This document shows, one piece after another, positions 1 to 46,019 of a DNA stretch of 46,019 bases. A program made the position numbers and the translations under genes. Numbering within the stretch: the first letter of the stretch is position 1; each line of letters opens with the position of its first letter. The notes under the pieces are model-generated. The model saw only the letters and a program-made list of their open reading frames with translations, was not told the origin of the DNA and searched no databases. Where the stretch lies: positions 1 through 46,019 of the IMG/VR virus record IMGVR_UViG_3300045952_000136; one strand, written 5' to 3'. Source of the DNA: a virus.

Positions 1-127
1 TGGCTAGGCGATGCCGTGCGGCGACTCCAGGCCGACCACGCAGCGATCCTCGCCCGGCTCCTGCGCGCGGAGCAAGACCTCCAGGATTCCATGCGCGAGC
101 GGATCGCCGCCGATGCGCTGGCCGCCC
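1..127. repeat. Terminal direct repeat, left copy (circular contig overlap)
   Basis: The first 127 bases recur without a mismatch at 45893-46019. An exact odd-length overlap of 127 is what a de Bruijn assembler leaves when it closes a circle with k=127, so this is most likely an assembly overlap and not a packaged terminal repeat. The non-redundant unit is then about 45,892 bp. A biological direct terminal repeat cannot be fully excluded, but the lambda-type terminase argues for cos ends. Confidence 0.9.
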
Positions 128-300
128 GCGAGCACCGGGAGCTGCGCGACGAGTACCTCGCCGGCTACCGCAAGCTGGAGGAAAAGCTCGATGGGCTCAA
201 GACGTGGGCCCTCGTGACGCTCGCGGCGCTCGTGCTCAACCTCATGATCTTCATCGTCAGCCAGATGGGCAAGGTGCTCGGTGGTCTCGGTCCTCGATAA
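1..300 (+). CDS. Small coiled-coil/membrane protein, 3' part of a gene spanning the circle join
   Basis: Read around the circle, the gene starts at ATG 45869 and ends at TAA 298-300, giving about 107 residues; within this window it appears as two pieces. The N-terminal 75 residues are charged and helical (heptad-like Leu/Ala and Arg/Glu). One hydrophobic segment (LKTWALVTLAALVLNLMIF) follows, with a short tail. This topology occurs in some holins and in phage membrane adaptors. It heads a row of five membrane-anchored genes just after the tail genes. No family was recognised; a holin role is only positional inference. Confidence 0.75.
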   Translation, partial: WLGDAVRRLQADHAAILARLLRAEQDLQDSMRERIAADALAAREHRELRDEYLAGYRKLEEKLDGLKTWALVTLAALVLNLMIFIVSQMGKVLGGLGPR

Positions 301-1054
301 GCTCGCCGTTCTCGGGCGCTCCGGCTTGCTCTTGGCCGGCGTCGCCGCGCTGCTCCTGGTGGGGCTCCTGGTGCCGTCAGCCATACGCCAGATCTATTGG
401 CTCGCACAGTCCGAGCGCATCATCGAGGAGACCGCCGATCCCGTGATCCTTGACTACGTGGTCGATCCGAATTTCCCGACACCGATCCCGCGGACGGCCT
501 GGGCGGCAGGGCAGACGCTCTACATCCAGCGGTCCGTCTGCGTCTATCAGCGCGTGACGGGCAGCGTGGAGCGCGCCATCGTGGACACCGCGCGGATCGA
601 TTTGGGCGCCGTGCCGCTCTCGGGCATCCTCGAGCCGGGGCCAGGCGACTACGACGCCAAGGGGAAGCTCAAACCGCCGCCCTGGTGCGGGACGCGGATC
701 GGCTCCGTCACCATCCCCGCCTTCATGGCGCCGGGCCCGGCCTACGTGTCGGCGCGCATCGACGCGCACCTCAACCCGCTCCGGCCCCATGTGTTCATCC
801 CGTTGCGGCCCGCGCCGTTCGTGGTCGAGTCGTCGCCGCTGCGGTCGGAGCTGGAGACGACGCGCGAGCGGACGCGCGATCTGCGGGAGGCGCTTGACGC
901 GCGGACCCTTCTCCTGACGCGCAAGCTGGACCTGCTCCTGGAGCGGATGCGCGATGCGGAGCGGACGCTGGAGCGCGTCGAGTCGTATCATCGGCTACTG
1001 GACCAGCATCTCCGAGCGACGCGGGTGCTCCCGCCCGCGAAAGGGACGCCATGA
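281..1054 (+). CDS. N-terminally anchored envelope protein, paralogue of 1374-2045
   Basis: 257 residues from GTG, overlapping the previous gene by 20 bases. A hydrophobic segment at about residues 17-35 anchors the protein. A beta-rich domain with two cysteines (SVCVYQ, PPWCGTR) follows at about 60-190, and the last 65 residues are a charged coiled coil. The domain shares landmarks in the same order with the protein at 1374-2045: AGQTLYIQR versus AGRAMYILR, DLGAVPLSG versus DLGSIPAPS, and NPLRP versus NPVRS. The most likely location is the periplasmic face of the inner membrane. Function unknown; position suggests lysis or envelope remodelling. Confidence 0.8.
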   Translation: MVSVLDKLAVLGRSGLLLAGVAALLLVGLLVPSAIRQIYWLAQSERIIEETADPVILDYVVDPNFPTPIPRTAWAAGQTLYIQRSVCVYQRVTGSVERAIVDTARIDLGAVPLSGILEPGPGDYDAKGKLKPPPWCGTRIGSVTIPAFMAPGPAYVSARIDAHLNPLRPHVFIPLRPAPFVVESSPLRSELETTRERTRDLREALDARTLLLTRKLDLLLERMRDAERTLERVESYHRLLDQHLRATRVLPPAKGTP

Positions 1055-1377
1055 CCGATGGGGCCGACGACGACCGCGCGCCTGACCGCCTCGACAAGCT
1101 CGCCCTGGAGATCGAGGATTTGCGCGCGGCGATCCTGGCCCAGGGCGAGCTGATCCGCGTCATCGCGGACGGCCGAGTCGCCCTGGCCGAGCGGCGGATC
1201 TGTCGGGAGCAGGCGCCCGGCCGCCGGCTCCTGGACGTGATCGCGGGCGCCATCATCGCCGTGATGGCGATTGGTGCGCTACTCTACTACCTGGTGGTCC
1301 ATCCGTGGCCGGCGTGGGGCATCTACATCCCGCCGCCGCATTCGAGTCAGATCCCGACTGAGGAGGCTTATCGATGA
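1051..1377 (+). CDS. Single-TM membrane protein
   Basis: 108 residues; the start forms an ATGA overlap with the previous stop. Residues 1-60 are charged and helical (RLDKLALEIEDLRAAI) and likely coiled coil. One transmembrane helix (IAGAIIAVMAIGALLYYLVV) lies at about 64-83, followed by a Pro-rich tail. It sits between the two paralogous anchored proteins, so it may assemble with them. Holin-like topology, but no family recognised. Confidence 0.75.
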   Translation: MTDGADDDRAPDRLDKLALEIEDLRAAILAQGELIRVIADGRVALAERRICREQAPGRRLLDVIAGAIIAVMAIGALLYYLVVHPWPAWGIYIPPPHSSQIPTEEAYR

Positions 1378-2045
1378 CGTGGAGAGGCGCGCTCTACACC
1401 GTGGCAGCAACGGCCCTGATCGTCGGCATCGGCGGGGTGTACTACGCCGTCGCAGTCCAGCCGGACCCGCAGGTGCGGACCATCCCCATGAGTTGGCAGA
1501 CGCGCGAGACCGCGCGCCCGGTGCTCAATACCGGCGTCGACAAGGAGGGGCGGACCCTGGATCAGTTCGTCGCGGCCGGCGGGAAGAGTCAGGACTACCG
1601 GCCCGTGGAGACGACAACCGTCCAGGCGGGGCGGGCCATGTACATCCTTCGCTACCAGGAGTTTCGCAACAAGCTCGCGGAGCCCACAATCTCTCGCAAG
1701 CTCCTCTGCGGGAGAGTCACCATGCGCAACGGCGCCCCGGTGGTCGACGTGGACGGCATGGTCCCTTACGACCTGGGCTCCATCCCGGCGCCATCCCGCA
1801 CGGACGGCGCTGCGGTCAAGAATCACCCGACCCCGCTGCCGCGCTGGATCATGCTCGACGCGGAGGGCAAGGTGATCGCGCAACCTCGGACGTGTGTCTA
1901 TCAGGCGTCGGCGAAGTTCATCGTCAATCCTGTGCGGAGCACCGATCTCCAGTTCGCGGCGGTCGCCGTGACGGTCGCGCCGCCGTCGCCCGACAGCGCG
2001 CCGGCCGAGCGGACGGGCGCGGGGGCGCCGGGAGGGAAGCGGTAG
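1374..2045 (+). CDS. N-terminally anchored envelope protein, paralogue of 281-1054
   Basis: 223 residues; ATGA overlap with the previous gene. An N-terminal hydrophobic helix (ALYTVAATALIVGIGGVYYA) is followed by a beta-rich domain with two cysteines (KLLCGRV, PRTCVYQ) and a Pro/Gly-rich tail. The shared AG-x2-(L/M)YI-xR, DLG(A/S)(V/I)P and NP(L/V)R landmarks mark it as a divergent copy of the 281-1054 product, lacking that protein's C-terminal coiled coil. A disulphide-stabilised periplasmic domain is plausible. Function unknown. Confidence 0.8.
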   Translation: MTWRGALYTVAATALIVGIGGVYYAVAVQPDPQVRTIPMSWQTRETARPVLNTGVDKEGRTLDQFVAAGGKSQDYRPVETTTVQAGRAMYILRYQEFRNKLAEPTISRKLLCGRVTMRNGAPVVDVDGMVPYDLGSIPAPSRTDGAAVKNHPTPLPRWIMLDAEGKVIAQPRTCVYQASAKFIVNPVRSTDLQFAAVAVTVAPPSPDSAPAERTGAGAPGGKR

Positions 2046-2050
2046 GGGCC

Positions 2051-2275
2051 ATGCCGCCGTCGCCCTGGCTCAAGATGGCGATCACCGGCGTCGGGGTGTA
2101 CCTCGGCGGGGTGGCGGCGGCCTACCAGCTCGACCCGTGCCCGGCGAGCTGGCTCAAGTGGGTGATGGGGGGCGCCGCGCCGTTGGCTGGCTACCTCATC
2201 GGCTTCTGGCAGATCAACACGGCGATCCGGCCGCCGATCAGCTACGCCGGGGTGCCGCCGCGCGGGGGCGCGTAG
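2051..2275 (+). CDS. Small two-TM membrane protein, holin candidate
   Basis: 74 residues from ATG 2051, five bases after the previous stop. Two hydrophobic helices (ITGVGVYLGGVAAAYQL; KWVMGGAAPLAGYLIGFWQI) are joined by a short loop, the layout of a class II holin, with a short Pro/Gly tail. It is the last rightward gene of the membrane cassette and converges on the leftward block. Holin assignment is inference from topology and position; no recognisable endolysin is next to it. Confidence 0.65.
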   Translation: MPPSPWLKMAITGVGVYLGGVAAAYQLDPCPASWLKWVMGGAAPLAGYLIGFWQINTAIRPPISYAGVPPRGGA

Positions 2276-2292
2276 GGCCCTCCCTGCGGGCC
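2276..2292. terminator. Weak GC hairpin between converging genes
   Basis: GGCCC-tccctgc-GGGCC immediately follows the stop at 2275 and precedes the end of the leftward block at 2338. The stem is only 5 bp and has no T-run, so it is at best a weak intrinsic terminator. Confidence 0.25.
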
Positions 2293-2337
2293 GTGGTGGC
2301 GTCAGGATCGCCGATCCCGGCCCGGGGAGGATGAGGG

Positions 2338-2682
2338 TTAGGGAGTGACGCGGATACGCCCGCCACGGGTCACCGTGGCGACCACGTGGCCGGCAATCTC
2401 GATGCGCCCGTACCGGTGCCCGCCCATCGAGGCATCGGCCATGACCCAGAGCAGGGCGCCGACTGCCTCCCGCCACGACGGGGTGATGAGCACCGGTCGC
2501 GTCTCGTCGGCGCGCGCCGGGCCCAGGTAGTCAGCCCACGACCGCGAGTCCGGTTCCGGGCTCTGCTGGTCCCGCTCCCGGTAGACCCGGTAGCGGGCGT
2601 GGTGGGAGTCGGGACGGGCCGTGGACAGGTCGGGATCGCCTGTCGCATACACCACCGTCTTTTCGTCTACCTGAGTCCTCAT
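2338..2682 (-). CDS. Hypothetical protein, leftward block
   Basis: 114 residues. The start at 2682 is chosen because AGGAGGAAGGG lies just upstream and the ATG forms an ATGA overlap with the preceding gene's stop. The protein is hydrophilic in its first half and has a more compact C-terminal part (WREAVGALLWVMADAS, then short beta-like stretches). No family recognised. Last gene of a three-gene leftward unit. Confidence 0.7.
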   Translation of the reverse strand: MRTQVDEKTVVYATGDPDLSTARPDSHHARYRVYRERDQQSPEPDSRSWADYLGPARADETRPVLITPSWREAVGALLWVMADASMGGHRYGRIEIAGHVVATVTRGGRIRVTP

Positions 2683-2921
2683 CCCTTCCTCCTCGCGCGG
2701 CCCTTGGGGGCCGCCGGCTGGTGGTTGTCGCCGTCGCCCTCCCCGTCGAGCGCCGCTGCCACGGGGGCGCCCTCCGGGGTCCGGGCGTAGTGGAGCACTG
2801 CCGCCCGGAGAGCCCGGGCGGCGAACACCTGGACGCTGACCCCGGCCGACGCGGCGGCGAGGCGTAGCCAGCGCGCCTCCTGCTCGGGGAGGCGCGCGGT
2901 GATGGGGGTGGGGGCGGCCAT
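2679..2921 (-). CDS. Putative ribbon-helix-helix DNA-binding protein
   Basis: 80 residues. The N-terminus (PITARLPEQEARWLRLAAAS, then AGVSVQVFAARALRAAV) has the short strand plus two helices expected of an Arc/CopG-type ribbon-helix-helix domain; the tail is basic and flexible. Such proteins are dimeric repressors, often of their own promoter. The palindrome at 3191-3205 near the start of this unit is a possible target. The family call rests on pattern only. Confidence 0.6.
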   Translation of the reverse strand: MAAPTPITARLPEQEARWLRLAAASAGVSVQVFAARALRAAVLHYARTPEGAPVAAALDGEGDGDNHQPAAPKGRARRKG

Positions 2922-3145
2922 CAGCGCCCGCCCCCCGTGATCTCGGCGAGCGCCGCGGTGGCGCAGCCCTCATGCCGGCCCAGATTCCACCCCTGGATCG
3001 GCCTGAGGCCCGGGGCCGGCCCCGGGCGAAACGTGCCGTAGGTCCGGCCAAGTCGCCGGAGCGCCGCCGACTTGGCCGCTCGGTCAGTGGCGGCCTGGAT
3101 CATGATGGGGCCCTCGTTGTCGCTGTCGAGTCGGTACATCTTCAT
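2921..3145 (-). CDS. Hypothetical protein, first gene of a leftward unit
   Basis: 74 residues from ATG 3145, which follows GGAGGAGGAGCGGAG, an unusually long ribosome-binding site. A longer in-frame reading to 3202 would run into the operator region and is less likely. The protein opens with MKMYRLDSDNEGPIMIQAA and has a basic middle. No family recognised. Its stop abuts the RHH-like gene, so the two are coupled. Confidence 0.65.
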   Translation of the reverse strand: MKMYRLDSDNEGPIMIQAATDRAAKSAALRRLGRTYGTFRPGPAPGLRPIQGWNLGRHEGCATAALAEITGGGR

Positions 3146-3190
3146 CTCCGCTCCTCCTCCGGCGCTCCCGCGCCGCTCTGCCTCTATGCC

Positions 3191-3222
3191 GCTATGCTGC
3201 ATAGCCGCAGAGTGGGAGTCAA
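3191..3222 (-). promoter_or_regulatory. Candidate leftward promoter with palindromic operator
   Basis: On the minus strand a TTGACT -35 box (3222-3217) is followed after 17 bases by CAGCAT, a poor -10 match. The perfect palindrome GCTATGC-t-GCATAGC (3191-3205) covers that -10 position, where a repressor would block RNA polymerase. The surrounding AAGGGAAAATAT is AT-rich for this genome. The start at 3145 lies about 45 bases downstream. Confidence 0.45.
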
Positions 3223-3281
3223 GGGAAAATATCGCGCGAGATGTAGGGGGCTCGGACCGGCGGGGCGCTACGGGTGGGGCC

Positions 3282-3590
3282 CTACTCCCACACCACCTCG
3301 TATCCCTTGCTCGTCAGGCACTCAGCGTATCGATCCCGCTGGCGGCTGGCCGCGAGCGGTCCGAAGATCGGCGCCACGGGCAGGAGCATCCCGAGGGACA
3401 TGGCGGTGATCCAGAACGTCATGGCCCCGCTACTGCGGCTCGTCTCCGAGATCTGGTCGTCGCAGGCCGCGCGGTCGGCCGCCAGCGTAGATGGTGGCTG
3501 ATCCTTGAGGGGGCGGACGTGGCGCGGATGAGGCGAGGCGCAGCCGGCTAGGGTGAGGACCAGGAGTGCGAGCGCGAGTGGGCGTCTCAT
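3282..3590 (-). CDS. Small lipoprotein
   Basis: 102 residues. The N-terminus is a lipoprotein signal with basic MRRP, a Leu/Ala core and the lipobox L-A-G-C17. After the Pro-rich region comes a second hydrophobic, Gly-containing segment (about residues 57-80), then CLTSKGYEV, a C-terminus seen in many small bacterial lipoproteins. It lies in the leftward block two genes after the repressor-like gene, so it may be made in the carrier state. Superinfection exclusion or surface modification is a reasonable guess. The second hydrophobic segment argues against an outer-membrane spanin. Confidence 0.75.
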   Translation of the reverse strand: MRRPLALALLVLTLAGCASPHPRHVRPLKDQPPSTLAADRAACDDQISETSRSSGAMTFWITAMSLGMLLPVAPIFGPLAASRQRDRYAECLTSKGYEVVWE

Positions 3591-3602
3591 GACGGATCTC
3601 CC

Positions 3603-3992
3603 TTACGCGATCAACGATATGATGAGCGGCCAGAGTGCGCGTAACCCATCGGTGCGGCGCGTGCGGCGCTGTGCCCGCCGCCGGGCGCGCTCCTCGGGCG
3701 GGACGATACCACGCTCGGGGACCGGCGGGGCGAGCGGTTTGCGCGGACCGGGCGGGGCCAGGTGGAACACGGTCCGCTCGACGACGACCGGCCCGGTGAT
3801 CGCGTCGGCCAGGCGCTTCGTCAAGTCGGCCGAGCGGAGATAGACCATCAGCAGATCCAGGAGCATCGCCGCGTCGATGGTGCCGCAGAGTTCGCTCCGG
3901 CTAGACCAGATTTCCAGCGTATCGCCAGCGCGCAGCGGCAGTCGGATCCCGCCATGCGCGAGGAAGCGAACGAAGACGTCGATGGCGGGCAC
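3603..3992 (-). CDS. Hypothetical protein with C-terminal hydrophobic segment
   Basis: 129 residues from GTG 3992; the ribosome-binding site is weak. The protein has a helical middle (MLLDLLMVYLRSADLTKRLADA), a Pro-rich stretch, an Arg-rich stretch and a hydrophobic end (LRALWPLIISLIA) that could insert in the membrane as a tail anchor. It lies 12 bases upstream of the lipoprotein gene on the same strand, and its stop overlaps that gene's ribosome-binding region. No family recognised. Confidence 0.6.
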   Translation of the reverse strand: MPAIDVFVRFLAHGGIRLPLRAGDTLEIWSSRSELCGTIDAAMLLDLLMVYLRSADLTKRLADAITGPVVVERTVFHLAPPGPRKPLAPPVPERGIVPPEERARRRAQRRTRRTDGLRALWPLIISLIA

Positions 3993-4025
3993 GGAACGTC
4001 AGCCCGGCAGGGATTGTTTCCCGGG

Positions 4026-4502
4026 TCATGCGGCCTGGGGCCAGGCGTCGGGGTGACCACTACGGGTGGACGGCCAGCTTCTGATAAGAAGGATCGCGTC
4101 CTGATTATGTCCACGTCGCGGCCGGGCCCCTCGCGCCGGTAGGGTGCGAGGGGCGGGTGGAACCATAGGGGTAGCGTCAGGCTCGGGCGCCGGGACCGCG
4201 GCCGCGGCACCGCTCCCACCCCGGATCGGCGTCTGGCGCGACCGGCTGGACCTCGGGCCAGCGGGAATCGCTGTCGCGGCGTCGCCGAACATGAGCCATC
4301 CGGGCGACGTTTCCAGGTCGCGCGCGAGGCGGATGATGTTGTCGTAGTCCGGCGTCGCCCCGCCGATCCAGCGGTAGAGGTACACTGGTAGCACCCCTTT
4401 TTCGAGCGCGAAGCGCATCACGTCCGGCTTCCCGTTCCGCTCGTACCCCAGCCGTAGTAGCCGCTCCCTGATCCGATCCCCGATGTTGGGCCACTTCTTC
4501 AT
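4026..4502 (-). CDS. Helix-turn-helix repressor-like protein
   Basis: 158 residues from ATG 4502, preceded by GGAGG. Residues 1-72 look like a lambda-repressor-type HTH domain (IGDRIRERLLRLGYERNG, then a helix ending in the Cro/CI-like LARDLETSPGWLMFGD). The C-terminal half is Ala/Pro/Arg-rich and disordered, with no LexA/S24 autocleavage domain, so SOS induction by self-cleavage is not expected. It is divergent from the Cro-like gene at 4563, the classic immunity-switch layout. Confidence 0.75.
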   Translation of the reverse strand: MKKWPNIGDRIRERLLRLGYERNGKPDVMRFALEKGVLPVYLYRWIGGATPDYDNIIRLARDLETSPGWLMFGDAATAIPAGPRSSRSRQTPIRGGSGAAAAVPAPEPDATPMVPPAPRTLPARGARPRRGHNQDAILLIRSWPSTRSGHPDAWPQAA

Positions 4503-4526
4503 GGCAACCTCCAGCACACTTAGGAC

Positions 4527-4555
4527 TTGACACGTATCACGCAGCAGCGTATAAC
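4527..4555 (+). promoter_or_regulatory. Strong sigma70-type rightward early promoter
   Basis: TTGACA (4527-4532) and TATAAC (4550-4555) are separated by exactly 17 bases, nearly the sigma70 consensus and the best promoter seen in the window. The spacer holds ACGC-agca-GCGT (4539-4550), a possible operator half-site pair. It sits in the 60-base gap between divergent HTH genes and should drive the early operon up to about 15.9 kb. Confidence 0.85.
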
Positions 4556-4562
4556 TGCGCTC

Positions 4563-4805
4563 GTGAATCAGACTCACTTACGACGACGTACACGGTACAC
4601 CATCCGGGCCGAAATGAAAAAGCGGCGACTGACACAGGATCACGTCGCCGCGCGCGCCGGGACCAGTCAATCGATGGTGTCCCGAGTCATCGCCCGGGAT
4701 CGCCGAGTGCCCGAGCTGATGGCGGAGCGGGTGTGGGCCGCCGTCGAGGCGCTCTTCGCCGAGTACCCGCCCGTCGAGATCAAGCCGCGAGAAGGAGCCG
4801 CGTGA
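4563..4805 (+). CDS. Cro-like helix-turn-helix protein
   Basis: 80 residues from GTG 4563. The core (KKRRLTQDHVAARAGTSQSM, followed by VSRVIARDRRVP) is a clear XRE/Cro-type HTH. GTG 4563 lies 7 bases past the -10 box, so an mRNA starting at or next to it would be leaderless. The alternative ATG 4614 (63 residues, MKKRRLTQ) has no clear ribosome-binding site. Readings beginning upstream of 4563 would start inside the promoter and are rejected. It probably represses the divergent repressor gene and tunes early expression. Confidence 0.8.
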   Translation: MNQTHLRRRTRYTIRAEMKKRRLTQDHVAARAGTSQSMVSRVIARDRRVPELMAERVWAAVEALFAEYPPVEIKPREGAA

Positions 4806-4942
4806 AAATGAAGATCAAGAGAATCCGCGTGCCCGTGGTGACCGCAGGCCGGATCGCCCGCCGGACCGCTTGGACAGCGGACGGATCGTGCTTCATTTTC
4901 TGGTCGCGGGCCGAAGCCGAGTTCTACTTCCGGTGCTCGTGA
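4802..4942 (+). CDS. Hypothetical small protein
   Basis: 46 residues from GTG 4802, overlapping the Cro-like stop as GTGA; ATG 4808 is an alternative start. The sequence is basic and beta-like (KIKRIRVPVVTAGRIARRTA) and ends in aromatic residues (FIFWSRAEAEFYFRCS). No family recognised. Coupling to its neighbours supports translation. Confidence 0.55.
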   Translation: MKMKIKRIRVPVVTAGRIARRTAWTADGSCFIFWSRAEAEFYFRCS

Positions 4943-5091
4943 CCACCGCCCGCCCCCTCGCCTTCGACTCCGGGAAGGGCCAGCTTCCTGCACTGCTCCG
5001 CTGCCCCTGCGGTGCCGACGTGGTGGAGCGCCGAACGAGTACGACGTGCTGGAAGTGCGGCCGCGTGCTCATCGAGGGGGCGGCGCTGTGA
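4939..5091 (+). CDS. Small zinc-ribbon-like protein
   Basis: 50 residues from GTG 4939, GTGA overlap. CPCG and CWKCG pairs, 17 residues apart, form a rubredoxin-like zinc knuckle. One of several tiny Cys-pair proteins in this genome. Function unknown; such proteins often bind nucleic acid or host enzymes. Confidence 0.6.
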   Translation: MTTARPLAFDSGKGQLPALLRCPCGADVVERRTSTTCWKCGRVLIEGAAL

Positions 5092-5282
5092 GCAAGTGGG
5101 GCCCCCGGATGCCGCGCGCCCTGGCCCGGTGCGAGGAGTGCGGGCGCGACGTGCCCGTGACGCTGGGCAACCGCTATCGCCAGCATCTCCGGCTGGGGGC
5201 GCGGCCGAATCGATTGGGGCGGAAGCCGCCCTGTCCTGAATCCGGCCGGCTCGTGCGGCCATCGTGTGGAGGGGCGGGGTGA
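5088..5282 (+). CDS. Small Cys-containing basic protein
   Basis: 64 residues from GTG 5088, GTGA overlap with the previous gene. One CEECGR knuckle and a basic body (GNRYRQHLRLGARPNRLGRK), with two further cysteines near the end. It could bind zinc and nucleic acid. No family recognised. Confidence 0.5.
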   Translation: MSKWGPRMPRALARCEECGRDVPVTLGNRYRQHLRLGARPNRLGRKPPCPESGRLVRPSCGGAG

Positions 5283-5464
5283 TGGCCGATCGACTGCCGC
5301 ATGTCGCCGTCCGCGCCGAAGGCGTATGGCTTGACGGTGTCAAGGTCCGCGGGCTCGTGACCTACGCTCTCCGGTCGCGCGGCCCTGACGCCGGCGATCT
5401 GGTGGCTGTGGAGTTGTCCCTGCTCTGCTACATGGAGCCGCTCAAGGTGGGGCCGGACGCATGA
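5282..5464 (+). CDS. Hypothetical small protein
   Basis: 60 residues from ATG 5282, which overlaps the previous stop by one base. It has a beta-like layout (HVAVRAEGVWLDGVKVRG, then LVAVELSLLCYMEPLKV). No family recognised. Its stop overlaps the start of the beta-helix gene. Confidence 0.5.
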   Translation: MADRLPHVAVRAEGVWLDGVKVRGLVTYALRSRGPDAGDLVAVELSLLCYMEPLKVGPDA

Positions 5465-6597
5465 TCCCCGCCCTCCTCTCCCTCCTCGCCATCGGCTGCA
5501 ACGGGCATACGGACGTCACGAGCGTCCTGCAGCGGCTCCTCGACCAGCCGGCGCAGGAGATCGTCCTGCCGGCGACGCCACAGCCGTGCATGGCTCGAAC
5601 GCTGCACCTCCGCGGCGACGGGCGGACGTTGCGGGGTGGCCACGTCAAGCTGATGCCCGGGACGAACGCCCCCCTACTCGTGGTCGCGGGTGACAACGCC
5701 ACGGTCAGCGGGGGCACCTGGGACGGCAACGCTGCCGGACAGACGGCCGGCGCCGAGCAGTGGGGCGTCGGCGTCATCACCGTGACCGGCGAATACCCGC
5801 ACATCTCCGGGGTGACCGTGCTCGACGCGCACTCGGTTGGTCTCGTGTTCACCGGCCTTCCCAACGGATACCTCATGTCGTTTGGGATGACGGAGCCCCG
5901 GCGAACCGTTGGCGGGCGCGTGGACATGTCCACGTTCCACCGTCCGCGGGGGACGGCCGTGCTCGCCGACGGCGCCCCTTGGACGATGGTGACGGACATC
6001 GCGGTCGTGGACTCGTGGGCTGACGGCGTGGTGTTCGCACGGGGCTCCCACCACTGGGTGATGACTCGATCCGTGATCGACTTCCGGGGGACGAGGGAGT
6101 GGCGGCCGATGCCGTGGGAGCAGTATTGCCAGTACGGCAGCGGCGTGACGGCGTGGGGCGATGCGACCGATGGGGCGCTCTCGCACGTCTGGATCTACGG
6201 CCCCGAGCAGCCTCGCCCCGACTGCCACCTGTTCATCGGCGTCAGCATGGCCAATGGATCGGATCGCTCCGTGGTCTCCCACGTCGAGGTCGTGATGGCT
6301 CCCGAGGATCGCGCGGAGTATTGCCTGGAGGCGGCCGACGTGTCGGACGTGGTGTATGCCTACTCGACCGTTCGCGCGTGCGAGAGCGCGCTGAGCCTCG
6401 GGGCGGGCTACTCGTCGTCGGTCCAGTCGCGCCTCCGCGTGATCGGCGGCCGCGTGAGCGACGCGGAGATCGGGGCGCTGATTCATGGGCGCGTCAGCGA
6501 CGTGCGCGTGGAGGGCGTGGCGTGGGACGGGGTGGACCGGGTGCTCTCGACGTGGGACGGCCCAGGCGCGCCCACGGACTACGAGGTGGCGCCGTGA
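5461..6597 (+). CDS. Right-handed beta-helix (pectate-lyase-like) protein
   Basis: 378 residues. The opening (IGCNGHTDVTSVLQRLLDQP, then IVLPA) matches the GD-x-(T/H)-D-x-T-x2-LQ-x-L-x-D start of pectate-lyase-superfamily phage proteins. Repeating short strands with V/I-x-G or V/I-x-V turns follow (NATVSGGTWDGN; ISGVTVLDAHSVGLVF; VVDSWADGVVF), typical of a beta-helix. Such folds occur in tailspikes and polysaccharide lyases. The gene is in the early operon, far from the tail genes, and the first 12 residues are hydrophobic enough to suggest export. Enzyme or adhesin is possible; no catalytic residues were assigned. Confidence 0.75.
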   Translation: MIPALLSLLAIGCNGHTDVTSVLQRLLDQPAQEIVLPATPQPCMARTLHLRGDGRTLRGGHVKLMPGTNAPLLVVAGDNATVSGGTWDGNAAGQTAGAEQWGVGVITVTGEYPHISGVTVLDAHSVGLVFTGLPNGYLMSFGMTEPRRTVGGRVDMSTFHRPRGTAVLADGAPWTMVTDIAVVDSWADGVVFARGSHHWVMTRSVIDFRGTREWRPMPWEQYCQYGSGVTAWGDATDGALSHVWIYGPEQPRPDCHLFIGVSMANGSDRSVVSHVEVVMAPEDRAEYCLEAADVSDVVYAYSTVRACESALSLGAGYSSSVQSRLRVIGGRVSDAEIGALIHGRVSDVRVEGVAWDGVDRVLSTWDGPGAPTDYEVAP

Positions 6598-6932
6598 ACC
6601 TGATCTGCCTGCTCCTCGGGAGGTGCTACCGCTCGGGCGATCCTCCGCCGCGCGGCTATCTCGCGTGGCACGTGTGGGCCGAGGCGCAGCGCCGCTCGTC
6701 GTGCGCGCCGGGCCCGGGCAAAGGGAAGGGCGCCGTGAAGCGGCATCACCTCTGGCGGGAGCAGGCCCTGCGCGACGCGCTGGCCGAGAACGAGCGGCGC
6801 AAGGCCGAGCAGACGGCGCTCCGCGCGGAGCTGCGCGCGGCCCTCGACCGGCTCCGGGCCCTCGCGCCGCCCGCCGACGTGGTGATCGACGACGCCACCG
6901 GCGAGGTGGCGGGGCGGAGACGGGCGACGTGA
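6594..6932 (+). CDS. Hypothetical coiled-coil protein
   Basis: 112 residues from GTG 6594, GTGA overlap. A short hydrophobic start (VNLICLLLGRCYRSG) leads to a basic linker and a long charged helix (DALAENERRKAEQTALRAEL) likely to form a coiled coil. No family recognised. ATG-less start; the coupling supports it. Confidence 0.5.
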   Translation: MNLICLLLGRCYRSGDPPPRGYLAWHVWAEAQRRSSCAPGPGKGKGAVKRHHLWREQALRDALAENERRKAEQTALRAELRAALDRLRALAPPADVVIDDATGEVAGRRRAT

Positions 6933-7066
6933 AAGAGCGATGGGGGCTGGACCTCGTGCCGATGTGGGTGCGGTCGCTGCCGTGGCTGCGTCGCTACTAC
7001 TGGCAGCGCGACGAGATCGCGCGAGCCAAGGCGAAGGCCGCGCGGCTGTGGGAGATGTTCGGATGA
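6929..7066 (+). CDS. Hypothetical very small basic protein
   Basis: 45 residues from GTG 6929, GTGA overlap. Trp/Arg-rich (WVRSLPWLRRYYWQRDEI), then a basic helix (ARAKAKAARLWEMF). It could be amphipathic and membrane-associated. No family recognised. Confidence 0.5.
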   Translation: MKERWGLDLVPMWVRSLPWLRRYYWQRDEIARAKAKAARLWEMFG

Positions 7067-7284
7067 CCGACATGGTGCGACTCATCATCTGGGCGATGGC
7101 CGCCGCCGTGGTCGCCTGCATGGCCTACGGGCTGGGCTGGGTGACCGGCAGCCGGCGCCGCGAACCCTGCGACCTCCACACCGCGGCCGAGTATTACGAG
7201 CGCGGGCGGGAGGACGGGCGCGCGGAGGTGCGGGCCGAGAGCGATCTGGCAATCGCCGAGCGCATGTGGAGGGCGACGCGATGA
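7063..7284 (+). CDS. Small single-TM membrane protein
   Basis: 73 residues, ATGA overlap. The N-terminal helix (LIIWAMAAAVVACMAYGLGW) spans the membrane; a charged cytoplasmic tail (AAEYYERGREDGRAEVRAES) follows. The topology resembles small phage membrane proteins used in exclusion or lysis control, but no family is recognised. Confidence 0.55.
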   Translation: MTDMVRLIIWAMAAAVVACMAYGLGWVTGSRRREPCDLHTAAEYYERGREDGRAEVRAESDLAIAERMWRATR

Positions 7285-7454
7285 CCGGGCCGCGCCGGGA
7301 TGAGATCCTCCTCATCCCGATCCGCGTCTCTCTGGAGGGGCCGTTGACCCCGCGTAGCCCGGCGCGGGTGAGCTGGTGGCTCCACGGCGGCTACGTCGCC
7401 GGCGTGGGATCGGTCCAGGTACGGATGCTCGTCGAGATGCTTAGGTGGTCATGA
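7281..7454 (+). CDS. Hypothetical small protein
   Basis: 57 residues, ATGA overlap on both sides. Beta-like content (DEILLIPIRVSLEGPL; VGSVQVRMLVEML). No family recognised. Confidence 0.5.
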   Translation: MTGPRRDEILLIPIRVSLEGPLTPRSPARVSWWLHGGYVAGVGSVQVRMLVEMLRWS

Positions 7455-7603
7455 CTTCCCGGGGTGTCGCTAGTCCGGCACGGCGCAATCGGGCGCCGCA
7501 GGCTGATGCGCGCATGGGGTCGCGCCAGGCCGCCCGGGAGATTCTCCGCGAGTTGATCCACGCCACGGCATGGCGTCGGTGGCGTGATGGGAGGGAGAAA
7601 TGA
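7451..7603 (+). CDS. Hypothetical small basic protein
   Basis: 50 residues, read directly from ATG 7451 to TGA 7601-7603, overlapping both neighbours as ATGA. Arg-rich throughout, with a central helix (SRQAAREILRELIHATAW). It could bind nucleic acid. Its reality is supported by tight coupling only. Confidence 0.5.
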   Translation: MTSRGVASPARRNRAPQADARMGSRQAAREILRELIHATAWRRWRDGREK

Positions 7604-7686
7604 TCGTCGAATGGTGCCGCGCCCTCCTGGCCCTGGCGGGCCTGACCGCGTGGGCCGTCGTCGTGTGCGCGCTGGCGGGGGTCTGA
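7600..7686 (+). CDS. Very small hydrophobic peptide (28 residues)
   Basis: ATG 7600 to TGA 7684-7686 encodes MIVEWCRALLALAGLTAWAV followed by VVCALAGV, essentially a single transmembrane helix. It overlaps the previous stop as ATGA, and its own stop overlaps the next start. It follows GGGAGGGAG, a good ribosome-binding site. A membrane peptide of this size could act in exclusion or lysis timing; nothing more can be said. Confidence 0.5.
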   Translation: MIVEWCRALLALAGLTAWAVVVCALAGV

Positions 7687-7892
7687 TGCCCCTCCGCGCG
7701 ATCGCCGAGTGCTCGACCTGCCACCGGGACACGCGCTCTCGCCCGGCGACGCTGGCCGTCCGCATCGTGGTGACGCGCGACGACGGCCACGAGGTGGACG
7801 GCCAGGGCCAAGGCGACGTGCTCTGCTCGCCGGCCTGCGCGGAGCGATTTGCCGCGCGCCTGATCTGGCGCGCGTGGAGGGGGGAGACATGA
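7686..7892 (+). CDS. Small zinc-finger-like protein
   Basis: 68 residues. Two cysteine pairs, C-S-T-C near residue 12 and C-S-P-A-C near residue 50, frame a beta-hairpin (LAVRIVVTRDDGHEV), the look of a small treble-clef or TRASH-like finger. Function unknown. Coupled to its neighbours by one-base and ATGA overlaps. Confidence 0.55.
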   Translation: MPLRAIAECSTCHRDTRSRPATLAVRIVVTRDDGHEVDGQGQGDVLCSPACAERFAARLIWRAWRGET

Positions 7893-8662
7893 TCGCAGAG
7901 AGGCTTGACCAGATCAGCACTCTGTACCAGGGCAGCCACCAGCCCGACGGGCAGATGTGCGTGATGGAGGCGGCCGCCTACGTGGCCGGCGAGCCCTGGA
8001 GCGACCACCCGGCGTGCGTATCGCCGGTCATCGGGGCGTTCCTCCGGTCGTGGAACGACGCGCTGCCGGACGACGCCACGCGGACGCGCCTGCTCCGGCC
8101 GCTCATCGAGCCCATCCTGGGCACGCACTGCGACGTGGCGACTGAGAGTCGCCTCGCGTGGATGTGCGTCGACTGGCTGGCGCGCGTGCAGGCGCCGGCG
8201 TGGATGCGGCTGACGTCGGCGCTGTGCCCCTACACAGAAGGCTTGGCCGACCTGCCAGAGATCACCATCGACTCGTGGCCGTCCGCTCGTCCTCGGGTCA
8301 CTGCGGCCTGGGTTGCGGCCAGGGCTGCGGCCTGGGATGGGGCCGGGATTGCGGCCAGGGCTGCGGCCTGGGCTGCGGCCGGGGATGCGGCCGGGGTTGC
8401 GGCCGGGGCTGCGGCCAGGGCTGCGGCCTGGGTTGCGGCCGGGGTTGCGGCCGGGGCTGCGGCCGGGGCTGCGGCCGGGGATGCGGCCAGGGTTGCGGCC
8501 GGGGTTGCGGCCGGGGCTGCGGCCAGGGCTGCGGCCTGGGCTGCGGCCAGGGCTGCGGCCAGGGCTGCCCTCGCGTCGACAGTCGCGACCCTCCAGGAGG
8601 AGGCGGTGGCGCTGGTGCTGCGAATGTGCGCGGTGGCCAAGGGGGAGACGTATGGACGCTGA
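7889..8662 (+). CDS. Protein with conserved N-terminal domain and 4-residue Ala-rich repeats
   Basis: 257 residues, ATGA overlap. Residues 1-130 carry a sequence recalled from hypothetical proteins of high-GC bacteria and phages ([20 protein letters not shown], then [17 protein letters not shown]). Residues 138-225 are 22 tetrapeptide units of the form (A/V/D/I)-A-A-(W/R/G), encoded by the 12-bp array at 8301-8564. A short helical end ([15 protein letters not shown]) closes the protein. The repeats should form a long helix with Trp/Arg side chains at regular steps. Function unknown. Confidence 0.75.
8301..8564 (+). repeat. 12-bp coding minisatellite, 22 units
   Basis: Twenty-two consecutive units of consensus YTGCGGCCDGGG run without a gap, with a partial unit after 8565. 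Nearly all variation sits at two positions: unit base 1 (C/T/A) and base 9 (T/A/G). Both are non-synonymous in frame, giving Ala/Val/Asp and Trp/Arg/Gly. One unit (8337-8348, ATGGGGCCGGGA) is more diverged. Copy number may change by slippage in 4-residue steps without breaking the frame. Confidence 0.95.
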
Positions 8663-8834
8663 GACCCTCGCGACGCGATGCGTGACGCTGGCCCGCGCAA
8701 TCCTGCGCGGCTACCGCCTCGACGGCGTCGAGCGGGGACAGGAGACGGAGGGGCTCGCGGAGTGCCTGATTTCCGCGGCCAAGATGTACATCGAGCATCT
8801 GGAGCATCGGCGCGTGGGCGCCGGGAGGGAGTAG
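8652..8834 (+). CDS. Small helical protein, paralogue of 9232-9405
   Basis: 60 residues, overlapping the previous gene by 11 bases. It shares the pattern GYRL...E-x-E-GL-x-ECL-x-SAA-x-x-Y-x-E-x-L-x-HRR with the product at 9232-9405, so the two are duplicates. The helix near the C-terminus ([17 protein letters not shown]) suggests a dimerising helical hairpin. Function unknown. Confidence 0.65.
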
Positions 8835-8837
8835 GGG

Positions 8838-9059
8838 ATGGCTCGACGACGCCATTGGAGAGACGGTCCCACTCTCGCCGAGCTGGAGGCCGAGGACGCA
8901 GCGCGGCGCGAGGATCAGGCGCGGAGTGACGCAGATGAACGGCGTCTCGCGCCGCTCAGTCAGTGGGAGGCGTTTGAATTCCCGGGCTGGATGGGCGTGG
9001 ACTGGCCCGACCGTCCAATTCAGGACGAGACGGCGGATGGGAGCAAGCGATGGGTGTGA
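8838..9059 (+). CDS. Hypothetical protein
   Basis: 73 residues from ATG 8838. The N-terminal half is a charged helix (LAELEAEDAARREDQARSDA); the C-terminal half is Trp-rich (FPGWMGVDWPDRP). No family recognised. Overlaps the next gene by 10 bases. Confidence 0.5.
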   Translation: MARRRHWRDGPTLAELEAEDAARREDQARSDADERRLAPLSQWEAFEFPGWMGVDWPDRPIQDETADGSKRWV

Positions 9060-9235
9060 ATGACAGCGCCGCGTTGCAGGCGATGCGCGCGGACGCGGAC
9101 TTGGACGAAGAGGTATTGCGGTGCAAGCGCAAGGTGATCGCGTGTCTCGCGCGCCTGCCCAACGACGAGTCGCGCCGCCGCGTGATCGCGGCAGTCGCGA
9201 TCCTGACCGGACACACGGAAGTGCCGAGATCATGA
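9050..9235 (+). CDS. Hypothetical small helical protein
   Basis: 61 residues. A helix-rich, charged sequence (ALQAMRADADLDEEVLRCKR, then VIACLARLPNDESRRRVIAA). The end (RRRVIAAVAILTGHTE) resembles small phage proteins with a C-terminal helix. No family recognised. ATGA overlap with the next gene. Confidence 0.5.
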   Translation: MGVNDSAALQAMRADADLDEEVLRCKRKVIACLARLPNDESRRRVIAAVAILTGHTEVPRS

Positions 9236-9405
9236 GCGCGGAATGGGCTGAGATGCGCGCGGCCAAGCTGCTGAGCGGCTATCGGCTGAGCAAGGAGGAG
9301 CGCATCGAGGAGGAGGCCGGCCTGACCGAGTGCCTGGAGTCGGCGGCCACGATCTACCTGGAGAATCTCGCCCACCGGCGGAAGGGCCAGGAGGTGGGGC
9401 GGTGA
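9232..9405 (+). CDS. Small helical protein, paralogue of 8652-8834
   Basis: 57 residues, ATGA overlap. It matches the 8652-8834 product over about 45 residues (LLSGYRLSKEERIEEEAGL versus [19 protein letters not shown], then an ECL-x-SAA helix). It directly precedes and overlaps the recombinase gene, so a role in the recombination/replication set is possible. Confidence 0.65.
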   Translation: MSAEWAEMRAAKLLSGYRLSKEERIEEEAGLTECLESAATIYLENLAHRRKGQEVGR

Positions 9406-10226
9406 GCACGGAACTGGAGCGCGTGGACACGCGCGGCGCCTACGGCCTGGACCTCGTGGCCCGCGCCCTCGACAAGGGGGCCGACGCGGGCACGCTGGAG
9501 CGCGTTGTGGCCCTCGTGGAGCGGATGCGGGCCGACGAGGCGCGCCGCGCGTTTCACCATGCGTACTCGCAACTCCAAGAGAAGCTCCCCGACATTCGGC
9601 GCGATCGCGTCGCGAAGATCCGGGACGATTTTCAGTACACCTACGCGAGCCTGCCCCATGTGCGCGCCGAGATCAGACCGGCCTGCGATGCCTGCCAGAT
9701 CACCGTCTCATGGGAATCGGTCGAGGGCACGCCGGCCGGGAGCCTGGCCCTCGTGTGTGTGCTTTCTCACGCGCAGGGCCATGAAAAGCGATCCGGGCCG
9801 ATGGTGGTCCCGATCGAGCGGGAATCGCGCGGGGTGTCGCTGAGTCAGCGCGTCAGCGCCGCGCGTACCGTGGCGGCCCGGCTGTCGCTCTTCAACGTGT
9901 TGGGGCTCGCCCCCGACGATGACGACGATGGTGCGCCGCCGAGCGATGCGCCGACCCCTGAGCCGGCCGCGAAGCCCGAGGCGCGGGCCGAGTCGCCCGA
10001 GGCGAGAGCCAAGGCGGGGCTACTCGCCGAGATCCAGGACGCCACGCGGGGCATGTCGCCACAGGAAAAGCTCGCGCTGTGGCGCAAGCATGTGGGCCAG
10101 GGAGTGCGGGCAGAGGAAGCCAGCGTCGATCAACTCGTGGTGCTGCGAGACGCCGTGCTCAATCCTGCGCCGGCGGAACAGACCATGGAAGGAGCGGCAG
10201 ATGGCGGCGAAGCGAATCCCGTATAG
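9402..10226 (+). CDS. erf: ERF-family single-strand annealing recombinase
   Basis: 274 residues from GTG 9402, GTGA overlap. The ERF domain occupies about residues 40-170: ARRAFHHAYSQLQEKLPDIR, then YTYASLPHVRAEIRPACDAC, then ITVSW. Erf proteins anneal complementary single strands during phage recombination, often with an exonuclease. A Pro/Ala/Glu-rich linker (about 177-205) leads to a C-terminal helical region that may bind partners such as SSB. The next gene is a RecB-like nuclease overlapping by 26 bases, which completes a Red-like pair. Confidence 0.88.
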   Translation: MSTELERVDTRGAYGLDLVARALDKGADAGTLERVVALVERMRADEARRAFHHAYSQLQEKLPDIRRDRVAKIRDDFQYTYASLPHVRAEIRPACDACQITVSWESVEGTPAGSLALVCVLSHAQGHEKRSGPMVVPIERESRGVSLSQRVSAARTVAARLSLFNVLGLAPDDDDDGAPPSDAPTPEPAAKPEARAESPEARAKAGLLAEIQDATRGMSPQEKLALWRKHVGQGVRAEEASVDQLVVLRDAVLNPAPAEQTMEGAADGGEANPV

Positions 10227-10842
10227 CCTCCCGGATGGTACGGAGGTACCGGGAGTCACCTCTGTGATTTCCAGGTTCAAGGAGAGCGGCGGTCTCATTC
10301 ACTGGGCGTGGAAGCTCGGCATGGAAGGCAGAGACTACCGCGAGGTGCGCCAAGGCGCGGCCGATGCCGGGACGCTCGCGCATCGCATGGTGGAGGCGGA
10401 CATCCGGGGACTGCCGCTGCCGGTGCCGCCCACTGACGAAGTGGGGTCTCAGGCCGCGCAGGCTTTCGCGAATTACCAGGCCTGGAAGCGGCGCATCGGC
10501 TTCAAGGTGCTGCGGACGGAGGTGGCGCTCGTATCACTGGCCCATCGGTTCGGCGGGCGTCTGGATGCGGTCGAGGTCGAGGGGGACGCGACGCTGCTGG
10601 ACTGGAAAACGGGCGGCATCTACCCGGACCATCTGTTGCAACTCGCGGCCTACGGATTGCTCTGGCGCGAAGCCTTCCCGGAGATCCCGCTGCGCGGCGG
10701 GTATGCGCTGCTCACATTCGCGAAGGAGAATGCCGACTTCGCACATCGCCAGTTCTCGGAATTGAAGGACGCCGAAGAGGAGTTTCTCCACCTGCGCGCG
10801 GCCTACGACCTTGACAAGCGGCTCAAGGCGAGGGCGCGATGA
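10201..10842 (+). CDS. RecB/Cas4-like PD-(D/E)XK nuclease
   Basis: 213 residues. Motif II D122 (GGRLDAVEV), motif III D134-x-K136 (LLDWKTGG) and the RecB-type Q146-L-x2-Y (QLAAYGLLW) are all present, so the metal-dependent nuclease core looks intact. The N-terminus (VPGVTSVISRFKESGGLIHW) is typical of phage exonucleases of this group. It lies inside the end of the ERF gene, so the two are probably made together as exonuclease plus annealing protein. Exonuclease polarity cannot be read from sequence. Confidence 0.85.
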   Translation: MAAKRIPYSLPDGTEVPGVTSVISRFKESGGLIHWAWKLGMEGRDYREVRQGAADAGTLAHRMVEADIRGLPLPVPPTDEVGSQAAQAFANYQAWKRRIGFKVLRTEVALVSLAHRFGGRLDAVEVEGDATLLDWKTGGIYPDHLLQLAAYGLLWREAFPEIPLRGGYALLTFAKENADFAHRQFSELKDAEEEFLHLRAAYDLDKRLKARAR

Positions 10843-11411
10843 GCCCCAGCGACCTCCGGGGCCCGGCCCCGTGTGCTCGATGCGGGTACAATGGGCCCGG
10901 CTACTACCAGCCGGACACGCATCCGTGTGCTGTTGGCCTCCAGGGCCTCGGTCGTCCGATCTCCCGAGACGAGGCCCTGTCGACCAGCGCGGAGACGATG
11001 GCGCAGGCCGAGCAGCAGCGGGCCGATGCCCTCCGGGGCCCCGGCGAGGATTTCGGCCCCGACTTGACCGCAGAGGGACGAATCCCCGCGCCGGGAAGTG
11101 GCGGGGCGATAACCGACGCGCCTTACCTCGATGACCTGCGCCGAGGCTACGCGCCCGGCGACGCCGCACTGTACGCGCAGATCGACCGCCTCACGCGCGA
11201 GCGGGACGCCGTCGAGACTAAGCTGCGCGTCGCGCTGGAGGGCCTCCACGCGGCGAGCGCCCTCCTCCGGGCGGCGGAAGGGGAGCGGGACGTGGCCAGG
11301 GCGGCGCTCCAGACGGCCCACGACTGGATCGCCGGCGGCGTGGAGTACGACGCGGCCCAGGAGGCGCACTGGGAGGTCCGGGCGCGCCGGGCGCTCGGGA
11401 AGAACCCATGA
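10839..11411 (+). CDS. Hypothetical protein with N-terminal Cys knuckle and coiled coil
   Basis: 190 residues, ATGA overlap. A CARCGYNG knuckle plus a later Cys near residue 30 suggests a small zinc site. Residues 110-165 are a long charged helix (QIDRLTRERDAVETKLRVAL) likely to form a coiled coil, ending in a Trp-containing helix (AHDWIAGGVEYDAAQEAHW). No family recognised. Confidence 0.6.
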   Translation: MSPSDLRGPAPCARCGYNGPGYYQPDTHPCAVGLQGLGRPISRDEALSTSAETMAQAEQQRADALRGPGEDFGPDLTAEGRIPAPGSGGAITDAPYLDDLRRGYAPGDAALYAQIDRLTRERDAVETKLRVALEGLHAASALLRAAEGERDVARAALQTAHDWIAGGVEYDAAQEAHWEVRARRALGKNP

Positions 11412-11617
11412 GCGAAATGCCGGTGCTGGATCGACTGCGAGACGCAGCGGTACGGAACAGCGCCACCGTGATCTCGTCTGAGGATGCCGTGGCCCTGCTC
11501 GCGGTGATGCGCGCAGCGGCCGGCCTGATCGACGCCTGGGAGCAGACGCAGGACATCGACCATCCCGCGAATCGCGCGGTGCGGGCCGCCCTGGCCGCGC
11601 TGGAGCGGCCGGCGTGA
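11408..11617 (+). CDS. Hypothetical small helical protein
   Basis: 69 residues, ATGA overlap. All-helical in appearance (AVALLAVMRAAAGLIDAWEQ; NRAVRAALAALERP). No family recognised. Its position between the nuclease group and RusA suggests an accessory role in DNA metabolism. Confidence 0.5.
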   Translation: MSEMPVLDRLRDAAVRNSATVISSEDAVALLAVMRAAAGLIDAWEQTQDIDHPANRAVRAALAALERPA

Positions 11618-12012
11618 GCGCGCTCCTGCGTATCTTCGTCCCGGGGCCTGTCCGCAATCCCTTGAATGGGCAGCATGGCCACTGGTCGAAGCACCGGACC
11701 TGGGCCAAGCGGTGGCGGGAGGCGACGGAGTATCACCTGTTCGTCGCCAACTGGAACGGCGGCAACCCGAAGGTCAGCTTGACAGCGCCGAAGCGCATCA
11801 CCTTCACCGTCGTCTCTCCGCGCGAGTGGGATGACGACAACCTGGCCGCGGCCGTCAAGCCGGTCCGCGACGCGCTGGTGTCCATGCGCGTGGTCCACGG
11901 GGACGCGCCGCGGCACGGGCACACGTTCGTCTATCGCCAGCGGCGGGGGCGGGGGGAAGAGCGGGGGATCGAGGTGGTCGTCGAGATGATGCGGCGGGGG
12001 GTGGAGGGATGA
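11614..12012 (+). CDS. rusA: RusA-like Holliday-junction endonuclease
   Basis: 132 residues from GTG 11614. The RusA signature D-x-DN followed by a helix is visible (REWDDDNLAAAVKPVRDAL; the acidic cluster is about residues 73-75), and the N-terminus (VPGPVRNPLNGQHGHWSKH) fits the family's opening strand. RusA dimers cut four-way junctions, helping resolve concatemers before packaging. It sits near the recombinase pair. Length is normal for the family. Confidence 0.85.
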   Translation: MSALLRIFVPGPVRNPLNGQHGHWSKHRTWAKRWREATEYHLFVANWNGGNPKVSLTAPKRITFTVVSPREWDDDNLAAAVKPVRDALVSMRVVHGDAPRHGHTFVYRQRRGRGEERGIEVVVEMMRRGVEG

Positions 12013-12317
12013 TGCGGACGATCGAGCTTGCGACACGCAGCGGCGACCGGCCCACCGTCGAGGTGGTGGCCGCCCTCGGGGGACTCGCGCTCCACCGCAA
12101 CCCCGGGCGCAACTACTGGACGATCTCGCACGAGATGTCCGGCTATCGCGTGCTGAGCACAATGGACCGGCATGTCGCCCTGGTGGCTCTCGCGCGACTC
12201 AACGCGCGGGGGACGGACTGGCCCAGCGTCCCGCCCGGGAGTCTCAGCGCGGAGACGCCGCGGGAGGCTGCGGCCTGGCGCGCGGCAATGGACGTGGCGC
12301 CGGGGAGGTGCTGGTGA
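12009..12317 (+). CDS. Hypothetical protein
   Basis: 102 residues, ATGA overlap. The middle (VVAALGGLALHRNPGRNYWT, then ISHEMSGYRVLS) looks like a small alpha/beta domain. No family recognised. Its stop overlaps the methylase start by one base. Confidence 0.5.
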   Translation: MMRTIELATRSGDRPTVEVVAALGGLALHRNPGRNYWTISHEMSGYRVLSTMDRHVALVALARLNARGTDWPSVPPGSLSAETPREAAAWRAAMDVAPGRCW

Positions 12318-13345
12318 TGACCGGCCACGGATTGACGACTTGCCCCGGCACGTCCTGGTGCGCGGAGGAGTGCTCGGGGGCGTGTGTTCATCCGCCGATG
12401 GTGGCCCCGTTCCCGTGGTTCGGCGGGAAAGCCCGGGTGGCGGGCGAGGTGTGGGAGGCGCTCGGCAACGTCGAGCATTACGTCGAGCCCTTCGCCGGGA
12501 GCCTCGCGGTGCTCCTGCAGCGGCCCCACGTGCCGCGGATTGAGACCGTGAACGACCTGGACGGGTACGTTGCCAACTTCTGGCGCGCCGTCCGGGCCGA
12601 CCCCGAGGGGGTGGCCGAGTACGCGGACTGGCCGGTGAACGAGACGGACCTGGAGGCGCGGCACCTGTGGCTCGTCAACACGGGGCGGCAACGCCTGGAG
12701 GCGCTCCGCTCCGACCCGGACTATCACGATGCCCAGGTGGCCGGGTGGTGGGTGTGGGGTCAATGCGCGTGGATCGGCTCGGGATGGTGCTCGGGCGAGG
12801 GGCCGTGGATGCTCGCTGGCACCGCCGGCCGGGGGATCAACCGGCAGCTCCCGAACATGCACCAAGGCGAGGGCGTGAACAGGTGGAGCCTGGCCGGCGA
12901 TGGGGCCCTCGCGGCCTACATCCTAGCCCTCTCCCGTCGGCTCCGGCGCGTGCGCGTCTGCTGTGGCGACTGGGCCCGGGTGGTGACGGATGGCGCCCTC
13001 AACGCCGGCGCCACCGTCGGGGTGTTCCTCGATCCGCCCTACTCGGACGAGGTGCGGACCCGGGGGCTCTACGCGCAGGACAACGCCGGGGTGGACATCT
13101 CCCGGGCCGTCCGGGAGTGGGCGCTGGCGCATGAGGGCGACTCGCGGCTCAGGATTGTGCTGGCCGGCTACGAGGGGGAGCATGCCATGCCGGAACGCTG
13201 GAGGGTCCACGCCTACCGGGCGAAGCGCGCCTACGGGACGGCGGCCGGGGCGGGGCTCATGGAGGGCAACAACGCCAACCGGCGACGCGAGCGGCTGTGG
13301 TTCTCGCCCTCGTGCGAGCGCGCCCAGGACGTCCTCCCCCTATGA
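12317..13345 (+). CDS. dam: Dam-type DNA adenine N6-methyltransferase
   Basis: 342 residues. D12-class motifs are in order: FPWFGGK (about 32-38), YVEPFAGS (about 55-62), and catalytic DPPY near residue 239. It transfers methyl from S-adenosylmethionine to adenine; the target site cannot be read from sequence. GATC is common in the window, so the phage does not avoid it. The first 25 residues add an unusual Cys cluster (C9, C15, C19, C23) not typical of Dam. A shorter start at ATG 12398 lacks a ribosome-binding site. Likely protects phage DNA or marks it for packaging. Confidence 0.88.
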   Translation: MTGHGLTTCPGTSWCAEECSGACVHPPMVAPFPWFGGKARVAGEVWEALGNVEHYVEPFAGSLAVLLQRPHVPRIETVNDLDGYVANFWRAVRADPEGVAEYADWPVNETDLEARHLWLVNTGRQRLEALRSDPDYHDAQVAGWWVWGQCAWIGSGWCSGEGPWMLAGTAGRGINRQLPNMHQGEGVNRWSLAGDGALAAYILALSRRLRRVRVCCGDWARVVTDGALNAGATVGVFLDPPYSDEVRTRGLYAQDNAGVDISRAVREWALAHEGDSRLRIVLAGYEGEHAMPERWRVHAYRAKRAYGTAAGAGLMEGNNANRRRERLWFSPSCERAQDVLPL

Positions 13346-13581
13346 CCCCTGACCCCTGCGCGCGCTGCGGGGCCCCCATGGCTCCCGACCCGCGCCGATC
13401 CGAGCTGGAGGCCGGCCACCTGCGCCTGGTCTGCGTCGGGGGGCATGAGCGGTATGAGGCGGTCCCGCCGCTGCTCACCCCGGAGCGGGCCCGGAATGAC
13501 CGGATCATCGAGGCGTGGATCGCCCGGCGGCGGCGGAATCGGAAGCGCAGGCAGGCCAGCCGGGAGGAGGTGGGCGCATGA
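13342..13581 (+). CDS. Small Cys-pair protein
   Basis: 79 residues, ATGA overlap. CARCG near the start and a later single Cys suggest a partial zinc knuckle. The C-terminal half is a basic helix (NDRIIEAWIARRRRNRKRRQ). A nucleic-acid binding role is possible. No family recognised. Confidence 0.5.
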   Translation: MTPDPCARCGAPMAPDPRRSELEAGHLRLVCVGGHERYEAVPPLLTPERARNDRIIEAWIARRRRNRKRRQASREEVGA

Positions 13582-13889
13582 GTCGCCGGCCCTACGACCG
13601 CACCAGACGCCGGGAGTGGGAACTGCCCGAGGGGTCGGGCCCACCCGCGGAGGCGGCCGAGCGCATCGTGGCCGAGGAGAAGCTGGCGGCCACCGCGAGG
13701 AAGCATCCCACCGCCCGGCGGATCGACGGCCCCCTGACCCCGGCGGACCGCTTCGCCCTGGGCGGCCGGGAGGCGGTGGAGGAGCTCCGGTCGCGCTCCC
13801 GGCTCATGGCCCTGGCCCGGGAGGGAGATGCGGAGGCAATCCGGGAGTTGCGGGAGCGATTCCGGGCGTGGGTGGTGGCTGGGCCATGA
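13578..13889 (+). CDS. Hypothetical charged helical protein
   Basis: 103 residues, ATGA overlap. Nearly all helical and charged (AEAAERIVAEEKLAATARKH; MALAREGDAEAIRELRERFR). It lies directly before the primase-like gene. No family recognised. Confidence 0.5.
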   Translation: MSRRPYDRTRRREWELPEGSGPPAEAAERIVAEEKLAATARKHPTARRIDGPLTPADRFALGGREAVEELRSRSRLMALAREGDAEAIRELRERFRAWVVAGP

Positions 13890-14377
13890 CGGTCGACGAG
13901 GTGTTGGCCCTCCTCCCTCGCCACATCCGGGCGGGCGGCGGTTACCTGGCCCACTGCCCGGCTCACCAGGACCGCTCGCGGAGCCTCTCCGTGGCCCCGG
14001 GACGGCGCGAGGGGTATGTCCTCCTGCATTGCTTCGCCGGATGCGATCGTGGGGCGATTCTGGCCCGGCTGGGGCTGGCTGATGAAGAGCCCCCGGGGCC
14101 GGCGCCCTACATCGCGCCTCCCGGCGACGAGTGGGACTCCGCGCACCGGCTTGCCCTGCAGATGGTCAGGCGGCAGCCCTGGTGGAAGACGTGGGCCACA
14201 CCGGAGGTGACCGAGCTGCGCCGGCACCGGGCCCGGATCGATGCCCTCCACCGGGCCGCCGAGCGGCTGGGCCCGGACGACCCGGCCGCGTGGGACATGC
14301 TGGCCCTGGCTGCGGCGCTGGAACATGAGTTCCGCCTGCTGGCGTTCACCGAAGCCTTTGCCGACGACATCGCGTGA
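13886..14377 (+). CDS. CHC2 zinc-finger primase-like protein
   Basis: 163 residues, ATGA overlap. Residues 20-60 show a DnaG-type CHC2 zinc finger, with C24-x2-H27 and C49-x3-C53 framing YLAHCPAHQDRSRSLSVA and LLHCFAGCD. The TOPRIM catalytic domain is absent: after residue 70 there is only a Trp- and Ala-rich helical region. It may therefore be a template-recognition subunit that works with the ATPase encoded next door (GTGA overlap). Confidence 0.8.
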   Translation: MTVDEVLALLPRHIRAGGGYLAHCPAHQDRSRSLSVAPGRREGYVLLHCFAGCDRGAILARLGLADEEPPGPAPYIAPPGDEWDSAHRLALQMVRRQPWWKTWATPEVTELRRHRARIDALHRAAERLGPDDPAAWDMLALAAALEHEFRLLAFTEAFADDIA

Positions 14378-15642
14378 GCCTCCCCCTGTCGGTCACGAAG
14401 GTCGGGGACGAATATCGCGTCCTCGTCGACAAGGTGGCTCTGCGCTTCAGGTCCCTCACGTCGCACCATGACGGCCCGACGGCGATCCTCGAAGTGGTGG
14501 ACATGCTCGCCGGGGGACGCCCCCACGTGGACCGCCTGGCCCTGCTGTCAAGCCGCACCCGGGCCACCCTAGCGAAGACCCTCGCCATCCGGTGGGGGGA
14601 TCACCCCTGGTCCGTCATCCTCGACGACGCCTGCCACGCCGTCTATGAGGCGTTCTCTGCCGGGGAGCCCGCGGAATCCCTCGAGCCCGAGGAGCCCGAC
14701 GAGACGGCGTGGCTCGTGGATGGCTTGATCCCCCTGGACGCCACGACAGTGCTCTACGCTGATGGCGGATCGCTCAAGTCGTGGTTCGCTCTGGCCCTCG
14801 GGGTGGCCGCGCTGAGGAACGAGCCCCTCGCCAATTCCGCACGGTGGTGCGTCCGCCGGCGCCGGTCCGTGCTATACCTCGACTGGGAGACGGACCGGAG
14901 AACACACGGGCGGCGCCTCTACCGGCTCCTGGCCGGTCTTGGCCTGGAGTCCTGCCCTGAGGGGCTCGCCTACATGCGCCTGGCCGGCCGCCCGCTCCAC
15001 ATTTCGATCCAGTCCGTGGCCGGCGAGGTGTCCCGTCTTGGGGCTGACCTGGTGATCGTGGATAGCCTCGGCCTGGCCTGCGGGGATGAGCCCGAGACCG
15101 CCGCGGCCAACCTCCGCACCCTCGGCGTCCTCTCCACCCTGCCGACCACGAAGCTCGTGGTCACCCACGTCAACGCTCAGACCGCAGTCACCCCGAACGG
15201 CCCAGGCCGGCCCTATGGGAGCGTCTACGTCCGCAACGTGGCGCGAAGCGCCATCGAAGCACGAAGCGAGCCACAAGGCGATGGCAGGGTGCTCGTGACC
15301 TACTACCATCGCAAGGCCAACGACACCGAACTGGCCGAGACCACCGCGCTAACATGGTGTTTTTCAAAGTTTCTGAGCGGTCCCGTCACGGTGGAAGTCG
15401 CTGATCCTGACCTCCAGCACGCCACCCTCCCGGAACGAATTGAACAGGCCCTCGGGCGCGGGGCGAAAAGCGCAACACTCCTCGCAGAGGAACTTGGCAC
15501 TCCGGCCAATGCGATTCGCGCCACGCTGGGCAGGATGGAAAAGCGCAACACCGTGGTACGCATCGAGGAGTACGAGGCGGGGAGGGGCAAAAAAGGCATG
15601 TGGGGACTGATAGATAGAAAGCGCAACACCCTTGGAGATTGA
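14374..15642 (+). CDS. RepA/DnaB-type replicative ATPase with C-terminal winged helix
   Basis: 422 residues from GTG 14374. The RecA-like core has a modified Walker A (A129-D-G-G-S-L-K135-S136, keeping Lys-Ser but lacking the usual glycines, a variant recalled from phage/plasmid helicases). Walker B is LVIVDSLGLA and a sensor-like LVVTHVNAQ follows. Residues about 345-415 look like a winged helix: ERIEQALGRGAKSATLLAEE, then a recognition helix, then GRGKKGMWGLI. It should load or act as the helicase for phage replication with the CHC2 protein. The last 176 bases of the gene contain copies of the iteron-like repeat. Confidence 0.8.
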   Translation: MSLPLSVTKVGDEYRVLVDKVALRFRSLTSHHDGPTAILEVVDMLAGGRPHVDRLALLSSRTRATLAKTLAIRWGDHPWSVILDDACHAVYEAFSAGEPAESLEPEEPDETAWLVDGLIPLDATTVLYADGGSLKSWFALALGVAALRNEPLANSARWCVRRRRSVLYLDWETDRRTHGRRLYRLLAGLGLESCPEGLAYMRLAGRPLHISIQSVAGEVSRLGADLVIVDSLGLACGDEPETAAANLRTLGVLSTLPTTKLVVTHVNAQTAVTPNGPGRPYGSVYVRNVARSAIEARSEPQGDGRVLVTYYHRKANDTELAETTALTWCFSKFLSGPVTVEVADPDLQHATLPERIEQALGRGAKSATLLAEELGTPANAIRATLGRMEKRNTVVRIEEYEAGRGKKGMWGLIDRKRNTLGD

Positions 15643-15780
15643 AAGCGCAACACCAGGTTGCGCTTTCTTCTCTCCGGGAGAGATTTCTCTCTCCCAGAGA
15701 AAGCGCAACACTTCTCTTCTCTATAGGGTGTTGCGCTTTTGGTATGGAGACTAGACCAATGACCCAGGAAAGCGCAACAC
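15467..15780 (+). repeat. Iteron-like cluster (AAAGCGCAACAC), candidate replication origin or cosB
   Basis: The 12-mer AAAGCGCAACAC occurs exactly six times on this strand (starts 15467, 15540, 15618, 15642, 15700, 15769) and once exactly inverted (15728-15739). An imperfect inverted copy lies at 15655-15666. The first two copies fall in the ATPase gene in different frames (KSATL versus KRNTV), so DNA is conserved, not protein. The stretch 15661-15725 is AT/pyrimidine-rich for this genome and holds nested palindromes. Position after a helicase gene fits an origin; position just upstream of TerS also fits a terminase-binding cos region. Confidence 0.85.
15641..15667 (+). repeat. Perfect 11-bp inverted repeat at the ATPase stop codon
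   Basis: GAAAGCGCAAC-accag-GTTGCGCTTTC is built from one forward and one inverted iteron core and overlaps the stop at 15640-15642. TTCTCTC follows, not a true T-run, so termination would be weak. Two more palindromes lie immediately downstream: TCTCTCC-g-GGAGAGA (15669-15683) and TTTCTCT-ctccc-AGAGAAA (15684-15702). Confidence 0.85.
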
Positions 15781-15938
15781 CGGTCTCGCCCGTTGCGGCT
15801 CGAAAACTCGGTCGGCTCGATCTCGCCGCCGATCTCCTGGCCGCCATGCCGTGGTGGCTCCGGCTGCTGATGCCGGAGCGGGTCCGCCGGCTGCTGGAGG
15901 AGATCCCTCACCAGCCCGACCTCGACGAGGAGCAGTAA
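15759..15938 (+). CDS. Hypothetical small protein upstream of terminase
   Basis: 59 residues from ATG 15759, chosen because GGAG (15746-15749) lies 9 bases upstream; an in-frame ATG 15744 would add five residues but has no ribosome-binding site. The N-terminal codons overlap the last iteron (QESATP). The core (RLDLAADLLAAMPWWLRLLM) is amphipathic, with an acidic tail. No family recognised. Confidence 0.6.
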   Translation: MTQESATPVSPVAARKLGRLDLAADLLAAMPWWLRLLMPERVRRLLEEIPHQPDLDEEQ

Positions 15939-15939
15939 G

Positions 15940-16707
15940 ATGCCCACCAAGCCGCCCGACCCCACGCTGCCCCCATCGCCAGCCCTGCCCGGTCCATCCC
16001 GGGCACCAACGCTGGGGCCGGAGCAACGCCCAGGGGACCGCGGAGTCGCGGGGCTACCGGAGACGTGGGGTGCTGGAATGCCATTAGCGCGTGAGACAGG
16101 CCCCGGGGCGGTAGGTTCTCCGCGGAGCCCACAGAAAGCGGGTGAGACGAAGCGCCGGGCAGGGCCGAGTGCGGCGCCCTCCAATGGGACAGGACAGCCG
16201 GGCCTCGTCGTCCGGCGGTCGGTCGCCGTCCGCGTGCTCGGGATCAGCGACCGGACGTTCTCGCGCCTGGAGGCTGAGGGGGTCCTTGTCCCGACGACAC
16301 CAGGCGTGGGCCGTCGCCCGTCGGAGTGGGATCTCACCGTGACGGTGCCGGCCTACCTCGCCCATCGCGAGGAAAAGATCACGGGAAACCTGGAGAATCC
16401 GAGAGACCGAGCGTTCCTGGCCCAGGCCGCACTGTCCGAATTCAAGCTCCAGCAGGCGCGCGGCGAGGTGCTCCCACGGGCCGACTGGATACGCAAGGGT
16501 CAGCAGCTCGCCGCGGCGTTCTCGGGGTGGGCACGCCAGGTGCCGGAGCGGCTCGCGCGGGCCGGGTGCCTGGTCCCCGAGCGCGATGCCGAAGCCTTGG
16601 CCGCGGTCGACGAAATGCTGCGCGACATCACGCGCTGGACGGAGCGCGATCTGGAGGCGGTCGAGCTGCTGCCAGCCGCGCGCGGGCCCCATGGCGACGA
16701 TCACTGA
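15940..16707 (+). CDS. terS: Terminase small subunit, Nu1-like
   Basis: 255 residues; GGAG seven bases before the ATG. Residues 1-85 are a Pro/Gly-rich, low-complexity extension. A winged-helix-like DNA-binding segment follows (VVRRSVAVRVLGISDRTFSR, then LEAEGVLVP), then the Nu1-family helix ALSEFKLQQARGEVLPRADW that leads to the part contacting the large subunit. Small subunits recognise the packaging site, which in lambda lies just upstream of this gene; the repeats at 15467-15780 are therefore candidate targets. Overlaps terL by 17 bases. Confidence 0.82.
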   Translation: MPTKPPDPTLPPSPALPGPSRAPTLGPEQRPGDRGVAGLPETWGAGMPLARETGPGAVGSPRSPQKAGETKRRAGPSAAPSNGTGQPGLVVRRSVAVRVLGISDRTFSRLEAEGVLVPTTPGVGRRPSEWDLTVTVPAYLAHREEKITGNLENPRDRAFLAQAALSEFKLQQARGEVLPRADWIRKGQQLAAAFSGWARQVPERLARAGCLVPERDAEALAAVDEMLRDITRWTERDLEAVELLPAARGPHGDDH

Positions 16708-18592
16708 CGTCGACCTCGTCCAGCCCGTCGTCGCGATCGTCGAGCCGCCGCCGACGCTGACGGTCAGCGAGTGGGCGGACCGAGAGCGCCTGCTGCCGGA
16801 GAGCAGCGCGGCGCGAGGTGGCCGATACCGGACGTCGTACGTCGAGTATCTCCGGGAGCCGATGGACGCGACGTTCGCCCCGGGCGTGAAGAGCATCGGG
16901 CACATGAAGGCCGCGCAGTGCGGGGGCAGCGAGGCCCTCTACAACGCGATCGGCTACGGCATCGTGTACCGTCGCCTGCCGATGCTCCTCGTGATGCCGA
17001 CCGGGAACGACGGCCAGGCGGTGTCGAAAGAGCGCATCGGCGACATGGTGCGACGGACCCCCGCGCTGCGGAAGGTGGTCCACTCGGGGCGAAGCCAGGG
17101 GCCGCTCTCCGACCCGGAATCGACGCTGGGCATGCTGCTGTACCCCGGCGGGTTCCTGGCCATCGGCGGGGCGCACTCGCCGAATACGTTCGCACGGATC
17201 TCCGTGTACCTCGGGATCGGCGACGACGTGGACCGATGGCCCGCCGTGGTCGGCGAGGAGGGCGACCCGACGGAGCTCCTGGAGAATCGCACCACGGCGT
17301 TCCACGACGGGCGCTCGCTGTTCACGTCGACGCCGCGGCTCAAGGGCGGGCGCATCGACACGATCTTCACGCTCGGGGATCAGCGTCGTCGGCATCTGAT
17401 TTGCCCGCGGTGCCGGCGCCAGGACTGGATCACCTGGAACGACACGGCGCACTGGCGCGTCGCCTACGATGACAAGAACCCGGTCACGGCGCGACTCGAA
17501 TGCCCTGGGTGCCAGTACGCCGTGCGCGAGCCGGAGCGGATGCCGCTCGTGCGCGCGGGCATGTGGGTGGCCACGAACGCTCATGCTCCGGCGGGGCGCA
17601 GGAGCTACCACACGCCAGCGATGCTCTCGCCGTTCGTCACGCTCAGCGGTCTCGTCGCGCGGTGGCTGGAGGCCATCCGGCGCGGACCCGAGGCGCAGCG
17701 CGTGTTCATCAACACCGTCCTGGCCGAGCCCTGGGAAGAGCGCGGCGAGCGCGTCGAGATCTCCTCGCTGGCCGGCCGCCGTGAACAATATGGCCAGGAC
17801 ATCGACGTGCCCGATCCGGTCGTCTGCCTCACGGCGTTCGCGGATATCCAGATCGATCGCGTCGAGGTGTTGGTGACTGGATGGGGTCCGTCTGATGAGC
17901 GCTGGATCGTGGACTACCGCGTCGTGCCCGGATCGATCAAGCTCCCCGAGACCCGCGCGGCCCTGGCCCAGGTGCTCAGCGCGCGCTACTGGCACGCGCG
18001 CGGGTGCATGCTGCCGATCAGCGCGGCGGGGATCGATTCGGGATTCGAGACCGACGCGGCCTATGCCTTCGTCCTCGCGCATCGCCGGCTCCTGCGAGTG
18101 GTCGCCACCAAGGGCTACGCCGGTCGGCGTGGCGAGCCGATCATTGCGCGGCCGAGCCGGCGGGACGTTGTGGCGGGGCGTGTGCGGCCCTATGCGATCA
18201 ACGCCGACGACGCGAAGGCCGACGTCATCGAGGCGATCCAGAAGCCGCTCAACCCTGACGGGCCGACGCCCGGCGCCATGCACATCCCGGCGCACGTCGA
18301 CACGATCGACGAGGAGTTCTTCGCCCAGCTCGGGGCCGAGCACCCCGAGGTGCGGCGCAACAAGGCCGGGATCGCCACGCATCGCGTCTGGGTGCAGGAC
18401 CGCGAGCGGAACGAAGCACTGGACCTCAGCGTCGGCTGCCTAGCGATCTATCGGCTCCTGCGGGTCCGGTACGAGCAATGGCGCGAGGCGCTGCTGGCGT
18501 TGCCGGTAGAACGGCGGCCCGTCGCCCGCGTGACTGCGGCCGCGCAGGGCGTCTACGCCGACGAGGTGCCGTACGACGAGGAGCCGGAGTGA
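16691..18592 (+). CDS. terL: Terminase large subunit, lambda GpA family
   Basis: 633 residues, normal for GpA. The ATPase has the deviant Walker A K73-A-A-Q-C-G-G-S-E81, matching lambda's K-S-A-R-V-G-Y-S-K in layout but with Glu at the last place. Walker B lies near GIGDDVDRWP. A zinc-finger insert (ICPRCRRQDW ... LECPGCQYAV) is typical of this family. The nuclease domain carries ADIQIDRVEV and AGIDSGFETD (Asp about 449). It cuts concatemers and pumps DNA into proheads, most likely at cos sites. Confidence 0.93.
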   Translation: MATITDVDLVQPVVAIVEPPPTLTVSEWADRERLLPESSAARGGRYRTSYVEYLREPMDATFAPGVKSIGHMKAAQCGGSEALYNAIGYGIVYRRLPMLLVMPTGNDGQAVSKERIGDMVRRTPALRKVVHSGRSQGPLSDPESTLGMLLYPGGFLAIGGAHSPNTFARISVYLGIGDDVDRWPAVVGEEGDPTELLENRTTAFHDGRSLFTSTPRLKGGRIDTIFTLGDQRRRHLICPRCRRQDWITWNDTAHWRVAYDDKNPVTARLECPGCQYAVREPERMPLVRAGMWVATNAHAPAGRRSYHTPAMLSPFVTLSGLVARWLEAIRRGPEAQRVFINTVLAEPWEERGERVEISSLAGRREQYGQDIDVPDPVVCLTAFADIQIDRVEVLVTGWGPSDERWIVDYRVVPGSIKLPETRAALAQVLSARYWHARGCMLPISAAGIDSGFETDAAYAFVLAHRRLLRVVATKGYAGRRGEPIIARPSRRDVVAGRVRPYAINADDAKADVIEAIQKPLNPDGPTPGAMHIPAHVDTIDEEFFAQLGAEHPEVRRNKAGIATHRVWVQDRERNEALDLSVGCLAIYRLLRVRYEQWREALLALPVERRPVARVTAAAQGVYADEVPYDEEPE

Positions 18593-18849
18593 AGCTGGCG
18601 CCCGTCCGCTGCACCCGCTGCGGCGAGAAGCGCTACCCGAGGGGCGCCTACGCGACGCCGTACGTGTGTGAGCGTTGCGTCGACGTGGGCGACACACGGC
18701 CCGCCGCACCGACCGCGCCAGCCCTGCCCCCGAGCGCTGACCCGTTCCACAACGACCTGGCCCGGCGCGCTGCCATCAACGCAGCGTCGAGCCGGGGGCC
18801 GCGGCGGTGGCTGGAGCGGCGGCCAGGGTGGCTGCGGCGGACCCGGTGA
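18589..18849 (+). CDS. Small zinc-ribbon protein
   Basis: 86 residues from GTG 18589, GTGA overlap with terL. CTRCGEKR and CERC pairs 19 residues apart form a zinc ribbon; the rest is a Pro-rich linker and a basic end. Lies between terL and gpW, where phages often carry small non-structural genes. Function unknown. Confidence 0.6.
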   Translation: MKLAPVRCTRCGEKRYPRGAYATPYVCERCVDVGDTRPAAPTAPALPPSADPFHNDLARRAAINAASSRGPRRWLERRPGWLRRTR

Positions 18850-19016
18850 TGCCTGATCGCCCCGTTCCTGACACGATTTGGCGTGCCCTGCTCCGTTTCC
18901 TTGCCAGCGGGCGGAGCGGGCGCGTGTGGCTCGACGTGAAGGATGGCCAGGTGGTCGAGGCGGAGTTCCCTTATCGGATTCGGGCGACCGACGTGCTAGA
19001 CTCGCAGCCGGAGTAG
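18849..19016 (+). CDS. Small protein resembling DUF2292/YezD
   Basis: 55 residues; ATG overlaps the previous stop by one base. The pattern helix, then GRVWLDVKDGQVVEAEFPYRIR, resembles the short DUF2292 fold (one helix plus strands with D/H-G-x-VV). Role unknown. The 126 bases that follow up to 19143 contain no clear promoter or terminator. Confidence 0.5.
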   Translation: MPDRPVPDTIWRALLRFLASGRSGRVWLDVKDGQVVEAEFPYRIRATDVLDSQPE

Positions 19017-19142
19017 GCAGCTCCTCGGGGTTGCCGGGCAGTCCCCGCACCACGGGTGGCGTCGTTTGGCGTCGCCGTTCAACCCGCGCGGGGCGGCTGG
19101 TCTCGGTCCCCACAGCGGGCCGTTGGTGGCCTCGGAGTCGTT

Positions 19143-19433
19143 GTGGGCGACGTCATGCTGAGCCTCGCTGCCATCTTCGCAGCCGTCGCCCTCCCGTTCG
19201 CTATCCTCCGGGCCATCGACCGACTCCAGTGCCGCCGGGACAAGCGCCATCGTGCCGCCGCCGAGCGCTGGCTGGCCGAGCATCCGGGCAAGTGCTGGCC
19301 GCCAGTCGCGCGACCGATACCATCGCCACCGAGGCCACCAGGGCCGCCAGTCGAGATCCTCGGCTACCAGGGCGGCCCAGTCTCCGGCCTGCCGCCGACC
19401 TACCGCTCGGCGATCAAGCCGCCGACCGGCTGA
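19143..19433 (+). CDS. Membrane protein with Pro-rich tail
   Basis: 96 residues from GTG 19143, supported by GGAG at 19134-19137; ATG 19155 is an in-frame alternative. The N-terminal helix (MLSLAAIFAAVALPFAILRA) spans the membrane, followed by a basic helix and a Pro-rich tail. Odd to find between terminase and gpW; it could be a cryptic lysis protein. No family recognised. Confidence 0.55.
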   Translation: MGDVMLSLAAIFAAVALPFAILRAIDRLQCRRDKRHRAAAERWLAEHPGKCWPPVARPIPSPPRPPGPPVEILGYQGGPVSGLPPTYRSAIKPPTG

Positions 19434-19630
19434 TGCCCTGGTCTCAGGCGGAGTACGACGCGCTCAAAGCGGCCATAGCCCGGGGGACGCAGACCGTCAG
19501 CTACAACGGCCGGAGCGTGACCTATCACTCGCTCAAGGACATGCGTGCGCTCTTGGCCGAGATGGAGCGCGACCTTGCCGGAACGTCCGCGCAGCCCTAT
19601 CGCCTGGCGTCGACCAGCAAGGGGGCGTAG
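19433..19630 (+). CDS. Head-tail joining protein, gpW family
   Basis: 65 residues; ATG overlaps the previous stop. ALKAAIARGTQTVSYNGRSV, then TYHSLKDMRALLAEMERDL, matches the gpW pattern (helix, G-x-x-x-V-x-Y hairpin, T-Y-x-S-L-x-x-M helix). In lambda gpW binds the portal vertex after packaging. Its place between terL and portal is the lambda order. Confidence 0.88.
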   Translation: MPWSQAEYDALKAAIARGTQTVSYNGRSVTYHSLKDMRALLAEMERDLAGTSAQPYRLASTSKGA

Positions 19631-19633
19631 CGC

Positions 19634-21124
19634 GTGCATTGGCTGGATTCCTTGACGGTCGGTCTCGCGCCCAAGTGGACCGCGCGCCGTATGCGGGCCC
19701 GCGCCGCCGCCGAGCTGCTCGCCCGGCACTTCGAGGCCGCCTCGGCTGGCCGCCGGACGCAGGGCTGGCGCCGGACCTCGACGGATGCCAACGCCGCGTT
19801 GTCCGGCCAGCTCTCCGCACTGCGGGACCATACGCGCGACCTCGTGCGGAATCAGCCCTACGCGGCCGGCGCCCTCGACACGATCATCGACGACGTGGTT
19901 GGGTGGGGGATTACGGCCGACGCAGCGCCCGCGTGGTGGTCGCGCTGGGCGGAGACCACGGCCTGCGACGCCGACGGGCGCGAGGATCTCTACGGGCTGC
20001 AGGCCGGCGTGGTGCGGACCGTCGTCGAGTCCGGTGAGTGCCTGGTGCGCCGCCGATGGCGACGCCCCGCGGATGGATTCCCGATCCCCCTGCAGCTCCA
20101 GGTGATGGAGCCGGACTTCCTCGACACGTCGAAGGACGGGATCGTCACGCCGGGCGGGGGGCGCATCATCCAGGGCGTCGAGTTCAACGGGATCGGCCAG
20201 CGCACGAGCTACTGGCTCTTTCGAGATCACCCGGGGTCAAGCGCGCCATTCAGCGGCGGCGCCATCTCGGGCGCCTCGACGCCCATTCCCGCCTCGGAAA
20301 TCCTACACGTCTACCGAGCTGGCCGCCGTGGCGCGGCCCGCGGGTATCCGTGGTTCGCACCGGTGATCCTCGGGCTCAAGGACTTCGACGAATACCAGGA
20401 CGCGACGCTCGTCAAGCAGAAGGTCGCCGCGTGCCTGTCGGTCCTGACGATCGACGTCGACGGGACATCGATGCCGCTCGGGACGGTCGATCCGTCCGCG
20501 CCCGCCGTCGACCTCCTCGAGCCCGGGGGGATTCACAACCTCCCGCCGGGCCGCGACGTGAAGGTCGTAGACCCGCCAGCGGTGAGTGAGCACGATGCCT
20601 TCTCGCGCACGGTGCTGCGCGGGCTCGCGCGCGGCCTCGGGATGACCTACGAGGATTTCGCGGGCGACTACGCGGACCTCCCGTTCTCTGCGGCCCGCAT
20701 GTCGAATCGACGCTACTGGCTCCGCATTCTCTCGATTCGCTGGCGGATGCTCGTGCCGCAGTTCTGCGATCCGGTGTGGCGCTGGGCCATGGAAGCCGCC
20801 GGGGTGATGGGCATGCCGGCCCCGCCGTCGACCGAGTGGACGGCCCCGCCCGCGCCATCGGTGGATCCGGAGAAAGAGGGCACGGCCGCCGTGCGGAACA
20901 TCCGCGCCGCGCTCTCTTCGTTCTCGGAAGAGATCCGACAGCGCGGCTACAAGCCGGAGCAACTGCTCCGGCAACTCCAGCAGGATCAGCAACTCCTCGA
21001 TCGGCTCGGGATCATCTCCGACGCCGACCCGCGCAAGACTTCACAGCAAGGCCAACTTCAATCCGCCGCCGCTCCGGCGCGCCCGGTGGCGGCCGAACCA
21101 TCCCAGAACGGAGTCCACGTCTGA
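19634..21124 (+). CDS. Portal protein, lambda gpB family
   Basis: 496 residues from GTG 19634. Characteristic stretches include the N-terminal helices, HTRDLVRNQPYAAGALDTII-type wing residues, VESGECLVRRRW, and LQVMEPDFLDTSKDG. RAGRRGAARGYPWFAPVILG follows, then the stem/crown region and the D-Y-A-D-L-P-F-S-A-A-R motif typical of lambda-type portals. It forms the dodecameric DNA-entry ring. Length is near lambda's. Confidence 0.93.
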   Translation: MHWLDSLTVGLAPKWTARRMRARAAAELLARHFEAASAGRRTQGWRRTSTDANAALSGQLSALRDHTRDLVRNQPYAAGALDTIIDDVVGWGITADAAPAWWSRWAETTACDADGREDLYGLQAGVVRTVVESGECLVRRRWRRPADGFPIPLQLQVMEPDFLDTSKDGIVTPGGGRIIQGVEFNGIGQRTSYWLFRDHPGSSAPFSGGAISGASTPIPASEILHVYRAGRRGAARGYPWFAPVILGLKDFDEYQDATLVKQKVAACLSVLTIDVDGTSMPLGTVDPSAPAVDLLEPGGIHNLPPGRDVKVVDPPAVSEHDAFSRTVLRGLARGLGMTYEDFAGDYADLPFSAARMSNRRYWLRILSIRWRMLVPQFCDPVWRWAMEAAGVMGMPAPPSTEWTAPPAPSVDPEKEGTAAVRNIRAALSSFSEEIRQRGYKPEQLLRQLQQDQQLLDRLGIISDADPRKTSQQGQLQSAAAPARPVAAEPSQNGVHV

Positions 21125-21364
21125 TGGTGAAATCGAGCGATCTGCAGAATCGCGCGGTGATCGAGGGGCCCGCCCCGGCCGGGGCGGATGAGGTGACCGA
21201 GGCCATCCGCAGGATGAAGCCGCCGAAGCGGGACGCGCCGGCCGAGTTGGCCGAGATGAAGGCTCGGATCGAACAAGCGGACAACCTCAGGGCGCCCCGG
21301 GATGTGCACTGTGGGTGCTGTTACGGGCGAGGGAGGGCCGACGCCGTGATGCTGATCCGGGGGC

Positions 21365-21372
21365 CAGTCGAG
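21365..21372. repeat. 8-bp target-site duplication, left copy
   Basis: CAGTCGAG here is identical to 24056-24063 at the other end of the element. Eight bases is the duplication length of the IS1595 family. The choice of element boundary (GGTAA...TTACC) is the one that makes the duplication exactly 8. Confidence 0.92.
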
Positions 21373-21395
21373 GGTAATAATATACTTGCGTCACA
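21373..21395. repeat. Left terminal inverted repeat of the IS element
   Basis: Starts GGTAATAATATACTTG and pairs with 24033-24055, mismatching at positions 6, 7, 17 and 18. Unlike the right end, the TTGACT promoter box is changed to TTGCGT, so this end probably does not drive the rightward passenger by itself. Confidence 0.9.
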
Positions 21396-21410
21396 TGGCC
21401 GGGGTGGGGC

Positions 21411-22250
21411 ATGATCGCCCCCGCCGGCCCCGTGGAGCCCAGGTTGTGGCCCTGGGAGGCCGAGCCTTACCGCTTGTGGAGCCTCCTAGACATGGCGGGA
21501 TTCGACTGCCGAGCGCTGATAAACGCAGTCCGCAACTTGCAGAAGGTGCGACTTGACTTCCAGGTAGGGCGCGAGTCGGCATCGTCGCTGATACAGGCGA
21601 TGCAAATTCTTCATCGAGCATGCTCCGAGTTGCCCTACCCGAGGAGCTTGATGGATGAGCTTCATCGCGTAGCGTATCCCGGTTTCAGCGGTCAGACTGA
21701 GGCCCCAGAGATCGGGCTGATAGAATCGCTTGAGCGCCAGGCGCTGGGGCACCTAGAGAACATCGGGTTCTTTGCGGTTCATCCCGACCGCGCCGACTTC
21801 TATGGTGAGAAGGGGCAAGCCTGGTTTAGCTTGGCTGCTCGCCAGAAGCTCTCAGCGGCGGCGCACGATATGCGCGATGCGTGTCAGTGCTATGCCCTAG
21901 ATCAGTGGACGGCGAGCGTGTTCCATTGTATGCGAGTGCTCGAAATAGCCTTTCGTGCGCTCGCGCGACATCTCCAGGTAAGTTTGCAGCACGACCTTGA
22001 GTATGCCGATTGGAATACGCTACAGAATCAGGTAAATAGTCGGATCAGGGCCCTGCACGATGAGAAGAGGGGGAGGGCGAAATCAGAGGAATTAGAATTC
22101 TACACCGCATGCGCTACCGAGCTCGATCATTTCGGGTGGGCATGGCGGCATGGTGTCTGTCATGCCAGGACCCGCCACGATCAGCAGAGTGCGCGTGAAG
22201 TTCTGGACCGGGTACGGAAGTTCGTTGACCGGGTGGCGGCGAGGCTCTGA
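21411..22250 (+). CDS. HEPN-like passenger protein of the IS element
   Basis: 279 residues. The C-terminal third is helical, with QWTASVFHCMRVLEIAFRAL, then EFYTACATELDHFGWAWRHG, and R246-x4-H251 (RHGVCH), the R-x4-6-H signature of HEPN RNases. The following helix ends the domain (REVLDRVRKFVDRVAARL). HEPN proteins occur in abortive-infection and toxin-antitoxin systems, but non-enzymatic members exist. The start forms ATGA with the stop of the interrupted phage gene, so it may be translated from the phage late operon. Codon and base use are less GC-rich than in phage genes. No antitoxin-type partner is certain. Confidence 0.65.
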   Translation: MIAPAGPVEPRLWPWEAEPYRLWSLLDMAGFDCRALINAVRNLQKVRLDFQVGRESASSLIQAMQILHRACSELPYPRSLMDELHRVAYPGFSGQTEAPEIGLIESLERQALGHLENIGFFAVHPDRADFYGEKGQAWFSLAARQKLSAAAHDMRDACQCYALDQWTASVFHCMRVLEIAFRALARHLQVSLQHDLEYADWNTLQNQVNSRIRALHDEKRGRAKSEELEFYTACATELDHFGWAWRHGVCHARTRHDQQSAREVLDRVRKFVDRVAARL

Positions 22251-22252
22251 AG

Positions 22253-22408
22253 TTATGGCCCGCGTTGCCTCTCCCGCTTCTTCTCTCGCCACGCGCGGTC
22301 ACGCTTCTCCACTTCCGTCTTTGGCGTCCGCACCACCTTCCGCGCCAGGTCAACGAACTTTTCATACGGTGTCCGCGTGTCGGGCGTCGTGCTGGCCTCG
22401 TTCCTCAT
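22253..22408 (-). CDS. Small passenger protein of the IS element
   Basis: 51 residues from ATG 22408, chosen for the strong AGGAGG just upstream; longer in-frame readings have no such site. The sequence PYEKFVDLARKVVRTPKTEV, then an Arg/Lys-rich helix, resembles many small bacterial proteins of the type Y/E-K-F-x-x-L-x-x-K-V-x-x-V/T-P-K-x-E. Their function is not established here. Eight bases after the membrane-protein gene, so co-transcribed with it; it converges on the HEPN-like gene. Confidence 0.65.
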   Translation of the reverse strand: MRNEASTTPDTRTPYEKFVDLARKVVRTPKTEVEKRDRAWREKKRERQRGP

Positions 22409-22416
22409 GTGGCCTC

Positions 22417-22830
22417 CTACTGATGACTCGCGAGCCTGATGATAGTCGGCACCATCGCTCCGACCAGGACGGCTACACCGCAGAACGCCACGGCCTGCTT
22501 TGCCGCGAAGAGGTAGGTGCGGAAGCCGTAGAACTTGTCCGGTGTCCATCCTCTCAGCTCTCCGTCAAGTTCCATGGCGTTCCAAGTGTTGCACCCGTTG
22601 AGATATCCGACGAGATATTGCGCCCAGTCCAGAAGGAGCGCAACAAATGCCAAGGCTATGGCGACGAGAACACCCAGCGGCAAGACGCTGATGCGGTCGT
22701 TGGGTGTTACGAGGAATCCCCAGCCCACCGCGAGAATTCCCACACAGGTAGCTCGTACGAGAGTGCTTATTCGCGCCGAGATGTCATCAAGGTCTTTGGC
22801 TACATCGGTCTTGGTGGCTGTGTTTGGCAT
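22417..22830 (-). CDS. Multi-TM passenger membrane protein of the IS element
   Basis: 137 residues from ATG 22830 with a GAGG site. About three transmembrane helices are visible: VRATCVGILAVGWGFLV, VLPLGVLVAIALAFVALLL and AAKQAVAFCGVAVLVGAMVP, with a charged loop (DGELRGWTPDKFYGFRTY) between the last two. Paired with the 51-residue gene downstream. Membrane effectors are common in abortive infection, but no family is recognised. Confidence 0.65.
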   Translation of the reverse strand: MPNTATKTDVAKDLDDISARISTLVRATCVGILAVGWGFLVTPNDRISVLPLGVLVAIALAFVALLLDWAQYLVGYLNGCNTWNAMELDGELRGWTPDKFYGFRTYLFAAKQAVAFCGVAVLVGAMVPTIIRLASHQ

Positions 22831-23031
22831 GGCCTCATGCTACCTCATTTTGGGCCCCGGTCTGTCTGGCCTGGGTTGAATCGGCTTAGGTTCGTCTCTC
22901 CTGGTTGGGCCCGGCATCGGGCCAGGCCTTGGCTCTGGGCCCGGTTGCGGCCTGGGCCGCGCGGGTCGAAGTGGCGGCCGAGGTGCGGGTCTCACTGTGG
23001 GCGCTTCCCCCTCCCCTCACGGGGCTTACCC

Positions 23032-24006
23032 TCACGTCGTAGCTGGCAGCATGTCCTTGCCGGTCAGCGCGCGGTAGGTCACGCGCTTCCCGACCACGCG
23101 CCGCAGAACCTCCATGAACCGCGCGCCATCCGACGCCTTCCGCGTGTTGAATCGGAAGGCCTCTTCGTCCAGGTAGCGGAACAGGTGAAACGCTTCGACC
23201 GAAACGTAGGTGCCCTTGATCGCTCGCTTCAACAGCGTCCAGAAGTTCTCCATGCCGTTGGTGTGAATCTTCCCGTCCACGTACTTCTCGGCATGGTCAA
23301 TCACGCCGTGGGTGTACTCGGCCGCGAGCCCGTCGTAGGACTTGAGCGCATCGGTGTAGACGTTCGTGCCGGGCTCGACGTGCGCCTTGATCTCCGGCCG
23401 CAGCGTCTTCTTGCGGTTGTTCGGGACGTGCTTCACGCGGACCCGGGAGTGCCCGTCCGGCCCGTGGCGCTCCAGCAAGCCCATGACCGCGGACTTGCCC
23501 ATGGGGCCCGTGCCCTTGATCTTGGCGGCGCGCTTGTGCGCGTGCATGAAGCGAGCCTTGCCGCCAATGAACGTCTCGTCAACTTCCACGTCGCCGGCCA
23601 TCTTGTCAAAGCTGCCATCCTGCATCGCCAGACGAATGCGGTGCATCATGAACCACGCGGACTTTTGCGTGATGCTGAGCGCCCGCGCCACTTCGTAGCT
23701 GCTGATCCCGTTCTTGTCGCTGGCGATCATCCACATGGCCGCGAACCACTTCTCCAGCGGCAGCGGCGAATCCTCGAAGATCGTGCCGACCTTGGCCGAG
23801 AACTGGCGGCCGGGGTGCTTCTCGCGGCACGTCCAGAGACGACGAGTCGAGATGAAGGACGTGGCATCGCTGCCGCAGATCGGACACCGGACCACGCCAT
23901 CCGGCCAGCGAAGCTGGACCATGAACGAGAGGCAGATATCGGGATCGGAGAAGTAGCGGATGGCCTCTACCAGGGTCTCGGGGGCGGCCGGGGTGTTGTG
24001 TTCCAT
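23032..24006 (-). CDS. IS1595-family (ISXO2-like) DDE transposase
   Basis: 324 residues from ATG 24006; a longer reading to 24042 would cross the promoter. An N-terminal zinc ribbon (C41-P-I-C44 ... C60-x3-H64) is followed by helices, then the ISXO2 domain with all three catalytic residues: D143 (VEVDETFIGG), D219 (VYTDALKSY) and E253 (TNGMENFWTLLKR). The frame is intact, so the enzyme is probably active. The 3' end reaches GRALTGKDMLP-type residues typical of the family's end. Confidence 0.95.
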   Translation of the reverse strand: MEHNTPAAPETLVEAIRYFSDPDICLSFMVQLRWPDGVVRCPICGSDATSFISTRRLWTCREKHPGRQFSAKVGTIFEDSPLPLEKWFAAMWMIASDKNGISSYEVARALSITQKSAWFMMHRIRLAMQDGSFDKMAGDVEVDETFIGGKARFMHAHKRAAKIKGTGPMGKSAVMGLLERHGPDGHSRVRVKHVPNNRKKTLRPEIKAHVEPGTNVYTDALKSYDGLAAEYTHGVIDHAEKYVDGKIHTNGMENFWTLLKRAIKGTYVSVEAFHLFRYLDEEAFRFNTRKASDGARFMEVLRRVVGKRVTYRALTGKDMLPATT

Positions 24007-24013
24007 GCCCCTC

Positions 24014-24042
24014 AAGGTAGCAGGAGAGCGAGTGTGAGTCAA
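24014..24042 (-). promoter_or_regulatory. Transposase promoter reading inward from the right IS end
   Basis: On the minus strand TTGACT (24042-24037, inside the right inverted repeat) and TACCTT (24019-24014) are 17 bases apart, a reasonable sigma70 promoter. The start ATG follows 8 bases after the -10 box, so the leader is very short or absent, which would keep transposase levels low. Confidence 0.65.
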
Positions 24043-24055
24043 GTATATGCTTACC
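24033..24055. repeat. Right terminal inverted repeat of the IS element
   Basis: Reads TGTGAGTCAAGTATATGC then TTACC and is the inverted partner of 21373-21395 (19 of 23 matching). It carries the -35 box of the transposase promoter. Confidence 0.9.
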
Positions 24056-24063
24056 CAGTCGAG
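24056..24063. repeat. 8-bp target-site duplication, right copy
   Basis: CAGTCGAG, identical to 21365-21372. Phage reading resumes immediately after it with GCT CTG TGA. Confidence 0.92.
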
Positions 24064-24068
24064 GCTCT

Positions 24069-24254
24069 GTGAGCGACGACACGGCGGAAGGCGTTGCGGC
24101 GGCCGTGGCCGCTGAGGCCCGGCGCCACAAGGCCGAGATCAATGCCGGCCGCGTGAGCCGCGTTCTGATCGAGGCCCGTATCGGCCAGGATGGCGCGATC
24201 CATACGCGCCCCGCGAGGGTCCGCACAAGAAACTTGCAATCGGGGCGCGAGTAG
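24069..24254 (+). CDS. Hypothetical small helical protein
   Basis: 61 residues from GTG 24069. Before the insertion its start overlapped the stop of the gene at 21124 as GTGA; now translation must initiate on its own, with GAGG four bases upstream. The sequence is helical and basic (AAAVAAEARRHKAEINAGRV). No family recognised. The 157 bases that follow hold no gene; GGGGAGACGGG just before 24412 is the capsid gene's ribosome-binding site. Confidence 0.6.
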   Translation: MSDDTAEGVAAAVAAEARRHKAEINAGRVSRVLIEARIGQDGAIHTRPARVRTRNLQSGRE

Positions 24255-24411
24255 CGTAGCGTCCCGAATCGCGTAGTCAGCGACTGCTGGATGCCCCGCC
24301 TACGGGATGAGCCCGGCGCCGCTGGTGGACGTAGCAGGTGCCCCTGCTATCTCTGCCGCCGGTGTCCGGGCTTTTGTGCATTCAGCCTGCCGGCGGTCCC
24401 GGGGAGACGGG

Positions 24412-26448
24412 ATGAAGAAGGGCCGGCAGCAAGTAGCGGCGGACGGCGAGCGCACCGAGGATCTCCCGCGCCTCTCTCTCCGCGCCGACGTCCGCCCGGA
24501 GTCGATCGACGTCGAGGCCCGCACGGTCGAGGTAGTCTTCTCCTCCGGCGCCCCCGTCAAGCGATACAGTTGGGCGCTCGGCCAGCCCTACGTCGAGACC
24601 CTCTCACTGGAGCCGGGCCACGTCCGCCTCCAGCGCCTCAACAAGACCGGCCAATTTCTCGACTCGCACTCTTCCTTCCGGCTTGCCAATGTCCTCGGCG
24701 CCGTCGTCAAGGGGAGCGCGCGCATCGAGGACGGCCTGGGTGTCGCCACGGTGCGGTTCTCCAAGCGCGCCGACGTCGAGCCGATCTGGCAGGACATTCA
24801 GGATGGAATCATCCGCAACGTGAGCGTGGGCTACGACGTCCACAAGTACGAAGAGACCGCGGCCACGTCCGCGCAGCCGATGCGGCGCCACGCGATCGAC
24901 TGGGAGCCCTACGAGATCAGCGGCGTGCCGATGCCCGCGGACATGAACGCGCAGGTCCGCGATGCCCAGGCCCCGACCCATCCGTGCGTGATTGTCACGC
25001 GCGTCGAGGAGAGCACGAGCATGGACGAGACCGAACGCCCGAATCCCGACCCCGAGCCGCCTCAGCCGACCGACCCGACCGATCCGGGAGCGCCGCACGG
25101 GGCTGCGACACCGGCCGAGCGCCAGGCCGCGCAGACCGCCGAGCAGCGCGGGGAGATGGTGGAGCGCGCTCGCGTCGAGGGCATCATGCGTGCCGTGACC
25201 GCCGTGCGCCTGCCCGTCGAGCTCGCCGCCAAGCTCATCAGCGATGGCGCGAGTCTCGAGCGAGCCCAGGCCGTCGTGATCGAGGAAGTCTCCCGGCGCG
25301 GCAGTCTGGACCTCGGGCCGCGGCCCGGCGGGAGCGGGATCGAGGTCATCCGCGACGTCAATTCCCACGTCCGCGCGGGCATCACCAACGCCCTGCTGCA
25401 CCGGATCAAGCCCGAGTGGTTCAAGCTCGACGAGGTCGGGCGGCTGTATGCCAATCGGCGGATGATCGGCCTCGCCGAGTGCTGGCTCCAGAGCTGCGGG
25501 GCCCGCACCACGGCGATGTCGCAACTGGAGATTGCCGGGATCGCCCTCGGGCTCAGCATGCGGGCCGGGCTCCATACCACCTCCGACTTCACGAACATCC
25601 TCGCCGACGCGATGGGCAAGACTCTGCGCCGCGCGTACGATGAGGCGCCGCAGGTGTTCGCGCCGATCGTCAGCCGCAAGGAGCTGGTCGACTTCAAGCC
25701 CGTGAAGCGGACCCAGCTTTCCGAGGCCCCGGCGCTGGACCTCGTGAACGAGCATGGAGAATTCACCAGCGGCACGATGGGCGACGCGAAGGAGCAGTAC
25801 CAGCTCGGGACCTACGGCAAGACCTTCGGCATCACGCGCCAGGCACTCGTCAACGATGACCTCGATGCCTTCTCGAATCTCGCTGTGAAGTTCGGCCGAT
25901 CCGCGCGCCAGAAGGAATCGGATCTCGTCTGGGCGCAGATCACCGGCAACCCGACGATGGGCGACGGCGTGGCCCTGTTCCACACCGCGTCCCACGGCAA
26001 CCTCGCGGGCTCCGGTGGCGCCATCGACATCACCACGATCGGCGCGGGCCGCACGGCGATGGGGCTCCAGAAGGGGCTCGCGGCCGTCGAGTACCTGAAC
26101 ATCGAGCCGCGATTCCTGATCGCGCCGAAGGGCAAGCAGACCATCGCTGAGCAGTTCGTCTCGACGCAGCTCCTCGCGACGGCCGCCACCAGCGTCAACC
26201 CGTTCGCGGGCAAGCTCACCGTCATCTCCGATCCGCGCCTCGACGCGAACAGCGCGACGGCCTGGTATCTCGCGGCCAGCGTCGACCAGGTCGATGTCAT
26301 CGAGCTGGGATTCCTGGCCGGTGAGATGGGCCCGGTCGTCGAATCGCAGGTGGGCTTCCGCGTCGACGGCATCGAGGTGAAGTGCCGCCACGACGTGGCG
26401 GCGAAGGTCATCGACTGGCGCGGGCTCTACAAGAATCCGGGCGCCTAG
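24412..26448 (+). CDS. Prohead protease / major capsid protein fusion
   Basis: 678 residues from ATG 24412, preceded by GGAG. Residues about 20-190 are an HK97-type prohead protease with candidate catalytic H86 (FLDSHSSFRLANVLG) and S138 (IIRNVSVGYDV). Residues 200-300 are a charged Pro/Glu/Gln-rich linker, a likely delta/scaffold part. From about 330 on lies an HK97-fold capsid (GRLYANRRMIGLAECWLQSC; FTSGTMGDAKEQYQLGTYGK; ITRQALVNDDLDAF). The fusion is a known arrangement in phages. An internal in-frame ATG 25021 with GAGGAG nine bases upstream could yield a separate 475-residue capsid form. Confidence 0.9.
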   Translation: MKKGRQQVAADGERTEDLPRLSLRADVRPESIDVEARTVEVVFSSGAPVKRYSWALGQPYVETLSLEPGHVRLQRLNKTGQFLDSHSSFRLANVLGAVVKGSARIEDGLGVATVRFSKRADVEPIWQDIQDGIIRNVSVGYDVHKYEETAATSAQPMRRHAIDWEPYEISGVPMPADMNAQVRDAQAPTHPCVIVTRVEESTSMDETERPNPDPEPPQPTDPTDPGAPHGAATPAERQAAQTAEQRGEMVERARVEGIMRAVTAVRLPVELAAKLISDGASLERAQAVVIEEVSRRGSLDLGPRPGGSGIEVIRDVNSHVRAGITNALLHRIKPEWFKLDEVGRLYANRRMIGLAECWLQSCGARTTAMSQLEIAGIALGLSMRAGLHTTSDFTNILADAMGKTLRRAYDEAPQVFAPIVSRKELVDFKPVKRTQLSEAPALDLVNEHGEFTSGTMGDAKEQYQLGTYGKTFGITRQALVNDDLDAFSNLAVKFGRSARQKESDLVWAQITGNPTMGDGVALFHTASHGNLAGSGGAIDITTIGAGRTAMGLQKGLAAVEYLNIEPRFLIAPKGKQTIAEQFVSTQLLATAATSVNPFAGKLTVISDPRLDANSATAWYLAASVDQVDVIELGFLAGEMGPVVESQVGFRVDGIEVKCRHDVAAKVIDWRGLYKNPGA

Positions 26449-26463
26449 GGGTCGGAGGGCGCC

Positions 26464-27084
26464 ATGAAGAACTACATCAGTCCCGGGAAGGCCCTGACGC
26501 TCACCGCGCCCTCGGGTGGCGTGGTGAGTGGCACGGCCTATTTGATCGGCGGCCTCCTCGTGGTGGCCACCGTCACCGCCGCCGAGGGCGCGCTTTTCGC
26601 CGCGCTGTCGTGCGGCGTGGTCGATCTGCCGAAGGCCGCGGAGGACGCCTTCACGGAAGGCGAGAAGGTCTACTGGGACAACTCGGCGAAGAAGATCACT
26701 GACACGTCCGGCGGCAACACGCTCATCGGCGTGGCTCTCGCGCCGGTCTCCGCAGTCGTGGCTCTGGCGACGAGCGCGCTCGCGGCCGATCTGCTCATCA
26801 GCGGCATGACGCTCCAGGTGCTCGATTTCGCCCAGCTCGACAGCGACAACGCGACGGTGACCGTGACGATCAACGGGACGCCGTTCGTCCTCACCGAGGA
26901 AGTCGAGTGGAATGCCGCGACCTCGAACAATGCCACGGCCACCAGCTTGGCGGCGGCCATCAACAACCTGACCGGGGTGAAGGCGGCGGCGGTCACCGAC
27001 ACCGTGACCGTCGTGCCGGCCACGGGGCTGAGCGCAACGAATCTCACGACGGGCCGTGTGCGGCTCGACGGGGTAGCGCGATAG
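26464..27084 (+). CDS. DUF2190-family capsid decoration protein with inserted beta domain
   Basis: 206 residues; GGAG upstream. It starts and ends like a DUF2190 protein (TAPSGGVVSGTAYLIGGLLV; EKVYWDNSAKKITDTSGGNT; RVRLDGVAR). About 90 residues are inserted near the end: ATVTVTINGTPFVLTEEVEW, then NAATSNNATATSLAAAINNL, an Ig-like/beta-sandwich repeat type common in virion surface proteins. DUF2190 proteins decorate or stabilise heads. Duplicated in short form at 27098. Confidence 0.82.
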   Translation: MKNYISPGKALTLTAPSGGVVSGTAYLIGGLLVVATVTAAEGALFAALSCGVVDLPKAAEDAFTEGEKVYWDNSAKKITDTSGGNTLIGVALAPVSAVVALATSALAADLLISGMTLQVLDFAQLDSDNATVTVTINGTPFVLTEEVEWNAATSNNATATSLAAAINNLTGVKAAAVTDTVTVVPATGLSATNLTTGRVRLDGVAR

Positions 27085-27097
27085 GAGGCGGCGAGTC

Positions 27098-27433
27098 ATG
27101 AAGGTCTCCATCTCTGACGGAGAGGTGGTCGAGCTGACCGCGCCCAGCGGTGGCGTCGTGAGCGGGACAGCGTACCTGATCGGGTCGCTCCTCGTCATCG
27201 CGACGGTGACGGCAGCCGAGGGCGCCAAGTTCAACGGGCTCACCATGGGCGTCGTCTCCTACGCCAAGGTGTCGGCCCAGGCCTGGGCCGAGGGCGCGAA
27301 GGTCTACTGGGACAACTCGGCGAAGAACATGACCACCACGTCGAGCGGTAATACCCTCGTCGGCGTGGCGGCAGCCGCCGCGGCGAACCCCAGCGGCACG
27401 GGCCTGGTTCGGCTGGACGGGGTCGCGCGCTGA
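27098..27433 (+). CDS. DUF2190-family capsid decoration protein, short copy
   Basis: 111 residues. Nearly the same as the ends of its upstream neighbour (LTAPSGGVVSGTAYLIGSLL; AKVYWDNSAKNMTTTSSGNT; GLVRLDGVAR) but without the inserted domain. Tandem duplication is clear. It probably forms mixed or alternative decoration sites on the capsid. Confidence 0.83.
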   Translation: MKVSISDGEVVELTAPSGGVVSGTAYLIGSLLVIATVTAAEGAKFNGLTMGVVSYAKVSAQAWAEGAKVYWDNSAKNMTTTSSGNTLVGVAAAAAANPSGTGLVRLDGVAR

Positions 27434-27435
27434 CC

Positions 27436-27756
27436 GTGACCCTCCCGCGCTACGAGGACTTCGCGGTCATGGAGTCCGCCGCGGCCGTCGTGGCCGCCGG
27501 GCAACTCTACGAGGCCGTCCGCGTGATCTACCTCCCGCCCGACGTGGGCGCGGCGGAGCTGTCCGTGGGCGCCTCGCCGGGCGCGACGGTCGACAACCGC
27601 CCGCGCATCGACGTACGGAAGGACCAGGTGCCAGTCCTCCCCGCTGGCAGCACGATCGAGGGCGCGATGGACGGGATGCCCGCGCGGACGTATCGCGTGG
27701 ATCGCGTGGAGAGCGGCGACCCGCACTATCACCACGCCTGGGTGAGCCCGCGGTGA
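27436..27756 (+). CDS. Putative head-tail connector/head completion protein
   Basis: 106 residues from GTG 27436. A beta-rich, short protein (YEAVRVIYLPPD; TYRVDRVESGDPHYHHAWVS) in the slot where phages of this type encode the gpFII-like head-tail joining protein. The assignment rests on position and size; sequence identity to the family is not obvious. Confidence 0.55.
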   Translation: MTLPRYEDFAVMESAAAVVAAGQLYEAVRVIYLPPDVGAAELSVGASPGATVDNRPRIDVRKDQVPVLPAGSTIEGAMDGMPARTYRVDRVESGDPHYHHAWVSPR

Positions 27757-28388
27757 TCGCGTTCACCGTCCAGGGCACCGACGACCTGGCGCGCCGCCTG
27801 CTCGACCTCGGCCGGGACGCGCCCGTCGCCGCGCATCGCGCGATCCGGCGGACGCTCCGATCGGGGACGGTCGCCGTCGGGCGCCTCCTCGCGGAGGATA
27901 CCGGGCTCACCCAGCGCGCGATCCGGCGCAGCCTGACGACGACGCAGGGCACCTACCAGGATCTCCGCGGCACCCTCGCGGTCGGGCTCTACCGGGACGC
28001 GCGCGGCCGAAGCGGTCCCGGCGGCCGGATTCCCTTGATCGAGTTTCGCGCCCGCGGTCCGGAGCCATCGCGCGGGAAGGGGCGCGGCGTACGGTACACG
28101 CTGCCGAGCGGGCGCGGCCTCGCGCCGCGCGCGTTCATCGCGACGATGCCGAGCGGACACCGCGGCGTGTTCGCCCGCCTCCGGCCGACGCGATCGCGCC
28201 GCGGGATGGCCAGCCCGTCGCCGGCCCTGCCGATCAGTCAGCTCTACGGCCCGTCGCTCTATCGCGTCATGCGCCGGCGAGGACTGGCCGTCACGCTGCC
28301 GGAGATCCAGACGACGTTCGAGCGCCACCTAGCGCACGAGATCGGCTACGTGATCGAGCAGCGCCGTATCGCCGCGGGAGGCGAATGA
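27753..28388 (+). CDS. Minor tail protein, lambda gpZ-like
   Basis: 211 residues from GTG 27753, GTGA overlap. GTDDLARRLLDLGRDAPVAA, then AIRRTLRSGTVAVGRLLAED, then TGLTQRAIRRSLT matches the gpZ family opening. The rest is basic, and the end (LPEIQTTFERHLAHEIGYVI) fits the family. gpZ acts late in tail completion near the head-tail junction. Confidence 0.78.
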   Translation: MIAFTVQGTDDLARRLLDLGRDAPVAAHRAIRRTLRSGTVAVGRLLAEDTGLTQRAIRRSLTTTQGTYQDLRGTLAVGLYRDARGRSGPGGRIPLIEFRARGPEPSRGKGRGVRYTLPSGRGLAPRAFIATMPSGHRGVFARLRPTRSRRGMASPSPALPISQLYGPSLYRVMRRRGLAVTLPEIQTTFERHLAHEIGYVIEQRRIAAGGE

Positions 28389-28882
28389 TGCCGGCCGAGC
28401 CCACCCGCGAGAAGACAATGGCGGCGATGGCGGATCGCATGAGCACGATCGCCGCGGGCGATCTGTACTGGACGACCCCCTCGCTGGTGACCCGCGCGCT
28501 CCTCGCCATCGATCAGTACGACGAGCCGGTCTCGCCGCTCTTGAGCCAGGGGCCGGTCCTCGGGGTGGTGCGCGCGTCGGGCAGCATGTTCGGCCGGCGC
28601 GCTCATCGCGCCCCGGCGCCGGGGGGCACCTCGATCGCCGCCGCGTTCGACCACGAGCAGCGCGTGACGGTCTGGGGCTACGTGCGCGGCGATGACGACG
28701 GCGTGATCGCCGCGACACTCCTAGAGCGGCTCTGGCAGGACACCGTGGAGTGCCTCCTGGCCGATCCGACCCTCGGGGGCGTCGCGCGCATGATCGAGCC
28801 CGAGGGCCCGCTCGATACCGATGACGGCGCGCTGGAGCCGCTCGGCTACTTCGCGCAGGACTGGCTGATCCGGCCGAGATGA
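28385..28882 (+). CDS. Putative tail terminator (gpU-like)
   Basis: 165 residues, ATGA overlap with the gpZ-like gene. The helical start (EKTMAAMADRMSTIAAGDLY), the middle beta region (QRVTVWGYVRGDDDGVIAAT) and the end (PLGYFAQDWLIRPR) fit a tail terminator that caps the tail tube. Assigned from size and order (Z then U) more than from sequence. Confidence 0.62.
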   Translation: MMPAEPTREKTMAAMADRMSTIAAGDLYWTTPSLVTRALLAIDQYDEPVSPLLSQGPVLGVVRASGSMFGRRAHRAPAPGGTSIAAAFDHEQRVTVWGYVRGDDDGVIAATLLERLWQDTVECLLADPTLGGVARMIEPEGPLDTDDGALEPLGYFAQDWLIRPR

Positions 28883-28899
28883 CGACAGGAGGACTCCGC

Positions 28900-29475
28900 A
28901 TGAAGAGGTTGCGCGCGTCACGTTCTGCCCGCTGGATCGGCCTGGCCGTGCTGGCTCTGGCCCTGGGCTCGGCCGCCGCAGTGACGGCGACCATCTCCAG
29001 CCAGAGCTTCCTCCGCGTGCACTTCAAGGTGGAGGACACGCGCTCGGTGGGCGGCGCGAACACGACGGCGAGCCTGGTGCGCGACTATGCCCTCGCGATG
29101 TCCCAGGGGACCGGCGCGAATCAGGTGACGGACTGCGTGATCTCGACGCGATCCGTGACCACCGGCAACGACGATATGCAACTCGACGCGCTCACCGGCC
29201 CCTTCGGCACGGTGGCGCTGGCCGTCGTCAAGGTCCTCGTCGTCGATATGACGGGAGCCACGGCCAACGTGACGGTCTCGAGCCCCGCGACCACGGGCGC
29301 GCGAATCTTCGACGCCGACGCCGACGCCATCACCCTCAAGCCGGGCGGACTCTTCGTGTGGACCGATCCGTCGGCCGGGGGGACGGCCATCGTGAATGGC
29401 GACACTGACGTGGTCCGCTTTGTCGCGGCGTCGGGGACGCAGTCAGTCGTCGTCGCCGTCTGCGGTGAGGTGTAA
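28900..29475 (+). CDS. Structural-cluster protein with N-terminal signal peptide
   Basis: 191 residues from ATG 28900, preceded by AGGAGG; a longer reading from 28879 is less likely. Residues 1-30 look like a Sec signal (basic MKRLRASRSARW, hydrophobic IGLAVLALALGSAAAVTA). The rest is beta-rich (FLRVHFKVEDTRSVGG; DLGVAL-like strands; TSVVVAVCGEV-type end). An export signal is unexpected between the tail terminator and tail tube genes. It may be exported or membrane-bound during assembly, or the hydrophobic start may act as a virion hydrophobic patch. Confidence 0.65.
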   Translation: MKRLRASRSARWIGLAVLALALGSAAAVTATISSQSFLRVHFKVEDTRSVGGANTTASLVRDYALAMSQGTGANQVTDCVISTRSVTTGNDDMQLDALTGPFGTVALAVVKVLVVDMTGATANVTVSSPATTGARIFDADADAITLKPGGLFVWTDPSAGGTAIVNGDTDVVRFVAASGTQSVVVAVCGEV

Positions 29476-29484
29476 GAGTCCCGA

Positions 29485-29739
29485 ATGGCGATCGCCGCGC
29501 CGTCGGCCACCCGGGAAGTCGAGCGCGCCCGCGAGGCGCTCCGGGTGGCCGCCGCGCTTCGCGACGCGCGCGCCGGATCGATCGTGGTCCCGTGCGCGAA
29601 GTGCGGCGAGACGGTGGGCCACTACCGGCCCGGCGTCGTGACGACGCCGTCGGAGAAGCGGCCCGAGGTGATCTGCAAGTGTACGCGGTCCGGGTGCCGC
29701 GGGCTGACGGTGGTGGCGCTCGACGAGGTCGTGATCTGA
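29485..29739 (+). CDS. Small zinc-ribbon protein in the tail region
   Basis: 84 residues. CAKCGE and CKCTRSGC form two knuckles around a short beta hairpin (TVGHYRPGVVTT). The N-terminal helix is Ala/Arg-rich. Function unknown. Confidence 0.6.
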   Translation: MAIAAPSATREVERAREALRVAAALRDARAGSIVVPCAKCGETVGHYRPGVVTTPSEKRPEVICKCTRSGCRGLTVVALDEVVI

Positions 29740-29815
29740 CGGGATAGGGCCAGGAGCGAGGCAGAGATGACGGGAGGAAAGGCCGGATACCAAGGCCGCC
29801 CGATGGGAGGGCGGC

Positions 29816-30253
29816 ATGGCGACGGCACTCTTCGGCGGCGGCGCGAAGGTCGAGCGGGCGCAGACCGCGACCGCTGGCTCGACCGACTGGCAGGAAATCA
29901 CCGAGGTGATCGGCGACATCACGCCGCCGGGCGGCACGAAGGAGCGCGTCGACAAGACGTCGCACACCTCGGTTCGCACGGTCGGCAAGCGCAAGCAATA
30001 CGGCGCCGGCCTGGCCGACACGTCCAACTTCCGCTTCCAGATCAACTTCGACCCCGCCGATGCGGCCCATGCGGCGCTCCTGGCCGACTGGGAGGCGGGC
30101 ACCGTGCGCGACTACTTGTTCACCAGGGCGGACCAGACCACCAAGATCAAGGTCCGCGGCGAAGTGGGGACGTTCCAGGAGACCGACCCGATCAGTGGCT
30201 TCGTCCGCTGCGACATCGAGATCTTCCCGGATACGGTCGACTTCACCGCGTAG
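29816..30253 (+). CDS. Major tail tube protein
   Basis: 145 residues; GGAGGGCGGC precedes the ATG. WQEITEVIGDITPPGGTKER, then VDKTSHTSVRT, then YGAGLADTSNFRFQINFDPA, then FQETDPISGFVRCDIEIFPD, is the tail-tube fold of siphoviruses. Upstream of the G/T chaperone pair as in lambda (V before G). Forms the tail tube by hexamer stacking. Confidence 0.88.
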   Translation: MATALFGGGAKVERAQTATAGSTDWQEITEVIGDITPPGGTKERVDKTSHTSVRTVGKRKQYGAGLADTSNFRFQINFDPADAAHAALLADWEAGTVRDYLFTRADQTTKIKVRGEVGTFQETDPISGFVRCDIEIFPDTVDFTA

Positions 30254-30279
30254 CGCGCCGCCTCCGGGGTGCGGCGCGC
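30253..30279 (+). terminator. Strong GC hairpin after the tail tube gene
   Basis: GCGCGCCGC-ctccggggt-GCGGCGCGC is a perfect 9-bp all-GC stem starting at the last base of the tail-tube stop. There is no T-run, so Rho-independent termination would be partial; it may instead protect the 3' end of the abundant tail-tube message or attenuate the chaperone genes. Confidence 0.6.
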
Positions 30280-30323
30280 TGGCCCCGCGCCCACCCCGAT
30301 CACTCACGCGAGGAGGGCCACCA

Positions 30324-30752
30324 ATGGCCAAGAAGCCGAAGAGCATCGAGCCAGGAACCCCACCGATCAGCTACACCGTCGGCCGCGCCCGTGCGGCCGT
30401 GGCCGCCTATAACCGCATCGCGGGCGCCATGGCGATCAGCGTGCCGGGGGCACAGCGACTGACGGCCGCCGCCATCGTCAATGGCCCACTCCGTGGCGGC
30501 GACCTGGACGCCTACGTCGTGCTGCTGGGGTACGGGTACCAGCACATCGATGAGGGCATCGACTCCCCGGAGATCGACCGGTGGCTGAGCGACTATCTCC
30601 GCCCGACGGCCCGCGGCGGCCGTGGCGGCAAGCTCCTCGATTTCTACGCGCCCATCCGGGATGCCCTGATCGACTGCGGCGTGATCGAGGAGGCGACGGA
30701 GTCCGGCGAGCAGGCGGACCCTCCTGGAGACCGCGCGGACTCGGGGGCCTAG
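30324..30752 (+). CDS. Tail assembly chaperone, gpG-like
   Basis: 142 residues; GGAGG precedes the ATG. Helical and of the right size: ISYTVGRARAAVAAYNRIAG, then IDEGIDSPEIDRWLSDYLRP. In siphoviruses gpG and its frameshifted form gpGT coat the tape measure during assembly. The stop (TAG 30750-30752) follows a run of five G (30743-30747), and a second open frame at -1 overlaps it. Confidence 0.78.
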   Translation: MAKKPKSIEPGTPPISYTVGRARAAVAAYNRIAGAMAISVPGAQRLTAAAIVNGPLRGGDLDAYVVLLGYGYQHIDEGIDSPEIDRWLSDYLRPTARGGRGGKLLDFYAPIRDALIDCGVIEEATESGEQADPPGDRADSGA

Positions 30753-31192
30753 TCCGTGGCATTGACCTGGAGGCGTGGTGGCGCCCGACCTGGGAGGAGG
30801 CCGCCACGCTCCTCCCCGGGCTCACGCGTCGTCGATTCGAGCGCGCCACGCTCCACGAGATCGAGGACCGCATCGAGGGGGCCCGCCGGCGGATCATGCT
30901 GACCCATGACACCGCGGCCCTCCAGGCGCTCCTCACCATCGCGAAGCACGACGGCCCTATCAGCCTTGAGGGGCTGCTGGGGCGGAAGACCGTCGACGTG
31001 CGGGAGCCCTTCGCGCCGCATCTCCAGCGAGCCGCCAGCCGCGCGTATGGCCCGGAGATCGCCCGCCGGCGCGCCGAAGAGGACGAGCGGCGGCGCCTCG
31101 ACCCCGCCGATGCGGCGAAGGCGCGCGGGATGATCGCGGCGGCCGCCGCCCGGCGGAAGGCGCGCGAGCGGGGACGGGCCCCCGCGGGCTAG
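30743..31192 (+). CDS. Tail assembly chaperone T part, likely reached by -1 frameshift
   Basis: The -1 frame is open through the G stop and encodes GLVRGIDLEAWWRPTWEEAA, then TLLPGLTRRRFERATLHEIE, then a charged helical end, typical of the gpT part; about 149 residues follow the shift. No good independent start exists (first internal ATG is about 50 residues in). Slippage would be at TCG GGG GCC TAG: the Gly tRNA can re-pair GGG to GGG at -1. GGAG (30726-30729) lies 13 bases upstream and a hairpin (30773-30809) downstream; both could stimulate the shift. The heptamer is not a classical X-XXY-YYZ. Confidence 0.7.
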   Translation, partial: GGLVRGIDLEAWWRPTWEEAATLLPGLTRRRFERATLHEIEDRIEGARRRIMLTHDTAALQALLTIAKHDGPISLEGLLGRKTVDVREPFAPHLQRAASRAYGPEIARRRAEEDERRRLDPADAAKARGMIAAAAARRKARERGRAPAG

Positions 31193-31199
31193 CGCACTC

Positions 31200-34100
31200 A
31201 TGGCGAGCCCCAGCACGGTCGAGATCCGAGTCGTCGCCAGCGGCGCCGATCAGGCGGCGCGCGTCCTCCAGTCGGTCGCTCAGGCCGGCGCGGACGTCGG
31301 GCGGGTGACGATGAGCGGCTCCGCTCAGGCCGCCTCAGGTCTGCGGGCCGTCAGCACCGAAGCAGGCCGAGCCGGCCCCATCATGGCCGCGCTCCAGACT
31401 ACGGTGCGCGGGACCGGCGATGCGATGGGACTCGCGGGCGTCAGCACCGGAGCCTTTGGCCAGGCGCTCGGCATGCTCACGAGCCCGGCCGGTGCGGTGG
31501 CGGCGGCGCTGGGAGCGCTGGGCGCCGCGGCGCTGGCAGGCGTCCGCGCCATGTCGGCAAACGCTGATGAGGTCAAGCGGCTCATGGCCGTCTCCGGGCT
31601 GAGCGCCGGGGCCGCGGACAACCTGGCCGACACGTTCCAGCTTCTCGGCAAGGACAGCGCGACGTTGACCAATGCGCTGTTCAAAATGGGCGCCGAGGTT
31701 GACGCGGGCGGGAAGGCGCTGACCAATCTCGGGATCAACGTCCGCGACAGCGGCGGCGCCCTCAAGTCCGAAGGGGATCTGTTCCTCGAAGTCCGCGACC
31801 GGATCTCCGAGATGGGCAGCGCGGGTGAACGCAGCGCCGCGCTCACGGCGCTCTTCGGTCGGGCTGGGCGCGAACTGGCCGACGTGATGGCGCTCTCGCG
31901 AGAAGAATTCCGGCGCGTCTCCGAGGAGGCTGGCGGCTACAGTGAGTGGAACGAGACGCTCCAGCGCCAGAGCGTCGAGTATCAGCGGACTCTCGCCGCG
32001 CTATCTCTGCAATTCGACGCGCTGGCGCAGATGATTGGACGGGCCGTCATCCCGCCGCTCACGGACTTCCTGAAATCGATCTCGGAGACCATCGCGCTCT
32101 CGAAGAATCCGATCGACTTCACGATCCGCTTCATCTTTCCCGGGGGTCTCGGCGCAGGCATTGTGGCTGCGCTGGCCTCCGTGGATCAGGCCGTCTCTCG
32201 ATGGATGGCTGATATGTTCAAGGGCACCGCGATCGGCGATCGGTACACCAAGAAACTCGCGACGCCCTTCGAGGGCTTGAATGACCTCTTGAAGTCGACC
32301 ACGAAGAGTCTTGACGAGTTTGGGCGTAAGCCGCCTGTCAAGCCCTTGTCCGACGAGGAACTGGCAAACCTGAAGAAGGCCGAGGAGAGCCTCGACGCCT
32401 TCCGGGCTCAACTCGTGGCGCTATCAGTCGCCGATCCCGTCGCGCGTCAACTCCAATCCGTCCGCGAGAAAGTGGAGGAGTTGACGAAGGCAACACCAGC
32501 TCTCGCGCCGCAGTTCGCCGCGATTGGCGCCGCGATGGAAGCCGTTATCGTCCACGGCGCGAACGCCGCTACCACGCTCAAGGAGCTGGAGGCATCCTGG
32601 AAAGAAACTACCGATACGATGGCGCCCGCGGCCGAGCGCGCGACGCTCGCCATCGGCGCCTTCGAGGCGCGCCTGGCCACGACGGGCGACCTCGGCCAAG
32701 CGTACCGCCGCACGCTCGGCGACGTGACCTTCGGGCTCAGCGAGACGGGCCAGGGCCTCGCTGACATCACCGACGTCCAGAATCAGGCGAAGGGCTCCGG
32801 CCAGGAGTTGATCGCGGTCTGGGATGATCTAGGCTCCGCGACGACAGAGACTGGTCAGGCCGCACTGGAATTCTGGCGTCAGATGCAACAGGCCAGCGTC
32901 TCCGCGCAGGCGCTTGGCGAGGACTTCAACCTCTCGGGCGCCCGCATCGCCGCGCTGCAGACGCAGTTCCGCGCCCTCGTCGATGCAAGCCAAGGCGAGC
33001 TGACGCCGGAACTCCAGCGCGTCGGCGCCGAGCTGCGCGTAGCCCTCGCCGATCAGTCGCTCTACGCCTCCATCGAGTCCGGCTTTCTCAGCATCACCGA
33101 CACGTTCACCAAGATGGCCGACGGCCTCATCCAGGGCACGCTCGACATCGGCGACGCCTTCGCGGATCTCGGCCGCAACCTCCTCGTCAACTTCGTCCAG
33201 ATCGTCCTCCACGAGGTCTTCGATCCCATCCTCAAGGGCGCCGCCCGCTTCGTGTCGGATCTCGTCGGCATGCTCATGGGCCGCCAGACCACGGGCGCCG
33301 TGGCCGGGCTCGTGGGTTCCATCGCCGGCGCGTTCGGTGGCGCGGGCGCGGCCGGCGCCGGGGGTGGCTGGGTGGAATCCTCGACGGGGCTCCTGACGCT
33401 GGCCGGCGAGGCTGGAGGCGCTGGAGCGGGTGGAGGTGGCGGCACGCTTGGCGTGCTGGGCTCGGTCGGGAGCGGACTCGCGTCGGCCTACTCGTTCGTC
33501 GCGGAGATGGCCGGACTCAAGTCCCTGACGGCCCTCGCCGCGGAGGGCGTCAAGACGCTCGGTGCCTCCCTCGGCCTGCTCACGCCGGCCGCGACGAGCG
33601 CCGCGACGGCCACGGGCGCGCTCGCGGGAGAGGCCGGCTTTCTCGCCGCGGAGATCGGGGCCACCGGGACCGGCGCAAGCGTGGGTGCAGGGACCGGCGC
33701 AGCCCTCGGGAGCGCGGTCGGCGCAGGCGTCATCCTCGCGCCCTACCTCGGCGCGTTCGCCCTCGCGCTCGGCTCGATGTTCGCCACCCAGGAGCGCCGC
33801 TTCATCAATCGCCAGCGCTTCATCCAGAGCGAGGGCTTCACGAACGAAACGGTCGCCGGGCTGGCGGGCCTGGAAGCCGGCCAGCGATCGCTCGGCGAGG
33901 CGAGCATCCAGACGCAGATTTCCGTGCTGGGCCAGGCGGCGCGCGAAGTCGAGCGGCGCATGAGCGACATCACGAGTTACTTCGCTGAGTTCGGCGAGAA
34001 CACGGAGGCGGTGCTGGCGGCACAGCAGGACGGGCACGCCAATGCCGCATACCTCCGCGACTTCATCGCGCAGATGGAGCGGCTCGGGCTGAGGATCAAC

Positions 34101-36407
34101 GACACCGAAGAGCATTTCATGGTCATCGTCGATTCCACGGAGGAATTTCAGGACATCATCCGCCGCTACACGGCGGTCCTCGCGAGCGCGAAGAGCGCCG
34201 CTGAGGTGGCCGCCGCCGCCGAGCAGGAGCGCATTGACGAGATCGAGCGCTTCAATCGCGAGGTCCGACCCGGGCTCATCGAAGAGCTGATGGGCGACCT
34301 CCCGAAGATCGCGCTGCTCCTGGATCTGCCGTCCCTCGCGCGGGAAGGCGAGGACACGAGCGAGACGCTGCAGCGGATGGTGGTCGCGCTGTCCGGGCTC
34401 GAGGATCAGATGGAGAACCTGGCCGCGCGCGCACGCGCCATGCGCGGCGACCTGCGCGTCACGGATCAACTGGCCGACGGCATCGGGCGCATCACCGAGT
34501 CGATGGACGCGCTCAATATCGTGCTGCAGACGACGGGCGATCCCGAAAAGATCCGCGAAGCCGCGGCCGAGATGGAGGCGCTGATTGACCAGCGGCTCGA
34601 ACTGGAACTGGCCGCCCTCGACACGCTGACGACGGCGCTCCGCGCCCAGGTCTCTAGCCTATCGAGCGGACTCGGCGCCCTGGCCCGCGCGGCCCCGGTG
34701 CTGCGGAGACTCGGCGTGGACGCGGGCGACATCACAGGGCGCCTCGCCGGGCTCGTCGACTTCCTCGGCGGCGTGGGTGATATCGGTTCCTCCCTGATCG
34801 CGATGGGCGGACTGCTCGATGCCGTCGCCTCCTCCATGCAGGGCGCGGACGCGGCCACCATCCTTGCGCTCTCAGATCAACTCGCGGGCGCGCTCGGCTC
34901 TGTCCTGGAGGATGCCGCCACAATCGGCGAGCCCGTCCAGCAGATGGAGGCGCTGCAGGCGGTGCTCGGCGGTGTCGTCACGGGCTACGAGTCGGGCGTG
35001 ACGGCACTGCGCGCCTACTACGACGCCGAGCGGCAAGAGGCCACGGACGCGCACGAGACCCGGGTCGCGGCGCTCGGCCTGGAGCTCGACGCAATCGAGG
35101 ACCAGCGCCGCGCGGCGGACGCGCTCCACCGCGAGCGCATTTCCGCGCTCAATCTGGAGCTGGACGCGGTCAACGATCAGGCGGCGGCCGTCTCGGCGCT
35201 GCTGGCCGACGCGCGCGCCTGGCGCGTCTCAGCCGAGGGGCTCCGCGACATCATCCTCGGTCTGCAGACGGGGCCCGAGTCGCCGCTCAACCCGGCCGAG
35301 CAACTCGGCCTCGTCCAGGAGCGATTCCGCACTGTGCTCGACCAGTTCTGGGCGCAACCGTCCGCCGACCTGGCGCGGACGGTCGGCGACGTCGGGACAG
35401 GCCTGATCGCGCAACTCGGGGAGGTGTACTCCCAGCCGTCGCCGGCCTATCAAGCGATTTTCGATGCGGCCCTAGCCGACATGGCCGCGGTGGCGGCCGC
35501 GGCCGAGCAATTCGCGGCGCCCGAGGCGGGCCTGGAGGCGACGCTCGCGGGGCTGGAGTCGCGCAGCGAGGCGATCCGCGCGGAGGTGGAGCGGCTCAAC
35601 ACCGAGCACGCTGTCGTGCTCGCCGGGCTCGACGCACGTAGCGACGCCGTGCGCGCCGCCGTGGACGCGCTCAACCGGGATCACGCCGCGACGCTGCAGG
35701 CCATTGACCGCAAGGAGCAGTCGTCGCTCGACGTGTTGATCGGCGGCTTCACGGCGGTCTGGAATCGCCTGGGCCTCCTCGATTCGCTCGGCTACATCTG
35801 GGGCGAGACCCACGCGACCGCCGAGGAACTCCGCGCGCTTGTCGGCGGCAGGACAATCGACCAATCCATTGCCGACCGCACCCGGGAGACCGCCGAGCGC
35901 CTGGAGACGCTGCACTCCTCGATTCACGAGTCCCTGCGCTCGCTCGTCGGCGACCGCATCGATGCCCTCCTGCAACAGGGCGGCCCGCAGGCGATCGCCA
36001 ATGCGCTCCAGGGGCCGCTCAGCAGCATCGCGGTGAACACCAGCAACACGGTAGCGAACCTCGCGCAGATCGCGCACCTGATCGCGTATCCCGGGGGGAC
36101 GGGGCCAATCGGACACCTCAAGTACGCGCAGAGCGGCGAATGGGAGGTGCCAGGCCAGCGCCCCTACATGCTCCACCGCGGCGAGATGGTGTTGCCGGCC
36201 CCGGTCGCGTCGTGGTTCCGCGAGCACGGTCCTGTGGCGACGGCGGGCTCAGGTGGCGCCGGCCCCACGATCACCTTCGCCCCAGGCTCGATCGTCGTGC
36301 AGGGGACAGGCGACGCGGACGCGACGGCGCGCAGCGTCGTGCGGGAATTCGAGCGGCTCATGCAGGACCGAGGCTGGATGCCCGCGGGACCACAGTCGAG
36401 GAGATAG
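31200..36407 (+). CDS. Tape measure protein
   Basis: 1735 residues, by far the longest gene and just after the chaperones. The start (VEIRVVASGADQAARVLQSV) and repeated helical coiled-coil stretches, Ala/Gly-rich hydrophobic segments (about 680-880) and a C-terminal globular end (PTITFAPGSIVVQGTGDADA) are typical. At about 0.15 nm per residue the tail would be roughly 260 nm (inference). It sets tail length and may help DNA cross the envelope. Confidence 0.9.
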   Translation: MASPSTVEIRVVASGADQAARVLQSVAQAGADVGRVTMSGSAQAASGLRAVSTEAGRAGPIMAALQTTVRGTGDAMGLAGVSTGAFGQALGMLTSPAGAVAAALGALGAAALAGVRAMSANADEVKRLMAVSGLSAGAADNLADTFQLLGKDSATLTNALFKMGAEVDAGGKALTNLGINVRDSGGALKSEGDLFLEVRDRISEMGSAGERSAALTALFGRAGRELADVMALSREEFRRVSEEAGGYSEWNETLQRQSVEYQRTLAALSLQFDALAQMIGRAVIPPLTDFLKSISETIALSKNPIDFTIRFIFPGGLGAGIVAALASVDQAVSRWMADMFKGTAIGDRYTKKLATPFEGLNDLLKSTTKSLDEFGRKPPVKPLSDEELANLKKAEESLDAFRAQLVALSVADPVARQLQSVREKVEELTKATPALAPQFAAIGAAMEAVIVHGANAATTLKELEASWKETTDTMAPAAERATLAIGAFEARLATTGDLGQAYRRTLGDVTFGLSETGQGLADITDVQNQAKGSGQELIAVWDDLGSATTETGQAALEFWRQMQQASVSAQALGEDFNLSGARIAALQTQFRALVDASQGELTPELQRVGAELRVALADQSLYASIESGFLSITDTFTKMADGLIQGTLDIGDAFADLGRNLLVNFVQIVLHEVFDPILKGAARFVSDLVGMLMGRQTTGAVAGLVGSIAGAFGGAGAAGAGGGWVESSTGLLTLAGEAGGAGAGGGGGTLGVLGSVGSGLASAYSFVAEMAGLKSLTALAAEGVKTLGASLGLLTPAATSAATATGALAGEAGFLAAEIGATGTGASVGAGTGAALGSAVGAGVILAPYLGAFALALGSMFATQERRFINRQRFIQSEGFTNETVAGLAGLEAGQRSLGEASIQTQISVLGQAAREVERRMSDITSYFAEFGENTEAVLAAQQDGHANAAYLRDFIAQMERLGLRINDTEEHFMVIVDSTEEFQDIIRRYTAVLASAKSAAEVAAAAEQERIDEIERFNREVRPGLIEELMGDLPKIALLLDLPSLAREGEDTSETLQRMVVALSGLEDQMENLAARARAMRGDLRVTDQLADGIGRITESMDALNIVLQTTGDPEKIREAAAEMEALIDQRLELELAALDTLTTALRAQVSSLSSGLGALARAAPVLRRLGVDAGDITGRLAGLVDFLGGVGDIGSSLIAMGGLLDAVASSMQGADAATILALSDQLAGALGSVLEDAATIGEPVQQMEALQAVLGGVVTGYESGVTALRAYYDAERQEATDAHETRVAALGLELDAIEDQRRAADALHRERISALNLELDAVNDQAAAVSALLADARAWRVSAEGLRDIILGLQTGPESPLNPAEQLGLVQERFRTVLDQFWAQPSADLARTVGDVGTGLIAQLGEVYSQPSPAYQAIFDAALADMAAVAAAAEQFAAPEAGLEATLAGLESRSEAIRAEVERLNTEHAVVLAGLDARSDAVRAAVDALNRDHAATLQAIDRKEQSSLDVLIGGFTAVWNRLGLLDSLGYIWGETHATAEELRALVGGRTIDQSIADRTRETAERLETLHSSIHESLRSLVGDRIDALLQQGGPQAIANALQGPLSSIAVNTSNTVANLAQIAHLIAYPGGTGPIGHLKYAQSGEWEVPGQRPYMLHRGEMVLPAPVASWFREHGPVATAGSGGAGPTITFAPGSIVVQGTGDADATARSVVREFERLMQDRGWMPAGPQSRR

Positions 36408-36412
36408 CCATA

Positions 36413-36637
36413 ATGCGACCCAGAGTGACGATCATTGTTGAGACCACCGTCGGCCTCGACACGAGGGTACTGCTCGATGGTAAGGAGGTGCCTGGTGTGC
36501 GTGACGTGATATTCCGACACGAGGCCGGCGACGTGCCGCGCATCACGCTGGAGTTGCTCCCGGAGACGGTGGAATTCGAGGGCGACTTCCCGGCCGAGAT
36601 CACCATGAGCGCGGCGCGAACGCAAGAGTCGGCGTAG
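36413..36637 (+). CDS. Hypothetical small beta-rich protein
   Basis: 74 residues from ATG 36413. Short strands (VTIIVETTVGLDTRVLLDGK; ITLELLPETVEFEGDFPA) suggest a small beta domain. It lies just after the tape measure gene. No family recognised. Confidence 0.6.
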   Translation: MRPRVTIIVETTVGLDTRVLLDGKEVPGVRDVIFRHEAGDVPRITLELLPETVEFEGDFPAEITMSAARTQESA

Positions 36638-36648
36638 ACGCTGGAGCT

Positions 36649-37449
36649 ATGTCATCCCACTACGTGTCCTACGCGAACCGCATCGAGTCGGCCACGCTGA
36701 CCGCCTCGTCGGCCGCGAGCGGCTACCCGGTGTCGAATCTCGCGCTCTACAATCGGGGCCTCCGCTGGCGCTCGACGGCGGCCACGGACTCGTGGGTGGT
36801 GGTGGATCTCGGCAGTGCAATCGCGTTCGATCGCTTCAATCTCATCGGCGCCAACTTCACGAGTTTCGTTCTCCAGCAGCATACGAGCGACTCGTGGGGC
36901 GCGCCGGCCTGGGCCTCGGGGACGCTGAGCACGGTCTACGACTTCGAGCGCCGACTGCGGCGTCGCTGGTACGAGTCGGCCGCCAACTTCACGCGCCAGT
37001 TCACGCGCGTCTTCATCCCGACGCAGACGCCGACCGATGGCGCCAGCTACTTCGAGGTGGAGTCGCTGTGGGCGGGAACCTTCGCCGCGCTCCCGCGCTC
37101 GCCCCGCCCGGACTACCGCGCGTCCGTCGTCGACCCGACCGTGCGCCACGAGGCCGATCTCGGCAAGTGGGCCGTCGAGTACGAGACGGGGGATAGCTTC
37201 GTCGTCCACCGCTGGAATCGGTTCGCCGAGAAAGACCCGATGAATCCCGGCCAGGGGGACGAGCTCGGCGCGTGGCTCGACGTGGACCGGCAGATCGTCG
37301 CAGCCGGCCGGCGCTTCTGCCACATCATCGAGATCTGGGGCGACGGCGCGGTCTATGTCGAGCGCCCGATCACGAAACCGGAGTGGCAAGACGTGGGGCT
37401 CGTGCAGGCCCGCGACGCCTGGGATCTGGAGGAGGTCGTGGCGGACTGA
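36649..37449 (+). CDS. Minor tail protein with discoidin-like domain
   Basis: 266 residues. The first 150 residues (ATLTASSAASGYPVSNLALY; WVVVDLGSAIAFDRFNLIGA) resemble a jelly-roll F5/8-type (discoidin) fold seen in distal tail proteins. The second half (ADLGKWAVEYETGDSFVVHR) is alpha/beta. Position after the tape measure fits a distal tail role. Confidence 0.65.
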   Translation: MSSHYVSYANRIESATLTASSAASGYPVSNLALYNRGLRWRSTAATDSWVVVDLGSAIAFDRFNLIGANFTSFVLQQHTSDSWGAPAWASGTLSTVYDFERRLRRRWYESAANFTRQFTRVFIPTQTPTDGASYFEVESLWAGTFAALPRSPRPDYRASVVDPTVRHEADLGKWAVEYETGDSFVVHRWNRFAEKDPMNPGQGDELGAWLDVDRQIVAAGRRFCHIIEIWGDGAVYVERPITKPEWQDVGLVQARDAWDLEEVVAD

Positions 37450-38165
37450 TGGGCAAGGTCTCGGTCGCGCCCAAGCACAAATCGACGGCGGGACTCTCGC
37501 CGACCCCGGCGCTCCCGTACACGGCGTGGAACGAGGGGCACGGATTCGCGAATGGCCTGTTGGCGGCCGGATACTTCGTCGGCTACGACGACGCCGAGCC
37601 GGAGAACGTCTGCCTGCACAATGACGGCGGATTCCTGATCAACGCCCCCGGCCGCTATGCGCTCATCGCCAGCTCGTCGGCGATCGCCAACACGACTGCC
37701 GCCAGCTTCTTCTCGAAGTTCGCCACGATCCAGGGGACGGCGCTCTCGGCACTCAACATCGCCGGCTCCGTCCTCCGTGTCACCGCCAGCGGCCACATGG
37801 GCACCAAGGCGTCCTCGCCTGGCGTCGTGACGAATGCGGGGATTTTCCTCAACGGCTCCACGGACGTCATCCAGGGCGCTTCCGCGACGCTGCCCGGCGG
37901 GCTTGGCTTCGGCGCATGGCGCCTTGTCGGTGAGGCGACAGTCCGCTCGGTGGGGGCGAGTGGCGTCCTGGCGATTGGTGGCGAGATCGCGTATCCGGGC
38001 GCACTCTCAACGGCGATCCTGAGTGGGGCGACGGTGACGGTCGACCTCACGAGCAATATCAGCGTGTCCGCCGCGTGGCAATGGGGGACGGCCGACCCGG
38101 ACAACAGCGCGACCCTGACGCAACTGATCGTGGAGATCTTCCTCCCCGGAACGACGGTGAGTTAG
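37449..38165 (+). CDS. Putative tail/virion beta-rich protein
   Basis: 238 residues; ATG overlaps the previous stop. Strand-rich, with small residues (YALIASSSAIANTTAASFFS; TLPGGLGFGAWRLVGEATVR; TVDLTSNISVSAAWQW), typical of TNF-like/jelly-roll trimeric receptor-binding heads. The family is uncertain. Confidence 0.6.
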   Translation: MGKVSVAPKHKSTAGLSPTPALPYTAWNEGHGFANGLLAAGYFVGYDDAEPENVCLHNDGGFLINAPGRYALIASSSAIANTTAASFFSKFATIQGTALSALNIAGSVLRVTASGHMGTKASSPGVVTNAGIFLNGSTDVIQGASATLPGGLGFGAWRLVGEATVRSVGASGVLAIGGEIAYPGALSTAILSGATVTVDLTSNISVSAAWQWGTADPDNSATLTQLIVEIFLPGTTVS

Positions 38166-38179
38166 GAGGCGATGCGCTC

Positions 38180-38698
38180 ATGCTGACACCCGTACAAGCC
38201 GCGACGCTCAAAGCCGATATCAACGCGAACCCCATCCTCGCGGCGATGGCCAACAACCCGGACACGGCCACCGCGATCGCGGCGCAGTACAACCAGACCG
38301 CTTCGCCCGACTTCTGGGTCTGGCGCTCCCGCGTCACCAAGTCCGAGATGGTCAACGCCACCACGTCGGAGGGGACCGTGTTCGCGTGGACCGGCGCGGG
38401 CTTCATCACGCGCAGCCAGGGGGAGCGCGACGCCTTTCGCGAGCTGTTCTCAGCGAGCGACGACTCCGTGAATCCGTCGCTGCCTCAGGTGCGCCAGGCC
38501 TTCCTCGACATCTTCTCGGGGACTGGCGCCGCCGCGAGCAACCGCGCGCACCTCGCCGTCGTCAGTCGGCGCAAGGCGACGGCGGCCGAGAAGCTCTACG
38601 CGGTGAACGGCGCGGGCACGACGGGGAATCCCTCGACGATGGGATGGGAGGGGATGCTGACCTTCTCGGATGTGATGGACGCGCGGAGCTTGCCCTAA
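38180..38698 (+). CDS. Conserved phage tail-region protein (helical)
   Basis: 172 residues from ATG 38180 with AGGAGG ten bases upstream. LTPVQAATLKADINANPILA, then AIAAQYNQTASPDFWVWRSR, is a pattern recalled from phage tail clusters, as is the ending RKATAAEKLYAVNGAGTTGN, then TLTFSDVMDA-like residues. Function not established; probably a minor tail protein. Confidence 0.7.
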   Translation: MLTPVQAATLKADINANPILAAMANNPDTATAIAAQYNQTASPDFWVWRSRVTKSEMVNATTSEGTVFAWTGAGFITRSQGERDAFRELFSASDDSVNPSLPQVRQAFLDIFSGTGAAASNRAHLAVVSRRKATAAEKLYAVNGAGTTGNPSTMGWEGMLTFSDVMDARSLP

Positions 38699-39204
38699 TG
38701 GCCTCCGGGGACGTCACGCCAGTCTGGTCCGCGTCTGCGGCACTCACGCAGACAAATCTCGACGGGCTCGCCTCGTCGAGTACGCATGTCGCGGGCTGGG
38801 AGTCGGCGAGCCTCGACAACGCCGGCCTCCTCGACCGGCGCATCACGGCCGTCATTCAGGTCGAGTCCGCCGGCCTCAGCGCGGGCGAGATCAGGCTATA
38901 CCTCGTCGGCCAGCTCCACGACTCGGCGTGGCCCGACGTGTTCGACGGGACCGAGAGCGCGGAGACCGTGACGGACACCGAGATCCGGGATGCGATCTGT
39001 CGCCTCGGCGCCATCACGGCGACCGACACGACGGCGAGCCGTCTCTATTACCTCGACTGCCCCAGCGCGCGCAGCGTCTTCGGCGGGACGCTGCCGAAGC
39101 GCATGGTGGTCTTCATCACGCAGTCGACCGGAGCCGCGCTGGAGACCACCGGCGACCCGAATCAGGTGTACGAGCAGGGCTACAAAGAGAACGTGGCCCC
39201 CTAG
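38698..39204 (+). CDS. Conserved tail-region protein
   Basis: 168 residues; start overlaps the previous stop by one base. A beta-rich protein: AVIQVESAGLSAGEIRLYLV, then ASRLYYLDCPSARSVFGGTL, then RMVVFITQSTGAALE. It looks like a small virion surface or tail-tip subunit that usually accompanies the previous gene. Function unknown. Confidence 0.65.
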   Translation: MASGDVTPVWSASAALTQTNLDGLASSSTHVAGWESASLDNAGLLDRRITAVIQVESAGLSAGEIRLYLVGQLHDSAWPDVFDGTESAETVTDTEIRDAICRLGAITATDTTASRLYYLDCPSARSVFGGTLPKRMVVFITQSTGAALETTGDPNQVYEQGYKENVAP

Positions 39205-39206
39205 CC

Positions 39207-40799
39207 ATGTGGACCCGCCAGAAGCCGCCCGTCGGCGCCGCGCGCATCAACTGGAGCCACCCGACGACCAGGGGGCTGTTGCACGGCGTTGTCTTGGCGG
39301 AAGGCGCGGGAATGCCGTACGATGCCGTGCGCGCCGTCGCTGGAACGCTCAACGGTGGCGCGGTCTGGTCTGTCGGGAGCTTGGGGGCGCACATCGCCTG
39401 CGCGACGGCGGGCTATCTTCAATACGCCCATACCGCAGCGCACCTGGCAACGACCGCATGTACAGTCTTCGTGCGCGCAGCACTGCCGGCCGCGGGCGTC
39501 AGGCGGGGACTGTTCTGTAAATCAGGTCTTGATTTCGGCACCGGCGTACTCCTCGAAGTCGGTAACAATGTACACGGACCGAGTTTGAAAGTGAATGCGG
39601 CTGTAGAGGCAGAAACATCGGATAGCGATATGCGCGGGAGTGGCCCGCACTCTATCGTCGGAACGTACCAGGCCGGTGGGTCGTCCAATATCTACGTCGA
39701 TGGGCGACTCCGGGCGACCGCGACGGCGACAGCTACCTCAATCACGTCCACCGGGAATGACTTGTATTGGGGGTCGCTGCGACCCGACAGAACGGCGTTT
39801 GATCTCACGGGCGGGTTCATTGATGTCGCCTGGTATTTCGCGCGCGCACTCGGTGGCGACGAGATCGTAAACCTGCATCTGCGCCCTCTGGCCTTCCTCG
39901 TCCAGCCCCGGCGGCGGACGTACTCCATTCCGGGCGGGGGTGCCGCGGCGGCCCTCGACGGCACGAGCAGCCTTGCGCTCTCGGCCAGCGCGTCCCTCAC
40001 CACCGCCATCCCGCTCGCCGGCTCCTCGTCTCTGGCGCTCACCACCACCTCCAGCCTGACGACGGCCATCCCGCTGCAGGCGTCCGCCGTCCTGGCGCTC
40101 GCAACCTCCGGCGATCTCACGACGCAGATTCCGCTCGCGGCAACGTCGGCCCTGGCCCTCGCGGCCAGCGGCACGCTCACGACCGCAATCCTCGTGGAGG
40201 GCGCCTCCGCGCTGACCCTCTCCGCGACTGGCGCACTGACGACCGCGATTCCGCTCGCCGCGAGCGCCACCCTCGCGCTGTCGGCGGAAGCAGACCTCAC
40301 GGCGCCTGGCGCCTCGATGCAGGCCGAGGCCGCGCTCGCCCTCAGCGCCAGCGGCACGCTCACCACCGCGATTCCGCTGGGCGGCACCGGGGCGCTCGCG
40401 CTGGCGGCCACCGGCGCCCTGACGACAGCCATCCCGCTCGCCGGCGCCGCGGCCCTCGCCCTGACGGCCACGGGCGATCTGACCGCCATGACCGGCATCG
40501 CCGGCAGCGCCACGCTCGCCCTGACCGCCACCGGAGCGCTGACGACGGGGATCATCCTGGCCGGCTCGTCGGCGCTCACGCTGACTGCGACCGGCGGACT
40601 CCTGACCGGGATTCCGCTGGCGGGACTGTCGACGCTGCAACTGCTGACCGCGGCCGACCTCGCGCCCCTGACCTTCCTTCCGGTCGCGAAGGAAAACCAA
40701 CTCGCGATGCTGATTGCGCGCCACGAGGTGCGAATGTGGGCCGCCGAGCATGACCTCGACCTAGACGACAACCTCCACCGGGTGGAGTTGCTCTCCTGA
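39207..40799 (+). CDS. Tail fibre/adhesin with LamG-like domain and 20-residue repeats
   Basis: 530 residues. Residues 1-235 look like a concanavalin/LamG-type domain (CTVFVRAALPAAGVRRGLFC; IVGTYQAGGSSNIYVDGRLR; GGFIDVAWYFARALGGDEI). Residues about 256-485 are roughly twelve repeats close to L-x-L-x-A-x-G-x-LTTAIPLAG-x-x-A. A short charged end (LIARHEVRMWAAEHDLDLDD) follows. LamG domains bind sugars, and the repeats could form a stalk or beta-solenoid. Likely host-binding. Confidence 0.8.
   Translation: MWTRQKPPVGAARINWSHPTTRGLLHGVVLAEGAGMPYDAVRAVAGTLNGGAVWSVGSLGAHIACATAGYLQYAHTAAHLATTACTVFVRAALPAAGVRRGLFCKSGLDFGTGVLLEVGNNVHGPSLKVNAAVEAETSDSDMRGSGPHSIVGTYQAGGSSNIYVDGRLRATATATATSITSTGNDLYWGSLRPDRTAFDLTGGFIDVAWYFARALGGDEIVNLHLRPLAFLVQPRRRTYSIPGGGAAAALDGTSSLALSASASLTTAIPLAGSSSLALTTTSSLTTAIPLQASAVLALATSGDLTTQIPLAATSALALAASGTLTTAILVEGASALTLSATGALTTAIPLAASATLALSAEADLTAPGASMQAEAALALSASGTLTTAIPLGGTGALALAATGALTTAIPLAGAAALALTATGDLTAMTGIAGSATLALTATGALTTGIILAGSSALTLTATGGLLTGIPLAGLSTLQLLTAADLAPLTFLPVAKENQLAMLIARHEVRMWAAEHDLDLDDNLHRVELLS
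39972..40665 (+). repeat. About twelve 60-bp (20-residue) repeats in the fibre gene
   Basis: Period 60 bp, one repeat per 20 residues, consensus LALxATGxLTTAIPLAGxSA. Conserved LTTAIPL cores alternate with variable turns. One unit (near 40290-40330, LTAPGASMQAEAA) is diverged. The repeats are degenerate at DNA level, so the array is old and kept by protein selection, unlike the nearly identical array at 8301-8564. Confidence 0.85.
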
Positions 40800-40824
40800 G
40801 CGAGAGCGAGAGGGGGGACGCGCC

Positions 40825-41235
40825 ATGTCGCAGATGAGCAATTACCTGGAGGTCGAATTGCGGAAGCACATCTTCCGCACGGGCTCGTTCGCGAAGCCCT
40901 CCGCACTCTACGTCTCGCTCCACACCGCGGACCCGACCGACGCGGCTTCCGGTGCGGAGGTGAGCGGCGGGAGCTACGCCCGTGTGCAGCGCGATCCGCT
41001 GGACGCGAATTGGAGCGCCGCCAGCGCGACGGACGGCATCACGAAAAACGTGTCGGCGATCACCTTCCCGGCGCCCACGGCGAACTGGGGAGTGGTCACC
41101 CACTTCGGGATCTGGGATGCGTCGTCGGCCGGGAACATGCTCGCCTACGGCGCCTTGACGACGCCGAAGACCATCAACAACGGCGACGCGGCGCCGAGCT
41201 TCGCGGCCGACGCGCTCGTGATCACCTTCGCGTAG
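40825..41235 (+). CDS. Phage tail fibre-like protein
   Basis: 136 residues; GAGAGGGGGG precedes the ATG. MSNYLEVELRKHIFRTGSFA, then PSALYVSLHTADPTDAASGA, then VTHFGIWDASSAGNMLAYGA, is a widespread small tail-fibre-associated pattern. Probably a virion subunit at the tail tip. Confidence 0.8.
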   Translation: MSQMSNYLEVELRKHIFRTGSFAKPSALYVSLHTADPTDAASGAEVSGGSYARVQRDPLDANWSAASATDGITKNVSAITFPAPTANWGVVTHFGIWDASSAGNMLAYGALTTPKTINNGDAAPSFAADALVITFA

Positions 41236-41241
41236 ACGGCG

Positions 41242-41601
41242 ATGGCCTGGATCGGACCGCCCTGGCCTCTCGTCGCGGGGAGAACTGCGCCGGTCCGCTG
41301 GCGCCTGTCCGCGGACGGGACGCCGATTGCCCTTGCGGGCCTGACCCTCACGCTCTACATGTCCGACCGCAACGGGACCGTGGTGGTCACGGCCACCGTG
41401 GCGAACGGCAAGCTCGTCGTGGTCGACGATGGCACCGAGCCGCTGCGCGGGATCGTGGACTTCTATCCCGTCGCGGAGGATTTCACCGTCGCGGGCTCGC
41501 CCTACCGGCTGCGCTATCGCCTCGTCGACGGCACCGGAAAGATCGATCACTACCCCGATTCGCGCGACGCGCCGCAGCTCGTCGTGGGCGCGGAGACATA
41601 G
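41242..41601 (+). CDS. Tail/baseplate beta-sandwich protein (BppU N-terminus-like)
   Basis: 119 residues. GRTAPVRWRLSADGTPIALA, then GLTLTLYMSDRNGTVVV, then GIVDFYPVAEDFTVAGSPYR, then LRYRLVDGTGKIDHYPDS, resembles the BppU/IgI-3-like beta-sandwich used as an adaptor in tail tips. Likely structural. Confidence 0.7.
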   Translation: MAWIGPPWPLVAGRTAPVRWRLSADGTPIALAGLTLTLYMSDRNGTVVVTATVANGKLVVVDDGTEPLRGIVDFYPVAEDFTVAGSPYRLRYRLVDGTGKIDHYPDSRDAPQLVVGAET

Positions 41602-41607
41602 CGGACG

Positions 41608-41772
41608 ATGGCATCGACACCGATTCTCATCGCGACCTACGACACGGGGCGCCTCCGCGTCGTCGTCCTGGCCGACGACACCGGCCGCGTGGAAGTCGTG
41701 CGCGTGGACGGCGCTGGCGCGGCCGAGGTGCGCGTGGAGCAGATCGTGGCGCCGGATCTGGTGGAGGCGTAG
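41608..41772 (+). CDS. Small beta-rich tail-region protein
   Basis: 54 residues read directly from ATG 41608 to TAG 41770-41772. It is made of short strands (TPILIATYDTGRLRVVVLAD, DTGRVEVVRVDG). The ATG sits 6 bases after the previous stop and the next start follows 2 bases after its own stop, so it fits the operon tightly. No family recognised. Confidence 0.6.
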   Translation: MASTPILIATYDTGRLRVVVLADDTGRVEVVRVDGAGAAEVRVEQIVAPDLVEA

Positions 41773-41774
41773 CC

Positions 41775-42050
41775 GTGGCCGTCGTCCAGGTGGCGTCCCT
41801 CGACAACCAGCAGATCGCCGTGGCGCTCGTCATCAACGACGGCACGGGCAACGTCGAGGGCATCCGCGTCCGCAACGCCACCGACTACGGCGTGCGCGTG
41901 ACGGTCGCTGACGGCACGAACGGGCCCGAGCAGCGCGACACCGGAGAGCGGACCGACACGCCGCGCGAACAGATCTATGGCCGTTCGCTCCGGCCCCGCA
42001 CAGCGCTCGGCTTCTCGGTCACCGTCCAGCCGGTCCCGAGGGTCGGCTAA
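41775..42050 (+). CDS. Small beta-rich tail-region protein
   Basis: 91 residues from GTG 41775. VVQVASLDNQQIAVALVIND, then IRVRNATDYGVRVTVADGTN, and an end RPRTALGFSVTVQPVPRV suggest a small beta-sandwich. Position in the tail-tip group suggests a structural role; no family recognised. Confidence 0.6.
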   Translation: MAVVQVASLDNQQIAVALVINDGTGNVEGIRVRNATDYGVRVTVADGTNGPEQRDTGERTDTPREQIYGRSLRPRTALGFSVTVQPVPRVG

Positions 42051-42748
42051 TGCCCGTGGCCCCCGTCTCGTCCGACGGCGGCGGGACGATCGCGAACGAC
42101 ACGCAGTCCACGATCAAGAACCCGCCGAGCATCGTCGCGGGGAACCTCATCATCACCGTCGTGACCGTCGACCAGAACACCGGCTCCGCGTTCACCGGCT
42201 GGCCGACCGGCTTCGTCGAAATCTACGCCGTCGACAACGGCACCTCGATTCGCCAGGAGTGCCGCTACAAGGTGGCGGACGGCACCGAGCCTGCGACGTG
42301 GGTCATGGGCCACGCCAACAACATGTCCTCGCACCGGACGGTCCAGATCAGCGGCCAGCACGCGAGTACAGCGCCAGCGGGGGCCACGAATACCGGGAGC
42401 GGCAACCCGAGCCCCGATCCGCCGAGCCTCAACCCGGCCGCGTGGGACGTGGAAGAGACAGGCTGGCTGGCGATTTCGGGATCGGACAACGGCAATGTGG
42501 CGCTGACGGATGAAGACCCCGCCAACTACACCGTCGTCGGGGCGCAATCGAACGGCGCCAGCACGCAGAGCACGGTGACGTGCATGGCCTTCCGTCTGCT
42601 GTCGGCGGCGAGCGAAGATCCGGGCGTGTTCACCCTCGCGTCCAATCAGCCATGGATCGCGGCCACGGTCGCCATTCGCCCGGCGGCTGGCGGAGGCGGG
42701 GGGCCTACGCTCGTGACGCGCAATGCGCTCCTCGGAGTGGGTATCTGA
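42050..42748 (+). CDS. Putative tail/virion surface protein
   Basis: 232 residues; the start overlaps the previous stop by one base. The pattern IKNPPSIVAGNLIITVVTVD ... TGWPTGFVEI ... GTEPATWVMGHANNMSSHRT ... ATVAIRPAA is a jelly-roll-like sequence common in phage and bacterial surface proteins, with a Gly-rich linker and hydrophobic end. Likely receptor-binding or decoration. Confidence 0.7.
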   Translation: MPVAPVSSDGGGTIANDTQSTIKNPPSIVAGNLIITVVTVDQNTGSAFTGWPTGFVEIYAVDNGTSIRQECRYKVADGTEPATWVMGHANNMSSHRTVQISGQHASTAPAGATNTGSGNPSPDPPSLNPAAWDVEETGWLAISGSDNGNVALTDEDPANYTVVGAQSNGASTQSTVTCMAFRLLSAASEDPGVFTLASNQPWIAATVAIRPAAGGGGGPTLVTRNALLGVGI

Positions 42749-42772
42749 TCTCGGTATTGAGGGGGTGAGGAC

Positions 42773-43765
42773 GTGGCCGACAACGTAACCGCGAACGCCG
42801 GATCGGGTGGGGCAAGCTTCGCCACGGACGACATCGCGGGTGTCCATTACCCGCGCTCGAAAGTCGTCTGGGGCCCGGACGGGACAGCGAACGACACCGA
42901 CGACGCGAGCGGCAAGCGGCTCCCGGTCAAGATCGCAGAAGCTCTCCCTGCCGGCGGAAATGCCATCGGCAGCGTGACGGCGAACGCCGGCACGAACCTC
43001 AACACGTCCGCGCTCGCCCTGGAGGCCGGCAACCTCGCCACGCTGGTGACCCTGACCACGACCATCGACAACGTGCTTGACTCCGTCGCCGCGTCACTCG
43101 CCGTCCTCGACGATTGGGATGAGACCGACCGCGCGAAGGTCAACCCGATCGTCGGCCAAGCCGGAGTCCAAGGCGGCTCCGGCGCCGTGAGCGCGACGAC
43201 GCAGCGGGTAGTACTGGCCACCGACGTCGCCCTGCCCGCGGGCACCAACAACATCGGCGACGTGGACGTCCTGACGATCCCGGGCGTGGGCGGCACGGTG
43301 GCGCACGACGATCCCGACAGTGGCAATCCAGTGAAGGCGGGCGGCGTGGCGCGCACCTCCGACCCGACCGCGGTGGGCAACGCCGATCGGGTCAACTTCA
43401 TCGCGACCCTCGGCGGTAAGCAGATCGTTCACCCCTACGCGCTGCCCGAGAACCTGCTCTCTGGCGTGACCGCCGCGATCACCGGCACGGGCGACACCAG
43501 CGTGATTGCCGCGCAAGGCGCGGGGGCGAGAATTTACGTGACACACATTCTCGTCACCAATTCTCACGCGACCGTTGGCACCGTCGTCGAGATCAAGGAC
43601 AACACGACCGTCATCTATCGCGGCTACGCGGCCCCTGCGGGCGGCGGCTTCTCGGTCACGCTCCCGGCGCCGTTGCGGCTCGGCGACAACGTGGCTCTGC
43701 AGGCCGCGAACGTCACCACGGGGAGCAATACCTACGTGAGCGCGAGCGGCTTCAAGGCGCCATGA
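42773..43765 (+). CDS. Virion structural protein with C-terminal jelly-roll-like domain
   Basis: 330 residues from GTG 42773. The N-terminus (SFATDDIAGVHYPRSKVVWG) is a recurring phage structural opening. A helical segment (ALEAGNLATLVTLTTTIDNV) probably trimerises. The C-terminus (ARIYVTHILVTNSHATVGTV, VEIKDNTTVIYRGYAAP, GGGFSVTLPAPLRL) is a beta domain often seen in virion decoration or tail proteins. Likely tail-tip fibre. Confidence 0.75.
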   Translation: MADNVTANAGSGGASFATDDIAGVHYPRSKVVWGPDGTANDTDDASGKRLPVKIAEALPAGGNAIGSVTANAGTNLNTSALALEAGNLATLVTLTTTIDNVLDSVAASLAVLDDWDETDRAKVNPIVGQAGVQGGSGAVSATTQRVVLATDVALPAGTNNIGDVDVLTIPGVGGTVAHDDPDSGNPVKAGGVARTSDPTAVGNADRVNFIATLGGKQIVHPYALPENLLSGVTAAITGTGDTSVIAAQGAGARIYVTHILVTNSHATVGTVVEIKDNTTVIYRGYAAPAGGGFSVTLPAPLRLGDNVALQAANVTTGSNTYVSASGFKAP

Positions 43766-45834
43766 TCCTCACGCACCTCGTCCTCTTCTCGTTCCTCGGG
43801 GGCGCCTCTGTGGCCGCCGGCCCGCTCCCCGTCGACGCGCCCGAGACCGCCCGCGCCGTCGAGTTCTACATGGAGATCGGCACGCCCGGCGTCGACGCCA
43901 TCCGCGTGGGCACGCGCGACCATGTGGCCGCGGAATGGATCGAGGCGCCCGACGACTGGCTGGACGCGCCGGAGACGTGGATCGAGCTGCGCCCGGTCTT
44001 CCGCGCGGGCATCCTCGGCACCCCGTTCATTTCCCGGCGTCTCGACCGCGCGTCCTGGGGCTTCACCGAGGTCGCCCGGGGCTCCGCGTCGCTCATCAAC
44101 CACGACGGCCGCCACGATGCGCTGTGGGACATGCAGGGCGCCCCCGTCACGATCTGGCGGCACGATCGCCGGGTGACCCCGCCGGTGACCATCGTCGAGT
44201 ACCGGGGCCTCGTCGATGCGGTCACGCGCGAGCCTAGCCGCGTGCGGCTCAGCTACACGAATCAAGATCTCTCCGCGCTCACGACGCTGATCCCGCGGCG
44301 CCTGACCTCGACGGAGCTCTTCGGCGCGACCTGCCCCACGCCCGGCGTCCCGATCCCCTACCACGTCGGCACCGTGAGCAACGCGCCGCTGATCTACGTC
44401 GTCGAGGATCATCCGACCCAGGATTACGTCTACCTCGTGGGCGAGGGGGCGCGCCAGGTGACCGCGCTCAGGCGCTCGCCGATCGCGGGCCAGCAGGGGC
44501 TCGAATTGGTCACGCCGCCCGAGTACTCCGTTTCGACCACGCGCTACCCGGGCCTGACGGTGGTGATCATGGCCCGCCGGCAAACCCTGGTCGGCGGCGG
44601 GACGCATGATCTCTACGCCGATGTGGTGGGCCCCGAGAACGAGCGCAACCCCGCCGTCATGTTCGGCCGCCTCATGAACGATCCGACCTGGGGCCTCGGG
44701 CTCCCGGTGGACGTGGACGCCATCATGGCACAGGCCGCACTCCTGCCCGCCGAGCTGCGCCTGGACGGGATCATCGGGGGCGATGGCGCGCAGCGGCCCG
44801 CGCGGGAGTGGCTGGACATGCTCCTGGAGATCCGCGGCGGGCGCCCCGACTTCGACCCGCAGCGGGGCTGGTCGGTCGTCTACGACGCGGTTGCCGCGAC
44901 ATCAGCCGCGATGACCCTGCAGGACGGCCCCGGCGCTGGCCCACGAACGCTCCTCAGCGTGGGGCAGCGCGTGCAGCCCTCGCTCGACGAGCTGGTGTCG
45001 AGCCTGGTCATCGAGTACGGCTATGACTACGTGACGGAGGCGCCGCTCTACTCGACCTCGCCGCGGACGGTGGGCGCCCGGGGCAAGCCGCTCGTGCTCC
45101 GCAATCTCCTCCTCGGGGACCGCGACGCGGCGGACCGGGCCGCGCACTACATGGCCAAGCGCTACGCGGCGGCGGCCGATCGCGTCGAGGGGGCGCGCAC
45201 CCACGAGGGCGGCCGGCGCGTGGACGTGGGCGACGTGGTGCATGTGGTGGCGCCGCTCATCGGGATTGACGGCGCGGATCGCCTGGTCATCGCTGCGACG
45301 AAGGGGGCCGGGGAGCAGGAGCTGTTCCACGTCCCCTGGTCGGCGGACCCCTACAACCACGTCGCCGGGACGCTGCCGCCGCTGCAGACGGTCGGCGCGC
45401 CCGCGGGGGTGCCCGTCGCGCCGCTCGTGACCCAGGACATCACGAGCGAGGCCACGTCCACCGTCACGGTCGTCTCGTCGACGACGCCAGTCGGGATCTC
45501 GTCGGGCGCGGTGGAGATCCTGACGGCCGAGGTCGTCCTGGCTGCGACGGCATCGATGATCGAGGTGGTGGGCGTCGCCGAGCTGGTGTCCGTGGACGAC
45601 GACGCGGGCGGCGACCTCGCGCTCTGGATCGAGATCGACAGCTTCGCGACGGGGATTCCGACGAGGGTGACCGTCGCCGATATGGTCGGTGGCAATGACG
45701 AGACCCTGATCGCCTACGGGCCGCTGCCGACCCCGGGAGCCGGGACGTATGAGGTCTCGCTGTGGGCATCGTCGAGCGCCGCGTCCTGGTCGGCCGCGGA
45801 CCGCGAGATGACAGTCAAGGTGCTCAAGCGATGA
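43762..45834 (+). CDS. Tail tip/hub protein
   Basis: 690 residues, ATGA overlap. The N-terminus is hydrophobic (MILTHLVLFSFLGGASVAAG) and could act as a signal or membrane-active segment. Residues 30-440 match central tail-hub proteins (IELRPVFRAGILGTPFISRR; WGFTEVARGSASLINHDGRH; MFGRLMNDPTWGLGLPVDVD; EWLDMLLEIRGGRPDFDPQR). The last 140 residues form a beta-sandwich end domain. Last structural gene before the membrane cassette; likely contacts the host. Confidence 0.78.
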   Translation: MILTHLVLFSFLGGASVAAGPLPVDAPETARAVEFYMEIGTPGVDAIRVGTRDHVAAEWIEAPDDWLDAPETWIELRPVFRAGILGTPFISRRLDRASWGFTEVARGSASLINHDGRHDALWDMQGAPVTIWRHDRRVTPPVTIVEYRGLVDAVTREPSRVRLSYTNQDLSALTTLIPRRLTSTELFGATCPTPGVPIPYHVGTVSNAPLIYVVEDHPTQDYVYLVGEGARQVTALRRSPIAGQQGLELVTPPEYSVSTTRYPGLTVVIMARRQTLVGGGTHDLYADVVGPENERNPAVMFGRLMNDPTWGLGLPVDVDAIMAQAALLPAELRLDGIIGGDGAQRPAREWLDMLLEIRGGRPDFDPQRGWSVVYDAVAATSAAMTLQDGPGAGPRTLLSVGQRVQPSLDELVSSLVIEYGYDYVTEAPLYSTSPRTVGARGKPLVLRNLLLGDRDAADRAAHYMAKRYAAAADRVEGARTHEGGRRVDVGDVVHVVAPLIGIDGADRLVIAATKGAGEQELFHVPWSADPYNHVAGTLPPLQTVGAPAGVPVAPLVTQDITSEATSTVTVVSSTTPVGISSGAVEILTAEVVLAATASMIEVVGVAELVSVDDDAGGDLALWIEIDSFATGIPTRVTVADMVGGNDETLIAYGPLPTPGAGTYEVSLWASSSAASWSAADREMTVKVLKR

Positions 45835-45868
45835 TCGGGGGCGCGGCCTAAGTCGGGCCAGGCGATGG

Positions 45869-46019
45869 ATGGCAGCCGATGAGCCGGCGGGGTGGCTAGG
45901 CGATGCCGTGCGGCGACTCCAGGCCGACCACGCAGCGATCCTCGCCCGGCTCCTGCGCGCGGAGCAAGACCTCCAGGATTCCATGCGCGAGCGGATCGCC
46001 GCCGATGCGCTGGCCGCCC
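45869..46019 (+). CDS. 5' part of the gene spanning the circle join
   Basis: ATG 45869 opens MAADEPAGWLGDAVRRLQAD and continues, through the 127-base overlap, into position 1-300 in frame; the full product is about 107 residues. The start follows the tail-hub stop by 34 bases, with only a weak ribosome-binding site. See the entry at 1-300 for the description. Confidence 0.75.
   Translation, partial: MAADEPAGWLGDAVRRLQADHAAILARLLRAEQDLQDSMRERIAADALAA
45893..46019. repeat. Terminal direct repeat, right copy (circular contig overlap)
   Basis: Identical to 1-127. It shows that the molecule closes on itself; one copy should be dropped when the genome is circularised. Confidence 0.9.

Follow-up and report, generated by a model that had tools for sequence, protein, structure and literature searches.

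What is accomplished by a run of overlapping genes for predicted membrane proteins that lies behind the tail genes of an uncultured phage, in a genome in which profile searches recognise no cell wall hydrolase? The genes in question cross the two ends of the window, that is, the whole stretch of DNA analysed, which comprises 46,019 bases with 69% G+C from the virus record IMGVR_UViG_3300045952_000136. An exact repeat of 127 nt is common to both ends (45893-46019 equals 1-127), as is usual for circular assemblies; the window is thus circular, with a unique genome length of 45,892 nt. Family searches identified a terminase of the GpA type, a portal of the lambda family, a phage capsid protein with a match to a prohead protease family and lambda-like tail tube proteins as well as an ERF recombinase, a PD-(D/E)XK nuclease, a D12 methyltransferase, a primase-like protein and a LacI/Cro-like regulator. 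The window is thus the genome of a tailed double-stranded DNA phage, presumably with siphovirus morphology. A close relative was not found in GenBank, where the best terminase matches are approximately 35% identical.

Several elements of the window deserve description in their own right. Within a gene for a tail or fibre protein, 39969-40648 contains direct repeats of 60 nt; a 137-nt reference occurs there eight times, distributed over two blocks. At 8242-8637, the open reading frame (ORF) 7889-8662 contains an array of 12-nt tandem repeats that encodes repeats rich in alanine, arginine and tryptophan such as AARAAAW. A transposase gene of the IS1595 family (23032-24006, minus strand) resides between the portal and protease genes and the capsid gene; exact inverted repeats of 14 nt were not found in 22251-24420. 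Among the genomes tested, the transposase comes closest to the phylum (GTDB) of the entries G005 and G006, matching 13 of 199 and 10 of 149 of its genomes, two sets that are largely the same genomes drawn twice, at E-values up to 1e-60 with a best identity of 62%. Among Pseudomonadota, a phylum taken from the Rhodanobacter title of entry L029, 3 of 200 genomes match with a best identity of 42%. The labels of G005 and G006 conflict, with Bryobacter (Acidobacteriota) versus Acidimicrobiia (Actinomycetota), and one of them must be wrong; the insertion element is weak evidence for a diderm and a monoderm host alike.

Gene structure and position of the cassette

Five genes on the plus strand, here called G1 to G5, constitute the locus. 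G1 starts with ATG at 45869, runs to the window end at 46019 and continues at 128-300; within its remainder at 1-300, positions 1-127 duplicate 45893-46019 and only 128-300 is new sequence, so that joining over the 127-nt repeat gives a single frame of 107 amino acids. G2 (281-1054) starts with GTG and encodes 257 amino acids with an N-terminal transmembrane (TM) segment, a putative exported domain and a long C-terminal helix. G3 (1051-1377; 108 amino acids) has a charged N-terminal part, one TM segment and a C-terminal tail, and G4 (1374-2045; 223 amino acids) an N-terminal TM segment rich in glycine, alanine, serine and threonine before a putative exported domain. G5 (2051-2275; 74 amino acids), possibly a holin-like protein with two TM segments, is a weak member of the set. 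Overlaps of 20 nt between G1 and G2 and of 4 nt both between G2 and G3 and between G3 and G4 suggest translational coupling; G5 starts 5 nt past G4. The gene run across the join proposed in the preliminary description is real for G1 to G4, given the terminal repeat, the uninterrupted frame of G1 and the recurrence of G1 to G4 in a related phage.

Upstream, a gap of 34 nt separates G1 from the end of a gene at 43762-45834 (plus strand) that would encode the tail tip as judged by position and size; its product has no match in Pfam and is 48% identical over 559 amino acids to a protein of the relative in the same relative order. This neighbour places the cassette at the presumed end of a late tail operon, and expression late in infection would follow from the position behind the tail genes. 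Downstream, an opposite-strand gene (3603-3992, minus strand), 44% identical to L001 11698-12072 of the relative and conserved in place, bounds the block shared by the two phages. Neither terminator or promoter signals bounding the block nor a promoter-like site of its own on the cassette strand were found.

Such a position also invites the explanation that the products belong to the virion or to DNA entry, either as membrane proteins associated with the tail that enter the envelope when DNA is delivered or as assembly factors. The location directly behind the tail-tip gene and the conservation along with it speak for this role, but a tailed virion without an envelope would be an unusual place for four TM proteins, and the proteins match no virion family, which together render it improbable.

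Membrane segments, topology and predicted folds

Hydropathy was assessed as the Kyte-Doolittle mean over 19 residues with a threshold of 1.6. G1 to G4 each possess one hydrophobic segment: residues 76-94 in G1 (2.36), between a charged helical N-terminal part and a tail of 13 residues, 17-35 in G2 (2.51), 60-78 in G3 (2.54) and 10-28 in G4 (2.02). The preliminary description, which saw a membrane anchor in every gene product and a holin-like protein with two TM segments in G5, is borne out for these four, while the two hydrophobic stretches of G5 do exist but stay below the threshold with best means of 1.34 for the first and 1.11 for the second. As segments at or above 1.6 are present in 13 of the 68 called genes of the window and shuffling the labels around the circle produces four such genes in a row in 5% of cases, membrane clustering alone is weak evidence; it is conservation, not clustering, that is strong evidence for the cassette.

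The number of lysine and arginine residues before and after the TM segment is 4:2 in G1, 2:2 in G2, 5:0 in G3 and 1:1 in G4. By this charge bias the N-terminus is predicted to be cytoplasmic in G3 and probably also in G1, while the flanking charges of G2 and G4 favour neither side. Exactly two cysteines are found in G2 (Cys87 and Cys136) and two in G4 (Cys112 and Cys174), all conserved in the relative, and each pair would fit a disulfide formed in an oxidising compartment.

The same description had assigned coiled coils to G1, G2 and G3 and beta domains to G2 and G4. In a crude test of heptad periodicity against shuffled sequences, the C-terminal helix of G2 stands out (P 0.025), but G1 and G3 do not exceed shuffles (P 0.25-0.72 over four tests). 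Structure prediction, which had been suggested as a check, is unreliable because only two sequences exist: the AlphaFold models are poor, with a mean pLDDT of 49 for G4 and 45 for G2, and the sole well-predicted part is the G2 helix at residues 190-247 (block pLDDT up to 86). Strands appear in the beta-rich model of G4 at this low confidence, while nothing reliable is seen in the middle part of G2, so that beta domains in the two proteins are plausible as far as the models go. Fold searches with the G4 model, which the poor model makes uninformative, gave a best Z of 4.7 against the PDB and no viral match at E < 0.001. A possible resemblance of G2 and G4 to Ig-like proteins of other phages was not confirmed and has been set aside. 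Duplication within the cassette is not claimed, neither for G2 and G4 (hhalign probability 8%; Smith-Waterman score 50 versus a shuffle mean of 30.6, with 2 of 300 shuffles as high) nor for G1 and G3 (hhalign probability 0.2%).

Conservation in a single relative

A scan of viral contigs with G4 reached one relative, the locus L001 in a circular record of 53,292 nt, which also carries a 127-nt terminal repeat. There, G1 to G4 keep their order and overlap by 23, 4 and 4 nt, an extra ORF of 54 codons is located between G2 and G3, and 24 nt separate G1 from the end of the preceding gene. With blastp at E-values up to 1e-4, 14 of the 68 window genes match the relative, and the four highest identities belong to the cassette, with 78% for G4 (L001 10001-10669), 71% for G1 (L001 8437-8757), 71% for G3 and 60% for G2 (L001 8735-9514), followed by 53% for the next gene, 34% for the tape measure and 26% for the capsid protein. 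In tblastn comparisons, G3 is 67% identical, and an identity of 75% is attained by a 68-aa segment from a different tail gene. Nonsynonymous and synonymous divergence (dN/dS) amount to 0.20/0.82 in G1, 0.36/1.07 in G2, 0.20/0.71 in G3 and 0.19/0.90 in G4, which equals ratios of approximately 0.25, 0.33, 0.28 and 0.21. The C-terminal half of the TM segment and the whole tail of G3 (ending VVHPWPAWGIYIPPPHSSQIPTEEAYR) are identical in both phages despite a dS of 0.71. As the cassette provides the best four of 14 shared genes at such low dN/dS, it represents a unit under strong constraint, and the alignments identify G1 to G4 as real genes inherited together under purifying selection.

G5 is not clearly kept in the relative as judged by sequence comparison. 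In its place, L001 has two other small hydrophobic ORFs, one of which (L001 10686-10919) is weakly similar to G5 (33% over 51 amino acids, pairwise E 7e-4 with composition correction off) and comes closest to NF041949, a family of membrane proteins whose role is not stated (E 2.8e-7, 30.5 bits versus a cut-off of 33); the other matches PHROG 13256, of unknown function, at 1.6e-5. Elsewhere in the relative, the head-morphogenesis protein (L043 10759-12459) has an apparent intein (PF14890, E 2.4e-7; the member was identified by eye), and a 700-aa fibre-like protein (L001 1549-3651) has a signal-peptide-like start, which is odd for a virion protein. Signal-like N-termini and, by eye, a repetitive beta-helix look are shared by the products of 5461-6597 in the window, without a match in Pfam or PHROG, and of L001 4430-5743 and L001 7390-8412, the latter without a match in PHROG.

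Scans of viral contigs with single proteins, alignments and DNA patterns found no true relative beyond the contig of L001, and those with G2 alone and with the tail tip alone gave no matches; three other viral and 37 genome stretches with the pattern WPAWGIY match that motif only and are chance hits. A genome contig scan with the alignment A1 gave nothing. GenBank phages contain no match for window G4, for G1, G2 and G3 of the relative, for the tail tip or for the tape measure, and plasmids none for G4 of the relative. Profile searches with A1 and A2 over 396 genomes matched 15 and 22 genomes at E-values up to 0.1, approximately the number expected by chance, and the matches inspected were noise-like. 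G1 to G4 have no family match at a meaningful E-value in Pfam and PHROGs and none in NCBIfam and PADLOC, where G1 was represented by the copy of the relative; G5 has no family match in Pfam, PHROG and NCBIfam. By these searches, G1 to G4 constitute new families known to date from two uncultured phages. In uncultured phages generally, it is common to find orphan genes at this place in the genome.

The pattern of sharing bears on superinfection exclusion or receptor masking, whereby a complex in the membrane of an infected cell or a lysogen would block DNA entry by phages with the same tail tip. Exclusion of such phages would explain why the cassette travels with the tail module and not with the head module: the cassette and the tail-tip region are common to both phages, while the relative offers no match to the window terminase (TerL) and the majority of head genes show no relation. 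A fixed target in the envelope would fit the high conservation, and exclusion proteins are commonly built as inner-membrane proteins with an exported domain. On the other hand, genes that follow the tail genes and lack a promoter-like site on their own strand would be expressed late, known exclusion systems usually consist of one small gene, and PADLOC recognised none of the 10 cassette proteins of both phages at E-values up to 1 (with G1 from the relative). On balance, this role is considered rather unlikely while deserving attention.

Possible role in lysis and comparison with known systems

The reading tentatively preferred here, at somewhat less than an even chance, is that G1 to G4, probably together with G5, form a late inner-membrane complex that acts on the host envelope and most likely controls or executes lysis. 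In such a complex, the charged helical parts of G1 and G3 would face the cytoplasm and their short tails the outside, while G2 and G4 would be anchored by the N-terminal TM segment with disulfide-bearing domains in the periplasm, across which the long helix of G2 could reach. The four proteins may associate during translation of the overlapping genes and, at a set level or upon a signal, the complex would open the envelope or make it unstable; the candidate pore-former is G5 or, in the relative, the pair of small ORFs. The wall-cutting step is not explained by the cassette and would need a diverged endolysin or host enzymes. What the sequences show is the gene structure, the overlaps, one TM segment per protein, the conserved order and purifying selection; late expression, the topology of G2 and G4, the disulfides, the formation of a complex and all steps of lysis are inferred.

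In the preliminary description, the cassette was put forward as a possible unusual lysis or envelope-remodelling system in a window without lysozyme, amidase or peptidase motifs, and this absence is upheld by profile and six-frame searches of both genomes at the sensitivity used. In the window, Pfam identified no wall hydrolase among the best 25 of 29 families for 75 chosen ORFs at E-values up to 0.01; PHROG returned 72 families for the same ORFs, of which the best 25 were examined. For a subset of 43 ORFs at E-values up to 0.05, the sole lysis label among the best 25 of 29 PHROG families was 'Rz-like spanin' at 0.034, for a lipoprotein, and none of 12 NCBIfam families was lytic; G1 lies outside both ORF sets and was searched alone in Pfam and PHROG. 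In the relative, none of the 24 and 20 Pfam families for 41 and 20 proteins is lytic, and PHROG gave 48 families for the 41 proteins, of which the best 25 were examined. Six-frame searches with PF00959 in the window and with PF01510, PF01464, PF08291 and PF01551 in both phages gave no match, while the controls were positive in 3 (PF00959), 6, 8, 4 and 12 of 14 genomes, respectively. G1 to G5 themselves contain no peptidoglycan hydrolase domain in Pfam, PHROG and NCBIfam up to E 1 (in NCBIfam with G1 of the relative instead of that of the window) and match no holin, spanin or endolysin family at a meaningful E-value; two holin matches in the relative (E 0.076 and 0.13) are at chance level. Neither a clear endolysin elsewhere nor homologues known as virion or host-takeover proteins, the findings that would contradict the proposal, were encountered, which is a weak test with orphan families. 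No hydrolase is thus recognisable in either genome, though one may still be encoded.

A diverged endolysin among the orphan genes, with G5 or another small ORF as the holin and G1 to G4 in an unrelated envelope role, would constitute ordinary lysis from elsewhere in the genome. Many ORFs between 5000 and 16000 lack a family, endolysins can escape profile searches and, upstream of the cassette, the relative also encodes secreted proteins to which no role is assigned (L001 7390-8412). Yet no hydrolase family emerged from Pfam with the 75 window ORFs (best 25 of 29 families), G1 and 61 proteins of the relative, nor from NCBIfam with the 43 window ORFs or from the five controlled six-frame searches, and this arrangement is judged rather unlikely. 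That the phages lack a hydrolase of their own altogether, with G1 to G4 and the small hydrophobic proteins disabling or redirecting host envelope enzymes, appears very improbable; if true, it would be a multi-gene counterpart to the single-gene, hydrolase-free lysis of small phages.

For a role of the cassette in lysis speak its place next to the tail-tip gene, the four genes, their order and near-identical overlaps, kept under strong constraint though head genes barely match, the charge bias of G3 and G1, the conserved cysteine pairs, the plan of one TM segment plus a putative exported domain in G2 and G4 and the lack of any other recognised lysis gene in either genome. Against it stands that lysis proteins usually evolve fast, while G1 to G4 are the best-conserved genes of the pair; moreover, five genes without a hydrolase are an odd lysis cassette, lysis families give no meaningful match, the flanking charges of G2 and G4 favour neither orientation and the block is not bounded by terminator or promoter signals. 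What endures of the original proposal is an overlapping, conserved membrane block behind the tail tip with no endolysin in sight, while assignment to a holin, spanin or endolysin family is not obtained. Should the cassette be a lysis system, its families would be absent from the searched profile libraries and belong to phages without a detectable wall hydrolase, and it would become testable whether tailed phages lyse diderm hosts via membrane proteins and host enzymes. In the case of exclusion or entry, a conserved four-protein envelope complex would be tied to one tail type. Either way, G1 to G4 represent constrained new families.

Among established lysis systems, class II holins with two TM segments resemble G5 and L001 10686-10919 in being short with two hydrophobic stretches, but the hydropathy of G5 is marginal and a holin family match was not obtained. 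The TM segment of G4, 47% of which is glycine, alanine, serine or threonine, is reminiscent of SAR endolysins; unlike these, G4 is without the catalytic domain of any known endolysin. With the two-component spanins Rz/Rz1, G2 shares an N-terminal TM segment and a long C-terminal helix potentially spanning the periplasm, but has an additional large, non-helical middle part of approximately 130 amino acids of disulfide type. Also in contrast to Rz/Rz1, the cassette has no lipoprotein partner, the nearest candidates being encoded on the opposite strand in both phages (3282-3590 in the window; 11169-11426 and 11423-11701 in L001). The LPAM_1 lipid-attachment match occurs only in 3282-3590, beyond the cassette; the Rz-like spanin matches of this gene (E 0.034-0.18) lie mostly over the N-terminal signal part, and its product is weakly similar to that of L001 11423-11701 (26%, pairwise E 1e-5).

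The class III holin T of phage T4 is described in the accounts cited as a protein with one TM segment, a large periplasmic domain and N-in, C-out topology, whose antiholins bind on its periplasmic and cytoplasmic sides (PMC9636201, PMC11413866). In comparison with T4 T, G2 and G4 show no sequence match, apparently contain beta or mixed domains and have no endolysin found beside them; profiles A1 and A2 searched against PDB sequences returned only unrelated chains at E-values up to 10. Resemblance to T4 T lies in the N-terminal TM segment followed by a sizeable C-terminal domain, taken as periplasmic, and resemblance to T with RI and RIII in several interacting envelope partners in one phage, as proposed for the cassette. 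Without membership in this class being claimed, by analogy G2 and G4 together with G1 and G3 could work similarly to T4 T and its antiholins.

Follow-up and report, generated by a model that had tools for sequence, protein, structure and literature searches.

Among the described systems closest to the locus reported here, SaPI Rep and SCCmec Cch2 are self-loading helicases whose C-terminal domain binds iterons directly downstream of their own gene; their helicase families are of the DUF927-containing or Primase_Cterm/D5 type, and Cch2 is a 3′-5′ helicase (PMC7581432). The origin repeats of phage P4 are recognised by the winged helix of its replication protein, alpha, while in pRN1 (ORF904) and phage BIP-1 an essential stem-loop of ~100 nt, variable in sequence and kept in shape, lies directly after the rep gene, specific binding having been sought and not seen (PMC4234260). 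In lambda, the origin consists of iterons within the coding DNA of gene O with AT-rich DNA adjoining; O is not a helicase, and the host DnaB is brought by P.

We analysed a 46,019-bp stretch of viral DNA, the whole of IMG/VR record IMGVR_UViG_3300045952_000136 (hereafter the window), in which an iteron array overlaps the end of a predicted helicase gene. The array is likely a phage replication origin bound by the helicase that the overlapping gene encodes, DNA binding and origin activity both being inferred from sequence. As with SaPI Rep, iterons in the window and its array-bearing relatives lie at or directly 3′ of the helicase gene end, and, as with SaPI Rep and Cch2, inverted repeats accompany the direct repeats and the operon includes a gene for a primase-type protein. 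A C-terminal winged helix is predicted, with a recognition helix that covaries with the motif, although there are no binding data. Unlike in SaPI Rep, the core is a RecA-fold of the RepA/SF4 type with neither DUF927 nor Primase_Cterm, iterons can sit within the DNA encoding the winged helix, and helix and iteron are matched in many viruses. Because its helicase core differs, the protein falls outside the SaPI Rep families, though it apparently works alike.

The locus shares with the RepA/RepC/RepB′ system of RSF1010 (PMC4234260) a RepA-type hexameric helicase fold, iterons, adjoining stem-loops and a primase-type neighbour, but RSF1010 has a separate initiator, RepC, whereas here the winged helix is fused to the helicase; no separate RepC initiator gene was recognised among the neighbours scanned, which did not include every ORF. 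Hairpins are present at the array and may or may not serve a primase in the manner of ssi hairpins. By analogy with P4 alpha, and again without binding data, the winged helix would be carried on a replication protein that acts with origin repeats; the Toprim-type primase domain of alpha (PMC4234260) is absent from the window helicase. The helicase family of alpha is also a different one. ORF904 and BIP-1 have a C-terminal winged helix too, but combine an SF3 helicase with an archaeo-eukaryotic primase domain, and no iterons have been described for them (PMC4234260). The lambda-type set of origin features is present in the window, with three coding iterons in a replication gene and an AT-rich tract, the difference from lambda being that the proposed binder is itself a helicase.

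An iteron array at the end of the helicase gene

A 127-bp end repeat marks the record as a circularly closed assembly. Exact copies of AAAGCGCAACAC occur six times in the forward and once in the inverted orientation, together with one near-inverted copy, AAAGCGCAACCT, all within 314 bp (15467–15780), and a search of the whole 46,019-bp record found no exact copy outside this span. When up to two mismatches were allowed, the window held 11 matches against 1.6 expected, a number reached in 0 of 100 dinucleotide shuffles; the three matches outside the array each carry two mismatches. Three copies fall within the last 180 bp of the helicase gene in two reading frames, with copy 1 encoding A-K-S-A-T-L in one frame and copies 2 and 3 encoding E/R-K-R-N-T in another, and the remainder occupy the gap after the gene and the start of a 59-aa ORF (15759–15938). 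The features of the locus are as follows.

13886–14377, + strand: short ORF whose product has a partial zinc-ribbon of the CHC2 (DnaG) type, overlapping the helicase gene from upstream
14374–15642, + strand: predicted hexameric helicase (AAA_25/RepA-like; PF13481, E = 2e-17) with a C-terminal winged helix, the proposed array-binding initiator
15421–15585, + strand: DNA encoding the winged helix (aa 350–404; predicted recognition helix aa 378–390), from the secondary structure of the AlphaFold2 model
15467–15478, + strand: iteron 1, coding (K-S-A-T)
15540–15551, + strand: iteron 2, coding (K-R-N-T), in a frame other than that of iteron 1
15618–15629, + strand: iteron 3, coding (K-R-N-T), left arm of the outer stem
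15642–15653, + strand: iteron 4, at the helicase stop codon, left arm of hairpin 1
15655–15666, − strand: near-copy AAAGCGCAACCT, right arm of hairpin 1
15700–15711, + strand: iteron 5, exact copy
15728–15739, − strand: inverted iteron, exact copy, right arm of the outer stem
15769–15780, + strand: iteron 7, exact copy, in the 5′ part of the short ORF that follows (15759–15938)
15618–15739, no strand: branched inverted repeat, with outer stem 15618–15632/15725–15739 and hairpins at 15641–15667 and 15676–15695

The AT content of 15600–15760 is 51%, compared to 31% for the genome, and the 220 bp 3′ of the helicase stop codon rank in the top 2% of the record. Positions 15616–15745 form a single branched fold (z = −10.5), in which iteron 3 pairs with the inverted iteron to make the outer stem. 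An initial annotation had reported this array by inspection of the letters, and its copy count, the lack of copies elsewhere (for exact copies), the different frames of the first two coding copies and the AT-richness of the region relative to the genome all held; the palindromes that it placed at 15641–15702 were also confirmed, as part of the larger fold.

Elsewhere in the record, the strongest repeat cluster lies at 8322–8552 and consists of dense, G+C-rich words of the GCTGCGGCC type, with 11 copies in ~230 bp.

Helicase and neighbouring genes

AAA_25 was the sole ATPase family matched in the helicase by Pfam, and the AlphaFold2 model (pLDDT 85) has a beta-rich N-terminal region, then an ATPase of RecA fold, and a winged helix at the C terminus. 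The best matches among solved structures were those of hexameric RSF1010 RepA (1olo and 1g8y, Z 21.4), with RadA and DnaB structures tied to within 1 Z unit; no sequence relative of the helicase was found in the PDB. The zinc-ribbon ORF matched PF01807 at E = 8e-4, below the curated cut-off, and phrog_6088 (DNA primase) at E = 1e-7, and CHC2 ribbons are also encoded upstream of the helicase in the related loci L042, L021 and L031.

In two further relatives, parts of the replication machinery appear to have been split and reshuffled around the helicase. The ORF preceding the helicase in L063 (3384–3937) resembles, on visual inspection, the N-terminal domain of DnaB standing alone, without a Pfam hit, and in L058 a DnaG C-terminal DnaB-binding domain is encoded before the helicase.

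Motif switching in the nearest relative

The nearest relative, L008, is 66–67% identical to the window and keeps the spacing of the iterons almost unchanged (73, 78, 24 and 58 in the window; 73, 78, 23 and 58 in L008), while the iteron itself has switched at matching sites from AAAGCGCAACAC to AAAGCGTGGCA, a change of CAA to TGG. The coding copies alter the protein accordingly, such that E-K-R-N-T-V in the window corresponds to E-K-R-G-I-V in L008. The L008 fold has the same layout (z = −6.3), and its outer stem carries a matched variant on both arms (AAAAGCGTAGC and GCTACGCTTTT), a two-sided change of the kind that conservation of pairing or symmetry would predict. Both genomes also have the inner hairpin, but with unrelated sequences.

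Arrays across relatives

Relatives were taken from IMG/VR, and non-redundant loci were subjected to an unbiased repeat scan. The repeat score at the helicase 3′ end was the best of the locus in 23 of 62 relatives, and inclusion of near-top cases, the window among them, gave 26 array loci. In an enlarged scan, 41 of 93 non-redundant relatives scored with an array of their own motif at this position. The arrangement is thus not universal, as slightly more than half of the relatives, a clade of 14 among them, show no array at the helicase 3′ end, and the trait clusters on the protein tree (9 changes, compared to 19.9 with shuffled labels). Motifs are specific to groups and include TTGGACA, GATTACA, CGTAACA, GTGACAG, CGTAGCA, ATCTACA, CGCACAC and CGGACA, among others. 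Lack of conservation of the motif beside homologous helicase genes was one of the refuting conditions named in the initial annotation; the motif itself is not kept, and what recurs is an array of each locus's own motif.

Arrays generally come with a hairpin, in many cases made of a C-run, TATA and a G-run, with inverted motif copies on its flanks. The best hairpin reached at least the 95th percentile of its own locus in 31 of 44 array loci compared to 14 of 49 array-less loci, and 13 of 15 arrays folded as single strands beat all 200 of their shuffles, with one more beating 198 of 200. Similarly, the region was in the top 10% for AT within its own locus in 14 of 26 loci with arrays and 5 of 36 without. 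The motif was limited to the array genome-wide in 6 of 14 records (the window, L031, L061, L042, L072 and L024); it was found elsewhere as well in the other eight, often when the searched word was short. GC skew, proposed in the initial annotation as a check near 15.6 kb, gave mixed results, with an extreme within ~300 bp of the array in some records and kilobases away in others.

Protein searches at 1e-5 detected no relatives of the helicase among the phages of INPHARED or the plasmids of PLSDB, and one of genome_contigs returned a single relative, in a Chloroflexota MAG. The sole IMG/VR contig with the exact window motif in close pairs, L056, showed no sign of the helicase or of an array and was rejected.

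Several other repeats were observed near relatives of the helicase. A 15-bp tandem repeat, GTAGTAAAAAGACTG, is present in several copies in L016 (8208–8297) and also in L015 and L017, ~1.1 kb downstream of a helicase from the array-negative clade, and could be a displaced array. In L037, GAGAGATCC and GAGGTAACA are very dense at ~2117–3115, with 13 copies each, several kilobases upstream of an array-negative helicase. L029 and L046 belong to one contig of 130,935 bp with two related helicase genes, each followed by an array of TACCGTAGCA, which may reflect the joining or tandem arrangement of two related elements.

Covariation of motif and recognition helix

If the winged helix reads the array, motif similarity should follow the similarity of recognition helices. 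Among the first 26 loci, using curated motifs, the winged helix was correlated with the motif given the ATPase domain (r = 0.31, p = 0.0002), while the ATPase given the winged helix was not (p = 0.19); covariation was weaker with raw automated words (r = 0.19, p = 0.008). We then gathered 16 unseen loci after this first test, with automated motifs only, in which the recognition helix again tracked the motif (Mantel r = 0.48, p = 0.0002; r = 0.49 given the ATPase) and the ATPase domain gave r = −0.12. Across all 41 loci, the correlation between recognition helix and motif was r = 0.26 (p = 0.0002), or r = 0.25 (p = 0.0002) given the ATPase, with p = 0.20 for the ATPase given the winged helix.

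Particular helices also pair with particular motifs. Helices with [IL]RARL occur with CGCACAC in L011 and L082 and then in the new loci L428 and L431, and those with D[TS][IV] occur with GGACA in L034, L061, L063 and L073 and then in the new locus L459 (overall Fisher p ~7e-6 and ~6e-6, respectively). These p-values should be read with the caveats that the rules were noticed post hoc, that close relatives were counted and that L073 and L082 were added by inspection. For L266, which has a window-like recognition helix and no array 3′ of the gene, CGCAACA had been predicted, and the exact word is found three times in 6.2 kb, all inside the DNA encoding the winged helix. A column-by-column scan for specificity residues did not single out those of the recognition helix.

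Shared ancestry is only partly removed from the Mantel p-values, but the ATPase control and the independent recurrences of one helix and motif pair argue against a pure effect of ancestry. At the level of sequence, motif similarity tracks the predicted recognition helix rather than the ATPase domain, with the reservation that ancestry has not been fully excluded. The iteron and origin reading of the initial annotation is strongly supported, origin activity remaining an inference, with one modification: in the absence of binding data, the C-terminal winged helix of the helicase itself is taken as the likely binder, rather than TerS or a separate, lambda O-like initiator.

Most iterons of the family end in [A/G]CA despite a varied 5′ half, as in the arrays of L014, L034, L061, L063, L459 and others. 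This suggests a division of contacts within the winged helix, one portion touching a shared element and a second portion the variable one, although no null comparison was made.

Alternative explanations

The most serious alternative is that the repeats are operators, through which the winged helix of the helicase or another regulator controls transcription where replication genes give way to late genes. Repressors often have winged helices of this type, the array is located at the end of an operon, and covariation between motif and helix would look identical. We nevertheless consider this unlikely, since the motif occurs neither ahead of the operon nor anywhere else in the record, a scan of 15300–16100 gave no sigma-70-like promoter (other promoter types were not covered by the scan), a helicase acting as a dedicated repressor would be unusual, and AT-richness with large inverted repeats suits an origin better. 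Binding of the array by the helicase for regulation, alongside or in place of initiation, remains possible. Even less support exists for a role in packaging, with the repeats as a cos or pac site recognised by the small subunit of the terminase. The array of the window directly precedes the predicted terS (gene at 15940) and terL, and repeats flank cos in lambda. However, L008 keeps the array geometry although its terminase is of the PF03354 family and not GpA, the motif follows the recognition helix of the helicase, and in other array carriers, where terminases were found, the array does not stay with them (mostly about 2 to 60 kb apart, and on the opposite strand in L072). Because terminases are usually kilobases distant and of unrelated types, a packaging site is very unlikely.

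A third possibility, that the helicase transcript ends in a terminator or a structured RNA and the repeats are by-products of hairpins, would be consistent with the strong folding and with one terminator-like stem at 15669 followed by a pyrimidine-rich tail. Yet several copies are unpaired direct repeats within coding DNA, the terminator scan, with 2 hits for 0.9 expected, stayed near shuffle level, no Rfam family exceeded its gathering score, and RNA structure leaves the covariation of motif and helix unexplained, making this explanation highly improbable. The same holds for a plasmid-like partition or copy-control (incompatibility) locus distinct from the origin itself: iterons do also act in the copy control of iteron plasmids, but no ParA/ParB-like protein was found among the genes examined near the array, in a window that is only partly annotated, and the partner protein is the helicase.

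Proposed origin recognition by a replicative helicase

The sequences themselves show the repeats, the constancy of their place at the 3′ end of the helicase gene among relatives, the exchange of one set of copies for another between close relatives, and a motif that depends on the recognition helix. An origin fits the array because self-recognition by the helicase, AT-rich DNA, iterons and branched inverted repeats are combined. In the origin reading, the winged helix would bind the iterons and, once bound, would assemble the hexameric helicase at the array, which would then open the AT-rich region. Hairpins extruded from the inverted repeats may aid strand opening or priming, and the adjoining DnaG-like zinc-ribbon protein and the host replisome would take over afterwards. 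To our knowledge, fusion of origin recognition to a replicative helicase has not been reported outside helicases of the SF3/AAA+ type, and we found no prior description of an iteron-binding winged helix joined to an SF4/RepA helicase in the open-access literature searched, in which most results were off-topic.

A bolder reading, towards which the evidence tips by only a small margin, is that these loci represent a widespread replicon family of uncultured phages whose RepA/SF4-type helicase itself recognises the origin and whose helix-iteron code is partly readable. Since the sites of some members lie inside the DNA of the domain that reads them, a change in specificity would have to alter three coding sites, the segment that they encode and the non-coding sites jointly. 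If this is true, origin recognition and an SF4-type replicative helicase would be united in one chain, specificity switches would produce separate replication compatibility groups, and likely origins of uncultured phages could be located and paired with their initiators from sequence alone. The natural pairs of protein and iteron would offer a way into how winged helices change DNA specificity, and would also bear on how origin and initiator switch together when the sites sit in the initiator's own gene.
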